Source: Clytia hemisphaerica
Taxonomy: Eukaryota; Cnidaria; Hydrozoa; Leptothecata; Clytiidae
NCBI GenBank assembly: GCA_902728285.1
Contig: CACVBU010000276.1
Location: 186,001 to 250,000 of the forward strand
Length of the DNA: 64,000 nucleotides
Direction of reading: 5' to 3'
Position numbers and translations under genes: made by a program
Notes under the pieces: model-generated
What the model was told of the DNA's origin: nothing
Databases searched by the model: none
Seen by the model: the letters and a program-made list of their open reading frames with translations, nothing else
Part shown: positions 1 through 64,000 of the stretch, piece after piece
Layout: each line of letters begins with the position of its first letter
How positions within the stretch are numbered: the first letter of the stretch is position 1

Positions 1-435
1 TAAAAAACGAGAAACAACTCCTCATTATTTAAAAGCGCATTGTTTAGCGCCGACTTCGGTAAAAGTTTTCTAAAAATAGGTTCTAGCTTAGTTTAGCAAT
101 TGTACTTTTCCTTTAACACACGTCACGAATCGATGGTTCGGGTGATTTATCTGGTACTTCAACATCTGGAAGATTTACATTGCGGAATTTTGCGAGACCA
201 CGTCAAGAATTTTGCAGCGGGAGGTCTGGTAACCCAGCCCTAGTTTTCGGTACCCTGAGTATCAGAGGTCAAGTTTTCAAAGAGAAAATATTAACTCGAC
301 TTTATTCGCGCTGTGATACTCACGGTACGTTTTCGGGGATTGGCGGGTCCAACCGAAATATTTATAGGTTTACGGACAAGGGCTGTTGAACCCGACTGAG
401 GATGCGGCACATCAAAGGCCGACTATCATTCCTCT

Positions 436-498
436 CCGATGGTATATTGGCCCGCTCCTTTAGAGCTTTAGCGTGGGCGGCCGCCAATACGCCATCGG
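436..498. repeat. GC-rich hairpin
   Basis: CCGATGG, TTGGC and GGCC on the left are mirrored by GGCC, GCCAA and CCATCGG on the right, so about 63 bp can fold into an interrupted stem. It is much more GC-rich than its surroundings. It may be a small transposon remnant; no target duplication is clear. Confidence 0.45.
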
Positions 499-1545
499 AA
501 TATCAGATAAACCACACCTCAAACTTATCTAATGAAACCATCACACTTTTTTAGCATTTATCATTTTCATTCGGTCCTGCCTTCTATTTTGCCAGCTTCT
601 CTCATTTCTTTTTTTTTCAAAACTATCTTTTTTACATAATTTTCTTCAGATTCAGTTGATATTTATTTTTTCTTCTTTTTTGAGATACTTATTTCCTATT
701 TTCCAAACCATTCACATTCAAACTTTAAATTTTATATGCATATGGAATTCAAATTCTAAATCCTGGCCTTTGAAATCAATAGACTATACCTTTAAATTAT
801 TAAAAGATGTCGTCCTATTCAAAGACCAGAGATAAGTTGTATGTATTTTATAAATTCAACAATTGATAACTGATTTTCTTCTATTGCCCAAAATAATAAC
901 CATTAATTACTTGAAAAACAAAAAGAATCTTTGAAGATGGATATCACACAAGATGGCTCCATATTCATATATTGCTCGAGATAAAATGCACACAGTATAT
1001 TATTACGAAGGTGCATAAGTGGAAAGTCAAATCAAAAATTTAGATTATGTTAAAAATCTAGCTGGGGAAATTTATTTCCATCGGAAAATCAAAGGTTTTC
1101 TTGGTAAGATAAAGACCGAGCAAGATCGATGAAAATATTTTTAATCTTTTTGTAAACTACTATACGTTTGCAGATATCTATGCGAAAAAAGGACAGGCTT
1201 TTATTTAGGTTCCCTTACCCTTAGTTTTTACGTGACTCAGAACGAAAGAGACATTAGTACCGTATAACTTAAATTGGTTCGTAAATTAATCTAGCAACGA
1301 TATTTGTAACGACTCTTGAGTGTTACTTGACAATATCAAAAAAGTGTTAGCAATATAGAAAAATAAAAAGAATGTTGTCCAGACAGAAACCATGGCAACA
1401 GTGTAATAGCATCAAACAGTTGTCTTATGATGCTATACTATGTACTGTTCATTGCGTTTCCTATTTCCTGGCTGTGTGGTAAATGCATATCAATATCTCT
1501 ATTGAAAAGACGTGTTTTATATAAACATCATAGAAACACTAAATG

Positions 1546-1776
1546 AGGCCCCCAGCGGTATGACGATCACGCAAATTCAGCAAAAAATTTGGATAATCAC
1601 GCATACCTTTGTAAAGTCCTTAACAAAACACGTATCACGGTTCAAAAATCTTTCAAATCACGATCACGTTATTTTGACCTCATAAAATGCAATCATGAAA
1701 AAAAAATTCCAAATCACGTATAATCACGCTAGAAAAAAGTCCCTATCACGTCATCACGAAAACCGCTCGGGGGCCT
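1546..1776. mobile_element. MITE with AGGCCCCC termini and ATCACG array
   Basis: The ends are inverted: AGGCCCCCAGCGGT on the left and ACCGCTCGGGGGCCT on the right. The 231-bp interior has no coding capacity and carries about ten dispersed TCACG/ATCACG motifs, which could be subterminal transposase-binding sites. No target-site duplication is obvious, so the superfamily is undecided. Confidence 0.6.
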
Positions 1777-2444
1777 TCTAAAGCAAATCAACAGGGTTAA
1801 TAAGCTCCTATCTTTCTTAATTCATTTAGAATTTTTTTTCAAATTATTTTTTTGATTTGAGATTTAAGTTTTAATCAAGTTAACCAATGTTGCAAATCAT
1901 TAACTAAGTCGAAGAAAAGAAAATCTTTAACTTTCCTAAGAAAGATACTGTCAGTCTGAATAATGGAAAATCAAGTAAATTTGTGATAGCGATAAATACT
2001 GCAGGAGTGAAAGAAATTGAGAAAAATAGTATCACCATTACGATAAACTAAAACGATGATGGATGAACTAAACGCATAATAGATAGACCATCGTAACAAG
2101 TAAATAAAGGTGTGTCTTCTGAATGATCTTTTGAAAAATGACATAGAAACACTTTTGTCATATTTACAACACAACAGCTAGCAAAAAATGGCTTATAATT
2201 GAATTTTACTAACGCTACATAAAATGACGTTATAAAACCATTAATTAAGGTCAACGAGGTTTTTGTGTTATTATATAGGCATAATTTCTTTATAAAATAT
2301 GATGTTAAAGGTCGTTACTAAGCGAGCTTTTTTTAAAGTTTGAAACATTTTTGAGATGCCTTCTTTATAATCTTCTTGAAGCGAGAACGTGCTTTGTGCA
2401 ATAATGTGTTATAAACTTAAAATGAGGGTGATAACTTGACAGTA

Positions 2445-2613
2445 CAGTGCGCTCTCACTAATTCAAGCTTCTATCATTCGAATCTTTCTATAATTCGTAA
2501 TAATTTCCATTCCCCGTCAAGGAAACCTTCGTAAAATGCTTTCGATAATTCAAACCTCTCTGTAGCTCGAACAAATTCGATTCCGTTAGAGTTCGAATTA
2601 GCGAGAGTCAACT
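2445..2613. mobile_element. Tc1/mariner-type MITE (TA duplication)
   Basis: A 169-bp element runs from CAGTGCGCTCTCACTAATTC to a GAATTAGCGAGAGTCAACTG end and is bracketed by TA dinucleotides. The imperfect inverted ends and TA target suggest a Tc1/mariner-derived MITE. Similar TTCGAA-rich ends occur near 56880-57066. Confidence 0.5.
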
Positions 2614-2656
2614 GTATTATAAAAAGATCGTTTTTATGAATGAATGAATGAATTAA

Positions 2657-2830
2657 AGAACGAACGAACGAACGAACGAACGAACAAACGAACGAACGAA
2701 CGAACGAACGAACGAACGAACGAAACGAACGAACAACGAACGAACGAACGAACGAACGAACGAACGAACGAACGAACGAACGAACGAACGAACGAACGAA
2801 CGAACGAACGAACGAACGAACGAACGAACG
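2657..2830. repeat. (GAAC)n microsatellite
   Basis: About 43 copies of the tetranucleotide AACG/GAAC in tandem, with two interruptions near 2724-2736. Because four is not a multiple of three, every frame on both strands is open and reads as monotonous repeat peptides. These are artefacts, not genes. Confidence 0.97.
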
Positions 2831-3578
2831 GAAAGAGAGTTATGGAAATGAACAACAACAAAAATGAGTGCTTTTAGCTAATGTTATTTACAAAAAAATC
2901 ATTTGTTTATAAAATCTATAAATCTATAAAATATATGACACCTTTATGATATTGTGAATATTAAAAAACTATACTAAATATTACGATAACCCTGTATAAA
3001 ACCCAAATATTTTGATTGAAGAAAAACATCGACAGGTAAGATAGATATTCTATGCAAAGACGAAGAGAATCGTCATTCTTCAACATTAGAACACCCAATT
3101 TTCGCAGACCCGGTATGATTTCAGCCAGTTGGGGTAAAAGAACGAACTGAAACTCGATAGGGATTGATATATTACCCATCTTTTTATAGCTGGGGATTTT
3201 AACTCCATTGTTTTTAAGTCAGAAAATTCGGTGAAAATTGAAAAAGTAGAACAAATATTTTGCAGTGAAGATTTGCTTATTTGATTAATTGCAACTGGGG
3301 GGGGGGGCAAAAAAAAGAATATAATTTTATACTTGGGACGATATTTTGGCAGATTTTTGCCAGTGGGAGGGGCCACACCGGGTCTTCGAGAATGAGGTGG
3401 TTTAGGTAAATCAAACTTGTCTAGTGTAGGACTACCAATTTCTGCTGCCCTTCCTTGAGAACTGAACATGAGTGCAAACTGAACTTATTGTTTTAAGGAC
3501 TTTCATCCTACCATCACAGTTAACATATCAAGAAATTCCAGCCAAACATCGATGGTCAATATTAATCAGCTCCAAGCT
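2831..3578. other. 3' flank of the acetyl-CoA synthetase gene
   Basis: Non-coding sequence between the microsatellite and the ACSS1-like stop codon. It should contain the minus-strand 3' UTR. No strong minus-strand AATAAA signal is obvious close to the stop. A poly-G run lies near 3297-3307. Confidence 0.4.
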
Positions 3579-6500
3579 CTATTTCTTCATTTTTTGTAAA
3601 AGTTTTTCATGATTAGCAATGATTTCTTCGACAACAGAATCGTCAGCCAGAGTACTGATATCTCCGACATCCTCGGGCTTGTTAGCGGCAACACAACGTA
3701 ATATACGTCGCATAATTTTCCCCGACCGTGTCTTTGGAAGACCTGGTGCAATCTGAAAAAAATTAATATAAAGTATAATTTCATAAATTCCCTTCACGAG
3801 CCTTCTATTCTAAAATAGTCTAAGAACATACCGTAAGTTGGTCTAATATCGACATCCCTGATCTATTTCCGACACCCTTCTTAGAGAAAGGCTTCAAAGG
3901 AAGGTCAGAATCACTGATTGAAATAAGATTTTTTCCTCTCTGACCGCTAATTAGCGATCAGCGATTCCAACCTTCCTATAATTCCGAGCTCTAAAGAATT
4001 AGATGTTGGATTTCGACATCTTACCAACTTACGGTAGAGCACGAGAACTTTATCGCAAGAAAATATGCGGTGAAAATGCAGCTAATACTTACTCATCTAT
4101 ATATTAATAGTGGTAGTCTGTATGTGTGTTTGTCTGTGTTTTCTACTTTCGTTTTCTAACGCAATGTTTTGTTCTTTTAAAAGATGACTTTTGCTTCTTC
4201 CTCCACAAATGTGTTAAATCAGATTCGCGCCGTTTTATAAAGATTTTGAGTTGTTCGATAAGTTTGTTTTGATTGATAGATTATAATATCTGCCCAGACG
4301 TGCCCGAGCCCGCCTCTTATGTTTTTTTCTTTTTTTCTCTCTATTATTTTGTTTTATGTTTTCGAATGTAATTAACGACCTTATTAATTTCGCTTAGCGA
4401 AAGTATTACGATAGGCTTCCGTGTATGTATGTGGCGAGACATTTTTTGGGGCACAAATTATGGCGTGGGCGTTTGGCTGCGGGCGTACTACGGCAAATAT
4501 TCTAAAGCTGGACTCACTCACAAAGATAAAAAGTGATAAAAAACAGGGCTTTTCTTACTAAATAAAATACGCTAGTTCTATTCTAATGTATTAAGAACTT
4601 TCCCAGGCTTTGGTAAATTACTTCTTACATTGACACTGTTAAAATAAAAAGATCAATTATTGAAAAACGACAAATATCAAACCTGTATCATTTCGGGGAC
4701 GGCGAAAGAGCCAATAGAACTTTTGACCATTGCTTGTAACTCTTTCTTGATATCTTCTTCAGATTCAGAGATCCCTTCTTTTAACGTCACGTATGCGTAC
4801 ACACCTGAAATCGAATTTTTATAATGATGTTTTTCGACTGGAGTTCGAGTAGTTTATAATCCGTGTAATACAATAATATGGTTGTTATAAGATAATACCA
4901 TAATACCTGGAACCGTCTAGTGAATACTAAAATCTGTCCCTTTTATTAATTCATGATATGCACCCACTGACCTTTATATAACCCTGGACCAAGCAATATC
5001 TGCCATCTTTGATTGGAGTTTTTTTAGAATTGGTACCCATGGAGAAGCCATTGCAATGCTAAAAATTAACGTCTAACGCCGCTACATCATCAAAAAAATT
5101 TGAGGAAAAGTAGACCTAGCGCTCTCGATGCATTTACACCGCTATCGAGTAGTGCCGACATTAGGGTACCAATTTTCAAAAAACTCCGATCAAAGATTTT
5201 GCTTGGCTGGGATTGAAAAGCTTTGTCCAGGGTATATAAAGGTCAGTGTATGCACCACTGGAGAGTCTTTTGAGAACTTTTAAAATTTTCCACCAATACG
5301 TCACTTAATAAACAATAGAAAAAGTGACGTATTGGGTGAAAAAACACAGAAAAGTTGCATAATTTCGTCATTGCAGTGGTGCATATCATGAATTAGTTCT
5401 GTTATGAATGATGGCTGAACTAGTCGTCTAGAATTCTAGACTATGTTTTTTTTTAACAAAAGAAAAGACTTAACGTTTTACAACTACAGAAAAAAAGAAA
5501 TTCAAATAACGTTAAAATATTACCTTTCAACTACTAGTTCCCAAAGAGTTAAGAAAACAGGGGTGTAACAAGGGAACACCCATCTATGTGAAGATATTTT
5601 TCTGTTTCGAGAACTTTATACAAGTTTTTAATCTCAACTAGTCTTCATTGGCTTCACACTAAGCAAAAAAGGTTTGATAGAAAATGCGATCGCTAAGAAA
5701 ACTATCGTTTACCTTGTCCTTTGATTTCATGAGGATATCCAACGACTGCTGTTTCTGCCACCGCATCATGGTTGTCCTAAACGAACAGTTAACCAATGAA
5801 AAAGTAGGAGAATGATAGTATAGAAGGGCTTGTCATGGAAAACAAAGCACGGGAAAAGCATCTTTCAAAAAAAATTCAGCTAATCGTCGGTTCCTTTTGG
5901 TATTATAATGGATTTTAGGCAATCATAAGAAGCAACCTCACATGATTTTATCTGACCAGTAATCAGAGACGCTTTCCTAAAATTAAATCCATTCTTCTGT
6001 CTGAAAAACTATCGAGCAAACAGAGCAAACATTCGAGTGAAACATAAATTACCATGACGTCTTCAACTTCAGCTGTTCCCAGTCGAACACCTTTGACATT
6101 GATGACGTCATCAACACGACCAGTAATGTGGTAGTGGCCCTCTGCATCACGACGTGCTCCGTCCCCGGTGAAGTAATAACCTGGAAAAAAGTAACTTGAC
6201 ATTTTCATTCGAACTCGATCTTACTGATGGCTTGTGTTTAGACAATGAAATCTAGGAAATTTTAGATTGATTAACTACTTGTCATTTGAGGTCTCAAGGA
6301 TGCGAGTTTATATGGTAAAGAATTCCTTCAACGTATCTTCTGATCAACTGAAACTTCTACAAACGAAGAATTGACAGAGATTGGTCATGCTACAGTAGCC
6401 TCGTCTTAAGACCAAAAGATTTTAGCGATCTCTCACCTTATAACGCGAATCGCACTTCATTACTGGGTCTAAAAATCATCTTTAGAAACCAATGTTTATT

Positions 6501-9500
6501 GAATATGAGGATAGAAATTAAGTGTACCTGGATATGGTCTATAGTAGACGTCTAGAAATCGTTCTTGATCTCCATGGATGGTTCTGGCCATCCCTGGCAA
6601 TGATGATCCCAAACATAACAATCCACTCACATCATTACCATGCAGCTCTTTACCCTATAATAAGAAGAGTAAGAATAAATAGAAGGTGTCAATTTTCCAT
6701 ACGAATACTGCTGTAGAGCCAGTCTGGAAAGAAGGGAAATGTTACGTCGGAGCTGCGCCAACTTAACTGGGAAAAGTTGAAGGCAGCAGATCTCAAACCT
6801 CGAATCTACGCCGGAGATATCTGGTGCACAAGCTGCAATTTCCAGACTTGCTGTAGAGTAGGAGAAAAGAAAACAAAAAATAAGGCAAAAATCTTCTTAG
6901 ATAGAAAAACGACGAAAGCCTTTACACTGAGCAAATTGCAAAATATTACATTCTCTAGTCTCTGTATTTGTTATTTGGCAACATGTAATTGACGGGAATT
7001 TTTAATGTGGAGAAAAGAGTTTGCAGAAAATATTCAGATGAGATACCTCTTCATCCAGAAGGATAGGTTTGACACCAAAGAAAGGGAACATTGGACATGC
7101 TGGTTTAGGCGGAACAACATCTTGTTCTGGTACTGGGGATATCACTATACCTCCAGTTTCTAGAAAAGGGATTGACAATGCACAGTTATTGATACTATGA
7201 AACATAATGTGAAATAATCTCAAAGGGACATCTTTATAAGAACACCAGAGGATGAAAAATCAAGCAAATCGTAAGAATACCTTAAGAATATTTCTAGGGC
7301 GTGAGATTTTTCGAAAACAAAAAGATAGGGTTACATATAGGGTTAAACTTTGTGAAATCACTGTAAAAATGACTACTCCGAAAAAAAAAATCTGTGCTAA
7401 ATATTTTTTCAGTAGAATATCATAGAATATGACAAGAATATCTCTACCTTAGTTTGGAAAAATCTATAAGAATATTTCATCCTCAGCTAAGAAAACAGTA
7501 TTCTTATAAAAAAGCATGTACTTGTTACTTGCGTTTGAGCACTTGTTACTTACTGGTTGTTTTTTAATAATTCTATTTACCTTTTGTTCCTCATTTTAAT
7601 AAAAACATCCCTTATTTTACTATTTTTTTTGGCTACCTTAAAGAATTTACCCAAAATCTGCCAAATTAAGTGTTCCTGGTAAAATTTATTTTTGCAGTTA
7701 TCCGCTAAATCAAATTCCTGCCAAAATTTGTTCCCCTAATAAAGAAGTATTTAGTCACTGAAGTAACTATTAATACTATTAGTTACGTGCAAATATAAAG
7801 CTCTGGTTTTTATTGTTACTATTATAAGCGTTCAAAAAAGATACCTGTTTGCCACCAAGTGTCAGAAATGGGGCATTTCTTTTGTCCAACAATATCATAA
7901 TACCAATGCCATGCTTCTTCATTTATTGGCTCACCAACTGAAAAAGAATAAGAAAAAAATTTTTCATAGAAGTGCAATATACTCAAAAATGTCAAAAGCC
8001 GCCTAAGGTCCACACATACCATTACCAAGCAATTTATTTTTACCTATATATTTGCCTCCCCTCGGAAATGCATTTTTGGAGCATTAAAGATTTATGTTTT
8101 ATCGTCCAAAAAATGCATAATGAAAAATTTAAAATTATCGTGATATACTTTGCTAAAGTTAGAAATCGCACCTGTTCCCAACACTTTCAATGTATCTCTA
8201 TCATATTTCTCCACAAATTCATTTCCAAATTTCAATAACAAGCGAATTGCAGTAGGTGCACCATAGAACTGGTTGACTTTTAGCCTCTCTACCATCTCCC
8301 AATAGCGCCCAGGATCTGGATAAGTAGGAACACTTTCGAATAAGACAGATGTTGCACCATTTGCTAAAGGACCATAAACAACATATGAATGTCCCGTAAT
8401 CCAACCAATGTCAGCTACGCATGCGTATATATCACCAACTTCATACTTGAATACATACTGAAAAGTAAATAAGATGAAAATCAGAAACTGAACTTTTAGA
8501 GCATGATAGTCTTCTTTTTAGCTGCATTTTAAATTTTGCAACTTTTCTGAGGAACTTTTCATAACTAATCTTGACATGTTGTAATGCAGAAATGTTCACA
8601 AGGGGGAGGGTTTATTACCGAGAGTTCAAACAATCTCAAATTGATCTAGGAACATCTAACAGTGGAAATGTCTCTCCCTTACTTATCCTCTTAAGCAAAA
8701 ATATGATTCATTCTTCAAAAGTCTGTCAGAAGAACCAAAATTGGGAAAAGATTTCAATTTCATTTTGAAAAGAAAGTTACAAATTACTTTATGGGTCATC
8801 ATGGCGTAAAGCAAATATCCAGCTTGTGAATGTTGAACACCTTTGGGTTTTCCGGTACTTCCTGATGTGTACAATATAAAAAGTGGATCTTCACTGTCCA
8901 TTGGTTCTGGTACACACTCAACACTTTCACTTGACATTTCCTATGATTGTAAGAATAAAGATAAAGCAAGTGGTGATTTATGTTGAGCAGAATGCAGAAA
9001 TTGGACTAAGGACTTATTATGAATTTACGTTACCCATACAACGGTGGAAGATGGGGTTGGTTATATGGGCCTTTATTCAGCAATGGCTACCCCATATTTT
9101 CAGATTATACGCCTTGTAGTATACACAGTGTGACATATTACAAGCCTGGGTAAAAGAGCTGTAATGATTTGTAACTGATAAAAATTTGAAGTTTGAAAAT
9201 GTGATTGATTTAGGTGTTTTTTCAGTCATCAACGCTGTTACCTCTTCTAGATAAAAGTCTCTTCCATGTTGCATGTGCACATCAGCTCCAGTTCGTTGGT
9301 ACACTAACACATTGTCCACAGAACAATTCTCCAAAGCTTTATCTACTGTATTCTTTAAAGAGATTCTCTTTGATCCACGCAAACCTTCGTCTGCAGTGAT
9401 CACAATTTTGGAGCCACCTGAAAATAAATTAAAAAACGTAACAAAGTTGAAAGGAGAGAAGAACTTGGATAAGTTATTTACCACATAATAGTGCCAACAC

Positions 9501-11465
9501 AATATAGCGCACTAACCTCAAGTTAGTAGCGAGTCACTAAACTGAGGACTGAAGCGAGATTCAAACTCACAAATTCCACATTGCTAGCACACTTAGCTAT
9601 TCAGTCCATGCTGGAAACAGTGTCAGGGTTTGGGGTCAATCACTCCAGCAAATGGTAGAGGTTGGCTATTAAATTGAGGTTGGCTATTGCCATGTTGTCA
9701 CTATATTGTTAAGTCTTAAGACAAGATAATACCTATTCAAACATTTTAAAGCCACCAATAAATGGATTACTTACCATCATTTATTCGAGCAGAAAGAGCT
9801 TCAGCACTAAATCCAGCAAATACAACACTAAAAAATGTATATAAAAATTAATTTCAAAGAAGGAAAGGAAGAAAAAATCCCCAAAATAGTATCTAATATG
9901 TAATAATGCACCAACCTTTGCTATACAATGAAACCACAAAAAAAGCTGTTTAAAAAAATGATTTTGAAATTTTTAAAGCTATTGAATATGGGTAAAATAA
10001 TGAATTAATGTATGTATATTATATGTACTAACCTATGAATAGCACCAATTCTAGTACATGCTAACATACAAGCAACTGCGATAGGTGATACAGGCATGTA
10101 AATACACACAGTATCTCCCTTCTGGACACCTTTTCGTTTCAAAACATTTGCTACTTGACAAGTTTTCTCAAGAAGCTCTCTAAAATAAAAGATTTTTTAG
10201 AAAAGCTATTTTTGTCAAGTAGTGACAGTGCAAATGTTTTAAATTTCTAAGCCATTCAACAGAATTAATCATAGAGGAACAAAAGTGTATTTAGAGTGCA
10301 CTCTTTTTCGCTACCATGTGGAATTTCCAATTAAGATTGGTTTCCACTTACTTTCTCACTTCAACAGGAAAGAATGGAATAGACTTTAGGTCATTTGACA
10401 TTACTAACTCATTCTTCAGGTTACACCTATAGCTTTAAAAGGTGCTTGAGAAATTGAAAACATTTCAGGGTAGCTTAGTTCTTAGGAGGGGTTTGTTATT
10501 ATGGGTGTGGCTGCTGAAATAATTTTTCATAATCCTGGAATGGAAACAAACAATATTCTGGTTCCTGTAAAACTATACTGTAGATGCCCATTGTAAAAGA
10601 TGACATAATATCATAAATTATGACGATAATCAATTATATCAAGATTCAGCAATTTTCACATTTTTACGCTAAAAATCATACTTGTAAGATACTTTCACAT
10701 GCGTATTGGGTTCATCTTTTTCCCAAATCAGTGCAGTTGCATCAGGATCTCTAGCAACATGTCTGTCCAGGCAATTTTCTGTAAAAAACCAAGGTTTTAT
10801 ATAAAGTTATATCACAAACAAGTATTTTTCAGTGAGAAAATTATTCTTTCAAACTCAAACAGAAACAGAAGATGACAATTTGTATAAAAAACTTCCACTA
10901 CTGCTACATCAACTTAATTTGAGAAAGTATGAAAACTGATATAATGTAGGATGGCTAAACTTGTTCATTCCCGTGAAAAGTTTCCTACTGGCCACTCTAT
11001 AGCAGGAAAGACAAACAAGAAGAAGCTTCAACTTGGTAGGTGATCTGTCCCAAGACTGTTGTGTATTGTCTACACATCTTTAGCTGATATGCCTGGAAAA
11101 AAAAGCAAAAAGATCCCCAAAATGCACCACAAGTATAAATACAGCATACCTGACACATTAATCTTTCCATTTAAAAACCATTCATGTTTCCCAGTATTCA
11201 TGTCACTGTTAGAAACTTGTTCAAAATCCTTGATCCAGTTTAATTTACTACGTGCATGTTCTCCCCAGAATGTTTCAGGATCAGACAAACTCTGCTCATA
11301 CATCTTTTTAATTTGGTCAGCTCCCAAAACAGATGGACCATAATGTTGTAGAGCTGCAGCGATTGATAAACATCGTGATTTAGTTTGATACCATGTGTTA
11401 TTTTTGACAGCATGTTGCAGATTATTTTTCATCAAATCTCTTGAAATTCTAATTAACATTGACAT
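3579..11465 (-). CDS. ACSS1: Mitochondrial-type acetyl-CoA synthetase, 14 exons
   Basis: Ligates acetate to CoA via acetyl-AMP. Exons on the minus strand, in order: 11465-11150, 10778-10682, 10179-10033, 9827-9775, 9417-9242, 8940-8788, 8457-8172, 7937-7845, 7159-7047, 6654-6528, 6180-6053, 5776-5713, 4804-4683, 3752-3579. All junctions are GT-AG and all phases agree, giving 682 aa, the usual family length. Visible motifs: phosphate loop [10 protein letters not shown] (288-297), DTWWQTETGG (435-444), TGDGARRD (525-532), GRVDDVIN (541-548) and LPKTRSGK with the catalytic, acetylatable lysine at 637. The N-terminus is Arg/Lys-rich, hydroxylated and free of acids for the first 9 residues, suggesting a mitochondrial transit peptide. 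Sequence between residues 330 and 530 is closer to ACSS1 than to cytosolic ACSS2. Odd: the usual INVSGHR reads INVKGVR (Lys550, Val552). The start is the first ATG; the next Met is two codons later. Confidence 0.93.
3831..4034. mobile_element. MITE family B, copy 1 (TA duplication)
   Basis: The terminal inverted repeat CCGTAAGTTGGTCTAATATC is matched by ...CCAACTTACGG on the right, with TA on both sides. The 204-bp insertion lies in the last intron of the ACSS1-like gene. Other copies are at 13138-13775 and 16267-16492. Its TA target suggests a Tc1/mariner-driven MITE. Confidence 0.8.
9546..9607 (-). repeat. tRNA-derived SINE head
   Basis: Read on the minus strand, GGACTGA and TCAGTCC form a perfect 7-bp acceptor-like stem. 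Between them are an A-box-like TAGCTAAGTGTGCTAGCA and a B-box-like GAGTTTGAATC with a T-arm-like stem. At 62 nt it is about ten bases short of a tRNA and has no clear anticodon arm, so it is read as a degenerate tRNA-related SINE head rather than a working tRNA. It lies in intron 4 of the ACSS1-like gene. Confidence 0.55.
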
Positions 11466-12255
11466 TTTTCGTATCTATTTCTTATTTAAAAAATATTGGT
11501 AAAAATTTGAAAAGAAATTTTAGGTGCACCAAAAATTAATCTGACATTAATTTTCTCAAGTTTAATGAACACAGTAGCTGTTTCCATAAAAATGTCAATA
11601 TGAAGTTGAGAATTCTTTTTTCGTTGGCTTATAATACTGTACAAAGTAAGTAAAGTAAAGACACCAAATTCTAAGTTAGGCTTTCCTCTAAATAAATCTT
11701 TGAAACATCTCTTTTCTATTGCCTACAATAATGCTTTTTTGACATATAAATGACTATACTTTTATAGAAAATTTTTTTTTGATGCGTCAAAACTATAACT
11801 ACTACCCAACACAAGAAAAAACATATAAAGCAAAAAAACAAATTCAAGATGATATTAACAAAAGAGGATTTCATTACACTCATCAAATTAAATTAAAATT
11901 TTTTGCTCACTAACTCAAGATTACAAAAACTCCCAAATTTATCCATCATGCAAAAATTTAGCCTGGATAATATCTAAGCTTCAAATTAAAAAAAAGAAAT
12001 TTTACCTTAACATAAAAAAGTTCTAACATTACAGCTCTTCCTAGAAAATGAAAGTGCTAATATCTGTTTCCAAAGTTTTCCAAGCCCACCCAGGGAAACC
12101 GAGCAGAACAGACTCTCCCTCAAGAATTAAAACATTTTAAATATCCAAAACTTACAACAAATTCCATACGATAATCAATATGTAGCCACTATACCTACAA
12201 ACCATCTTAGGGACATAATATATACAATCAACTTTTGGATTTCTTAGCGGCAATT
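11466..12255. other. 5' flank of the acetyl-CoA synthetase gene
   Basis: AT-rich sequence upstream of the minus-strand start at 11465, where promoter and 5' UTR are expected. No TATA box, initiator or upstream exon can be assigned from sequence alone. Confidence 0.35.
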
Positions 12256-12860
12256 GGCTGTGTACTAACGCACTTTGTTATACCTGACACACTTTGTAAT
12301 ACACCTTGCACACTTTGTTATACTTAACAAAGCATAGAGGTTTCAGTTATAAAATAATGCAGGCTTAACTGTCTGACATGCCAACACATTCAAGTTAAAG
12401 GGAAACGTTCGAAAAAGGGACAGCCTTTATCATAAAAATCAAGTATTCAAATTCTTTTTTTTCATAACCAATCAAAACATTCGATTACTTACTATTATAA
12501 ACGTAGTCGTCTAAGAAAACAGCTATTCTTTTTTAGAATCTTCCTTTTTCTTTGTGATTAAAAAAAGCAGGGCTATTACATGTGTCTATGTTTAATGTAA
12601 ATATAATCAGCTTTTGATTCAGGCTATAAGATCATTTATTATTCATAATTTTACTAGTTTTCTAGCTTTATATCAAAATCTTCGTTTTTGCTGTTTTGAA
12701 TGTATATTTAAACAATTTACAGGGCTATTTCTTGGCAGTTAAATTTATGTATTATTACAAAGTGCCTCACATGTTTTTACAAAGTGCATCAAGGTGTTTT
12801 ACAAAGCGTGACAGGTATTACAAAGTGTGGTGTTTATTACAAAGTGTGTAGTACAGGCTG
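12256..12860. mobile_element. MITE with multiple CACTTTGTAATA subterminal repeats
   Basis: The left end carries three spaced copies of CACTTTGTNATAC. The right end carries five inverted copies (TATTACAAAGTG type). The outermost bases GCTGTGTACTA and TAGTACAGGCTG are also inverted. Dense subterminal motifs of this kind usually bind transposase. About 605 bp, no coding capacity, transposase family unknown. Confidence 0.65.
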
Positions 12861-13137
12861 TTATAAGGGGGAGGGGTTGACTAAAATGCTGTTCATGCAA
12901 GGTCGAAAATCTCCCTAATGGAAAATGGTCAGCAAAGTGCAACACAAGCAAAATATTCTGAAAAAAAGAAGACATTTTTAAGGATATTTATAATGAACTG
13001 TGAAAAATAAAATTTGTTGGCCGTTAGGAAGGGATATGGGATGGTCTAAACCTTATTAATAGCCTAATGCTGCTAAGAAATTCCAAAGTTTGTTACATAA
13101 TAGACCTTTTGCTAATCTGGATGTCATGTGTTGAATA

Positions 13138-13775
13138 CCGTAAGTTGGTCTATTGTTGACATCCCTCATCTAATTACAACACCCTTCTTAAATGTTGGAA
13201 TATTGAAAAATACTCTCTGTGACCACTAAGTACCGTGAGTGGTCCTAAATCCGACAGCCCTGCCTAAATCCAACAGCCCTGCCTAAATTCGACCCCCCAA
13301 ATAACTGCTATGAAAAAAAATTCTATGTTTACAAACATTCCCTCTCCAAGTTGAACAATAAACTATTGCCAGAACTCTCGAAACAAAACGTCTAAGAAGA
13401 TTACTATAATATGTCAATTAATGTGATCAAAAAGGTGTGACTTGTAAAAATAATTACCTCTAGCTCTATTATTCGGAATCTGTTGCTCATGTTTAAAAAG
13501 TTAACAATTTTGTAACAAAAAATTATGTTTTGTATTAAGAAGCAATTACTGTTATTTGGTTCAATTGGTTCAGTGTATCAAATCTCTCAGTTTAGTTGAC
13601 ACTTTCGTATCTTCATTGCGTCACAGCGAGAGATTTGTTTTCATTTTAGTTTGTATCTTTGAAAGACCCCATCGGATTTAGTTATTGCACAGTACAGAGT
13701 ACAATGTCAAATGTGGGATTGTATAGATATTATGTAATTAGAAGAGGGATGTTGACATTAGACCAACTTCTGGTG
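13138..13775. mobile_element. MITE family B, degenerate long copy
   Basis: The left end CCGTAAGTTGGTCTATTGTT follows TA. The right end reads GACATTAGACCAACTTCTGG, so its last bases have decayed. At roughly 640 bp it is three times the size of the other copies. A short tandem of CCTAAATCCGACAGCC-like units lies at about 13241-13300. Confidence 0.55.
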
Positions 13776-14742
13776 TTCGGGAGCAAGATATCCGGGATAT
13801 AATTACGATAGCCCTTGCTGTGCTAATCATGTAAAAACTAACTGCGCATGCGCGTATTTTAAAAAAATCAGCCGACTCATGGCATGGAAGTGAAACCTCA
13901 CGTTTTTAATTTTTTTTTAAATATTTCGACCAGTGCCATCAGGGATGCTGTCGAATATAATGTGACAAATTCAATTTCATTAATGGCTGAACCATCATAT
14001 CAATATTTCTTTTAACCATGTTTAAACGGTTTTTTAGAACGTGTTAAAAATCGCTTGCTCCGGAAGCACCGGAAGAGCTCCTGAACTTTCGGGAGCGAAA
14101 AATAGTGTTTTTTTAGCTGCTCTGGAAAACTCTGAAAGTTTCGGGAGCGCCAGGATGGTCCTTTTGATATCATCACATCTTCAAAAGTCTCAATCATGCT
14201 ATTAAAACAAATCCCTGCAAGAGGGTACCCTGCCTTAAAATATCATCTAGATGACAATTAAAATTTTCTTATCATCTTTTTTTATGGCTATTTTATACCA
14301 GGCGTAGTTAATTGATATAATCGATAATCTTGAGTAATCGATAAATAATCGATAAGTAAATGATGGATTGGATATCGATTAACCGATAGAATCGATAGGT
14401 AATCAGGGATCGATTATTCTCAAGCTATCGATTACTTATCGATCACATATTGACTACATACAACCTATCGATTATTTATCAATCATATGTAACAATCATC
14501 GATTACTTATCGATCATGCATTGATTACTTATCGATTATTTATCGATTACTCAAGATTATCGAATATATCGATTAACTACGCCTGGAACCTATCGATTAC
14601 TTATCAATCATGTATCGATTGTTAACAATCATTGATTACTTATCGTTCATGTATTGATTACTTATCAATTATTTACTTATCTTCGATCATGTATCGTTAT
14701 TGATTATATATTGATCGCGACCGACTATTGACTACATTACCG

Positions 14743-14811
14743 GCCCTTTTTACGCCGGCCACCAACGAGCCAAAAAATAACGCTAATAAGGCCCGGCGTA
14801 AAAAGGGCCAA
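14743..14811. mobile_element. 70-bp hairpin MITE
   Basis: CGGCCCTTTTTACGCCGG on the left and CCCGGCGTAAAAAGGGCC on the right form a near-perfect inverted repeat around a 35-bp loop. It is nested inside the ATCGAT-rich element and is GC-rich compared with it. Confidence 0.6.
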
Positions 14812-15066
14812 GATAAGGTATTTAATGAAGTAAAGAAAATTTCTGGAATTCGCAAAGTCTCATACCGATCGTATCAATTTGAATAAACGCCCGCTTTCGA
14901 ATTAATAATGCTCCTCCAAAAAGGCAAACCATTCAATAATGCCCCTTCTCTAAATAAAATGGTAACTTTGTTTGTTTTTTAACTTGTTTTTGTTCAGCCT
15001 TTCAGAGGGTTTGAGAATGCTTCAGCCGAAATTTACCCTATACTTAAAAAAAAAATGAGCGTGGTA

Positions 15067-15284
15067 CCGTTAGATTGGGTAACTTGCATCAGTGGAGGCT
15101 AACATGCATAGCCCTCAAATACAAGACCTGGCTAGTCATTGAAATACAACTACGCAGCTCCGCTCGCAGCTCTACTCTACCATTTTTGTTTTGATTTAAT
15201 TTTGTATTTTAATGACCAGCTAGGTCTTTCATTTGAGGGCTATGCATGCTAGCCTCCACTGATGCAAGTTACCCAATCTCACGG
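15067..15284. mobile_element. MITE family A, copy 1 (TA duplication)
   Basis: A 218-bp element with long inverted arms. The left begins CCGTTAGATTGGGTAACTTG and the right ends with CCCAATCTCACGG. Both sides are flanked by TA, and the arms match for about 90 bp. The copy at 17080-17297 has the same length, so this is one family. Confidence 0.85.
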
Positions 15285-16266
15285 TAGCTTTTCTAGGCCC
15301 TATGCTACCAGGGGATTGGATTCAATTCAAAAGTACATCCCAATCGAAATCAGCGAAAAATGTCAGTTAGGGAAACCATCCAGGATCCTGCCATTCTATC
15401 AGCCAGCAATAACTGAATGACACTTGTAAACTTAAGTTTCTTACCATTTTCCATCGAAAACAAACGAAAACATTACTGCTTACCAAAGCCGGAGACCAAA
15501 GCAAATGATCTTTCTTGATGAGGGCGCCCTTTTTTATCTATTGTTAACTCATTTAAAATGGTGGACCGAGTTGCGGAATGACGAAGGAGCCCACTGCTTC
15601 GAGGGTGGTAACGCCAAAACGCCCAATATGACCAGCCAACAGAAGGCGAGTTTGTTGCCGCGCGAGTTACGTCATGTACTCCACCGTAGCAAAAGCGTGA
15701 ACGACATTTCACAATTATAAGAATATCTTATGTGCTTAATTCTATTTAACTTTTAGAGCTTCATGGAAGATGAAGAAGTAGAAAGATGAAAAATGCGCTG
15801 GTTAATTTTTTTTAAATAGGTGTGTTCTATCTTTGTCGAAAGTTGAAGAAATATCTACCGACGCATAATTTTTTTACAGCCAATTAAAGGCACAGTCTGC
15901 TTATACTTACTATGTTTGCTATATCATCTCGGCAAAAAACGGTAAAAAAAGACACAAACACAATTTTTTTATGAGCGTGGTTATGATTTTTTTGATTGCG
16001 GCTGCGTACAGGAACTCGCCAAATGTTCCTTACTGAATGTTGCTTTTAATTTCACGAAAATGGCGAAAATTCGAGAAATTGAGAAATTTAATCTCGTGAA
16101 GGCGACAGTTAATCCAATTAAAGTACCACTCCCTAAAATCTAATAAATAATCGATCACAAATCGATAGTTGATCGATTAACTATTTGATCGATGATTAAT
16201 CAATTTTTTATCAATATGTAATCGATCAAAAGCTGTGATCAATTGCCGATCGATTTTTGATTGATA
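15285..16266. other. Interior of the ATCGAT element, no gene called
   Basis: A locally GC-richer stretch at 15473-15720 is open on both strands (71 codons plus, 79 codons minus). Neither product has a recognisable domain or splice context. The rest is AT-rich, with ATCGAT motifs resuming near 16140. Confidence 0.35.
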
Positions 16267-16492
16267 CCGTAAGTTGGTCTAATGTCGACATCTGTCTTCT
16301 AATTTCGACACCCTTCTTTAGAGATAGTAACAATAGAAACTGAGGAAAGTCGGAATCGCTGATTGACTTTGATTAGCGCGATGAGAGGAAAAATCTTTAG
16401 TCTATCAGTGATTTCAACCTTCTTATTATTCCTATCTATAAAGAAGGATGTCGAAATTAGAAGTCGGATGTCGACATTAGACCAACTTACGG
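16267..16492. mobile_element. MITE family B, copy 2 (TA duplication)
   Basis: The left end CCGTAAGTTGGTCTAATGTC and right end ...ATTAGACCAACTTACGG are perfectly inverted and flanked by TA. At 226 bp, and with the best-preserved termini in the window, it may be the youngest copy. It sits inside the ATCGAT-rich element. Confidence 0.85.
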
Positions 16493-17079
16493 TACTTAAT
16501 TTAATCGAAGTATAATCGATCTATAATCCAGACGTCTGCGCTCGATAGGATTGATCATCGGAACGGCTCGATGACGGATCGATATGTAATCGATGGATTA
16601 CTTAAAGATCCGGATAGGAGATCGATAGAGGATCGATACTCAAGATATTTTAAGCTTATGATTAGTTATCGATTATTTATCGATCTATCATCGATTTTTT
16701 ATCGATCTTATCGACCCTATCGACTCATACTCGATTTACGATCGATAACAAATCGATTAACGAACGATGACGAATCGATTAACGATCGATGACGAATCGG
16801 TATACTTGATTGAAATATTAGCTCAATAATGGATCAACGAAGGATCGATACTCAAGAATTTTTAATGGCTGACTCTTCCATCGATCTCCTATCTGGTATA
16901 ATCGAGAAACAATCGATGACAAAATTGATAGATAAATAATCAAACTTTGAAAAAATCTTGAGTATCGATTAGCTATCGATTCTATCGGTTAATCGATATC
17001 TAATCCATCGATTACTTATCAATTATTTATCGATTACTCAAGATTATCGATTATATCGATTAACTACGCCTGGTTTATA

Positions 17080-17297
17080 CTGTGAGATTGGGTGACTTGC
17101 ATCAGTGAAAGCTAGCATGCATAGCCTTCAAATGAAAGACTTGGCTGGTCATTAAAATACAAAATTAAATCAAAACAAAAAAGGTAGACTAGAGCTGTGA
17201 GCAGAGCTGCGTAGTTGTATGTTAATGACCAGCCAGGTCTTGTATTTGAGGGCTATGCATGTTTGCCTCCACTGATGCAAGTTACCCAATCTCACGG
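17080..17297. mobile_element. MITE family A, copy 2, inserted in another element's target duplication
   Basis: A 218-bp copy of family A (CTGTGAGATTGGG ... CCCAATCTCACGG) flanked by TA. Its left TA is the end of the TTTATA duplication that follows the ATCGAT-rich element. It therefore inserted next to or after that element. Confidence 0.85.
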
Positions 17298-17929
17298 TAT
17301 TAAGACTCTTTTTTTGTGAAGTATTCTGCATTCGTCTGAAGAATCTTGTGTCAATTATGTCCTTACCGTACCACAAGCATCTTAGCTACGATAGTCGAGC
17401 TTTTTTGTGCAAGGTAGTGTGCAAAATCAAATTCTTAGCTTGAACTACTGGCTGGGAGATGGTGGACTGATGGATGGTGCAGGAAAAGGAGGTCTTCAGG
17501 TAAAAGATGAAAGAAAGCAAGCAGCGGCATTTTGCGTATCAACTTTCACTTTCGAATTTCCTTGTTTATGTTTGTGGTCACACTAACTTTAACAGAAATT
17601 TAAGAAAGTACGGAAGATTCTGTGTTTATAATTGACCATGGTATTGACCGCTTAAAAGTCAAAACAAACTCACGAACGGAAGTGACACGTGAAAATTGAC
17701 AGGCATAACCAAAACAAACAAATCTCTGCTAGCTAAACTTTGTTAAAAAATGAAAGATTATTTCGAGAGACTTCATGTTTAGAACCAAAAACTTCAAGCT
17801 CAAGCCCTAATTCAAAAAACAGGTAAAATATTTTGCTATTGCTGCTATTTTTAACTTGTCATCATTAGTAAAACTCTCTTTAGCAGCGTCAAATCACAAA
17901 AGAGCCTTTTTTCTTTTATCAGAGGCAGA
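17298..17929. other. Intergenic, nothing assigned
   Basis: AT-rich sequence with no supported exon or repeat. A 68-codon minus-strand frame overlapping MITE family A is an artefact of the transposon arms. Confidence 0.4.
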
Positions 17930-18492
17930 GCATATAGCTATAGACCTTTTTTCAAAGAGGACGTCCTGTTGAATAATTATGTACTCCAGCCATAAAAACA
18001 ATGATAGAGCCATGCATAATAGACCTTTTTTCAAAGAGGACGTCCTGTTGAATAATTATGTAGTCCAGCCATAAAAACAATGATAGAGCCATGCATAATT
18101 ACTGTACCATGCATATTGTAATAATTATGCATGGTTTTATCATTGTTTTTCTGCTGGACTACATAATTATTCAACAGGGTGGCCTCTTTGAAAAAAGGTC
18201 TATTACTGTATCATGCATATTGTAATAGACCTTTTTTTAAAGAGGCAGCCATGTTGAATAATTATGTACTCCAGCATAAAAACAATTAATGATACAGCCA
18301 TGCATATTTTAAAATATGCATGATACAGTAATTATGCATGGCTGTATCATTGTTTTTATGCTGGAGTACATAATTATTCAACATAGCTGCCTCTTTTAAA
18401 AAAGGTCTATAATTATGCATGGTTTTATCATTGTTTTTCTGCTGGACTACATAATTATTCAACAGGGTTGACTCTTTGAAAAAAGGTCTATT
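17930..18492. repeat. Cluster of six palindromic ~85-bp units
   Basis: The unit ATAGACCTTTTTTCAAAGAGG, GTTGAATAATTATGTACTCC, AGC(C)ATAAAAACAATGATA recurs in direct orientation at about 17940, 18020 and 18226 and inverted at about 18120, 18310 and 18412. The arms could pair into large cruciforms. It looks like repeated self-insertion or inverted duplication of one small MITE. Confidence 0.75.
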
Positions 18493-19223
18493 GGCTTGGG
18501 CTATTCCAGACCCGATCAATCGAACTTGTCGAACCAATCGAACAATCAAACTAATCAAACTCCATCGAACGATTAAAGTAAAAAAATTAATGAAACCTAA
18601 TCGAACACTCACAACTTACCCACTCTCACGGTAGCAGTTCGATTTGTTTGGTCAGTAAAAACTTCGATTAGTTCGATGATATTAAATCCTCATATCTTCC
18701 CCCACACTTGCAAAAACTTTATCCTGGCACGCGATTGCCATTTCGACAATTCCCGGATTTAACAACTTAACGTTTATTGTACCCGAATATTTGTCTATCT
18801 GGATGAATAAAGTCTGTAGCCCCTCTGTTGCGATTTCGCGTGTGGCTGAGTGGCGGAATATTATGCCCCAACAAACCGCCTCTGGCGCTAAAAGGATACA
18901 TACAGGAAAAGTGAGTAATCCGTTATCGGAAGTAATTTCCCGATTTACATTCCGAATTTGGCTTTGAAAATAAGCTTATTTACGGTTTATTATGACTAAG
19001 AATACCTATACTTTTAAGATTCTTAAGTTCCTGCCTTTCTGTTATTCTTACCTTCAGGTTTGAGCATTTACACTGCTTAATAGCCACATTTCTTTTTCAC
19101 CTTTAAATTTTTCTTTTGTTAAGTTTTTGGAATTTTGATGATCACCAACTTCTTCAAATTACACTTTTTCTTTAGAATTTTTAAACTAATAAACTATTTG
19201 TTCAATATATTTTAATATTTTTT
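18493..19223. other. Intergenic
   Basis: AATCGAAC-type short repeats lie near 18510-18610, followed by ACTCTCACGGTA at about 18620, which resembles the terminus of MITE family A. No gene is supported. Confidence 0.4.
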
Positions 19224-19580
19224 GGACCTACCCCGGTGGGGTGGAGGTCCTATAAATTAACCTGTGTTTGTCCGTCCGTTTGTTCGTCTGTTACCAACTT
19301 TTCTCAGGATTGACTCGTTAGTTTTTTCTGATTTTTGGCACAAAGAAGCAAAATGGCAATGCCCAAAATGTGATGGAGCCCGATTTTTGAAAAACATTTT
19401 TTTCTTGCCGAAAATGCCGGAAATATGCAGAAAAAAACGACATTTTTTCGAATTTTCATCCTTAGTTTTTTCTGATTTTTTGCAGAAAGATACGTATTCG
19501 CAATGCTCAAAACATGACCGAGTTCAATTATTTTCAGACAAAAAGATAAAAGGAAAGAATAAAAAATGTTCATGTCAATA
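19224..19580 (+). mobile_element. Left part of a non-autonomous Helentron-like repeat
   Basis: Begins with T-rich sequence then GGACCTACCCCGGTGGGGTG, continues with TATAAATTAACC and a GTCC/GTTT/GTTC tetranucleotide tract, then the family's characteristic degenerate body. The matching right end (GGTAGGTCC...CTTG) is absent nearby, so the copy is truncated. See the complete copy at 23767-25133. Confidence 0.7.
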
Positions 19581-21437
19581 AAACTTGTTTTTTAAATAAC
19601 TCTAGTTTGGTCTATGCTAGGAACATAAAATTTGGACCAAAATTTTGAATTGGACAAGTTGGAAGAGTTGGACATACTTCAACTTCTTTGAGTGTCAAAC
19701 TTGAAAAATAGGCATTTCTGTAGTGGTCAAAACAAAAAACAAAACAAAAAGTAAGAGCTGTTCTAAAAATATCTTTAAGACAGTCTTTGATTGGAAAACT
19801 GAAGGCTAAAAAATAAAGAATTATTTACCTGCAGCTTAATTTTCAAATTTCTTACACTACTTCATACAAAAAATTGTGTTATCACAAATAATGGTTCAGC
19901 TGTTTGAGCTCAAAGCTGTTAGTACTCAGATGTCAAAAAACGGGGTTAGAGGGGTATGACTTTTACACCAGAAAAAGATTGAGATAATTTCAGTGTTAAC
20001 AAAACTTTGAAACCAAATTATGGAATTGACGTCACTTTAAATGAACACATTGCATAGGATCCCATCTTCAATAAAAAAGAAAATAAATATGCAATATGAT
20101 TTTACTTCTAATGACCATTTTACAGGTTATCAGGGCAGGGTTCTAAAGCTTGCAACATTACACTCAGTTAGAATTATTAGAAGCTCAGTTAGAATTTTTA
20201 GACTTATGGCATCAAGCTAAATTTTTCTAAATTGTGCTAAATTCAAGGATCTAAACATTTCATAATGTCAGCATCATGACACTGAAATTCTGATTACTCT
20301 CAAAATATTCAAATTTTGCAGGGAGACAGCAAGGGATGTAATTTTATTTCAAAAAATCTTATTTACAACAAAATTGATGATGTCAGCAAATTTCAACCAT
20401 TTTCTTTTTCCCTCAGTAAATGCTAATGTCATCTAGATTCTAAATTCAAAACGATTTCTGGAAACTATTAAAAAAGGAGGAGGATAGAAAAGGAGGACAT
20501 TCACCAAATTCTACACTAGTTTATATGAAAATTCTAGTTTGGAGTTTTTCGGTCAAAAAGATGATTTGCCATTCCCATGGCAACGTGCCATTCCCAATAT
20601 TTTTCAAAAATGTCCTGGGCTATTAATTCTTTCATCTGTTTTTTTCTTAATTAAGGAAAACTACTTTTTACTGACTCTCAAAGTGGTCTTCTTTTAAACT
20701 TTTCTCAGCACATATATAAAATGGGTATAATATAATGGGTTTCAAAGATGGGTGTTTTTACTTTTAACTTTGACTGATTGGTTCCAAAGTTATGAGCTTA
20801 TAATTTTGGGGTTTGTGTAATGTAAGATGCAGGGTCTAATGATTTACGATGCACGATTCCTAACCCATGCATAAAATATATTAATTCATGCGTAATTATG
20901 CTAATCATGTTAAAATATTTAGTCAATTTACATAGTTTCATTTGCTTAAACTGCAGAAAATGTTGCATCTAACACAACTTAAAAAACATCATTCATGTGA
21001 AATTATACAAATTATATTCAACAAAGCTTTTTTTCCTTTTTCCCGATTATACCATGATCCCTTTATGATCCCTCTATGCTCAATTCAAAAAATCAAATTC
21101 AGTTGATCAATAGAAAATGAAAGCACATGTATTCTTTATAACTTGAACGTTTACCCAATTTTATCGTTCTTTTTTCTTCGCCAGTATGACTTCAGAAATT
21201 AAAAATATAAAGTAAATATAAAGAAAATAGGAAGAGAAGAAGAAATTTGTCTTTGTTTCACCTCGGGATTTGAAAAACTGCCCAAAATATTTTGTAGATT
21301 ACCTAGTAAAGGAGGCTTTTAAAGGCCTGAATTGTGGGAGTTAGAGCTACTTACCTTTTTGTTAAGGCTACAAAAGTAACTTTTGTCTTAAAAGGTAAAA
21401 TAAATTTTACTTACCTAGATGGCATTTTTATTCACAG
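19581..21437. other. Intergenic or possible long 5' intron
   Basis: No supported coding exon. If the candidate exon at 21438-21556 is real, its 5' UTR exon could lie here, but no donor or promoter can be chosen from sequence. Confidence 0.3.
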
Positions 21438-21556
21438 GATATGGCTGAAAAGACAATTCAGAGTCGTAGGAGAAGGCCTGGTACAGAAGAAAATGATGAT
21501 CTGGAGAACATTTCTGAAGATGATGATAAAAAAGTAAAAAGAAACAAACCTCTGAG
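21438..21556 (+). CDS. Candidate first coding exon of a small, charged protein
   Basis: A good acceptor (TTTATTCACAG) is followed three bases later by ATG at 21441. The frame stays open for 38 codons to a donor (CTGAG|GTACGT). The peptide is basic then acidic: RRRRP near residue 10, DDLEN and SEDDDKK near 20-30, ending in a basic patch. That pattern fits a disordered nuclear or nucleolar N-terminus. One possible partner is the acceptor at about 23090, which would end the frame within about a dozen codons. No other downstream exon could be matched, so the gene model is incomplete. I do not recognise the protein. It could also be a chance exon-like open frame. Confidence 0.35.
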
Positions 21557-23278
21557 GTACGTTATTACAGTTTCTTGTCCACTTAGTGTAGAATTGTGTC
21601 TAATGTATTTTTAAAAACCCACGTTTTTTATACGGAAAAACTTTATAAGATAATATAAGGCTTTGACTATAAAATACCCATTTCTTAAGAAATTGCACGA
21701 GGGTGCACGAGGTAGAAAATCTACTTTCTGGTCTCCTAGGTGGAAATTTATTTTGGGGTTGAAATAAGAATGTCCTAGGTGGAAGATTTTCAAAAAGTTA
21801 ATTAGCGGGGGGCAGCTATTAGGTACCCAAGAGTAAAGGGTAAAACTAAGGACGATCTCATATAAAAATGCATTGTTCGAAAATTTAGTATGTTGATCAT
21901 TTATATTGATTAAATGTTAATTTTGGTTATGGCAAAAACTATGAAATTATAAAATTTACAAATAAGGAATCTTAGATAGGTATATAATATTAGAATACTT
22001 GCTTAGTGTAGGTAAAACAAAAAAGGCGATAAGATGTATAACAAAATCAATATAACGTGTTTACTTTCCAACTTTTGAATAGAGTAGCTTAAGTGTTCAA
22101 CTTGAGGGTCAATTTTTATAACTGAAGTTCATCTTGTATATTTACGTGAATTAATTTCAAAAAAGCCAGTAATCTCAAAAATTGTTTAGAAATTAGCACA
22201 TTCAGGCTCAACAATAACTAAGATGTTCTAATAAATGAAGTGTGTAGTAATAGAATATTATACCAAGGACTCTCGTATCAAGATAAATAAATATGTCAAA
22301 CAAATCACTAGTATAGATATATTTCCCTGAACACTTTCATGTCAGTGATTTACATAAATCATGATTTATAAAGAGACATAAAAGTAGTAAAATGTAAACA
22401 TTGCACAAACCGCGTGTCATTAAAGGGAACAATTAAAATCATGTGTCCAAAACAAACTTTTAAAACAATTAAAACAGTCAAAGATCAGCCATATTTATTT
22501 GTTTTGATATTGTATCCCGCTGCATATGGTTTGTTTATAAATTTCGTTAGTACTTTTATGTCCCTTTAAATAATCTGCATAGAGTAGAATATTTTGATAA
22601 AAGCAATTAATTGTTGTCAAACATTGCAAAACTATTTTGAAAATGATTTAATAAGATTTTTAGACCATGCAATTAAGTTGGAAAAGTTCTTGAGATAGAT
22701 ATATCTTTTAGATAGCACTTTTATTTTCAATAGGAAGTCCAAATGATGATTTCTTTTCATCTACGCTGCTTCAATATTCTACCTTTTATATTTTGCATGA
22801 GCAAAGAATCCTTTACATAAAGTTAGTGTCAATAAACTGATAAATTCATTCGTTCTGTAAAATGGTATTACGGGTAAATTCTTATTAATCTAGCAAAAAA
22901 AAAATAAACATAAGAACAACACTATTGAATAATTTTAAAATAAATGTTATATCAAAAATAGTTATAAAACCCAAAATTAACTATATTAAGTTTTGTTTAA
23001 AATGCTTATTGCGAAAAAAACTAATATTTTTGATAGAGTAAGAGTAATTTATGAAAATCTATCATCGTCATTGTAATCCACTCGTTTCACAGGTCCATAA
23101 CCAGACAGAAAATATTGATAATATGCTGAAAAATTCGTATAGTTTTTATTATACATTGTACAAACAAAGTTCAACTTTCATTATTGTCGTTTATTTTACT
23201 CGATCCAATAATTGTAGTTGTTGGTTTTCTTTCATCTTTCGACCAACACTAAAAAATAAAAGAAAGCAGATGAAATGA
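21557..23278. other. Intergenic or intronic, with MITE remnant
   Basis: Very AT-rich. About 21690-21836 resembles the interior and right terminus (CTATTAGGTACCCAAGAGTA) of the element at 32829-33050 and is probably a remnant. An acceptor-like site at about 23090 precedes a 62-codon open stretch with no domain. Confidence 0.4.
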
Positions 23279-23541
23279 CACCCATGTCTCACAGCCCCGG
23301 TGGAACCTTTCCTAAGTTGAGATAAAATTCCAATTGAAATCCCAATGGGGATAGAAATTCTATTGTTCAAAAACTAAAAAATCCAGTGTGGGTGGTTTTT
23401 GAGTACAATCTTTAAACATTTAATTTCTAGTGGGGATGAAATATAAGTCAATTTCCCAGTGGGGAAATTGGGTACTTTCCTACCAGGGACGAAATTTTTG
23501 CCAGATTTTCCAATGGGGCTGGGGTCTGTGACACAGGGGTG
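23279..23541. mobile_element. MITE with CACCC(C/A)TGT termini
   Basis: The left end CACCCATGTCTCACAGCCCC is inverted on the right as GGGGTCTGTGACACAGGGGTG. About 263 bp, non-coding. Related single ends are visible near 34926 and at 44450-44490. Confidence 0.6.
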
Positions 23542-23766
23542 TGAAATGTATTTTACCGAAAATTAAAAAGTTAAGGAAATATGAAGTATGAAGACAAAGG
23601 TCATCTTTTTTCCATACCTGGATTCATATTCATATATTCTTCCAAGCTAACAAATCAAATGATTAAGATTACAACGAGGCTTTCGATTTTCTAGTTTGTT
23701 TCTCTTTTGGTTTCATCTTAATCAGGAATTGTTGTCTTAGATTTGAGAAACTTTTAGTTTTTTTTT

Positions 23767-25133
23767 GGACCTACCCCGGTGGAGGTCCTATAAATTAACC
23801 TATGTTTGTTCGTCCGTTCGTCCGTTCGTCCGTCCGTTCGTCTGTTACCAACTTTTCTCAGGATTGAATCATAGGAATCTTTTGATTTTTGGTATAAAGG
23901 TGCAAAATGGTGGTGGCCAATGTTCAAATTACTCAATTTTTTTATGAGATAGATGTTTTTTTTTGCTCACGAGGGCTTACTTTTGAAAAATATGTGTGTT
24001 TAAACATGCAATTTTGGTTGCTTGGCGTGTTTTTATAGAAGAACTGGCCAAATTCGATATTTTTTATAAGCACATTATCAATTACTTAGGTATTAGCTTT
24101 TCTCGAGATTAGCTCTTTCATTCTTTATGATTTTTTGCACAAAGATGCATAACTATAAACCCTTAAATGTGTCGGAGCCCGATTTTCGGAAAAAATATTT
24201 TGGTCAAATTTGAGCCAAAAAACGGCTGAAAAACGGGTTTTTTGGACTTGGTGAAAAATTCGATCATTAATTTTTTCCAATTTTTTGCATGAAAGTAGGG
24301 TACCATCATAGGTAAAAGATGGTTCAAGCAGATTTTTGCAAAAACATTTTGTTGGCTCAAAAAAAACGCATGTTTATCTATAAGAATCACCATTAATAAG
24401 CATACATCAATGTTTTTAGTCAAATTACTCAATTTCTTTATGAGATATATGTTTTTTTTGCTCATGAGGGCTGAATATGTGTGTTTAGAGACAAAATTTT
24501 GGTTGCTTGGCGTGTTTTTGTAGAAAAACTGGCTAAATTCGATATTTTTTTATAAGCACATTATCAATTACTTAGGTATTAGCTTTTCTCGAGATTGGTT
24601 CTTTCTTTCTTTATGATTTTTGCACAAAGATGCATAATTATAAACCCTCGAATGTGACGGACCCTAATATTTGAAAAAAAAAATGTTTTGGGGCAAATTT
24701 GGGCCAAAAATCGGCTAAAAAGGGTTTTTTGACTTTGTGAAATATTGGTTCATTGTTTTTTTCTGAATTTTTGCATGAAAGTAGGTAAAAGATGGCTCAA
24801 GCAGATTTTTGTAAAAAAGAATTTTTTAGCTCAAAAAACGCATGTTTATCTATAAGAATCGCTATTAATAAGGATACATCAATGTTCTTAGCCAAATTAC
24901 TCAATTTTTGATGAGATGGATGTATTTCTTGCTCACGAAGTCTTGAATATGAAAGAATATTTCAAGGGCATGAAATTTTGGTTTCTAAACGTTTTTTTAT
25001 AAGAAACAAACGACTAATTTTAATAGATCATCACTATTTGTGTTCTGAATGATTGTTTAACGGTCACGCTCACGTAGATATCAATTATATGTGTTAAATG
25101 CATAACCAGGTAGGTCCATAAAAGTATCACTTG
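23767..25133 (+). mobile_element. Complete non-autonomous Helentron-like element (HINE type)
   Basis: Left end GGACCTACCCCGGTGGAGGT after a T run; right end CAGGTAGGTCC, ATAAAAGTATCACTTG, followed by TT. The left end can fold on itself (GGACCT/AGGTCC) and pairs with the right (GGACCTACC/GGTAGGTCC). Just inside the left end is a GTCC/GTTC tetranucleotide tract like the GTCY tracts of Drosophila DINE-1/HINE elements. The body is about three degenerate tandem units of roughly 480 bp (for example 24011 and 24493). There is no coding capacity. The same two ends bound the intact Helentron at 43998-53637, the likely source of mobilising enzyme. Confidence 0.75.
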
Positions 25134-25944
25134 TTTAACTTCTACTTACGTGTGTGGTTATTTTATCAAAGTTCTTTTCCAAAGACAGAACTCATTCCAA
25201 CTTTGCTGATTGCATCCTTTCAGTAACTATAGATAAAATCGAAAAATTAAATTAGTATTGCAATTTTTAAAAATGTTGAGGATGAAAAAAGCTTTTGTCA
25301 AAAAAGTAAAAAAATCTTTTGAAAAAATATTGTCATTTAATGAATGATTAAATTAATAATACATCAAAACTCTTTTTTCAGTATTAGTAAATCATTTTTC
25401 ACTCGAAATATTTTAAGCAGCTTTAGATATTTGAAAACTCAAAGCATTTATCCCAAGCCATTGTGTGATCCCTAAAAGTAATGTCATATGTAGCATACGT
25501 AAAAATCAATCCCTTGAATTAGAGATATTCAATTTTCAACATTCAATTTTAAAGAGATGGTTTGCTGCAAAAATATGGTTCAAATGAAACTTAGCATCAA
25601 ATCCTGATTTGACAAAAACTAAACAAACTCTAATGAAGCAAATCTTTAAAAAGGTGAAGCTTTAGAACATGTGCCTTATTTTTGACGACTGATAGAATTT
25701 AGCTGTTTCTTTGTTTTCAAGTTGTATAATATAATCTAGAGGAAATTTTTACTTTCAATCTGAAATTTGTATAAAAATCATGCGGGCCGCTCAAGCCCGC
25801 GCAACTTAGGTAGGATTCAGCGGCTTCAAATCCTACCTAGGAGATTCGCATCTACCCCGTTCGGGCTTTTATTTCATTGGTTTCGTCCTTTCCAAGTTCG
25901 GGAAAAAAAATGTAAATAAAAATAAATATGAAGTGTGAACTTAC
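25134..25944. other. 3' region of the STAND gene with a structured GC island
   Basis: AT-rich except at about 25779-25861. The last exon(s) of the STAND gene should lie here on the minus strand. One acceptor (ATCTCCTAG before about 25839) would give a phase-compatible exon that stops after two codons, but this is unproven. Confidence 0.35.
25782..25860. other. GC-rich two-hairpin motif with kissing loops, possible structured RNA
   Basis: Plus strand: GCGGGC (25782) pairs with GCCCGC (25795) around the loop CGCTCAA. An 11-bp stem TAGGTAGGATT/AATCCTACCTA (25807-25839) encloses CAGCGGCTTCA. The loops are complementary (CGCT with AGCG), allowing a kissing pseudoknot. The hairpin with CAAGCCCG resembles one conserved part of twister ribozymes, but the remaining twister parts could not be placed. 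It could instead be a transposon end or a DNA cruciform. Confidence 0.35.
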
Positions 25945-28900
25945 CAGGTGAAACATCTACACCTTCTTCATTTTGCTTTTGTTTCTGTTTGTGCTGTTCT
26001 TTCATTTTGACTGCTTCACGATAAATCGAATGGTGATCATCAAACCGTTGCAAAGATATCTCTTCAACTTCAGTCAAATGATTCATTGCTTCTTCAATCC
26101 TTTTCATACCAAACAAGCAGTTTGCCAAATTGATTCTAATGGAGAGAATAATTGGATGTTCTTTATCCAACACCTGTAAACCATCTTCAAGGGCTTGTGA
26201 TAAAGTATCATGGGCTTTATCAAAAAGTTCTTTTTCTGCCAAACAACGTCCAACAACGCTTGTCGTTTTTAAAACTTTTGGATGGGATTTTTCGAATGTT
26301 TCGATCTGTTTTGTTTTTGTTGATTCAAGAATTTCCAATGCATCGTCAAAACGTCCTTTCATTGATAGAACATGACCGATGTGGAAACTGCTTCTCAAGT
26401 ATTGATCGTGATGGTCACCAAAAACTTCTGACAATATCGGTTTAGATGATTCCAAAATTTGTAACGCTTCGTCTAATGCTTTCATTCTCTTCAAGCATTC
26501 TCCGATACAGATTTTGCCAATCAAGTACTTCCCATGTCTCTGGCCTATTGTTTCATTCCATACTATTTCGATTTCTTTGAAGATACTTAATGCGTCCTCG
26601 TAATGAGACTTATTCATTAAACATTGTCCGATGCTGAGTTTTGTGGCGAGGTAACTGTTGTGACGTTCACCGAGGGTGTCCTTTTGAACGGTTTCGATTT
26701 CTTTAAATATACGTAATGCGTCATGATAATGAGATAAATTCATTAAACACTGTCCGATGTTATGTTTTGTGGTGAGGTAACTGTCGTGACGATCACCGAG
26801 AGTGTCCTTTTCAACGGTTTCGATTTCTTTAAATATACGTAATGCGTCATGATAATGAGATAAATTCATTAAACAGTGTCCGATGTTATGTTTTGTGGCG
26901 AGGTAATCGTTGTGACGTTCACCGAGGGTTTCCTTTCGAACGGTTTCGATTTCTTTAAATATACGTAATGCGTCATGATAATGAGATAAATTCATTAAAC
27001 AGTGTCCGATGTTATGTTTTGTGGCGAGGTAACTGTTGTGACGTTCACCGAGAGTGTCCTTTTCAACGGTTTCGATTTCTTTAAATATACGTAATGCGTC
27101 ATGATAATGAGATAAATTCATTAAACAGTGTCCGATGCTATGTTTTGCGGTGAGGTAACTGTCGTGACGATCACCGAGGGTGTCCTTTCGAACGGTTTCG
27201 ATTTCTTTAAATATACGTAATGCGTCATGGTAATGAGTTAAATTCATTAAACAGTGTCCGATGTTATGTTTTGTGGTGAGGTAATCGTTGTGACGTTCAC
27301 CGAGGGTGTCCTTTCGAACGGTTTCGATTTCTTTAAATATACGTAATGCGTCATGATAATGAGTTAAATTCATTAAACAGTGTCCGATGTTATGTTTTGT
27401 GGTGAGGTAATCGTTGTGACGTTCACCGAGGGTGTCCTTTCGAACGGTTTCGATTTCTTTCAATATACGTAATGCGTCATGGTAATGAGTTAAATTCGTT
27501 AAACAGTGTCCGATGTTATGTTTTGTGGTGAGGTAATCGTTGTGACGTTCACCGAGGGTTTCCTTTCGAACGGTTTCGATTTCTTTGAATATACGTAATG
27601 CGTCATGGTAATGAGTTAATTTTCATTTAAACAGTGTCCGATGTTTATGTTTGTGGTGAGGTAATCGTTGTGACGTTCACCGAGGGTGTCCTTTCGAACG
27701 GTTTCGATTTCTTTCAATATACGTAATGCGTCATGGTAATGAGTTAAATTCGTTAAACAGTGTCCGATGTTTTGTTTTGTGGTGAGGTAATCGTTGTGAC
27801 GTTCACCGAGGGTTTCCTTTCGAACGGTTTCGATTTCTTTGAATATACGTAATGCGTCATGGTAATGAGTTAAATTCGTTAAACAGTGTCCGATGTTATG
27901 TTTTGTGGTGAGGTAATCGTTGTGACGTTCACCGAGGGTTTCCTTTCGAACGGTTTCGATTTCTTTGAATATACGTAATGCGTCATGGTAATGAGTTATT
28001 TTCATTAAACAGTGTCCGATGTTATGTTTTGTGGTGAGGTAATCGTTGTGACGTTCACCAAGGGTTTCCTTTTGAACGATTTCGATTTCTTTAAAGATAC
28101 GTAATGCTTCATGATAATGAGATAAATTCATTAAACATTGTCCGATGGCGAGTTTTGTGTTGAGGTAATCGTTGTGACGTTCACAGAGGGTGTCCTTTTG
28201 AACGGTTTCGATTTCTTCAAATATACGTAATGCGTCGTTATATCGAGAAAGGTCATTTAAAGTGTGTGCATAATTATGTTTAGTTACCAAATACAAGTCT
28301 GTTCTCTCGTTACCATCTGTATGTAGATTTTCCATCATTTTTTTCAAGCAGTCAAAAAGTCTTCTCGTATCTCCTTGTGTTTTAAACAGTTGAATCAAAT
28401 CATTCTGTACATCAATGAATTTCATAAGAAAGATATTTTCAGCATCTTTTTCACAGATGAAATGAAAATGCTGGTACCAGTATTTGCCATCGATTTTGTG
28501 TTCCTGACTTCTGCAATTCCTCATGTCTTCAATAAAGGTATTTGCTAGCTCCTGATAGACTGGTTCTTTGACATTTGGAACGTAAGCTTTGATGAACGTT
28601 TGAGTTAATTCGTGACAGTTTATTTGGTTTTCTAGAAAGCCTGTTCCTGTGTTGGTGGTTTCAATGATTGAGTACTTGGCCAATAAAGATAAGATCTTAT
28701 TTAGATCAAATACATCATTAACAAATTTGATTAGTAATCCTTTCCTGATGTCTTTTCCATCCAAGTTGGAGATTTTGTTTAGAAGATCAGTAACTTCTTG
28801 ACCACCTTCCTGTAATAATCTATTATAGGTTAAAGACAAAGTAGTATAAACTGAAGGGATTCCAATTTGTTGTGTTCCCTCTGAAAGAAGTTCTTTTTGT

Positions 28901-30114
28901 CTTTTTTCGAATATGGTTAGGTACATTTCAACAGTTAGCCCATTCTTATTGATATATGAAAAAGCCTGCTGTAGAGCAAGGGGTAGATAGCTGAGAGATT
29001 TTAGAAGTTTTTGGTTTACTTCTTTATCTTTGCGTGCTTCTACATCGTGGATATTTGTCTCTAAGAACTGTTCAGCCTCTTCGTTAGAAAATTGTCCTAT
29101 CTTGATAACATCGAATCGTTGATCCCATTCACTGCATTGTGTGGTGATGAGAAAATGCGGTGCTTCCTTTTTGGTGTCAGGAATCAAATCGACCAAAGCA
29201 GTCTGATTGATGACATTGTCTAGAACAAATAAAACTTTGCGTGGTTTATTCACATCCTGTCTTACTGAGAAGTAATCGTAAACAAGATTCGAAATCTCTT
29301 TCAATGATTTGACTGAACCATTTTGATTATATATCTGATCAATGCCACATCGGTTGGCGATCTCGGTGAATGATTTTTCGATGTTGACCAAGTTGTGACA
29401 GTTAATCCAACAAACAATATCCTCATAATAAACATTACGATAGGATTGCCAATACTCGCGAGCAGTCTCTGACTTTCCACTACCTCCGATCCCACTGATG
29501 ACAACGGAGAATTTGGTGTCATCGTGGTGTTGACGGTAAACTGCTTGGTGAATATTGCTGACCAGGTTTGCTCTTTTGAAGTGGTTGGCGACTGGCGGTA
29601 GACAGGCATAATTAAAAGAAGTCTTGGTCATCAGTTCCTTAACTTTAGAATCAACAATCCGTATATTACATATGTCATCAAATTCAGCCTTGGATAGCCC
29701 TAGCTGTAATAAGTGTGGTTCTGCTTCACTGAGTATGGCCTTGAATTTCGTTTGACTGACTTTGGTGCCACCATGTTGGATCGTATTCCTGATTTTTATC
29801 AAATCTTTCTTATTTTCTCCGAAGAACTCTCTAGTTACAAAAAAGAGAAGTGTACTGTCAAACTTGTCAATATAGACCATTCCAGAAGTTGGAAGGAGTA
29901 ATTTGTACTGCTCATCTTTGATGACATTTTTTTTCCTCAGTTTATCGATTGTTGCTTTATGTGATTGAAAGAATTGAAATAGTTTTGCTGGGTCTCGTGT
30001 GTTCAATTTTATATATATTCTCTCTCGCAGTTGATTGTCTAATTTGCCAAGGAGAACCTGGCAACGAAACCCTCTTTCTTGGTCTTTGTCAGTATGTGAC
30101 TGTGTACTCAGCAT
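25945..30114 (-). CDS. HEPN-like / NB-ARC / TPR STAND receptor-like protein, frame broken
   Basis: A cytosolic signalling-NTPase architecture like animal NLR relatives. Residues ~25-150 resemble the DZIP3-type HEPN domain and contain RNTIQH (109-114), an R-x4-H HEPN motif. NB-ARC follows: Walker A GIGGSGKS (208-215), Walker B KVLFVLDN (293-300), TTQ at 324-326 where TTR is usual, YLPLAL (376-381). From about residue 630 come ~18 kinesin-light-chain-type TPRs of 42 residues; units 3-13 are almost identical, the last four diverged. The reading frame ends at 27616 in one TPR unit with four clustered indels and is open again from there to 25945, so one gene is inferred. A donor (CCTG|GTAAGT) at 25945 shows a further 3' exon. 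The ATG follows an acceptor (TTACAG) with no gap, implying an upstream 5' UTR exon or trans-splicing; coding exons further upstream cannot be excluded. Confidence 0.8.
26600..28225 (-). repeat. Near-identical 126-bp TPR-coding tandem repeats
   Basis: About 13 units of 126 bp each encode one 42-residue TPR. Most differ by only a few substitutions at DNA level, including silent sites, so the array was expanded or homogenised recently. Variable residues cluster at set positions: K/T/N in CLMNLT-type helices, R/E/Q in ETVRKDTLG, D/S at the unit start. Confidence 0.9.
27616..27660 (-). other. Frame-breaking indel cluster in one TPR unit
   Basis: Compared with its neighbours, this unit has an A lost and an A gained around the K-H-N codons (net zero). 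It also has an extra A before the next Met codon and an extra T a few bases later. The net +2 shift produces TAA. All four changes are in short A/T runs within about 40 bp, whereas the other units have none. Confidence 0.9.
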
Positions 30115-32828
30115 CTGTAATGTAAAGAAAAGAAAAACCTCTGCCCACCAAATCGTTAAGAAAGATTTTCCTTAATACTCTACTTAGCTTTCATTATTTT
30201 AACTCAGTCACGCGTGAATCTGGTATTTTACAGACTGATGTTAAGAAATTTACTTTCAAGCTTTTGTTCCTATAATAACTTCTTGGAAGAAAAACTAAAT
30301 ACTTTTGAGACTAATATGATATTTACTGACGTTTTTGGTCCCAAAATTCAGAAGCAGCCGATGAGCCTGTTTCCCCAAAATATATGTTTCCCTCTTCCAG
30401 GAGATAACTTTTACTCGAAAAATTGGAAAACAGATCAGAGTTTCTAGGAAAGAGGATTTCCTTACAACCATCTGCTTCCCCGCTTCAGCTGATGACGTCA
30501 TCATTTGGGAGCGAATCAATATTCCTCGGAGATAACATAATAAATTGGGAAATAGATTTGTTTCCAAAAAATGACAATGCATAAGAAACAAATTGAATTT
30601 TCTACAAGCGAAAACTGATATTAATTACAAAAGCGTAGGAAAAGAAGATTTCTAGGAGAGGGAACATATATCTAATGCCTTAAAAGCTTCATATTCAAAT
30701 TCTATCGAGTAGACAGTTTGAGATTAAAACTTTGGTTTCTGAGGAGAACAGATCTTCATTTCTAGGAATGAGATTTTTTAAACCTTTGGCCAACAAATCG
30801 AATTTCCCAGTAAGACTACACTTTTTTCTTTTAATTAGAACAGCTTAATTTTGGGTGAACCTGGATGTGCTTATTTGTTGGCAATTTTGAGCCTAAAATA
30901 TTCTTATTAGCGTTCTTGGAATCAATTAGCTCAAATATACAAAATTAAAAATAATAGTAAAATAATTACTACAACTACAAAAATTTCTTATGAATTTAGA
31001 TAATTTTAAGCCATTTGGTTAATTTCTTAGATTCTCAGGCTGACCATGTTCTTACGATGTTCTTATTTTTTCCCCAAATTTCAGCCTAAATGTTCTTATA
31101 AACTGGGTTCTAACAAAAGGAAAAACTTGTATGCCTGGGGAACAGATGTTTAAAAAAAGATCTTCGCTAGATGCTTTCAAAAATGAGCAATTTTTGTCAT
31201 TATTGCCTTCTTTTTCAGAATTGTTCATAATTTTTTAAAGAGACAAGAACATTATCTTTCCTTCTCTTGACAAAATGTAGTATATATTTTTCAGGATGTC
31301 ATGGCCATAATGCATTTTCGCCTGTTTTTTGTCAAAAAACAACTTTGAATGGTCAAAACTTTAATTGACTTCATTTTTGACGTATGTTTTTCTTAATCTT
31401 TTCTTAATCTCCACCAAATTTGCGACCTTTTGGTATGCAATATGACCAAGTTTTGAGATTTCAGATTTTATTGGTCACTATCATAAATGAGCTTTAAATA
31501 GAACTTTGAGGGCCCTACGATTTCGGAGTATAATGAAGTTATATGCATTGAAGAAGATACAAACTAGCGACTAACCATGACAATCTGTAATAATGGTACA
31601 TTTTGGAAGAAATAAATAAAGTAAAAAAACAAAAGGAATGCACAAGACACAAAAGTAAGTGATAAGGTGAAGACCGAAGTCTGAGATCAGGTGCGGTATC
31701 TTGAGTAAGCATCTCCTGCCACTCTAGAGTTATCTGTCAGCTTAACAATAACAAGAAGAAAGAAATTAAAACATACCATAAAGTCTGACCATACAGTTAA
31801 GTACAGCAGAAAAGGAAAGGTTGAAAAGTCGGCCTAGAACTCAGTTTGGCGTCCCGTGCCCGAGCGGCCGCCTCAAAGAGAAGAGGGAGAAGAAATGACA
31901 AAAAACTCAAGAAAATGAAAATTAAACATAAAGACATAAACAATAAAAATTATAAAAAAACGATGAAAAACGATGAAAAAACGACAAATCCAAACTTTGT
32001 AATTTTATTTGTAAATAAGGAAAACGGGAATTTTAAAAAAGTAAAACTTTCAGTATGTTCTTGACACGGATACAGAAAACTGTCTATACACAAGAAACTC
32101 TAAGATAGGAATATTGTTAAGAATACCTTTGAATCGACTTCGGTTGTTCTTGATCGATTTTGCTTGAGCCTTGAGCCTGGAAGGGTTTAACCCTGAAAAT
32201 TGAAATAGAGGAAAAATTAGTATTCGAAAATGCACAAAAACTAAAATCTTTCATTGAATAATGAAATATTAAGTTAAAGTTGGTGGCTACCCCCCCCCTC
32301 CCCTCTAAATTCCCACCAAATTTGACATTTTGGTTTGCAATTATGACCATGTTTTGAGACAGTTGATTTTCAGTCGATTTTCGCCCCGTTTATTTTTGTT
32401 TTATTCAAAATGTTCTTACAGTATAAGACCCCTAGAGCTCTTTTAATTAATAGGCTACAGTGATCACTAAAATTAGTATTCAAACATTGGGTGCGTTTAC
32501 ACATCCTTGGTTTCTGGCAAACTATAATTAGATGGGGCCATAAACCTCTGTTGTAACAAGCATTCGAATAAACTGTCTAAAGATGAAGAGAGAATTTATT
32601 TTTGATCTTTTGCCTTACGTAGTAAACTGCGTGCCCAGCAATCGTTAACATTACCTTATCGCCAACATGAAAGATACGAACAATCTGATTGGCTAAAAAC
32701 ACGGATATAAATCATTCTCTACAAGAATATTCATGCCAAAAAAATATTCTAAGAATATCACTAATATAGAATTTGGCAACCGAACTTAATAGAATGTAAT
32801 AAAAAAAATTCGGGAAAGCAACAAGATA
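30115..32828. other. Intergenic upstream of the STAND gene
   Basis: Likely contains the STAND gene promoter and 5' UTR exon, neither of which can be located. A short GC-rich stretch near 31840-31875 contains a NotI-like GCGGCCGC. No protein-coding exon is supported. Confidence 0.35.
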
Positions 32829-33050
32829 CTCTCGGGTACCTAATAGCCGGGGGGGGGGGGTTGGAATAAACGGAGGGGAGGGGGGGGTTGGAATAAACGG
32901 GGGGGGGGAGGGGTTGGAATAAAAATGTCCTGGGTGGAAAATTTTTGAAAAGGAAGCTAATACAGCATAATTGGGACAAAAAACGGAACTTTCAAAAACA
33001 TTTTCCCAAAAATTAATAAGCGGGGGGAACGGCTATTAGGTACCCGAGAG
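32829..33050. mobile_element. MITE with CTCTCGGGTACC termini (TA duplication)
   Basis: CTCTCGGGTACCTAATAGCC on the left and GGCTATTAGGTACCCGAGAG on the right are a perfect inverted repeat, bracketed by TA. The interior has three GTTGGAATAAACGGGGGG-type units with long G runs. Related ends are visible at about 21836, 41624 and 42950-42962. Confidence 0.85.
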
Positions 33051-33792
33051 TACGTTAATGGTAACCTGCGAATCTAAGCTAAAAATTTTAGAAAAAATAA
33101 ATTGCCTCAGATTACAAAGTTCTAAAATTTCTGAGTTTGGTGCAGATAGATTAGTCTGAAACAGAATGTTTGAAACAATCTGTTTGTGAAAGCTTGTTGA
33201 CAGACTTTATGAACTTTGAAAACCCAGGCAGACTCACATAATTTCCCTGCAAGAGAGTTATATGCAAAACAGATTCATACATTCTTTTGAAGGAGAAAAG
33301 ATATAGCTACGAGTAATACTTCGTTGAAAAGATAATCTTAAGCGGGCGGACAAAGTTAAGACTTCAAACTCTTTTTGGAACCTGGCAGTACCTGTAAGGG
33401 ATGGAAACCATAAAAAAGGTCAGAAAAATAGGAAATTTTAATTTTTTTGCCCCTAAAAACATGGAAATTCGGTCAAATTAATCCCGACAAGGGTCTTAAA
33501 ATCTACAAAAATTTCCCATTTTTTTCTTTTTTTTATATCCGCTAAGGCAGGGTGCGGGGTTGGTAGACCCTAGTCCCCCCTGGAAAATGCGAGAGCAGCT
33601 ATTTTGGAATAGAATTAAGTAAAAAATCCTTTTTTTTACCATTTAAAGTTATTGATCTCATCTCTAATGGCTATCCCACCCCCTGACCAGAAAGGGCTTT
33701 TTAGTCAGAATGACTAATATCTGCTTCTCAGGTTTATATTGGAAACATAAAAAGACATCTTCAACAATAATTGACTAAGCTATTCATTGAGT

Positions 33793-34017
33793 TACACGAT
33801 TTTTTCATAAGAACAAACGATATAAGGCTTCGATGGCCAAAATGTTTAGAACAATTTAAGAACATTTAAAGGATTTGTTGACTTTGAAAATAAACAAAGA
33901 ATATCTAAAAAGACGAAAATAAAAACACGTTAAGAACAGTTTTTGGCTTAAAACTCTAAAAGTTAAGAACATCCGAAGGCTTAATAGATTTTGGATGTTC
34001 TTGTAAAAAAACGTGTA
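33793..34017. mobile_element. MITE with TACACG...CGTGTA termini
   Basis: ACACGATTTTTTCATAAGAACA on the left is inverted as TGTTCTTGTAAAAAAACGTGT on the right. Isolated copies of the right end, TTCTTATAAAAAA(A/G)CGTGTA, occur near 7503-7531, 35328-35352, 39911-39931 and 45285-45305, so the family is common in this genome. Confidence 0.6.
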
Positions 34018-34130
34018 CCTGCCGAGGTTCTGATAATAGATCAGCAGTTTGTATTATCAAGGTATTATAATTCATTTCTTGCCATAATAGCAGGTCATTA
34101 ACAAATTACTTTTTTCGTCAGGGAGAATAT

Positions 34131-34867
34131 TAGTCCCGCTGCTGAGATCGAAATAAGTGGCTAGAAATCAATTTTCGTGACACACATCTTAGAACTAACT
34201 TTTTTTGGTGGAAACTCACGAATTAGTATATGTAGATTCCAAAATCAAAAAGTTTCCACGATATTATCGTGCAAGTAACGAGTAATTGGCGATTTTTTGC
34301 GTTTCCAGGCAAAATTGCAAGGCCTGGAAATTCACGATTTTGGGGGGGGGGGGGGTCTTCAAATTAAAAAAATACCTATATCACATGATAGAGTTCTTCA
34401 AACTGAGCAAAAAAGTGTATTACACCAAAGTCCCAACTTCTCTAGATAAAAGTTATTGGCCTATTTGTGGTCAAAAACTGATGGAAAACGGGGAATTTCT
34501 GCATTCTGCAGATTAATTTATGCAAAATTAAACACCTTTTTGACCACAAATAGGCCCATAACTTTTGATCTAGAGAAGTTAGGTTTTTGGTGTAAAACAC
34601 TTTTTTGCTCAGTTTGAAGAGCTCTATCATGTGATATAGGTCTTTTTTTAATTTGAAGACCCCCCAAAAATCATGAATTTCCAGGCCTTGCAATTTTGCC
34701 TGGAAACGCAAAAAATCGCCAATTACTCGTTACTTGCACGATAATATCGTGGAAACTTTTTGATTTTGGAATCTACATATACTAATTCGTGAGTTTCCAC
34801 CAAAAAAAGTTAGTTCTAAGATGTGTGTCACGAAATGAAACATTTATCGACCTCAGCAGCGGGACTA
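34131..34867. mobile_element. 737-bp foldback element, copy 1 (TAT duplication)
   Basis: TAGTCCCGCTGCTGAG ... CTCAGCAGCGGGACTA with arms of roughly 340 bp that are almost perfectly complementary, leaving a short loop. TAT is duplicated on both sides (34128-34130 and 34868-34870). It carries no usable coding frame. The second copy at 62855-63584 is highly similar throughout. The 3-bp duplication points to a PIF/Harbinger- or CMC-type transposase, but that is inference. Confidence 0.85.
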
Positions 34868-37800
34868 TATGAGAGGTTAATCAGTTGATTAATAGTTATA
34901 GAATACTACTTGTAGCCATGGTAACACCCCTGTCTCAAGGACTCAGTGCAAAGGTTTTAGCAAATAGGGAAAAATAACCGAACAAATTGCTAACGGGAAT
35001 TCTCGTTTTGATGAAGGGGGGTATTAAATTTTACTTTTCAAAAGTCTAATAGTGATTTTCGAAATTTAAGTAACTTACTAAATGGGGATTAGAGTTACTT
35101 ATTTTTTATAAGAATGGTATTTTTCCATTTCATCATGGGAAATTTATCCTAAAAAATTCTTACGAAATCCTTAGAATCATAAAATTGACATGTGATATTT
35201 ACATACCTGAGGTATTAAAAAGTATTGAGCCTTGCTTGAATAATCGGCAATTCACAATTTAAAATGCCCTTATTCCACGCTGGTGATATTCTGAGTATTT
35301 TTTTGAGTAGTTCATCATGAATTTTGTTATATTCTTATAAAAAAGCGTGTACATGTATTTTCCCAAAAAAGGATAAAATTTCATTGTATTTTTCTCACTT
35401 AGGATAGGATTTTCGAAATGAATTTTCTAAGATAGTTTGGATCACAGAATACTATAAACCTGCATATAGTAGCAGGGGGTCCATTCGGGTAAGTTATGAC
35501 ATATCTTAAATTACCATGATTTTTAAGTCGTATTAGTCGACAGAAAATGATCAAAACAAATGACTGAACATGAAAGGTACTATGATGTAGTTTCTAACCT
35601 GGGGTGTGACTGACCCATAGTCGGGTGGTGGTGTTTAATTTCGAGCCTCAAAAGGTTATTACCCGGTACTACATTTTGGGTGGGGGTTGGTAAATCACTC
35701 ATTTCAAGCTAGTACCTGGTACTGAATTTTGGTATATTATGGGTGAAATGGGTGAAATTTATCAATTTTCATCTTTTTAAATCTTGAAAAAAAACCTTCC
35801 AAATTTGGGCTCTTCCATATTTCGACTTTTTGGTTTTACGAAGTATTTTTTCAGGGTTATGTATCCATATTTTCCTTGGTAGCCTGCTTCCGAATGGGGG
35901 TCCCTTTTTCCAGGTACAAAGGAGGGGGGAGTGGTACCTAAGACAGATTTTTTGAAAACAAAGGTAAACTTATGTTAGTACCCTACGGCTGTTCCCCCTC
36001 CTCACAAACCATTTGATGTTTTGCTAATTTTCGCAGTTTTCCCTAAAAACTTAATGTATCTCAACAAAGTTTTTTTGAAATTCTGAAGTCAACTAAACTA
36101 CGTCAACAAAAAAGGATTTCTCGTTTTCTTTTGTTTATTTCTGCTTCTTTCAAAAGAATCTTTTTCTTATCGAAAGAACGACTTTGGTGAGAAACATCTT
36201 TGGCCAAAGTTAGTAGGGAATCGAGATAAATTCAATTACTTTATTTAGTTTTCATTAAGTCGTCAATTATGACGTCATAATAAGTTTTTGCGTTTTTTAC
36301 GATATCATTATTTCACCTTTTTGCGGTATCATTATTTCGCCATATTCAAATAAAAGAGAAGAATTCAAATCACTAAGCTTCAGGGCCTTCAGGGGACCAG
36401 ATATTTAGTTCAATTTACAGAATTAGGTACGAAATTAGAGAAATTAGATGTAATTACCTTTTACGGCGGGAATCTAATGTTGAAAGTTTTCTAATCCACG
36501 ATAAAACGTTAAAAACTACTCCAAACCAAATAAATAATCAACTAATGCAATTTTCAACTTCTATTAAACAGAGAAAATTAAAAAAATAGTCAACTATAGT
36601 CAATTTTCTTGCACATAGCGTACAGTTTTTCAAAACATTACATATGTCTCTTGATTCTGAAGCCAAAGGGATGAGAAGATAAAAAAATATTCTGAGAAAA
36701 TATTCCTCCGCTGAGCAATTTTATGAGCTCTACGTCCATTCGTTTAAGTTTCTAAATTCAAAACAATAAATCTTTTGTTTTATAAAAAGGACCTAAAACT
36801 AGTAAGTATTGAATTTCATTAATATAGACTTATAGAAACTAGAGCTTCTAAATGTTCATGAAGCTGAAAGAAAAGGAAAGGAGTGCAATTTTAATTACTG
36901 AATGGATAATTATCATAATCAATAGACTTTATTGATCAGAAACGACTTCAAAAATTAATGCGAGGGAAAATAATGACGATTAAGCTCTTTTTAATGCAAA
37001 CATTACTCATTAAATTAGCAATACCTTCAGGTTTCAAAAAAAGACCCTTTTAGAGCTAATTTTAATCCTTTTACTATACGTCTCCCGTGGTTACATAACA
37101 TAAAACCATGGCCTTGCTATAGAAAGTCATGTGGAGGAAATCTAAACTTTTTTTCTCTATAAGAACAAGCTATATAAGAACATAAGTATCGCATAAGGAT
37201 ATTTTTAGAAAGAAAAACTTTCACGTGTTCACTCTTAGTTTAAAAAAAATCTGACTAACGCCAATAAAAGAAGAATACGTCAATGGAGAAAGAACATAAA
37301 ATTTTCCTGTTCACGTTAACTCCTCCCTCTTTTCGATGCTAACTATCCCGTGCCCCGTATTCTTCGTATATTTTCGTATTCTTTTCACTGTTGGCCAACA
37401 GATTCCAGGCCAGCTCTGAAGTAAATAAAGGGGCGAATGTGTAACGATCATAACACCATCCGGAGTCGTCTCTCTCTCTACGATACTCCTGATCAATATA
37501 TCATTGATAATTTATTATCATCAAATTTTCGATGCCTGCTTCTCAGAACAGCTCTTACACAACCGTCTGCCTGCTACCAGACAGGTCTTACAACATAGCC
37601 TAAGGAATTTATTTCTCTCGTCATCAATTTATTAAATTTATAAACTCATCAAATCCCAAATTTCAAAATAATTTATAATAATAATAATACGGGACGTGTA
37701 CGATGCAGACATGCGCAAGTATTTGAACTGCAAACGTCTTCCTACTGTATGGCTTATTAATGCAACCACGTGATAAAATGATCACTCAAAAGTGTCTCAT

Positions 37801-38100
37801 TACAGTTTCTTTTATAACATTGTCAATTGTCATTCTCTTGTCTTCTTTGTTTCATTTTGTTGATTTTCATAGTTTATCGCCGTCATTTCGCCATTGTCGT
37901 TGTATTGTTGTTGGTTGTTTTCTTCTTCGAGCTATAATAGCTCATTTTCTTCATTCATAACACAGACCAGGGAAGCTTTCGGGTACTAATCTTTGCTCAA
38001 GGGAGCCCGTAGGTGTTCCCATGAGTTCTTTACAGTTTCGTCATTGGTCGGTAGTGTGGGTCAAAGATCATCGGCTATTCGTCGTTCGATCAAGCGGTCG
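34868..38100. other. Intergenic with repeat fragments
   Basis: Contains an isolated CACCCCTGTCTCA end (about 34926) and a CGTGTA-family end (35328-35352). No exon is supported. A mildly GC-richer patch at 37311-37500 is open on the minus strand for 61 codons with no domain. Confidence 0.4.
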
Positions 38101-38176
38101 ATCTGTCGGTCAGTTGATCTGTCGGTCAGTTGATCTGTCGGTCAGTTGATCGGTCGGTCAGTTGATCTGTCGGTCG
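38101..38176. repeat. 16-bp tandem repeat
   Basis: About five tandem copies of CGGTCAGTTGATCTGT with minor variation (GATCGGTCGG in one unit). Confidence 0.9.
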
Positions 38177-38266
38177 GTAGTAATAATAGTAATAGTAATA
38201 CAAATATCTCTCGAATAAATACCGTCTTCCTATACAATGCTATTCTCAACTTCAGTTGAGCTAGAA

Positions 38267-39040
38267 TCTGACAATGTATGTATGTATGTATGTATGCATG
38301 TGTGTATGTATGTCTGTCCGAAAACTTTGGGGCAGGCTGGAGACTTTAAAAATGATTGGATTTGGTTGAAATTTGGCACACTTGTTCCTTGGGTGGATAT
38401 CTGGGGGCATTTTTTTCATTTTTTGAAAATTTTCATTTTTAAGGGCGTGGTCGCGAGTTTTCGCCAAAACGAGGCTAAAACTTTGGGGCAGGCTGGAGAC
38501 TTCAAAAATGATCGGATTTGGTTGAAATTTGGGACACTTGTTTCTTGGGTGAATATCTGGGGGCACTTTTTTCATTTTTTGAAAATTTTTATTTTTAAGG
38601 GCGTGGTCGTGAGTTTTCGCCAAAACGAGGCTAAAACTTTGGGGCAGGCTGGAGACTTCAAAAATGATCGGATTTGGTTGAAATTTGGCACACTTGTTCC
38701 TTGGGTGAATATCTGGGGGTGTTTTTTTTCATTTTTTGAAAATTTTCATTTTTAAGGGCGTGGTCACGAGTTTTCGCCAAAACGAGGCTAAATTTTTGTG
38801 GCATGATGGAGACATCAAAAATGGTTGGATTTGGTGAAATTTGGTACACTTGTTCCTTGGGTGAATATCTGGGCGTTTTCTTTTTCATTTTTTGAAAATT
38901 TTCATTTTTAAGGGCGTGGTCACGAGTTTTCGCCAAAACGAGGATAAAGCTTTTAGGCAGGCTGGAGACTTCAAGGGCTAATCCCTGTGGGTGGTTTTCA
39001 TTATTTTATAATTTCCATTTTAAGGGGGCGGTCATGAGTT
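38267..39040. repeat. (GTAT)n tract followed by five ~156-bp tandem units
   Basis: A GTAT tract (38275-38312) leads into units beginning AACTTTGGGGCAGGCTGGAG at about 38321, 38477, 38633, 38789 and 38944. The last two are diverged. Because 156 is a multiple of three, long open frames appear on both strands (172 codons plus), but there is no start context or domain. The microsatellite-then-tandem-unit layout resembles the Helentron-derived repeats, though the ends differ. Confidence 0.85.
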
Positions 39041-40539
39041 TTTAGTTGAAATTGGTTACAATTTTACAATTGGGCCTACGAATGATTTAAAAACACTGAA
39101 GTTGAGCCCAGTGCGGTTAGCACGTTCGACAGTGATATAAAACATTTCTCAATAACATTTCCAATCAAATATCATAAACTCAACATCCATACGTATGAAA
39201 TTTTCTCATAATCCAACCGCGTATAGAATAATATTACCGTCAATACGAAATCTTACACGCGTGCCTTGGGCCAGTGAATCTATAATACAATAAGGTAAAT
39301 ATTCCACATCCTGCATTCCTATACGTCTCTGAACTCAATATAACTCTCACACTCAGTATAAATAAAATCCAAGCTTCCTCGTGAAACTTCAACGAGCTGC
39401 TGGCAGTAGTCAACAACGCTGTTCCTGACGTAACACCACACAAAGAAACGTCACACATCATTTTTTAATTACTACATCTTTGTTAAAAGAGGATTTGCTC
39501 TTAATTAAAAATGTCAAAGTGCCTCAGGCTAATTGCCTATCAATAATGCTTATCCTAAATTAATACATCCTGTTTCTCCTGCATACACATACATAGTCAA
39601 TCATTTTAAGAATGATGAAGATACCAATTATAAACACAATATGTTTCCTACGCCCCCAACCTATTTAAGCATTAATCAATAGTTCCGCAATTCATGATTG
39701 AAGGACCTCCGGGTCCCAAGAACCTCAAAAGAAGGCTTCAATAGCCAAAATAATAAAAATAAAGTTAAGCTTTTTTAAAGCTTTATGGACTCTAAAACCC
39801 CTGATTCTTATTCTCAGGAAAATTGATAAAGATACTCACAAAATGGTTAAAACATGATAATAAATTTTGAGATTAAAAGCATCCGAGAGAGTTTCAAAAA
39901 TTTTGGATGTTCTTATAAAAAACGTGTATTCAATACAACCAATGTCAATGACCATACCTATCATGAACGTTCGAGATAAAAACCATCTGAGTGAAGACGT
40001 TATGTTTGTTCAGCTTGAGTAGATTACCTCCTACCGCTGAGCTTGCTATAACAGCAGATGGCTCGAATTCTCAAGTCTTCCAGACATTCTGCTATTCGGG
40101 ATATATTACTGGTCGTTTTTGAATATTCGAAATCCCTCAAGGGTCGTATAAAGTTAGTACAAAATTTTACTCCACCCCCTATAGATGAATTTGGGAGAAA
40201 AAGTTCCACGTATCCTGAAATTCTCCAATTTCTCCGCCTTTTTTTCAGTTTTCGTCCCATATATTTCCGATATTCAAATGTCGGGCAGCACCCATTGATG
40301 ACGATCAGGAAAACCTTAATGCCCTCCCCCACCCCATTGGTGGTAAAAATAGTGGGTTGCTTGATGCCATTACTTTCAAATCATGTTTTTCGAATCGATC
40401 CAGCTTGGGAGATGTGTAAAGTGATATCACTGATTCGAATAAAATAAGTATTCTACGAATGGCTTCATGGGGATACATTCAAAATCTAACGTAATTATAC
40501 TGAATTTTTTATTTTTTTCCTTTATATAGGTCAGCGTAC
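39041..40539. other. Upstream region of the APMAP-like gene
   Basis: Should contain the promoter and any 5' UTR exon. The acceptor TTTATATAG ends at 40529, ten bases before the start codon, so an upstream donor exists somewhere here or a leader is trans-spliced. A tRNA-SINE-like GCGGTTAGCACGTTCGAC lies at about 39112-39130. Confidence 0.35.
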
Positions 40540-43500
40540 ATGATAGTATTTCAAGTGGTGGGTGCGGTCGTTGGATTGTTGGTTTTCTATCTATTTGTCA
40601 CTCCTTCACCTATTAAACCTGTCCCCATAAAGTAAGTACTTTACAAAATATCAAAATGACGTCCATCTAACGTCCCGAATAGCCAAATCATATTTATAAA
40701 TGGACATTGAAACGACGTTTTGGGCAGTCTCGGGGGAGGGGGGAGTTACTTAGGCGAAATGATTGTTTACAGTTGGGTATGTGCGAGCAATAAGGGTCCC
40801 ATTTTTAAAAACCGTGATTTTCAAAAATTTGGATTAATGTTGATTGTAATCGACAAAGATTTCAGAGGAAAAGTCTCTCTAAGGGTCTTAAAACTTCACT
40901 TTTACTCTTTATAAGGGGTTAGTGCCCTCCTCTCCCCCTGTGTAGAAAAATGAACCAGTAGACCCAAAATTCATACAAACATGAAGTGTCATGATTTATT
41001 TCGCCATAACGCCTGGGAAAAAGATTTTCACGATCAAGCCGTTTTGTTCAATTTCGCGATCTGACTCCATTACGCCAGTTTTTTGAGGGGCTTTATGCAA
41101 TCTGGGATTGATTGTTTTATTTTTATCTCTGCCTCTCAAACATTCTTTTGGCAAAAAATATTGAAGGATGGACTCTTATTTAATCTATCACTTTTGTTCA
41201 CTTTTCTCTAGGAGTCAAGACCTGCCCTACTTCGATGGCATCTTACAACCAAACAATGCATTGCAGCAGGTCATCAAAATCTTACCAGGAGAACTCAATG
41301 GACCAGAATCTATTCAAGTTGACAAAGACGGTAAGTGTCGAGACTTTTGGCTAATATCTTATCAGGGAAAAAAGTCGGAGGAAAGTATTGCTTTAAACAC
41401 AATCTTGAGGCAATACAGTGTATTGTATATTTTAATTTCATTCTTTTTCAATTTTTGAACTTGCTTGTTATATTATTTTCATTTTTACTTTCTTCTAGGA
41501 AATATATATACGGGATTACACGACGGAAGAATCATAAAGATCTCACCGTCCGGCAAAATAGTTCATTTAGTGCGAACAGGAATGGATCTTCCCGAATGTG
41601 GTAAGGGGATTTTCTCGTTTTTATAGTCTCGGGCACCTAATGAGCATCCCCACGCTAATTAATGTTTTGAAAATTTTCTATTCATGATAATCTTATTTCA
41701 TACCCCCTCACAGGAAAAAATTTTTGGGTTGGAAATTTTGGGTTGGAAATTTTGGTTTTATAATTGAAGGTAGTAAATTTGAGCGATTACCTTAAGCTGA
41801 TTTGGAAAACGTAAATTACCCATAGGTTTTGTAGAATAAACCAATGCCCTTGAAAAATCAAGTGAAAAAACCCAATGTAGAAATGACAATTTTCCAAGGC
41901 TGGTTGGAAAACATGACTTTTTGGGTGGTAAATTTTTGTTTCTCCAAACAGTTTGGAAAACGTTAAAAATCCATGTGGAAATTACATTTTTGTGAAATTG
42001 AAACTCTTTCGATTGGAAAACTAAACTTTTTTGGTTGGAAATTTTTGTTTCTCCAAACAGTTTGGAAAACGTTAAAAATCCATGTAAAATTACGTTTTTA
42101 TACCACTTTCTGCGCATGTCCTTTGAGAAAACCACAAGCGATTTTTCGCGCAGAACTGTTTTGATGTATATCTAACCTAGATATTAGGCTATAATGTGAG
42201 CAGTCAAGCTGTAAGTTTCTGTCAGGTGAGGCGTTCCTTCGGAGCGGCCTCGGTCAATCGCAGTGGGTTCGCACAGTGAAGCACATAGGGTACTTGTGTC
42301 ATAGTTTCAAATGGTGCCCTGCTGAGCTGTGTGAGTGATCTAAGATCAACCACGTATCTGTGCGAACAATAACGAGAGATTGACCGGGAGCCATCGAGCC
42401 TAGGCTAGCGAGCGACTGTTCAAAAAAACAAAAACCTTGTTTAAGATCTCTTTTTCCACATCTCTGTCATCACTTTTTGGATTTTGGCTTTTTTCAACCT
42501 GGATTTTTGAAAATTCCAACCTTTTTTAGCTTGGATTTTGGCTTTATTCAACCTGGATTTTTAAAAATTCCAAGTTTGTCTACTTTGGATTATGGCTTTT
42601 TTCAAACTAGATTTTTGAAAATTCCAAGCCATGGAAAATGCAAAATTTCCATCCTTGGAGAGTGTCCCAAGTTTCCAGGTTGGACTTTCCATTGGATTTT
42701 ATCTATTTTCCAACTAATAAATCTTGAAATTTCCAACCTTGAAAATCAAAATTTTTTTCCTGTGCCTCCCCGAGGGGCAAATCACTAAAATACATCTCGT
42801 ACACAATTTTAGTAAATCAAAAATAAATCATAAACAAATCATAAATCAAGAATAAGTCATAAACCTCGTATACAATTTTTCGAGTGATTTGCCCCTCGCC
42901 CTCCCCCGCTTATTAAGTTTTGAGAATTTTTCCACCCACCCCGTTTGTTAGGTACGCGAGAGTAATGACAAAAATAGTTTCTCCTCTAACAAAGTTCGGT
43001 GAGTTTTGTCACACTGTCATTGATATTGAATTGTTACATTTCTTTTTGGACCTACCCCGGTGGAGGTCCTATAAATTAACCTCTGTTCGTCCGTTCGTCC
43101 GTTCGTTCGTTCGTTACCAACTTTTCTCGAGATTGGCTCATTAGTTTTTTCTGATTTTTGGCACAATGATGCAAAATGTCAATACCTAAATTGTGACGAA
43201 GCCCGATTTTCGAAAAAAATTCATTTCCGGCCAAAAATGCCGGAAATATGCCGGAAAAACTGCTTTTTTGGCATTTTCTCGAGATTTTATCATTAGTTTT
43301 TTCTAATTTTTTGCTCCAAAGATGCGTATTAACAATGCCCAAAACATGGCGGAGTCCGACTTTTGAGAATAATTTTTTTCCGGCGGAAAATGCCTGAAAT
43401 ATGCCTGAAATCGCCGTTTTTCTAGATTTTCATTGGACTTTTTCCTTATAATTGGTTGTTTTTTCATTCAAAAACATTATTAATAGCAATGCCCACCATC

Positions 43501-46500
43501 AAGCATGTTTCAATTTTCAATAAAATTGATTTTTGAAGCCGGAACTATTTTAAAAGTCGCCGGAACAACCTATTTTCGCCGGAAAGACAGTATTTCTTGA
43601 ATTTCTCGAGCTGTACTTTATATTTTTTTATGAAATTTTGCACACTGACGCAATATGACAATACCTAAAATGTGACGGAGCCCGATTTTCGAAAAACATT
43701 TTTTTCCGGCCGAAAATGCCGGAAATATCGAATTTTTATTTTTATTTTTTTCTGATTTTTTGCAGAAAGATGCGTATTCGCAATGCTCAAAACATGGCCG
43801 AGTTCGATTTTTGAGAAAAAATTTTTTCCGGTTGAAAATTCCGGAAATCGCCGTTTTTGCAGATTTTCATTGGATTTTTTCCTTATATTTCTATGTTATT
43901 CACACAAAAACCTTATTGATAACAATGCTCACCATCAAGCATGATTCAATTGTCAAAAAAACTGATTTTTACGACCAGAACTTTCTATTTATTTTTTGGA
44001 CCTACCCCGGTGGAGGTCCTATAAATTAACCTGTGTTTGTTCGTCCGTTCGTCCGTCCGTTTGTCTGTTACCAACTTTTCTCAGGATTGAATCATAGGAA
44101 TCTTTTGATTTTTGGTACAAAGGTGCAAAATGGTGATTGCCAAAATGTGACGGAGCCCGATTTTCGAAAAAAAATTTTTTTGGCTAAATTTCAGCCAAAA
44201 AATGGCTGAAAAATAGGGTTTTTTGGACTTAGTGAAAAATTGGATCATTCAATATTTCTCCTTTTTTGCATGAAGAAAGGGTACCATCATAGGTAAAAGT
44301 TGGCCGTAGCAGATTTTCATAAAAAAATTTTTTTGGCTGAAAAAACGAAACTTTATCTATAAGAATCACTATTTAGATCATAGATCAATGTTATTATCCA
44401 AATTATTATTTTTATTATTAAAAAAAAAGATTATAATGTGTCACGGTGCGATCAGGGAAAAAGTTTCACCGGGGCTGTGAGACAGGGGTGGTTAAAATCT
44501 GACTGAAACGATACTGTCTGTAATCACCAAAAAAGACATTTCAGGTCATAATTTACTTATGTCCAATAAAAAACGTCGAAAAAAGCTAGAGTTTCTTATG
44601 TAAAAATTATATGTTGTTAACAGAGAAAGTGAGCGTATGTAAACATCTTTTACTCATTTAATGAATAGATTTTCGATTAATGAAGAAAGGAGTGAGAGAA
44701 AGATATGTTTGCAAAATATCTTTCTCGCGGTAGCAATGAGAAAACTCCATCGTAGAGAATTTAGAAAGATTTTCAACGAAGCTAATTTATTTTTGTTGTT
44801 ATTAAGCAACTGGTGGAGAACAGATTCTCCTTTTAGTTTTAAAAACAGGTGAAGTAACAGATGAACACATTGCTATTTACAAGAAGTAATTTAAGAGATG
44901 AGAGTTGAATTGGAGAAAATATTTTCAGAGTAACTTATAAATTTTTATCATTTTTGTTAAGAAATACACTCGGTATAATGTTGTGTGTCTCTTCTTTTAA
45001 CTTGATGAAAGGGACTTGAAATCATTTAAACATTTTGCTATATACGTTTTTTTTTTATATAAGGAACACGTTTAAAAGGAACTCGAGGCTGAAAATGGTC
45101 CAAAAAATAAGGAATTGTTTAGGAACTGCTCAGGCTGAGAATAAGAAAACAAGTTTTAAGGAACAGTAAGAAATGGTTATCCAAACTTAGCAGCTATGTA
45201 AATAAGGAACTCGATAAGGAACTTTGAGGCTTAAATTCTCTGTAAAAATAAGGAACTCCAGGCTCAGAGCAAAGTTAAGGTTCCTTATAAAAAAAGAACG
45301 TGTATTGTAGCACTATGTACTATATAATATTACTAATTTTTATCGTTTCAGAGCTAGATATACTTATTAAAACCAAGGTACAAAATTAATAATAACAATA
45401 CTAATATATCGAATTTCTGCCAACGAATCAACGAAAAGTTCCAGATTCAAAGAACTCTTTGATAGAAGCAGTCGTTTCAGAAAAAGCGAAAAAGCAAGCA
45501 AAAATCACCGACAACGAACAACAATTCCAGAAAACATCTTTTGAAGAAAGAAGAAAAGTGCTAGAGAAGAAAAGAAGAAAGAAGAAAAGTGCTAGAGAAG
45601 AAAGAAGAAACCTTGTTATACTGATTATTTTTAATATAAGAAAAAAAAAGTAAAAAAAAATATTAAAAAAGTAAAAAACAAAAGAAAAAATAAATAAAGA
45701 AAAAAAAAAAAAAAGAAAGTAAAAAACAGAAAAAAAAGTAAAAAAAGAAAAAGACTTAAAAAATAAAAGTAAAAACAGAAAAAAATAACAAAAAAGAAAT
45801 ATATTTTTTGTTGTTGTAAATAGGATTGATTTATTGCCCGGTGTCACCTATAAAGCGGTGGAGGGGTATTTGAATCATTTGCCAAAGAGTCACCTCTTGG
45901 CTGTCATTACGCTCATTACGCTCATTACGATCATTACGAATACTGAGAATACGAAATCTGAAAATACTACATTTGGACATACTTTTGAAATTGAAAGATT
46001 GAAGTTTTGTTTATCTAACAAAATAATGGGTAGAGGTAGACCAAAAGGTACACCCAATAAAAATAAGGGTTTTAAAGGAATACCACTTAAAACGTCAAAT
46101 GCAAAAAATAATGTAAATTTGATTCCATTCTCTGATTTACGGGGAAGAAGTAGACCACTGGGACTGAAAAATTTGGGTCAAAATGTTTGCTTTTTCAATT
46201 CTGTAACTCAAGCATTATATTCTGTTGATAGCTTCCGCGCATCTGTATTTAATCTTGATGTCGATAGCCCAATAAAACTTGCAATCAAAGAACTTTTTAC
46301 AAAAATCGAATCCTCTGAAAACACATTGGAAACATATCAGTTTATCAAATCTATAGAATTACCACATTATAACCATACTCTTCGAGAACAGTTTGATGCA
46401 CAAGAATTTATGCTTCATATTTTGAATCAAGTAAATCCTCTAACAGCAGACCAGTTCGTGCCCAATGATAGTATTTTCTGTATATCATTTGCAGAATCAA

Positions 46501-49500
46501 TTTTATGTCAAACTTGCGGTAATTTCTCTAACAAAGAGGTCACTGATAATATATGTCAAATACAGCTTCCAAACCGTTTCAGTGTAAATTCTATTGAAAA
46601 TGCTGTTTCGAAAATGGTTAATGACCCATACGGAGAATTTCTCCAAGAAGCCTACGAGTGTTCTCACTGTCCCGTTCGTACAGTTGCCAAAAAATTCAGG
46701 ACTTTATTCAATGTTTCTAATGTGTTAGTTATTCAATTAGTTATTTTCGGATTTGACCAGAATACTTTCGTGTCTAAAAAGCTAGCCCCCAACTTAAACG
46801 TTGAAACACAATTTGACAATGTTCTGCTGGGAAAGCTTCATTTGCAAGCAATCGTTTACCATCATGGCAATTCGGCTAACAGTGGCCATTACACGGCTGT
46901 TGTAAAATACGGAGAAACTTGGTATAGGGTTGACGATGAGAGTGTTGTACCCATTCCGAATGTTCAGTCTCAGTATAAAGTTGATGATCGTAGCGTTCCG
47001 TACCTTTTGATTTACAAAAAAACTAGTGGAGAAATGCCCACAACACCTATTGAAAACAAAAGTCATTCTGACTCTCAGTATTCTCCTTCTCCAGACATAG
47101 TTAGTACTGGTAATGAAGATCCAACTTCTAAAGTCACACACGCTAATCTTGATGTCGCAATAGACAACCCTTTCCAATCCTTTGCAACGATAAAAAATCT
47201 CACATCTGAAACAATGATGAGAAATTCCCTTCTTCAAGAACTTGATAGACAAAATCGTAAAGTTACTGAAACCAGAAGCACTCTCGATAAACCTTTTACT
47301 CCAGTTAAGCGAAAGCGAAAATTATCAACTTCTTCAAAGAAAAACGCTATGAAAGATGTACGATATAATATGGATGAGGTCAAAAAGCGGTTGTTTAGAA
47401 AAAGTGACCAGTCTAGAAAAAGACATTTTCGGCATAACCAAGATGAACTTGAAAAGAAACAGGAGAGAGAGTCTGTTAAAAAAATAATGAAAAAAATAAG
47501 ATGTAACCAAGACGAATTTGAAAAAGAAAAGGTTCGAAAATCTGATCAGGCAAGAAAGAAGAATTTAAGGGATAACCAAGATGAATTTGAAAAAGAAAAG
47601 GTTCGAAAATCCGACAAGGCCAGAAAGAAGAATTTAAGGGATAATCAAGATGAATTTGAAAGGAAACAAGAAAAAGAATCTGCTCAAAAAAGAATGAAAG
47701 AAACCAGGGATAATCGAGACGAATTTGAAAAAGAAAAGGTTCGAAAATCCGACAAGGCCAGAAAGAAGAATTTAAGGGATAATCAAGATGAATTTGAAAG
47801 GAAACAAGAGAAAGAATCTGCTCAAAAAAGAATGAAAGAAACCAGGGATAATCAAGACGACTTTGAAAAAGAAAAGGTTCGAAAATCTGCTCGGGAAAAA
47901 ATGAAAGATTACCGAAGTTTTCATAGAGCGCAACAACAAAAGGAGTTTGGAAAAGTTCAAAATGCTAGTATGGTTGATCCATCAATAACTTTAACTAAAG
48001 CGTTTGAAATTTTGAAACAAAATTTTGATTCTGCAATAAAAGAAGGTCCTACAAATAAGTGTCACATTTGCATTAAGTGGGAATATAAAGGAAATGGTAA
48101 GAACTTTCTCCATAAGGAATATGAAGAATTTGAGATTTTTGAAAAATGTGATATTTCAAATAAAGATTGTGACCCGGAAAAAATTTATTGGATTTGTTAC
48201 CCGTGCGATAAAGCAATTAAAAAAGATAAGTTACCCATGCAAGCACAGGCAAATAATTTACAGCTATCGCCTAGAATTCCTGAATTAGATAATTTGTGTC
48301 CCATAGAAATGATGCTTGTGTCGCAAATTATTCCCTTCATGTTTATTGTACCAAAACATAAAGGTGGACAGCAAGGTCTCAAAGGGCAGTGCGTAATGGT
48401 TCCGGCAAATCTAGACAAAATTCAAAAGATTTTACCAAGAGTTTGTAGTGAAGAATTTTTAATATCACTCGCTTTAAAGCGACGTCTTACAGATAAAAGC
48501 TATGTGAATAAACAAAATATCCGACCTGCATTTGTTACAAAAGCTTTAGAAAAGTTAGTTGAAATAAATAAATTTTATGAAAATGTTGTACCTAATGCGA
48601 GATGGGAAGATGAAAGTTTGAGAAGAGACCCTGAATTATGGTCACTACTTACTGAAAAAAATGCACAACCTCAGCAAGATGTTGAAAGTGATAGTGATGA
48701 TAACATTGAAGGCAATGATAAAAATCACGAAAAACAAATTAAAGATAACAATTCTTCCCAGCCAACTCTAATGTATGACATTGAAGGCGCAAATATTACT
48801 TCAGAACAAGCTATTGAGATTGCTCATAAACAACCCGCCTCTGTATCATCTGATGAAATTGTCAATATTGCACCGTGCGAAAACGAAATGCCTGTGTCAT
48901 TCTATTCTGAACCAGATTGGGAAGCATTAGCTTTTCCAGGGCATTATCCTGATGCTAAGAATTACTTCAATACGCCTAGAGATAGGAATATAACTCCAAT
49001 AAAATATGTCCATGCCAGGCTGAAATCATCAGATGATAGATTTGCTTCAGATCCTCAGTACATATTTCATTCTTTGCATTGGACGGAAAGCTCGAATGTT
49101 GCTAGTGCAATCAGTTTTTCACAGCAAAAACACTTTCAAAGTGATATTTCAGCAGGATCATTGACCAACCCTGATAACGTTAGACAAATGATAAATGATG
49201 ATCAAATTTTCCAAAACTCATTCAAGAATATTAGAGGAACTCCGCAGTGGTGCCATAACATGATGTTGGATGTTTTAGCTAAATGTCGCGTGTTTGGACC
49301 TAGCACATACTTTCTTACATGGAGTGCAGCATTATTTAAATGGACGAGTATTATCAAAGTAGTCGCTACACAATACGGAGAAAATCTAACAGATGAAGAG
49401 GTGAATAATATGAGCTGGAGTGAAAAAGTTCAATATTTAAAAAGAAACCCTGTCACAGTAGCCAGGCAAATCGATCACATTTTCAATAAAGTTTTTCCAA

Positions 49501-52500
49501 AGATGCTCATGAGCGGCATGCATCCAATAGGACAGATTCTAAATTATGACGATAGAAGAGAATTTCAACATCGTACGGGGCTGGAACACGTCCATTCACA
49601 AGTCCATATTAAAGATGCACCTAAGATCAATGAGAGAGACAGTAGCAAAGACAACGAGGTTATCGATTTCATTGACAAATATGTCACGTGTCAGCTACCG
49701 GATAAAGAAAAATATCCTGAGCTCTACCATCTAGTTAACACAGTTCAAAAACATCATCACACATTTACTTGTAGAAAGAAAAGTGGATCAAGATGTAGGT
49801 TTAAAGCACCTTGGCCACCTTGTGAAGAAACTCGTATTATACGTGGAAAATACATTGATAAAAATGAGTATAGACAAAGCAAAAGAATTTTAGATAAGGT
49901 ACTTGACGAAATTAATAATTACAGTACAGATCTTGAAAGTGTTACTCTTGATGATTTATTATCATCTTGTGATCTTTCAAGAGATGAATATTTCTCTGCA
50001 TTAGATATTGTTCAAAGAAAGTTGACTGTGATTTACAAAAGGGAACCTCATGAAACTAACATCGGCCCATACAATACTGTCATAATTAGCCTTTTACAAT
50101 CAAACATGAACATTCAATACGTTACAAATATGTATGCGGTGTTAGCGTATATTACTTCTTACATGTGCAAACCAGAAAGAAATATGAGTGAACTTAAGCA
50201 AAAGGCACACAAAGAGGCATCTGGAAAAGCTGTAAAAGATAAATTGCGTGCTATAGGAAATGTGTTTTTGACTAAACGTGAAGTATCGACTTATGAAGCG
50301 ATAAAAAGGACTCTGTCTTTAAAGATGCGAACCTCGAATATTGATGTTGAATATATTCCATCAGGACCAAAAGAAAAGCGATTAAGGATGTTAAAAAATC
50401 CATCTGAGCTAGCTAAACTCGATCCAGAGTCCAAAAATATTTACAAAAAGAATTTAATTGACAAGTATGCTCATCGTCCCAACAACTTAAGAGACATGTG
50501 CTATGCTGACTTTGCTTCCACGTATACTTATCCAAAGAAAAACGAAAATGAAGAAGAAAATGAAGTAAATGAATCTGAAACAGAAACTATCGAGATTAAT
50601 GCTGAATTATCCAAAACAATTACATTGAAAAATGGCATGGGGAAAATGAGAAAAAGAAGCCGCGCGTGTGTAATCCGATATCATAAAGTTAGTAAACTTC
50701 AAGATAGAAATAATTACTACCTTGTACTTCTCCAATTATACATGCCTTGGGAAAATGAAGATACCATTAAAGGAGATTGTGCAACATTTGAAGAAAAATT
50801 CTTTGAAGTTGAAGAGGTGATTATGCCAAACATTTTAAAACATGATTCTCATTTTAACCAACCAAATGAAATAGACCTGGACGAAATACCCGTTTATGAT
50901 AACTCTGACTCAGAAAGTAGCAGTGAAGATGAACAAGGCAACGATTATGGTGTATTTCATCCAGATTTGATAGACTTTGATCAAGACAATGAATCTAATG
51001 ATGAATCGAATGAGAACCCCTTGATACCTTTTACTGTGACAAATCAAAATCCTGCTATACCACGTGATTTATTTTACAATATGTGTTCTAATTTTAACGA
51101 AAAACAGCAAAACTTTTTTAATTACATATTTAAATATGTTATGACTCTTAAATTAGCTGAGAAAAACAATTCCCTTGAAAAACCAGACCCATTTAGAATT
51201 CTATTAAGTGGTGGTGCAGGTGTTGGAAAAAGTTTCTTGGTAAAAGCTTTGACGGAACAGTTGAGAAAGATCTTGAAAGAGCCTGGTCAAAATTGTGACA
51301 CACACCCATCTGTTCTTGTAACTGCATCAACTGGTAAAGCGGCAGCAAGCATTGACGGAACCACCTTGCACTCAGTGTTGAAACTACCAATATATGGAAA
51401 GGGGACATACATTATTAATAAATCACTCAGCGATTCAAATATGCAAAATCTGAGAGTAAAATTTAAATACCTAAGGATTCTTATAATTGACGAAATCTCT
51501 ATGATTGGGGACAAAAGTTTTGATGATTTGAATTTAAGATTGCAAAATATCAAAGAAAATAAAGATTCGTTTGGTGGCATTTCCTTGTTATTGATTGGAG
51601 ACTTTTTTCAGTTGACACCTGTTGGTCAAAACTCAATATACGACCCAAAAGGTTTAAGATTCGCATGGGACGAATTCCAACTTTACGAGTTAGAGGAAAT
51701 AGTTAGACAAAGTGGAGATTCTGAATTCGCTGAATTACTTAATAGGCTTCGTGAAGGTAACCATACGTCAGCTGATATCGAAAAAATTTCATCTTTCGAA
51801 CAGACTGATACAACTGAATGGCCAGAGAATTTCATGAAAATGTACATAACTAACCGACTAAAAGATCAGCAAAATTCTCTTTGCTTGAGACAATGTAAAG
51901 AATGGGGTAATAAACATACCTCTTTAGCAAAAGATGAGTCAAGAACTAAAGTTAACTTAAAGAAAGATATGCCAATCAATGAGACTGCAGGGCTACCAAA
52001 GGAATTGACGATATGTGTTGGAGCTAGAGTCATGCTCACGATCAACAAAGATGTTGAAGATAAATTGATTAATGGCTCAACCGGGATAGTTCGATACATT
52101 CAAGGGCTTAGAAACAACAAACCCTCGGGTATGATATTGGTTCAATTTGACAATCCCTCATCTGGTAACAAACTGAAAGACTCGAGATTAAAATATGAAT
52201 ACAAATCATGCGTTCCTATTTACCCAGAAACAAAAACTTTCAAATTCAATGACATTGAAATCACAAGAAAACAGTTCCCATTGATTGTTGCATTTGCTAC
52301 TACAATTCACAAAGCACAAGGTAGTACATTGGAATACGCAAGTGGGAATTTAGATCAATCAACTAGAAGTGGGAAAGGGTTAACACCAGTTGGACCAGGG
52401 CTTCTATACACACTACTTTCTCGTGCCACATCTAGTAACAATATACATTTATTGAATTTCAAGCCTGATAAACATATTGTTGTAAATAATAAGGCCCTAA

Positions 52501-55500
52501 AAGCAATGGAGGAAATGAGATCGAACAAGGCTTTATTGTTAACTCATCCGTTGGAAAGAATGCACGGTCCAAACTTGTGTCTTTTCAATATTAGATCATG
52601 GAATATGCATATTGAGCATTTCCTATCTCAAAAAATTTACACCTCTAGATGCTGCTTGCTATGTTTTACAGAAACTGGTAGAAATACTGCCAAAAGGGTA
52701 GAGGATAATCCAAACTTATCTACTTGGAAAACATTACACAAACAAACTGAACATGGACTAGCAATAACTTATGATACGAATCATGTTCAAATAATTCAGC
52801 TATTAAATACAGTTAGTAACATAGAATTACTTCCGTCTTTGATAATGGTCAATGGTGAATATATTTTACTCGTTCTAATTTACAGACCTCCGGCAAGTTC
52901 AATTCCTTTGTTTATACAATCGCTGCAAATCGAACTCGATCAAATAGGACAGCAAATTGACGTTGCCACATACTCGACAGTAATTCTTGGTGATTTCAAC
53001 TTGCCTGTTAACAGAAATGATCTGAATGAATTATTACCACCGCATATCTTTCACCAGCGTTGTCATTATCCCACTCATATTGATGGAAATATTTTAGATC
53101 TTATCTTCCAAAATAATTGCTCCGATGCAGCAGGGTGGATGCCATCTCCTTTCAGTGATCACTTTGCTATTTTTGTTAACCTCATTCCATACTCTTAGAA
53201 TTTTCATAATTGATAATTAAAAATTCGGTAATTCAACTGTATATTTATGTATATTTTGTTTAAATGTAAAATGTAATATAGGACTTTGTAAATAAATAGA
53301 ATTGAGTTTGTAATCTTATTGCTCCCCCCTTCCCCATCCCCAACTCCGCCACATGAAACGCAATCTATGATGAAATGAAAACTGAAAAATGAAATCAAGT
53401 TTGTTCTTACTTCAGTTTTGATTTATTTCTGAATGATTGTTTACAGTGTCAGTATTTTTTTGCTTTTAATAAACATTGTTTGTCTCTTTCAAGATTTAAT
53501 CACTTTATGCTATGTGGATTTATACTTTTCATACTTTAAAGAATTTATTGCTGCCTTAAATTTTCATTCTTTCATTATAATATGTTCATAGATAGATATA
53601 CATGTTTTACCAGGTAGGTCCATAAAAGTATCGCTTGTTCCTTACAACCCTTCCCTCTCCCCCACCATCAATCAATGATAAATTTCTTGCGTTATGCATT
53701 TTCGCTAAACGCTATGTTTTCTGACTGATTTTTTTCATTTTTCTCCTTGCATTGCTATCTAACTTTCATCATCAGGTAGGTCCATTCAGCATCTAGCTTG
53801 TTACTGATGTTTTTATTACAAAAACATAAAAAAAACTTCCATATTCATCTTATCATGTAAGTTCCACAGTCAGTGGAAACAAAGAAAGCATCTTTTTCTA
53901 ATCTTCAGCCAACATCACAGTAGAGGACTGCGTTTTGGGGTAATTCGATTGTGCCAGTGCATAGTACACGTTCGGGAGACTCTGCAAAAAGCATAGTCAT
54001 AAAAAAGTTCATCTAAGCTGGACTTTCTCTCCAATCCCATTCCTTGTATTTATTTTAGGCAATATAACAGCAGAGGACAAATGTGGACGACCTTTAGGTT
54101 TACAATTTGATCGTGACCAGGAAAATCTCATCATTTGTGACGCTTACCTTGGTTTACTAAAATACAACTTAAAAGCTGGGGAACTTACAACGTTAATTTC
54201 TGCTTCCAAAGGAGTCAACGATGTTCCATTCAAATTTGTCAACCACTTAACCATCTCAAGTAGTAATAAGGTCTATTTTACAGACTCAAGTTGGAAATGG
54301 CAGAGGCGTGATTTTCCATACATGATCTTGGAGGGCGGTGGTCAAGGGCGTTTAATCAGTTATGATATAGAGACAAAACAAAGTGAAGTACTGATGGATG
54401 GGTTGTTTTTCCCGAATGGAATTGCGTTATCCCCTGATGAGGAATTTGTTGTAGTATGTGAAACCACAGCTAGTCGAATTATGAGGTATAGTTTATTCTT
54501 GTACTTTTTTGTTTGAATTTGCCCTAAAATGTCAAATAGAACTATTTTCAACATTCTTTGGACTGAGGTAGCTAAGGGAAATATTCATTCTCGAGCTTGA
54601 GGAGTTTACAAGGCTCCCACAGCTCCTCAAATCTCCTCAATTCTCCTTAAATTTCAAATTTCTCCTCAATTCTCCTCAAATCTCCTACTTTTTCTCGATT
54701 TTCTCCAATATTTTCTTCAAATCTCCTCAATTAAATTTGACCAAAATTAAAAAAACGTTCAAGGTAGTATCGCTGGCCTTTGAAATATGTTTCGAAAATT
54801 GATTTTCAAGAATAACATGGAAAATCTTCCGCTCGCTGCGCTCGCACGTCTCTTTATTGTTTTTCAATAACTCAACATCAATGGCGTTCTGGCAGGGAAA
54901 GGGGCCACGACCCCCCAACAGAGTTTTTTTTGAGGGGGCGCTAAAGAGCAAGCAGCACTACATGGGGTTTTTAAAACGCCCCAATGTTAAAAATTACTTT
55001 ATGCCCCCTTAATTGCCGCCCAGGACCAATTTTACTAAAATTATTTTAACTTACTTGCAATTTTTCTTGCTTGAAAATCTCCTTGGAAAATCTCCTCAAT
55101 TTTTCTAAAACTATATGAAAAACTCCTCAAATTTTAACAGATTTCTCCTCAAAAAAGTAAAAAATCCTCCTTAATTCTCCTCAATTCTCCTTAAATTTAA
55201 AATTTTGAAAGCTGTGGGAACCCTGATTACTATCTTTTCTATTCTATTCCTTACTGCAGTGAAATTTCAACAATTCAACTGGGGTTAATTAGACTCACTT
55301 GGTCACTGAGAAAGGATTGATTTTTGTTGTATTCAGCATTTTATCGATAAATTCACAACACTGAAAATCCTTCAAAAATGGGCGGTGCGTTCTTTTTACA
55401 AGGAGTGTTGGTCAGAAAAGGTAATTTGTATGTTTTTCAGAAATAAACAGCCGAGTATTAACTTAATACTCTTTACTCTCATTCTAGGTTATTTTTGAAA

Positions 55501-56156
55501 GGCTCAAGAAAAGGAATTTATGATCTCTTCTCCGACAATCTTCCAGGGGCGCCGGATAATATCCGCCCTTCTAAAGATGGTGGTTATTGGGTAGCCTTGC
55601 CATCTATTAGAAAGTGGCCGTTCTCGTTTTTGGACTCAGTTGGACCTTATCCCAATTTGAAATCAGCTATTGCTAAGGTATGAGAAAAATCTAATATTTT
55701 CATCAACTCTCTAGTCAATTCCTTTAAAAGATGATAGATATCTCAGCTACGATAAATATCTTTGTAATCGTTTCAAAATGAGGCAAGTGTTTTATTTGGC
55801 GTTAATCAAGTTAATCAAATACCCGTACTTTTACTAATTATTTCCTAGACTTTGATTTTTTAAAGTTCAAATATGTATGAAAAATATTATATAAAAATAT
55901 TCAATATTGCACTTTCTTTCTTTAGCTTTTACCTAAAGAGACGTTCCACGGTCTAATCAAGAAATATGGGTTGATGATTAAGCTTGATTACTACGGCGAT
56001 ATCATTAAGAGTTATCACGACCCCGATGGTTCGGTCATAACGCATATTTCGGAAGTTTATGAAGATCCTAACGACCATAACATCTTGTATTTTGGATCCT
56101 TCAAAAATGACTTTATTGGAAAATTAAGATTGAATAGTAAGCAAACTGACCTTTGA
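40540..56156 (+). CDS. APMAP: Adipocyte plasma membrane-associated protein / strictosidine synthase-like, 6 exons
   Basis: Type II membrane protein of the six-bladed propeller (strictosidine-synthase/SMP-30 relatives) class; animal APMAP has arylesterase-like activity. Exons: 40540-40631, 41212-41330, 41499-41600, 54059-54485, 55488-55677, 55926-56156. All are GT-AG and all phases close, giving 386 aa (human APMAP is 416). Residues 3-20 form one hydrophobic membrane segment, followed by a Pro-rich stalk. Family motifs: LNGPES (59-64), NIYTGLHDGRI (exon 3), FPNGIALS and CETT (exon 4), PGAPDNIR (266-273), and a C-terminal HDPDG ... ISEV ... YFGSF. Introns are short except intron 3 (12.4 kb), which contains the Helentron in the same orientation. 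The start is the only in-frame ATG before the membrane segment. Confidence 0.93.
41709..42764. mobile_element. Inverted-repeat element with CACAGGAAAAAA termini
   Basis: CACAGGAAAAAATTTTTGGG on the left is mirrored by AAAATTTTTTTCCTGTG on the right. The interior is built from direct repeats of TTGGAAAACGTTAAAAATCC (about 41950 and 42062) and of CAACCTGGATTTTTGAAAAT. No clear duplication; possibly hAT-like. It contains the GC-rich hairpin 42246-42392. It lies in APMAP intron 3. Confidence 0.55.
42246..42392. mobile_element. GC-rich inverted-repeat insert
   Basis: CTCGGTCAATC and GTTCGCACAG on the left are mirrored by CTGTGCGAAC and GATTGACCGGGAG on the right. It is clearly GC-richer than the surrounding element and probably a nested insertion. 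Confidence 0.5.
45052..45305. mobile_element. CGTGTA-family MITE within the Helentron leader
   Basis: Left ACGTTTTTTTTTTATATAAG and right CTTATAAAAAAAGAACGT are inverted. The interior is rich in AAGGAAC direct repeats (about ten copies of AAGGAACT or AAGGAACA). It probably inserted into the Helentron's 5' region. Confidence 0.5.
46026..53198 (+). CDS. Helentron polyprotein: AT-hook, USP protease, STPR-like repeats, Rep, PIF1 helicase, endonuclease
   Basis: Drives rolling-circle transposition. The frame is open from 45834, but the first ATG is 46026, giving 2390 aa. In order: AT-hook RGRPKG at the N-terminus; USP-type deubiquitinase with Cys box GLKNLGQNVCFFNS (Cys55) and His box SGHYTA (His288) with WYRVDDES (Asp303); eight 23-residue charged repeats, ~442-638, unit DEFEKEKVRKSDKARKKNL plus four residues, resembling the STPR DNA-binding repeat; a DUF6570-like region with CHIC zinc pair, ~679-860; HUH Rep nuclease with HVH (1188-1190) and two tyrosines in YITSYMCK (1375, 1379); PIF1 helicase with GGAGVGKS (~1728), IIDEISMIG (~1818), GDFFQLTPVG, HKAQGSTL, LLSRAT; C-terminal exonuclease/endonuclease/phosphatase domain with NIRS, FTE, YRPP, GDFN and SDH. 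No stop or frameshift breaks it, so the element looks recently active. A USP in this position is unusual; OTU proteases are the known Helitron type. Confidence 0.88.
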   Translation: MGRGRPKGTPNKNKGFKGIPLKTSNAKNNVNLIPFSDLRGRSRPLGLKNLGQNVCFFNSVTQALYSVDSFRASVFNLDVDSPIKLAIKELFTKIESSENTLETYQFIKSIELPHYNHTLREQFDAQEFMLHILNQVNPLTADQFVPNDSIFCISFAESILCQTCGNFSNKEVTDNICQIQLPNRFSVNSIENAVSKMVNDPYGEFLQEAYECSHCPVRTVAKKFRTLFNVSNVLVIQLVIFGFDQNTFVSKKLAPNLNVETQFDNVLLGKLHLQAIVYHHGNSANSGHYTAVVKYGETWYRVDDESVVPIPNVQSQYKVDDRSVPYLLIYKKTSGEMPTTPIENKSHSDSQYSPSPDIVSTGNEDPTSKVTHANLDVAIDNPFQSFATIKNLTSETMMRNSLLQELDRQNRKVTETRSTLDKPFTPVKRKRKLSTSSKKNAMKDVRYNMDEVKKRLFRKSDQSRKRHFRHNQDELEKKQERESVKKIMKKIRCNQDEFEKEKVRKSDQARKKNLRDNQDEFEKEKVRKSDKARKKNLRDNQDEFERKQEKESAQKRMKETRDNRDEFEKEKVRKSDKARKKNLRDNQDEFERKQEKESAQKRMKETRDNQDDFEKEKVRKSAREKMKDYRSFHRAQQQKEFGKVQNASMVDPSITLTKAFEILKQNFDSAIKEGPTNKCHICIKWEYKGNGKNFLHKEYEEFEIFEKCDISNKDCDPEKIYWICYPCDKAIKKDKLPMQAQANNLQLSPRIPELDNLCPIEMMLVSQIIPFMFIVPKHKGGQQGLKGQCVMVPANLDKIQKILPRVCSEEFLISLALKRRLTDKSYVNKQNIRPAFVTKALEKLVEINKFYENVVPNARWEDESLRRDPELWSLLTEKNAQPQQDVESDSDDNIEGNDKNHEKQIKDNNSSQPTLMYDIEGANITSEQAIEIAHKQPASVSSDEIVNIAPCENEMPVSFYSEPDWEALAFPGHYPDAKNYFNTPRDRNITPIKYVHARLKSSDDRFASDPQYIFHSLHWTESSNVASAISFSQQKHFQSDISAGSLTNPDNVRQMINDDQIFQNSFKNIRGTPQWCHNMMLDVLAKCRVFGPSTYFLTWSAALFKWTSIIKVVATQYGENLTDEEVNNMSWSEKVQYLKRNPVTVARQIDHIFNKVFPKMLMSGMHPIGQILNYDDRREFQHRTGLEHVHSQVHIKDAPKINERDSSKDNEVIDFIDKYVTCQLPDKEKYPELYHLVNTVQKHHHTFTCRKKSGSRCRFKAPWPPCEETRIIRGKYIDKNEYRQSKRILDKVLDEINNYSTDLESVTLDDLLSSCDLSRDEYFSALDIVQRKLTVIYKREPHETNIGPYNTVIISLLQSNMNIQYVTNMYAVLAYITSYMCKPERNMSELKQKAHKEASGKAVKDKLRAIGNVFLTKREVSTYEAIKRTLSLKMRTSNIDVEYIPSGPKEKRLRMLKNPSELAKLDPESKNIYKKNLIDKYAHRPNNLRDMCYADFASTYTYPKKNENEEENEVNESETETIEINAELSKTITLKNGMGKMRKRSRACVIRYHKVSKLQDRNNYYLVLLQLYMPWENEDTIKGDCATFEEKFFEVEEVIMPNILKHDSHFNQPNEIDLDEIPVYDNSDSESSSEDEQGNDYGVFHPDLIDFDQDNESNDESNENPLIPFTVTNQNPAIPRDLFYNMCSNFNEKQQNFFNYIFKYVMTLKLAEKNNSLEKPDPFRILLSGGAGVGKSFLVKALTEQLRKILKEPGQNCDTHPSVLVTASTGKAAASIDGTTLHSVLKLPIYGKGTYIINKSLSDSNMQNLRVKFKYLRILIIDEISMIGDKSFDDLNLRLQNIKENKDSFGGISLLLIGDFFQLTPVGQNSIYDPKGLRFAWDEFQLYELEEIVRQSGDSEFAELLNRLREGNHTSADIEKISSFEQTDTTEWPENFMKMYITNRLKDQQNSLCLRQCKEWGNKHTSLAKDESRTKVNLKKDMPINETAGLPKELTICVGARVMLTINKDVEDKLINGSTGIVRYIQGLRNNKPSGMILVQFDNPSSGNKLKDSRLKYEYKSCVPIYPETKTFKFNDIEITRKQFPLIVAFATTIHKAQGSTLEYASGNLDQSTRSGKGLTPVGPGLLYTLLSRATSSNNIHLLNFKPDKHIVVNNKALKAMEEMRSNKALLLTHPLERMHGPNLCLFNIRSWNMHIEHFLSQKIYTSRCCLLCFTETGRNTAKRVEDNPNLSTWKTLHKQTEHGLAITYDTNHVQIIQLLNTVSNIELLPSLIMVNGEYILLVLIYRPPASSIPLFIQSLQIELDQIGQQIDVATYSTVILGDFNLPVNRNDLNELLPPHIFHQRCHYPTHIDGNILDLIFQNNCSDAAGWMPSPFSDHFAIFVNLIPYS
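53638..54058. other. APMAP intron 3, 3' part
   Basis: Holds the right end of the older Helentron-derived repeat (to 53800) and then unique AT-rich sequence up to the acceptor TATTTTAG of APMAP exon 4. Confidence 0.5.
54608..55225. mobile_element. MITE with AGGGTTCCCACAG-type termini and TCTCCTCAA array
   Basis: AAGGCTCCCACAGCTCC on the left and GCTGTGGGAACCCTG on the right are inverted. Both subterminal regions contain many TCTCCTCAA/TTCTCCTCAA repeats in the same orientation. The CAGGGTTCCCACAG end resembles hAT termini, but no 8-bp duplication is clear. It lies in APMAP intron 4. Confidence 0.55.
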
Positions 56157-56506
56157 AAATCTACATTTGCTTTTTGACTTGGCTTTGTTGATGGAGTTTT
56201 GGCTACAGACTTTTTGCCGGTGCCTTCTTCTATGTGTGTGCTATGATGCGTCATAGATTTGTTTTATGGAAAATCAACTTACACCGATATAATAGGGGAA
56301 GAAAAACGGACAGATTTTAGCTTTATGTGGAAAAATGATGTTTCTGCTCAGTCTGTTCATCTAAAGAATGCTGAATTGTAATACGCATGCGTAATTTGTC
56401 GTTATTTAAAACCATATGTAGTTAATTCCCGTGGATGTGGGGTGGTACAATCACTTTCGGTTGTGGTTGTGGATAGCAAAATTGGTCGTTCTTTTTGTCT
56501 AATTTT

Positions 56507-56512
56507 AATAAA
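56507..56512 (+). promoter_or_regulatory. Candidate polyadenylation signal for the APMAP-like gene
   Basis: AATAAA about 350 bases after the stop codon is the first canonical signal downstream. It would give a short 3' UTR. Confidence 0.5.
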
Positions 56513-57194
56513 TGCAGGATTCTTTAGATGAACAGCTTCTCTGCAACGTTTATTTCAAAAAACTTGTTCGAAATTCTTAAATTATGGCCTTCAAAATCAA
56601 AATTTTTGGTCAATTTCACAAATCACAACGAAGCAAACTTGTTAGAATTGTAGATAACAAGAATTTTCTACTGCACTTTTATATAGATATTATCATAAAG
56701 TTTATTTTTACTTTCCCGCATAGTATTTTCATATAGAAATTTTTATACATTGATAGATTATTATTATATATAGAGCTACATTTTTAAAGACTATATTTTC
56801 AAAATTCTTTACTTTGCTTTACCATCATTTTCTGGACGAAAATCAGCAATCGATGGGTCAATTGAGTGATTGTCTCTATTATAGTCGAATTTTCATGCAC
56901 AAATCGAACCTCTATTAATCGAACTTTTCCGTAACTCAAACAATAATTCGTTGACACCTTGAAAATTTCTTAATAAAATCTCATAAAAAAACCTCTACTA
57001 ATCGGACCTCCATAACTCGAACAGATTCCTTTCCCCCTGGCCGTTCGAGTTATGGAGACTCCACTGTACTAATGAAAAACAACGAATGTTAAGAGTTACG
57101 CTTTGGAAAAATGGGCTACCTTTTGGTGAATATTGAGATCAGAATCATATCTTATATCTCAAAAACGAAGCCTTTCAAAGGACTTTTTCCAGTT
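56513..57194. other. Intergenic
   Basis: AT-rich. At about 56880-57066 there are several AATCGAACCTC/TTCGAGTTATGGAG motifs ending in GACTCCACTGTA, the right end of a Tc1-type MITE whose left end has decayed. Confidence 0.4.
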
Positions 57195-57613
57195 AAAACC
57201 TTAATCCAGAGCGCCGATAATCTTCTCACGGCCCCTCACATGTCCACGATTAGGCCTTGGTCTAATATCTTATATCTCAAAAACAAAAACCTTAATCCAG
57301 AGCGGCGATAATCTTCTCACAGCCCCTCACATGTCCACGATTAGGCCTTGGTCTAATATCTTATATCTCAAAAACAAAACCTTATGCTTAATCCAGAGCG
57401 GCGATAATCTTCTCACGGCCCCTCACATGTCCACGATTAAGCCTTGGTCTAATATCTTATATCTCAAAAACAAAACCTTAATCCAGAGCGGCGATAATCT
57501 TCTCACGGCCCCTCACATGTCCACGATTAGGCCTTGGTCTAATATCTTATATCTCAGAAACAAAACCTTAATCCAGAGCGGCGATAATCTTCTCACCGTC
57601 CTTCGAATGTCTA
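57195..57613. repeat. 90-bp minisatellite, five copies
   Basis: Units start AAAACCTTAATCCAGAGCGG at about 57195, 57287, 57377, 57472 and 57562, at 90-95-bp spacing. Each contains CCTCACATGTCCACGATTAG and TAATATCTTATATCTCAAAA. Because 90 is a multiple of three, open frames of 66-101 codons arise; they are not genes. Confidence 0.92.
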
Positions 57614-60087
57614 CGAATGCTCAGCTCCTGAAATAAACATGAGAAAATGAAAACTTGTACTGGAGCAAGGCTTTGAACGATTTAACTTATCAAACCCTGG
57701 CTATCGGTCCAATTATTCCATCCTGCGGAATTTATCGGGGCAGCTCAACTGAGACAGGCATGTACGATAAGCGCTAAACATCAAAACAGCGCTCATTTAA
57801 CCACAACCCAACTTGGTTTGTGGCTCAATGATGTAGGTTTGATTAACGATGGTGAAGTTAGCAAGAAATTAGGACCTAGGTGTGATAATTTTGGATTATA
57901 CTAAATACTATCGTCTACACGACTCACTAAAAAGGGTAGACATGCACGCCAGTCGGGCTGGACCGGTATCACGGGAGGAAAGTGAGCGTATGAGTTAGGT
58001 AAGTGTAGGAATAAATTTTCGGCGGCAAGGGCTGAAATAAGCAGCCTATCGCCAACTTTTGCTTGTTCTCTTACACAGCTCCTATTCGAGCAAACACCCG
58101 CTGCCTTTACGTTCCCGCCCTCTGACATGATTAATTAACAGACCAGTTTGCTTAGTCTAAAAAAATGAAATATTTTAGGAAGTGGGATAAATTTGAAAAC
58201 GGTGCTTCTTCCGGGGCAAGTAAGCAGTGGTGGAGGTGTTTGTAGTGTTTTGTTCTAAACTTTATCGCCACTTAATTCCGTGAACCGCCCTGACGCCCTG
58301 ACTCTGTGCATGTATACGATTAGACTGTTATATTTAATCGCATTTACCACCGTAAAAAAGCCGTGAAAGTGTTTTAGTAATTTGATATTTCTATGGTGTC
58401 CGTTTCACCCGCAAAGCGTTGGGTTATTATCTCCTTGACGTCCAACCAGCGAAATTTTGTTCTCTCAGGAACGGTATTTTCGATATTTTCGGCTGCCAGT
58501 AGCTTTGATTGAGGACCTAATTCAAGAATCTGGCACACAGAAAAGATAGAGCTTTAAAAGATCTTTCCAAAGGTACTAGAAATTAAGGGTTTAGCTATCA
58601 CCAAAGCCAAGTTATTTCGATTCAAAGTTAAAGCATTTTATAGATTTTTGAGAACGTCAAGGAACGGAATGAATGATTTTTGAGAACGTCAAGGAATGGT
58701 GGACGCTTTTCAGTGAAGTAAAAGTGGTTCTTAAAAGTTTTGTTTTTAAATAAGAGTGATATCTTTTTCTTACTCATTAATTCTAATTCACAAGCTTTTT
58801 CACAATGGATTGACACGGATGTGGAGCAATATTGGTCAGAAAGAGGAAAAGAAAAACATTTTTTGGCTAATATCAGCATAACATAACAATAGCAAGACAC
58901 TGTCCCTGATATGAAATATGTGTCTGATATGAAATGGAATCACTTATGTAATAAAACCTTTGATAATAATAAAATTATCGTGTCATGAAACAGTATCGTG
59001 TCACACGTTATCACTTACTGCGTGTCTATTTCTCTGTCCTTCTTATTGATTAAATGAAAAATCTCTAAAAGTAAGACTAGACGCGCTAGTAATAGCGACC
59101 AGAATATATACTTCTTAATCTTGATTTATTACTCCCGCAGAGAGCAACTGCCACATATTGTTTTACATAAGAAAAAATCAATTTTTGATCACATTGTATA
59201 GTGTAATAAATTTAAAACTGTTTTTTTTTTTTGCAATTGGAAACAAGATCCTGTCGAATGTGCTAAATGTTCCGTAAATTACACAATGGGCGCATTGACC
59301 AAATTTCTCTCTGCATTATAAAAGGATCCAATTTTGATACCCTTATTATAGTTTGCAAACAGGTCGTTTCCGCCCTCCCCCCTCGGGTAGATAGTCCTAA
59401 TCAAAAATCATTAAAAGGGGAAACATCTAGAAGATTGGATAGATTTGTAAACCCAAAGCGGAACAAAAAAACTTGGGAGATTTCTCCTATGTTTCTCGGT
59501 GGAGGAAGCAGTGATGGAGACGTTTAAAGTGTTTCCAAACTCTTTCACTGCTATTTTTTCCATTTTTTCCGCTCATTTTACGGGGTTGTAAGCCGCTCAT
59601 GTATATTTTCCGCGTTTTCTATTCTACTTTACCCATTTAACGAACGATAGCATCCTCTAAATCAAATCCCCCCGGAAAAAATGAATACATAAATCTCCCC
59701 GTGGTTTTTTTCCAGCCAAGATGTTCTTGTAGATAACGGTGTTTTGCACACCGAAACTAGCAACAATGATGAAATAATATCTATATGTCTCGTTTTAAAG
59801 CATTTTTTATATCATAATATATTTCTTTTCTGACAAAATTAGACAGTGAATTGCGCCAATCAAACATTTTGCAGGATATAATATTTCTTTGTGTTTTTAT
59901 CACGTGAGCGATTATTATCTAATCATTTTACTTTGCTAAAAAGTGCTGAGATAAAGCTAATACTGTTATCAATTTTTTTATTTTTATGTACTTTCGGAAG
60001 AAAATAAGACGGAATATTTTATAGAGAAAATCCTCATTTTGGAACAAAAAAATTGAGTGTATTTTTTTGATTTTGAATATATGAAAC
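57614..60087. other. Intergenic, upstream of the DUF3445 gene
   Basis: A GC-richer stretch at about 57680-58130 is open for 75 codons on the minus strand with no domain; it may be a decayed retroelement. Two related GTGGAGG-rich segments sit near 58200-58260 and 59500-59540. A purine-poor AT stretch just before 60088 is the likely promoter/5' UTR. No upstream exon is supported. Confidence 0.4.
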
Positions 60088-61164
60088 ATGGTGGATCTTA
60101 GCAGCATTCCATGGGACGATGACCCTCTTGTGTTTAATTTTCATAACGAAATTCCTGGCAAAGTCAAAATGCATACCCGAAGTATGAAATTGGAGGATTG
60201 GGTCAAGATTGATAAATCATATCCAGACCAGATGAAAGAAAGACAACGATTATGGAAATTGTTTCCCGAACAAATCTACATGAGTCAAACAGATGACTCT
60301 GCTGTAGCTTGTAAATGGGAGCTTTTTGAAATGCTTGTTGATTATCTTCCGGAAAGATTTCCGTATATTTTTGAAAAACGGGAATATTCAATTTACAATA
60401 AAGTATTAGATGAAGAAGTATCAACTGATCGGAATGATCCGGTATGTCCGTTAATACGTGCTGGACGTCTGACGCAAGAAGATTGGGCGATCATCGAATG
60501 GGATGATACGGAACAAGGGTACATACTAACTTCCGGTATTGTTTATTTTCCCATGCGTTGGTCACTTAAGGATAAATTTCGAAAAGGCATCGCAGGTATC
60601 CATATACCTGTTAAACCTTTCATGGAAAACCTTGTCAAACATGTTTATGATGTCTTCAAAAAAATGAAACCTGAATGCCCCTTATGGCGTGCTAATTGGG
60701 CCGTTTTCAACGACTTAGAAGGGCCGCTTGATTTGTTCACACCTTCAGGATCTCTCGATCGAAATGATGAAAATAAGACGACCATTTTTGAGGGTGATGA
60801 AACCGGAAAAGTTCTCACTTTCCGGGCTGAATACAAAACATTACGGAAATTACCGAAAACGAAATGTATTGTGTTTGGGATTCGAACCTACCAAAGATAT
60901 TTAGAGGAATTCAAAGAGCTTCCTGAGTCAGATGCTAAAGGTCTAATCACAGCAATCCAAAACCTGAACGACGATTTTGTGATGTATAAAGGAGCAATGT
61001 TTTGGAAAGACGCAGCGATCAAGTACCTTCAGTATGCTATCGATTGGCGCAAACCGAAGTTGAACAAATCAAGTGGATATGGTTGGTATTTGCCGGTTAC
61101 AATTACCCTAGGGATTGCTCTTACAGGGTACTTGCTACATCGTGCTGTTTCTATTAATAATTAA
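60088..61164 (+). CDS. Heme-dependent oxidative N-demethylase alpha-like protein (DUF3445), membrane-anchored, intronless
   Basis: Belongs to the DUF3445 / HODM_asu-like family, whose bacterial members bind heme and oxidatively demethylate methylamines; the animal substrate is unknown. 358 aa in one exon. Family landmarks: a short N-terminal MHTRSMKLEDW (W in the usual GLKPLDW-like site), LVDYLPERFPYIF, LTQEDWAIIEWD, FPMRWSLKDKFRKGIAGIH (the best conserved block), WRANW (200-204), TLRKLPKT, FGIRTYQRYLEEF, and a final LPDD-like LNDDFVMYKG. After a Lys-rich linker, residues ~333-352 form a hydrophobic helix ending in a short tail, so it is probably a tail-anchored membrane protein; bacterial members lack this. 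The start is the first in-frame ATG. Every other complete host gene here has introns, so a retrocopy or a horizontally acquired gene is possible. Confidence 0.85.
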   Translation: MVDLSSIPWDDDPLVFNFHNEIPGKVKMHTRSMKLEDWVKIDKSYPDQMKERQRLWKLFPEQIYMSQTDDSAVACKWELFEMLVDYLPERFPYIFEKREYSIYNKVLDEEVSTDRNDPVCPLIRAGRLTQEDWAIIEWDDTEQGYILTSGIVYFPMRWSLKDKFRKGIAGIHIPVKPFMENLVKHVYDVFKKMKPECPLWRANWAVFNDLEGPLDLFTPSGSLDRNDENKTTIFEGDETGKVLTFRAEYKTLRKLPKTKCIVFGIRTYQRYLEEFKELPESDAKGLITAIQNLNDDFVMYKGAMFWKDAAIKYLQYAIDWRKPKLNKSSGYGWYLPVTITLGIALTGYLLHRAVSINN

Positions 61165-62217
61165 AAAGAACAATCAAAACACATATTTAAAATATCAGAA
61201 TACGAAACTAGTAGTAACTCGAGATGAATGTTTTGATTTATTGTCTGGATTTTTTTTTATATTTGGTTTTTAATGTAATTGAAAGTTTATATCTGTCAAC
61301 GAGTTTGAGATTGCAATAGGCAATAACAATAATAACATTCCATTGAAACTGCGTGGGATATATACTTTTGAACAAACAATTGATGTCTTTGTATTGAGGA
61401 GTAGTATAATGTATAATCAGCACCTTTAGGGCGGTTAAACTTGAAAAATGAAGCCGGCCTTTCTTGGAATGATTTGACGAATGATTTTGAAAATATGATA
61501 TCTTTTTAAACTAAAATTGGTTAACTCCCATGGGAGGCACCCGATTAAATACGACCGAAGGTGCGGCCCAATCAGGCCTTTGAAATCGCACCCTTATAGT
61601 AGAGCAAATTTAGCCAAATTTGATTTAATTTTGGCGAGAAATGAAATGTTTTGACCTTTTCAGATTTTTGAAATTTTACACCCTTAGTGTGCTTTTTCTC
61701 ATCCTTGCTCATCTCGACCCTTACAGTGCACTTTGGGTTGTATGAAATTCTAATTCGAAAAAGATTCCCCGTCCCTTGAAAATCGAATTAGAGAGAGCTA
61801 GTTGTAACTCAAAATGACGTTACTCTTAAAATCACACACAACATTGGTTCCCTACAAAATTGGAAACCAATGTTGGAACCAATCCCTTGTAATGAATGGG
61901 CACAATAAATGTATGTAAATAAGAACTATTATGTAATTTTCAATTTTCGTTTTTATATTTTTCAAAAATCTAAATACAAAATAATTTACAAGAAACAAAA
62001 ATTTGAATAAAAAAAAACGAGCCTTTAAAAAAAAGATTTTGATTCCACATTCTGTTCTGAAGTACAAACTAGATCGTATATATGAAACCACGACAGTCAA
62101 AAAAATTAAACACCTTTCACGTTTCTTTCTTAACTCATTCCTCAAACACGACAGTCCTTCAAAATCCTATCTCTCAACCGTGATATGTCTTTTCCAGCAC
62201 TAGAAAGGAATGTTGCT
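61165..62217. other. Convergent intergenic region
   Basis: Lies between the 3' ends of the DUF3445 gene (plus) and the unrecognised minus-strand gene. Holds both 3' UTRs. An AATTCGAA...TTCGAATTAGAGAGAGC MITE-like end is at about 61745-61800. No further gene. Confidence 0.4.
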
Positions 62218-64000
62218 TTATGCTTGAGCAGCAGATCGTATACGAGCTTTGAAGTCATCACTTTCCACTTGTTCTACCGTTAGTAAGGATAAACCTAATT
62301 GATCGTCCTAAGGAAAAATGTTCAAAATATCAAAATAAAAACTTTTTTCATGAACATCATAATGACCAAAAATGAATGAACAGTGTCCAATCTACCCATA
62401 GATTTATAAAGCCCGAAGGGCTAGATGTCAGGCTTTAAGTCATCGCTAGACAGGAGACCCGTTTTCTGCCTCAAAAAAATTACAGTGGGACATTCGAATT
62501 TTGCGCTGTCCTCACTTACTTAAATAAAAACCAAATTTCAGAAGTTGCGCATTCTCTAAGAAAGTGTGACCAGTAAAAGAATAACAAAATTTGATTGGCT
62601 ATGTTTTCAACCGTTATTAGGATCTGGGAACTTCAAACTCTCAGCCCATATCATGCTACATATTTCGCCATCAGTATATAGAATAAGAAATCATAGCATG
62701 GATCTCCAGGCTAAGGCATCGCAGGCAAAAAAAAGGGAATATCGGAAAAAATATTGTTGCTATTGTTTTTGAAATCGCTGAAATTCTATTGTAATGTCAC
62801 GTGACTTAGGAAACACACTTTTCAGCGAAAGCTTTACATCTAGCCCTTCGGGCTTAGTCGCGCGGCTGAGGTCGAAAAAAGTGGCTAGAAAATGATTTTC
62901 GTGATACACCTCTTAGATTCCACTTTTTTCGATGGAAACTCTCGAATTAGTATATGTAGATTCCAAAATCAAAAAGTTTCCACGATATTATCGTGCAAGT
63001 AACGAGTAATTGGCGATTTTTTGCGTTTCCAGGCAAAATTGCAAGGCATGGAAATTCATGATTTTTGGAGGGTCTTCAAATTAAAAAAAGACCTATATCA
63101 CATGATAGAGCTCTTCAAACTGAGCAAAAAAGTGTATTACACCAAGGTCCCAACTTCTCTAGATCGAAAGTTATGGGCCTATTTGTGGTAAAAAAGGTGT
63201 TTATTTTGCATAGATTAATTCAGATTGTGGGGAAATTCCCTGTTTTCCATCAGTTTTTTACCACAAATAGGCCAATAAATTTTGATCTAGAGAAGTTGGG
63301 ACTTTGGTGTAATACACTTTTTTGCTCAGTTTGAAGAGCTCTATCATGTGATATAGGTCTTTTTTTAATTTGAAGACCCTCCAAAAATCATGAATTTCCA
63401 GGCCTTGCAATTTTGCCTGGAAACGCAAAAAATCGCCAATTACTCGTTACTTGCACGATAATATCGTGGAAACTTTTTGATTTTGTAATCTACACATACT
63501 AATTCGCGAGTTTCCGTTGTTTTTTTTGGAATCTAAAAGATGTATCACGAAATGAAACGTTTTTCGACCTCAGCCGCGCGACTAGCTTTATAAATCTACG
63601 AATCTACCTCCTCAAACTAACAGAAGTATCTCTATGACTATCCTGGTGCTTTTTTTAAAAGAGATAAATACGATTTTCAATAGAGAAACATTGAAAATTC
63701 CTTCCCTGTTTTACTGTTTGCTTCTCCCTTTAAAAGCAATCTTCGTGCAGCCCTTCCTTTGTTATGATTTTTGGGAACGCTTTATCCCTCCCTCCCTCCC
63801 TTTATATAAGGGTGGAGTGGTGCCAATATACCACTATAATTCTATATCAACTATTTACACTACCCAAATAGCCGACCAGACGCAGAAACTACTCTTTTTC
63901 TTACCCTACTGAAAGGTTGAGCCATTTGTCTTAAGAAACGTTTGGATACTTGGATAGCTTCATCAATGGTCAAATTGCAATTAGCTTCTTTCATGTGCTC
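62218..64000 (-). CDS. Unrecognised protein, last two exons (5' end outside window)
   Basis: Two minus-strand coding exons. One runs from beyond 64000 to 63905 (donor AGG|GTAAGA) and ends in phase 0. The last, 62307-62218, starts after TTTTTCCTTAG, also in phase 0, and ends in TAA. Joined, they give at least 61 residues: a helical [19 protein letters not shown] segment followed by [16 protein letters not shown] and a basic, Ala-rich C-terminus. No catalytic motif or membrane segment is visible and I do not recognise the family. The 1.6-kb intron is filled by a MITE with a foldback element nested in it. Additional exons could be hidden in the intron, although none was seen. Confidence 0.6.
62401..63596. 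mobile_element. MITE with GATTTATAAAGC termini, split by a foldback element
   Basis: The left end GATTTATAAAGCCCGAAGGG matches, inverted, a right end that is cut in two: ACATCTAGCCCTTCGGGCT (to 62854) and TTTATAAATC (63587-63596). TA flanks the whole element. Without the foldback insertion its length is about 460 bp. Confidence 0.75.
62855..63584. mobile_element. Foldback element, copy 2 (GCT duplication)
   Basis: TAGTCGCGCGGCTGAGGTCG ... CGACCTCAGCCGCGCGACTA with ~340-bp complementary arms, 730 bp, very similar to 34131-34867. GCT is duplicated on both sides. Removing the element and one GCT restores the host MITE's terminus exactly. Confidence 0.88.

Follow-up and report, generated by a model that had tools for sequence, protein, structure and literature searches.

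Within a 64,000-nucleotide stretch of the Clytia hemisphaerica genome (the window; all coordinates are window positions, and every feature given lies on the plus strand), one long reading frame raises the question of why a Helentron protein should begin with a USP-family deubiquitinase. We consider it likely, with a probability of about three in four, that the locus is an autonomous Helentron with a USP-headed polyprotein, that the USP deubiquitinates in transposition, and that the enzyme filling this position is exchangeable.

The element, its ends and its reading frame

A single ORF at 46026..53198 encodes 2,390 aa with no internal stop, arranged as USP, linker, DUF6570, Rep, Pif1 helicase and endonuclease. 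No stop interrupts the frame between 45789 and 53198, and the stretch from 45789 to the start used contains a single in-frame ATG, at 46026, the open part of the leader (44020..46025) being free of an earlier one. An initial annotation had given 46026..53198 as the whole feature; this is right for the ORF, but the element is larger, spanning about 9.64 kb from TTGGACC to CTTGT (43996..53638), with end positions that are exact to within a run of T. The same ends were present in other copies with different flanks, and the joined flanks matched at least 40 uninterrupted (empty) sites in the genome, with 95-97% identity over 154-156 of 156 bases. In most copies the 5' flank is T-rich, as expected of Helentron insertion sites. 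The sequence that was hit is a non-autonomous relative, whose 5' part (43046..43995) and 3' part (53639..53801) were each defined by the joined-flank matches together with end recurrence. Thus, the Helentron inserted into a non-autonomous relative, and that site is uninterrupted elsewhere.

The 5' end carries a palindromic subterminal inverted repeat, GGACCTACCCCGGTGGAGGTCC (43998..44019), with a hairpin of -5.9 kcal/mol (z -2.1) that was equalled by 4 of 200 shuffles. Exact copies number three in the window versus 0 expected and 835 in the genome (407+428), where a reversed-pattern control gave 0. The 3' subterminal repeat and end, AGGTAGGTCC...CTTGT (53612..53638), recurs in other copies; its stems are short, and its small hairpin is no better than those of shuffles. 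Helentron-type subterminal inverted repeats, palindromic at the 5' end, are present in that TGGACCTACC lies at the 5' end and is inverted at the 3' end. No exact inverted repeats of 11-13 bases were found between the two flanks, and copy-to-copy comparison revealed a 10-base repeat common to both ends.

Downstream of the USP, a charged linker of 69-bp repeats (47349..47910) is followed by DUF6570 (residues 733-855, 48222..48590; Pfam E 2.4e-15, above cut-off) and by the Helitron_like_N/Rep domain (residues 994-1190, 49005..49595; Pfam, above cut-off), whose HVH motif is found in 17/17 family rows of the Rep alignment. The Rep tyrosines, 1375 and 1379, lie downstream of the Helitron_like_N match, and both align in all 17 rows; in one copy (C558) the segment joining them has a one-residue gap. 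The PIF1 helicase (residues 1722-1916, 51189..51773; Pfam E 1.9e-26) matched Pif1 and Helraiser in the PDB. The AP-type endonuclease (residues about 2185-2386, 52578..53183) was assigned from Exo_endo_phos and a motif alignment: all six motifs are preserved, with conservative changes, in the 13/13 family rows aligned, while the Exo_endo_phos scores, 18.1 bits in the whole protein and 23.6 bits for the region alone, are below the Pfam cut-off of 24.5, and the region had no PDB match by sequence. An HUH Rep with two tyrosines, an SF1 Pif1-type helicase and a C-terminal AP endonuclease in the same ORF identify the element as a Helentron.

In many copies, a USP-headed Rep-helicase-endonuclease ORF lies between the terminal sequences of the element. 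Apart from the window copy, C928 and C654 (84% identical) are full-length and open. Neither these copies nor the window, each with one open frame, revealed a separate, intron-bearing captured host gene. Outside this genome, neither the 2,390-aa protein nor its Rep and USP pieces, searched separately, had a match in viral_contigs; the whole protein had none in genome_contigs. The USP alignment likewise found nothing in viral_contigs and retrieved two bacterial USPs from genome_contigs; among the L001 ORFs listed no Helitron was seen, and for L002 the USP end alone was read. A tblastn search for the USP in phages gave no match.

The USP domain: identity and constraint

The USP (UCH, peptidase C19) occupies residues 46-330 (46161..47015) and was recognized by Pfam, alignment, fold model and PDB matches. 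The initial annotation's apparently competent USP-class domain, fused upstream of Rep, helicase and endonuclease, was borne out by a full-length UCH (PF00443) match covering profile positions 2-254 of 254 (84.5 bits, E 1.2e-23; cut-off 23.9 bits), which rose to 90.5 bits on the N-terminal piece alone. Neither the window protein nor this piece matched OTU (PF02338) or VTD/Herpes_teg_N (PF04843) at E<=1. Cys55, His288 and the expected Asp are where they had been placed, the aspartates being D303 and D304 (WYRVDDE), and are accompanied by N49 and by cysteines 161/164/212/215. We take Cys, His and Asp/Asn to be catalytic, Asn to form the oxyanion hole and the four cysteines to bind zinc. The active-site residues and zinc cysteines are present in 19/19 transposon USPs aligned, of which C928, C654 and C617 are identical to one another.

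AlphaFold, supplied with 21 sequences, returned a USP fold (pLDDT 87.2, pTM 0.87); a run with the single sequence (pLDDT 33) was uninformative. The best PDB matches to the model were USP46, USP14 and USP35 (E about 1e-22), the best viral ones were giant-virus USPs (E 4e-20, TM 0.77), and no other fold was among the matches. With the whole UCH profile, the USP fold and the catalytic, oxyanion and zinc residues in place, the domain is apparently catalytically competent, judged from its sequence; the fold model carries no information on reaction rates. Human USP46, USP12, USP35 and USP36 and the giant-virus USPs resemble it in fold, catalytic residues and zinc fingers, but they are only about 17-26% identical and are host or virus genes rather than transposon ORFs. 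A one-residue Cys-box insertion, which could alter catalysis, occurs in 19/19 transposon USPs; it is absent from both PDB USPs and from all non-transposon rows except bacterial L002, and human USP36 and USP12 lack it.

Conceivably, the USP came from a captured host gene and is carried along as a passenger, with no part in transposition. Helitrons do capture genes, the dN of the USP is above that of Rep, and constraint is weaker on the USP than on Rep (dN/dS 0.22 versus 0.07). Furthermore, in one copy (C508) the two ends and an open frame of 2,133 residues are retained while the USP is gone except for its last few residues, indicating that loss of the USP does occur, irrespective of whether a copy of this kind is still mobile. 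Against this, the median USP dN/dS is about 0.22 (range 0.14-0.51; 20 pairs with dS 0.05-1, not independent of each other, 18 of 78 pairs having been dropped for saturated dS), the catalytic residues are kept in all 19 transposon USPs, and the domain persists in the family down to about 50% identity and is also found in a second lineage of Helitrons. With the single presumed host USP in the alignment (L026) the domain shares 22% identity. We therefore regard a passenger as quite improbable. Of the 132 genome USP matches, 41 lack stops across 285 or more of 301 residues (counted from the match table). Fourteen of 19 copies yielded a USP at 90% coverage; the other five comprise a partial USP (C558), one with stops (C633), C508, and two copies whose USP is located outside the stretch analysed (C672, C237).

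Deubiquitinases upstream of Rep and exchange of the 5' module

For Helitron-borne peptidases, the initial annotation named the OTU type only. Other types do occur: Helentrons with VTD deubiquitinases are already described (PMC9741609), and in the same genome a VTD (herpes-tegument-type deubiquitinase) lies upstream of Rep in 53 of 150 Helitron Rep matches. A USP was upstream in 3/150, a figure that understates the USP because the window family's own Rep is outside those 150. OTU was upstream in 0/150, and none of the three enzymes was found in 94/150, a class that pools truncated and other Helitron types. The survey drew on all 150 Rep, 100 VTD and 57 OTU rows and on 67 of the USP rows, from which fragments were left out. 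In both VTD elements that were read (L041, L042), a single ORF encodes VTD-DUF6570-Rep-PIF1; thus, VTD occupies the same position as the USP does here. Their Rep is 30% identical to the window Rep (E 1e-73). An AP endonuclease, reported for the published VTD Helentrons (PMC9741609), was seen in part in L042, where it scored 14.1 bits, below cut-off, and its first motifs aligned. The difference is the enzyme, VTD (Herpes_teg_N) rather than USP.

The USP is also present in a second, distant Helitron lineage, and it seems to be shared between that lineage and the window family. The suggestion of independent recruitment stands for enzyme class, USP being neither OTU nor VTD, but with this apparent sharing recruitment in the window lineage is not required. 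Trees favour a single acquisition of the transposon USPs (98/97 and 100/98); the comparison set was small, with three human USPs, two from bacteria, one presumed host USP (L026) and three more from other large ORFs. A constraint that grouped the second-lineage USPs with those of host and human, in a tree that additionally left out L002, L038, L039 and L040, was only marginally disfavoured (p-AU 0.053), so that one acquisition across both lineages is favoured but not settled.

Between related copies, the 5' half (end, leader, USP and linker) is exchanged as a module by recombination. Identity of the window copy to C928 is 61% in the USP (dS 3) and 98-99% in Rep and helicase (dS 0.06); window versus C118 shows the reverse pattern, and in the dS comparison USP and Rep are discordant more than tenfold in 8 of 78 pairs. 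The exchange points fall within 48134..48300, between 48133 and 48182 for window/C118 and at about 48300 for window/C928. The USP tree conflicts with the Rep tree in all four AU tests (p <= 0.00125; 15 USP and 13 Rep rows, with C617 and C654 omitted as identical to C928). Assembly chimeras could produce such discordance, given that one assembly was read and that C118 is a single copy. However, C928, C654 and C617, each on its own contig and differently flanked, share one USP/Rep combination, and the window and C584 have the other combination in common, making chimeras very improbable.

A proposed role for deubiquitination in transposition

We propose that the USP takes ubiquitin off during transposition. 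Its likeliest substrates would be either the transposase to which it is fused or, at the donor site, host proteins of replication, repair or chromatin, and the transposition complex would thus be spared proteasomal removal. The initial annotation had suggested that the domain may stabilise the transposase or counter host ubiquitin-based silencing. Because USP and VTD, which belong to different families, fill the same place, deubiquitination as such seems to be what the element needs, and the enzyme would be exchangeable. Published VTDs of zebrafish Helentrons cleave K48 and K63 chains (PMC9741609).

Alternatively, the main task of the USP could be self-processing, with cuts in the 2,390-residue polyprotein at places such as the repeat linker. 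The protein is large and multi-domain with a long charged repeat linker, and OTU proteases have been suggested to cleave Rep, helicase and endonuclease (PMC4067079). The linker sequence, however, differs between copies. In addition, USP enzymes normally require ubiquitin on the substrate, and we consider self-processing unlikely.

Returning to deubiquitination, the USP adds a third class in Helentrons beside OTU and VTD; we found no paper on a USP in Helentrons. Helentrons with an OTU protease, as described in PMC4067079 and PMC2836005, likewise have a deubiquitinase-type cysteine protease aboard, OTU instead of USP. A Trichomonas vaginalis Transposase_11-Peptidase C19 protein (PMC2836005) joins a C19 domain to a DNA transposase, as in the window, but the transposase is of another kind, with no Rep-helicase. 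More tentatively, and at somewhat less than even odds, Helentrons may keep a 5' 'deubiquitinase slot' that is refilled with time (VTD in some lineages, USP in others) and, through recombination close to DUF6570, reshuffled among copies, much as would happen in a contest with ubiquitin-based control by the host; the USP would also have crossed to a distant Helitron lineage.

In one genome, then, the same position is held by different deubiquitinase families, and copies exchange the 5' module. Much is known about USP enzymes, for which probes and inhibitors are available. The proposal that transposition needs deubiquitination becomes directly testable.

The Helentron protein and its USP domain

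The Helentron carries a single ORF of 2,390 residues on the forward strand, from an ATG at 46026 to a stop codon at 53198. The initial annotation had placed a USP (UCH/peptidase C19) deubiquitinase upstream of Rep, helicase and endonuclease, and this order was borne out. The USP domain (residues 46-330), matched over the whole UCH profile (PF00443, E 1.2e-23), is followed by a charged linker of 69-bp repeats, by Pfam matches to DUF6570 (residues 733-855), Helitron_like_N (Rep, residues 994-1190) and PIF1 helicase (residues 1722-1916), and by an AP-type endonuclease at about residues 2185-2386. The endonuclease fell narrowly under its Pfam cut-off and had no match among PDB sequences; its motifs are retained, with conservative changes, in 13 of 13 aligned rows. 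Third-position GC is similar in all parts of the ORF (USP 0.30, Rep 0.30, helicase 0.31, endonuclease 0.28).

Consistent with the catalytic Cys55, His288 and Asp proposed earlier, N49, C55, H288, D/N303, D304 and four zinc cysteines are retained in every one of 19 aligned transposon USPs, of which 14 come from the copy comparison, three from further USP loci and two from a second lineage. All 19 also have an extra single residue in the Cys box (N-x-x-x-N-V-C-F-F-N), which is missing in human USP36 and USP12, a presumed host USP (L026), bacterial L001 and three other large-ORF USPs; bacterial L002 likewise has one extra residue at this place. These bacterial USP-domain proteins (L001:2912-4075 and L002:5381-7708, in MAGs of Amoebophilaceae and Simkania) were the two relatives returned by a scan of genome contigs. 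USP also occurs in another kind of large ORF, of 1,422-1,731 residues (L038, L039 and L040, at C197:1631444, C558:488641 and C472:2302205); that of L038 has a Ulp1/C48 SUMO-protease domain besides.

An AlphaFold model of the domain built from 21 sequences (pLDDT 87.2, pTM 0.87) likewise pointed to a USP. Its best PDB fold matches were USP46-ubiquitin, USP14, USP35, USP18 and USP12 (E 2e-22 to 6e-22; TM 0.76-0.80 on the query for the top matches), and its best viral matches were giant-virus USPs. Over non-independent pairs with dS 0.05-1, the USP has a median dN/dS of 0.22 (20 pairs); the medians of Rep, helicase and endonuclease are 0.07 (27 pairs), 0.08 (7) and 0.33 (18), respectively. A USP, or what is left of one, was present in 18 of the 19 copies compared; the family member on contig C508 has lost it, although its two ends are in place and its open frame runs to 2,133 residues.

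Element ends and insertion site

The autonomous element (43996-53638) is nested in a non-autonomous relative that shares its ends (43046-43995 and 53639-53801). Another non-autonomous relative with these ends lies at 23765-25134. Repeat comparison within the window found the palindromic 5′ end TTGGACCTACCCCGGTGGAGGTCC at four places, one interrupted by an insertion, and the 3′ end AGGTAGGTCC...CTTGT at three; other genomic copies have identical ends and differing flanks. In the 417-Mb genome there are 835 exact copies of the 5′ palindrome and 0 of its reversed control. When the flanks were joined into a 156-base query, at least 40 scored places matched at 95-97% over 154-156 bases, spanning the join; the borders are therefore correct to within a run of T. 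These ends agree with Helentron anatomy as described in PMC4067079, save for the 3′ hairpin, which was not significant here. The copy on contig C928 has two tandem 5′ ends 41 bases apart (L011:836 and 877), as if a rolling-circle start or an insertion had been repeated.

On either side of the whole nest lies an exon-like segment of an APMAP/strictosidine-synthase-like gene; the upstream one (41165-41458) was judged by eye, and the downstream one (53965-54516) is a Str_synth match. Elsewhere in the window, two adjacent ORFs at 25874-30171 (-), the first with HEPN_DZIP3, NB-ARC and TPR matches and the second with TPR repeats, form an NLR-like gene, and a 358-residue ORF at 60088-61164 (+) belongs to the HODM_asu-like family (PF11927, E 1.7e-60).

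Exchange of the 5′ module and a second lineage

Relative to the copies on contigs C928, C654 and C617, the window USP is only 61% identical (dS 3.0), whereas Rep is 98% identical (dS 0.06); helicase and endonuclease are 99% and 98% identical to those of C928 and C654. Against C118, USP is 95% identical (dS 0.05) and Rep 84% (dS 2.27). C584 matches the window in all coding domains compared. The DNA switches abruptly, at about 48300 for window/C928 and at 48133-48182 for window/C118, and all DNA 5′ of the switch point, leader and 5′ end included, follows the USP. The USP and Rep trees conflict: C118 groups with the window and C584 by USP (100/100) and with C672 by Rep (100/100), and C928 groups with the window and C584 by Rep (97/99). 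Swapped groupings, named after the trees had been seen, were rejected in four AU tests (p from 0.00125 to 4e-65). The combination shared by C928, C654 and C617 is unlikely to stem from a random misjoin in the assembly, because these copies lie on separate contigs with different flanks. Since the exchange carries the entire 5′ half along, it does not prove selection for new USPs.

A second Helitron lineage is represented by L036 and L037, with ORFs of 2,000 and 2,047 residues. Both encode USP, a repeat linker differing in sequence from that of the window, DUF6570, Rep (HIH) and Pif1; the L037 USP comes from a separate USP search and alignment, being absent from the whole-protein Pfam scan. With the window Rep, theirs shares only about 21-22% identity (E 1e-6 to 1e-8), compared with 30% (E 1e-73) for the Rep of Helentrons bearing a herpes-tegument-type deubiquitinase (VTD). 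Nevertheless, their USPs cluster with those of the window family (98/97 in one tree, 100/98 in a second). Because the opposite grouping was not clearly rejected (p-AU 0.053) and the Rep tree has a midpoint root only, transfer of USP between Helitron backbones is likely rather than proven.

Deubiquitinases of Helitrons

The initial annotation had named the OTU type as the known kind of Helitron-borne peptidase. OTU is not the only type: besides the known OTU-bearing Helentrons, zebrafish Helentron VTDs have been published and are reported as active (PMC9741609), and Herpes_teg_N (VTD) has 100 matches in the Clytia genome. Upstream of 150 scored Helitron_like_N hits, VTD was found on the same strand at 1.8-4.6 kb for 53, USP for 3 (an understatement, since the window family's own Rep is absent from these hits), both enzymes for none and OTU for none; 94 had none of the three. 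Both VTD ORFs examined (L041 and L042, the latter with the start of an endonuclease visible) have the order VTD-DUF6570-Rep-PIF1, like the window ORF with VTD in place of USP. Several very long ORFs of the host genome, C618:88609 among them, contain OTU domains and reach as much as 2,273 residues; none lies within 7 kb of the 150 Rep hits, and they are perhaps another transposon type.

In the titles, abstracts and passages covered by full-text searches of open-licence literature, no Helitron was described as carrying a USP; databases probably contain entries of this architecture that have gone unremarked. The USP would strip ubiquitin from the fused transposase or, alternatively, from proteins of the host at the site of replication or insertion, and it might also counter silencing. 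The authors of PMC9741609 had already proposed that Helitrons gain from deubiquitination, with enzymes of different classes providing it; beside OTU and VTD, USP would add a third.
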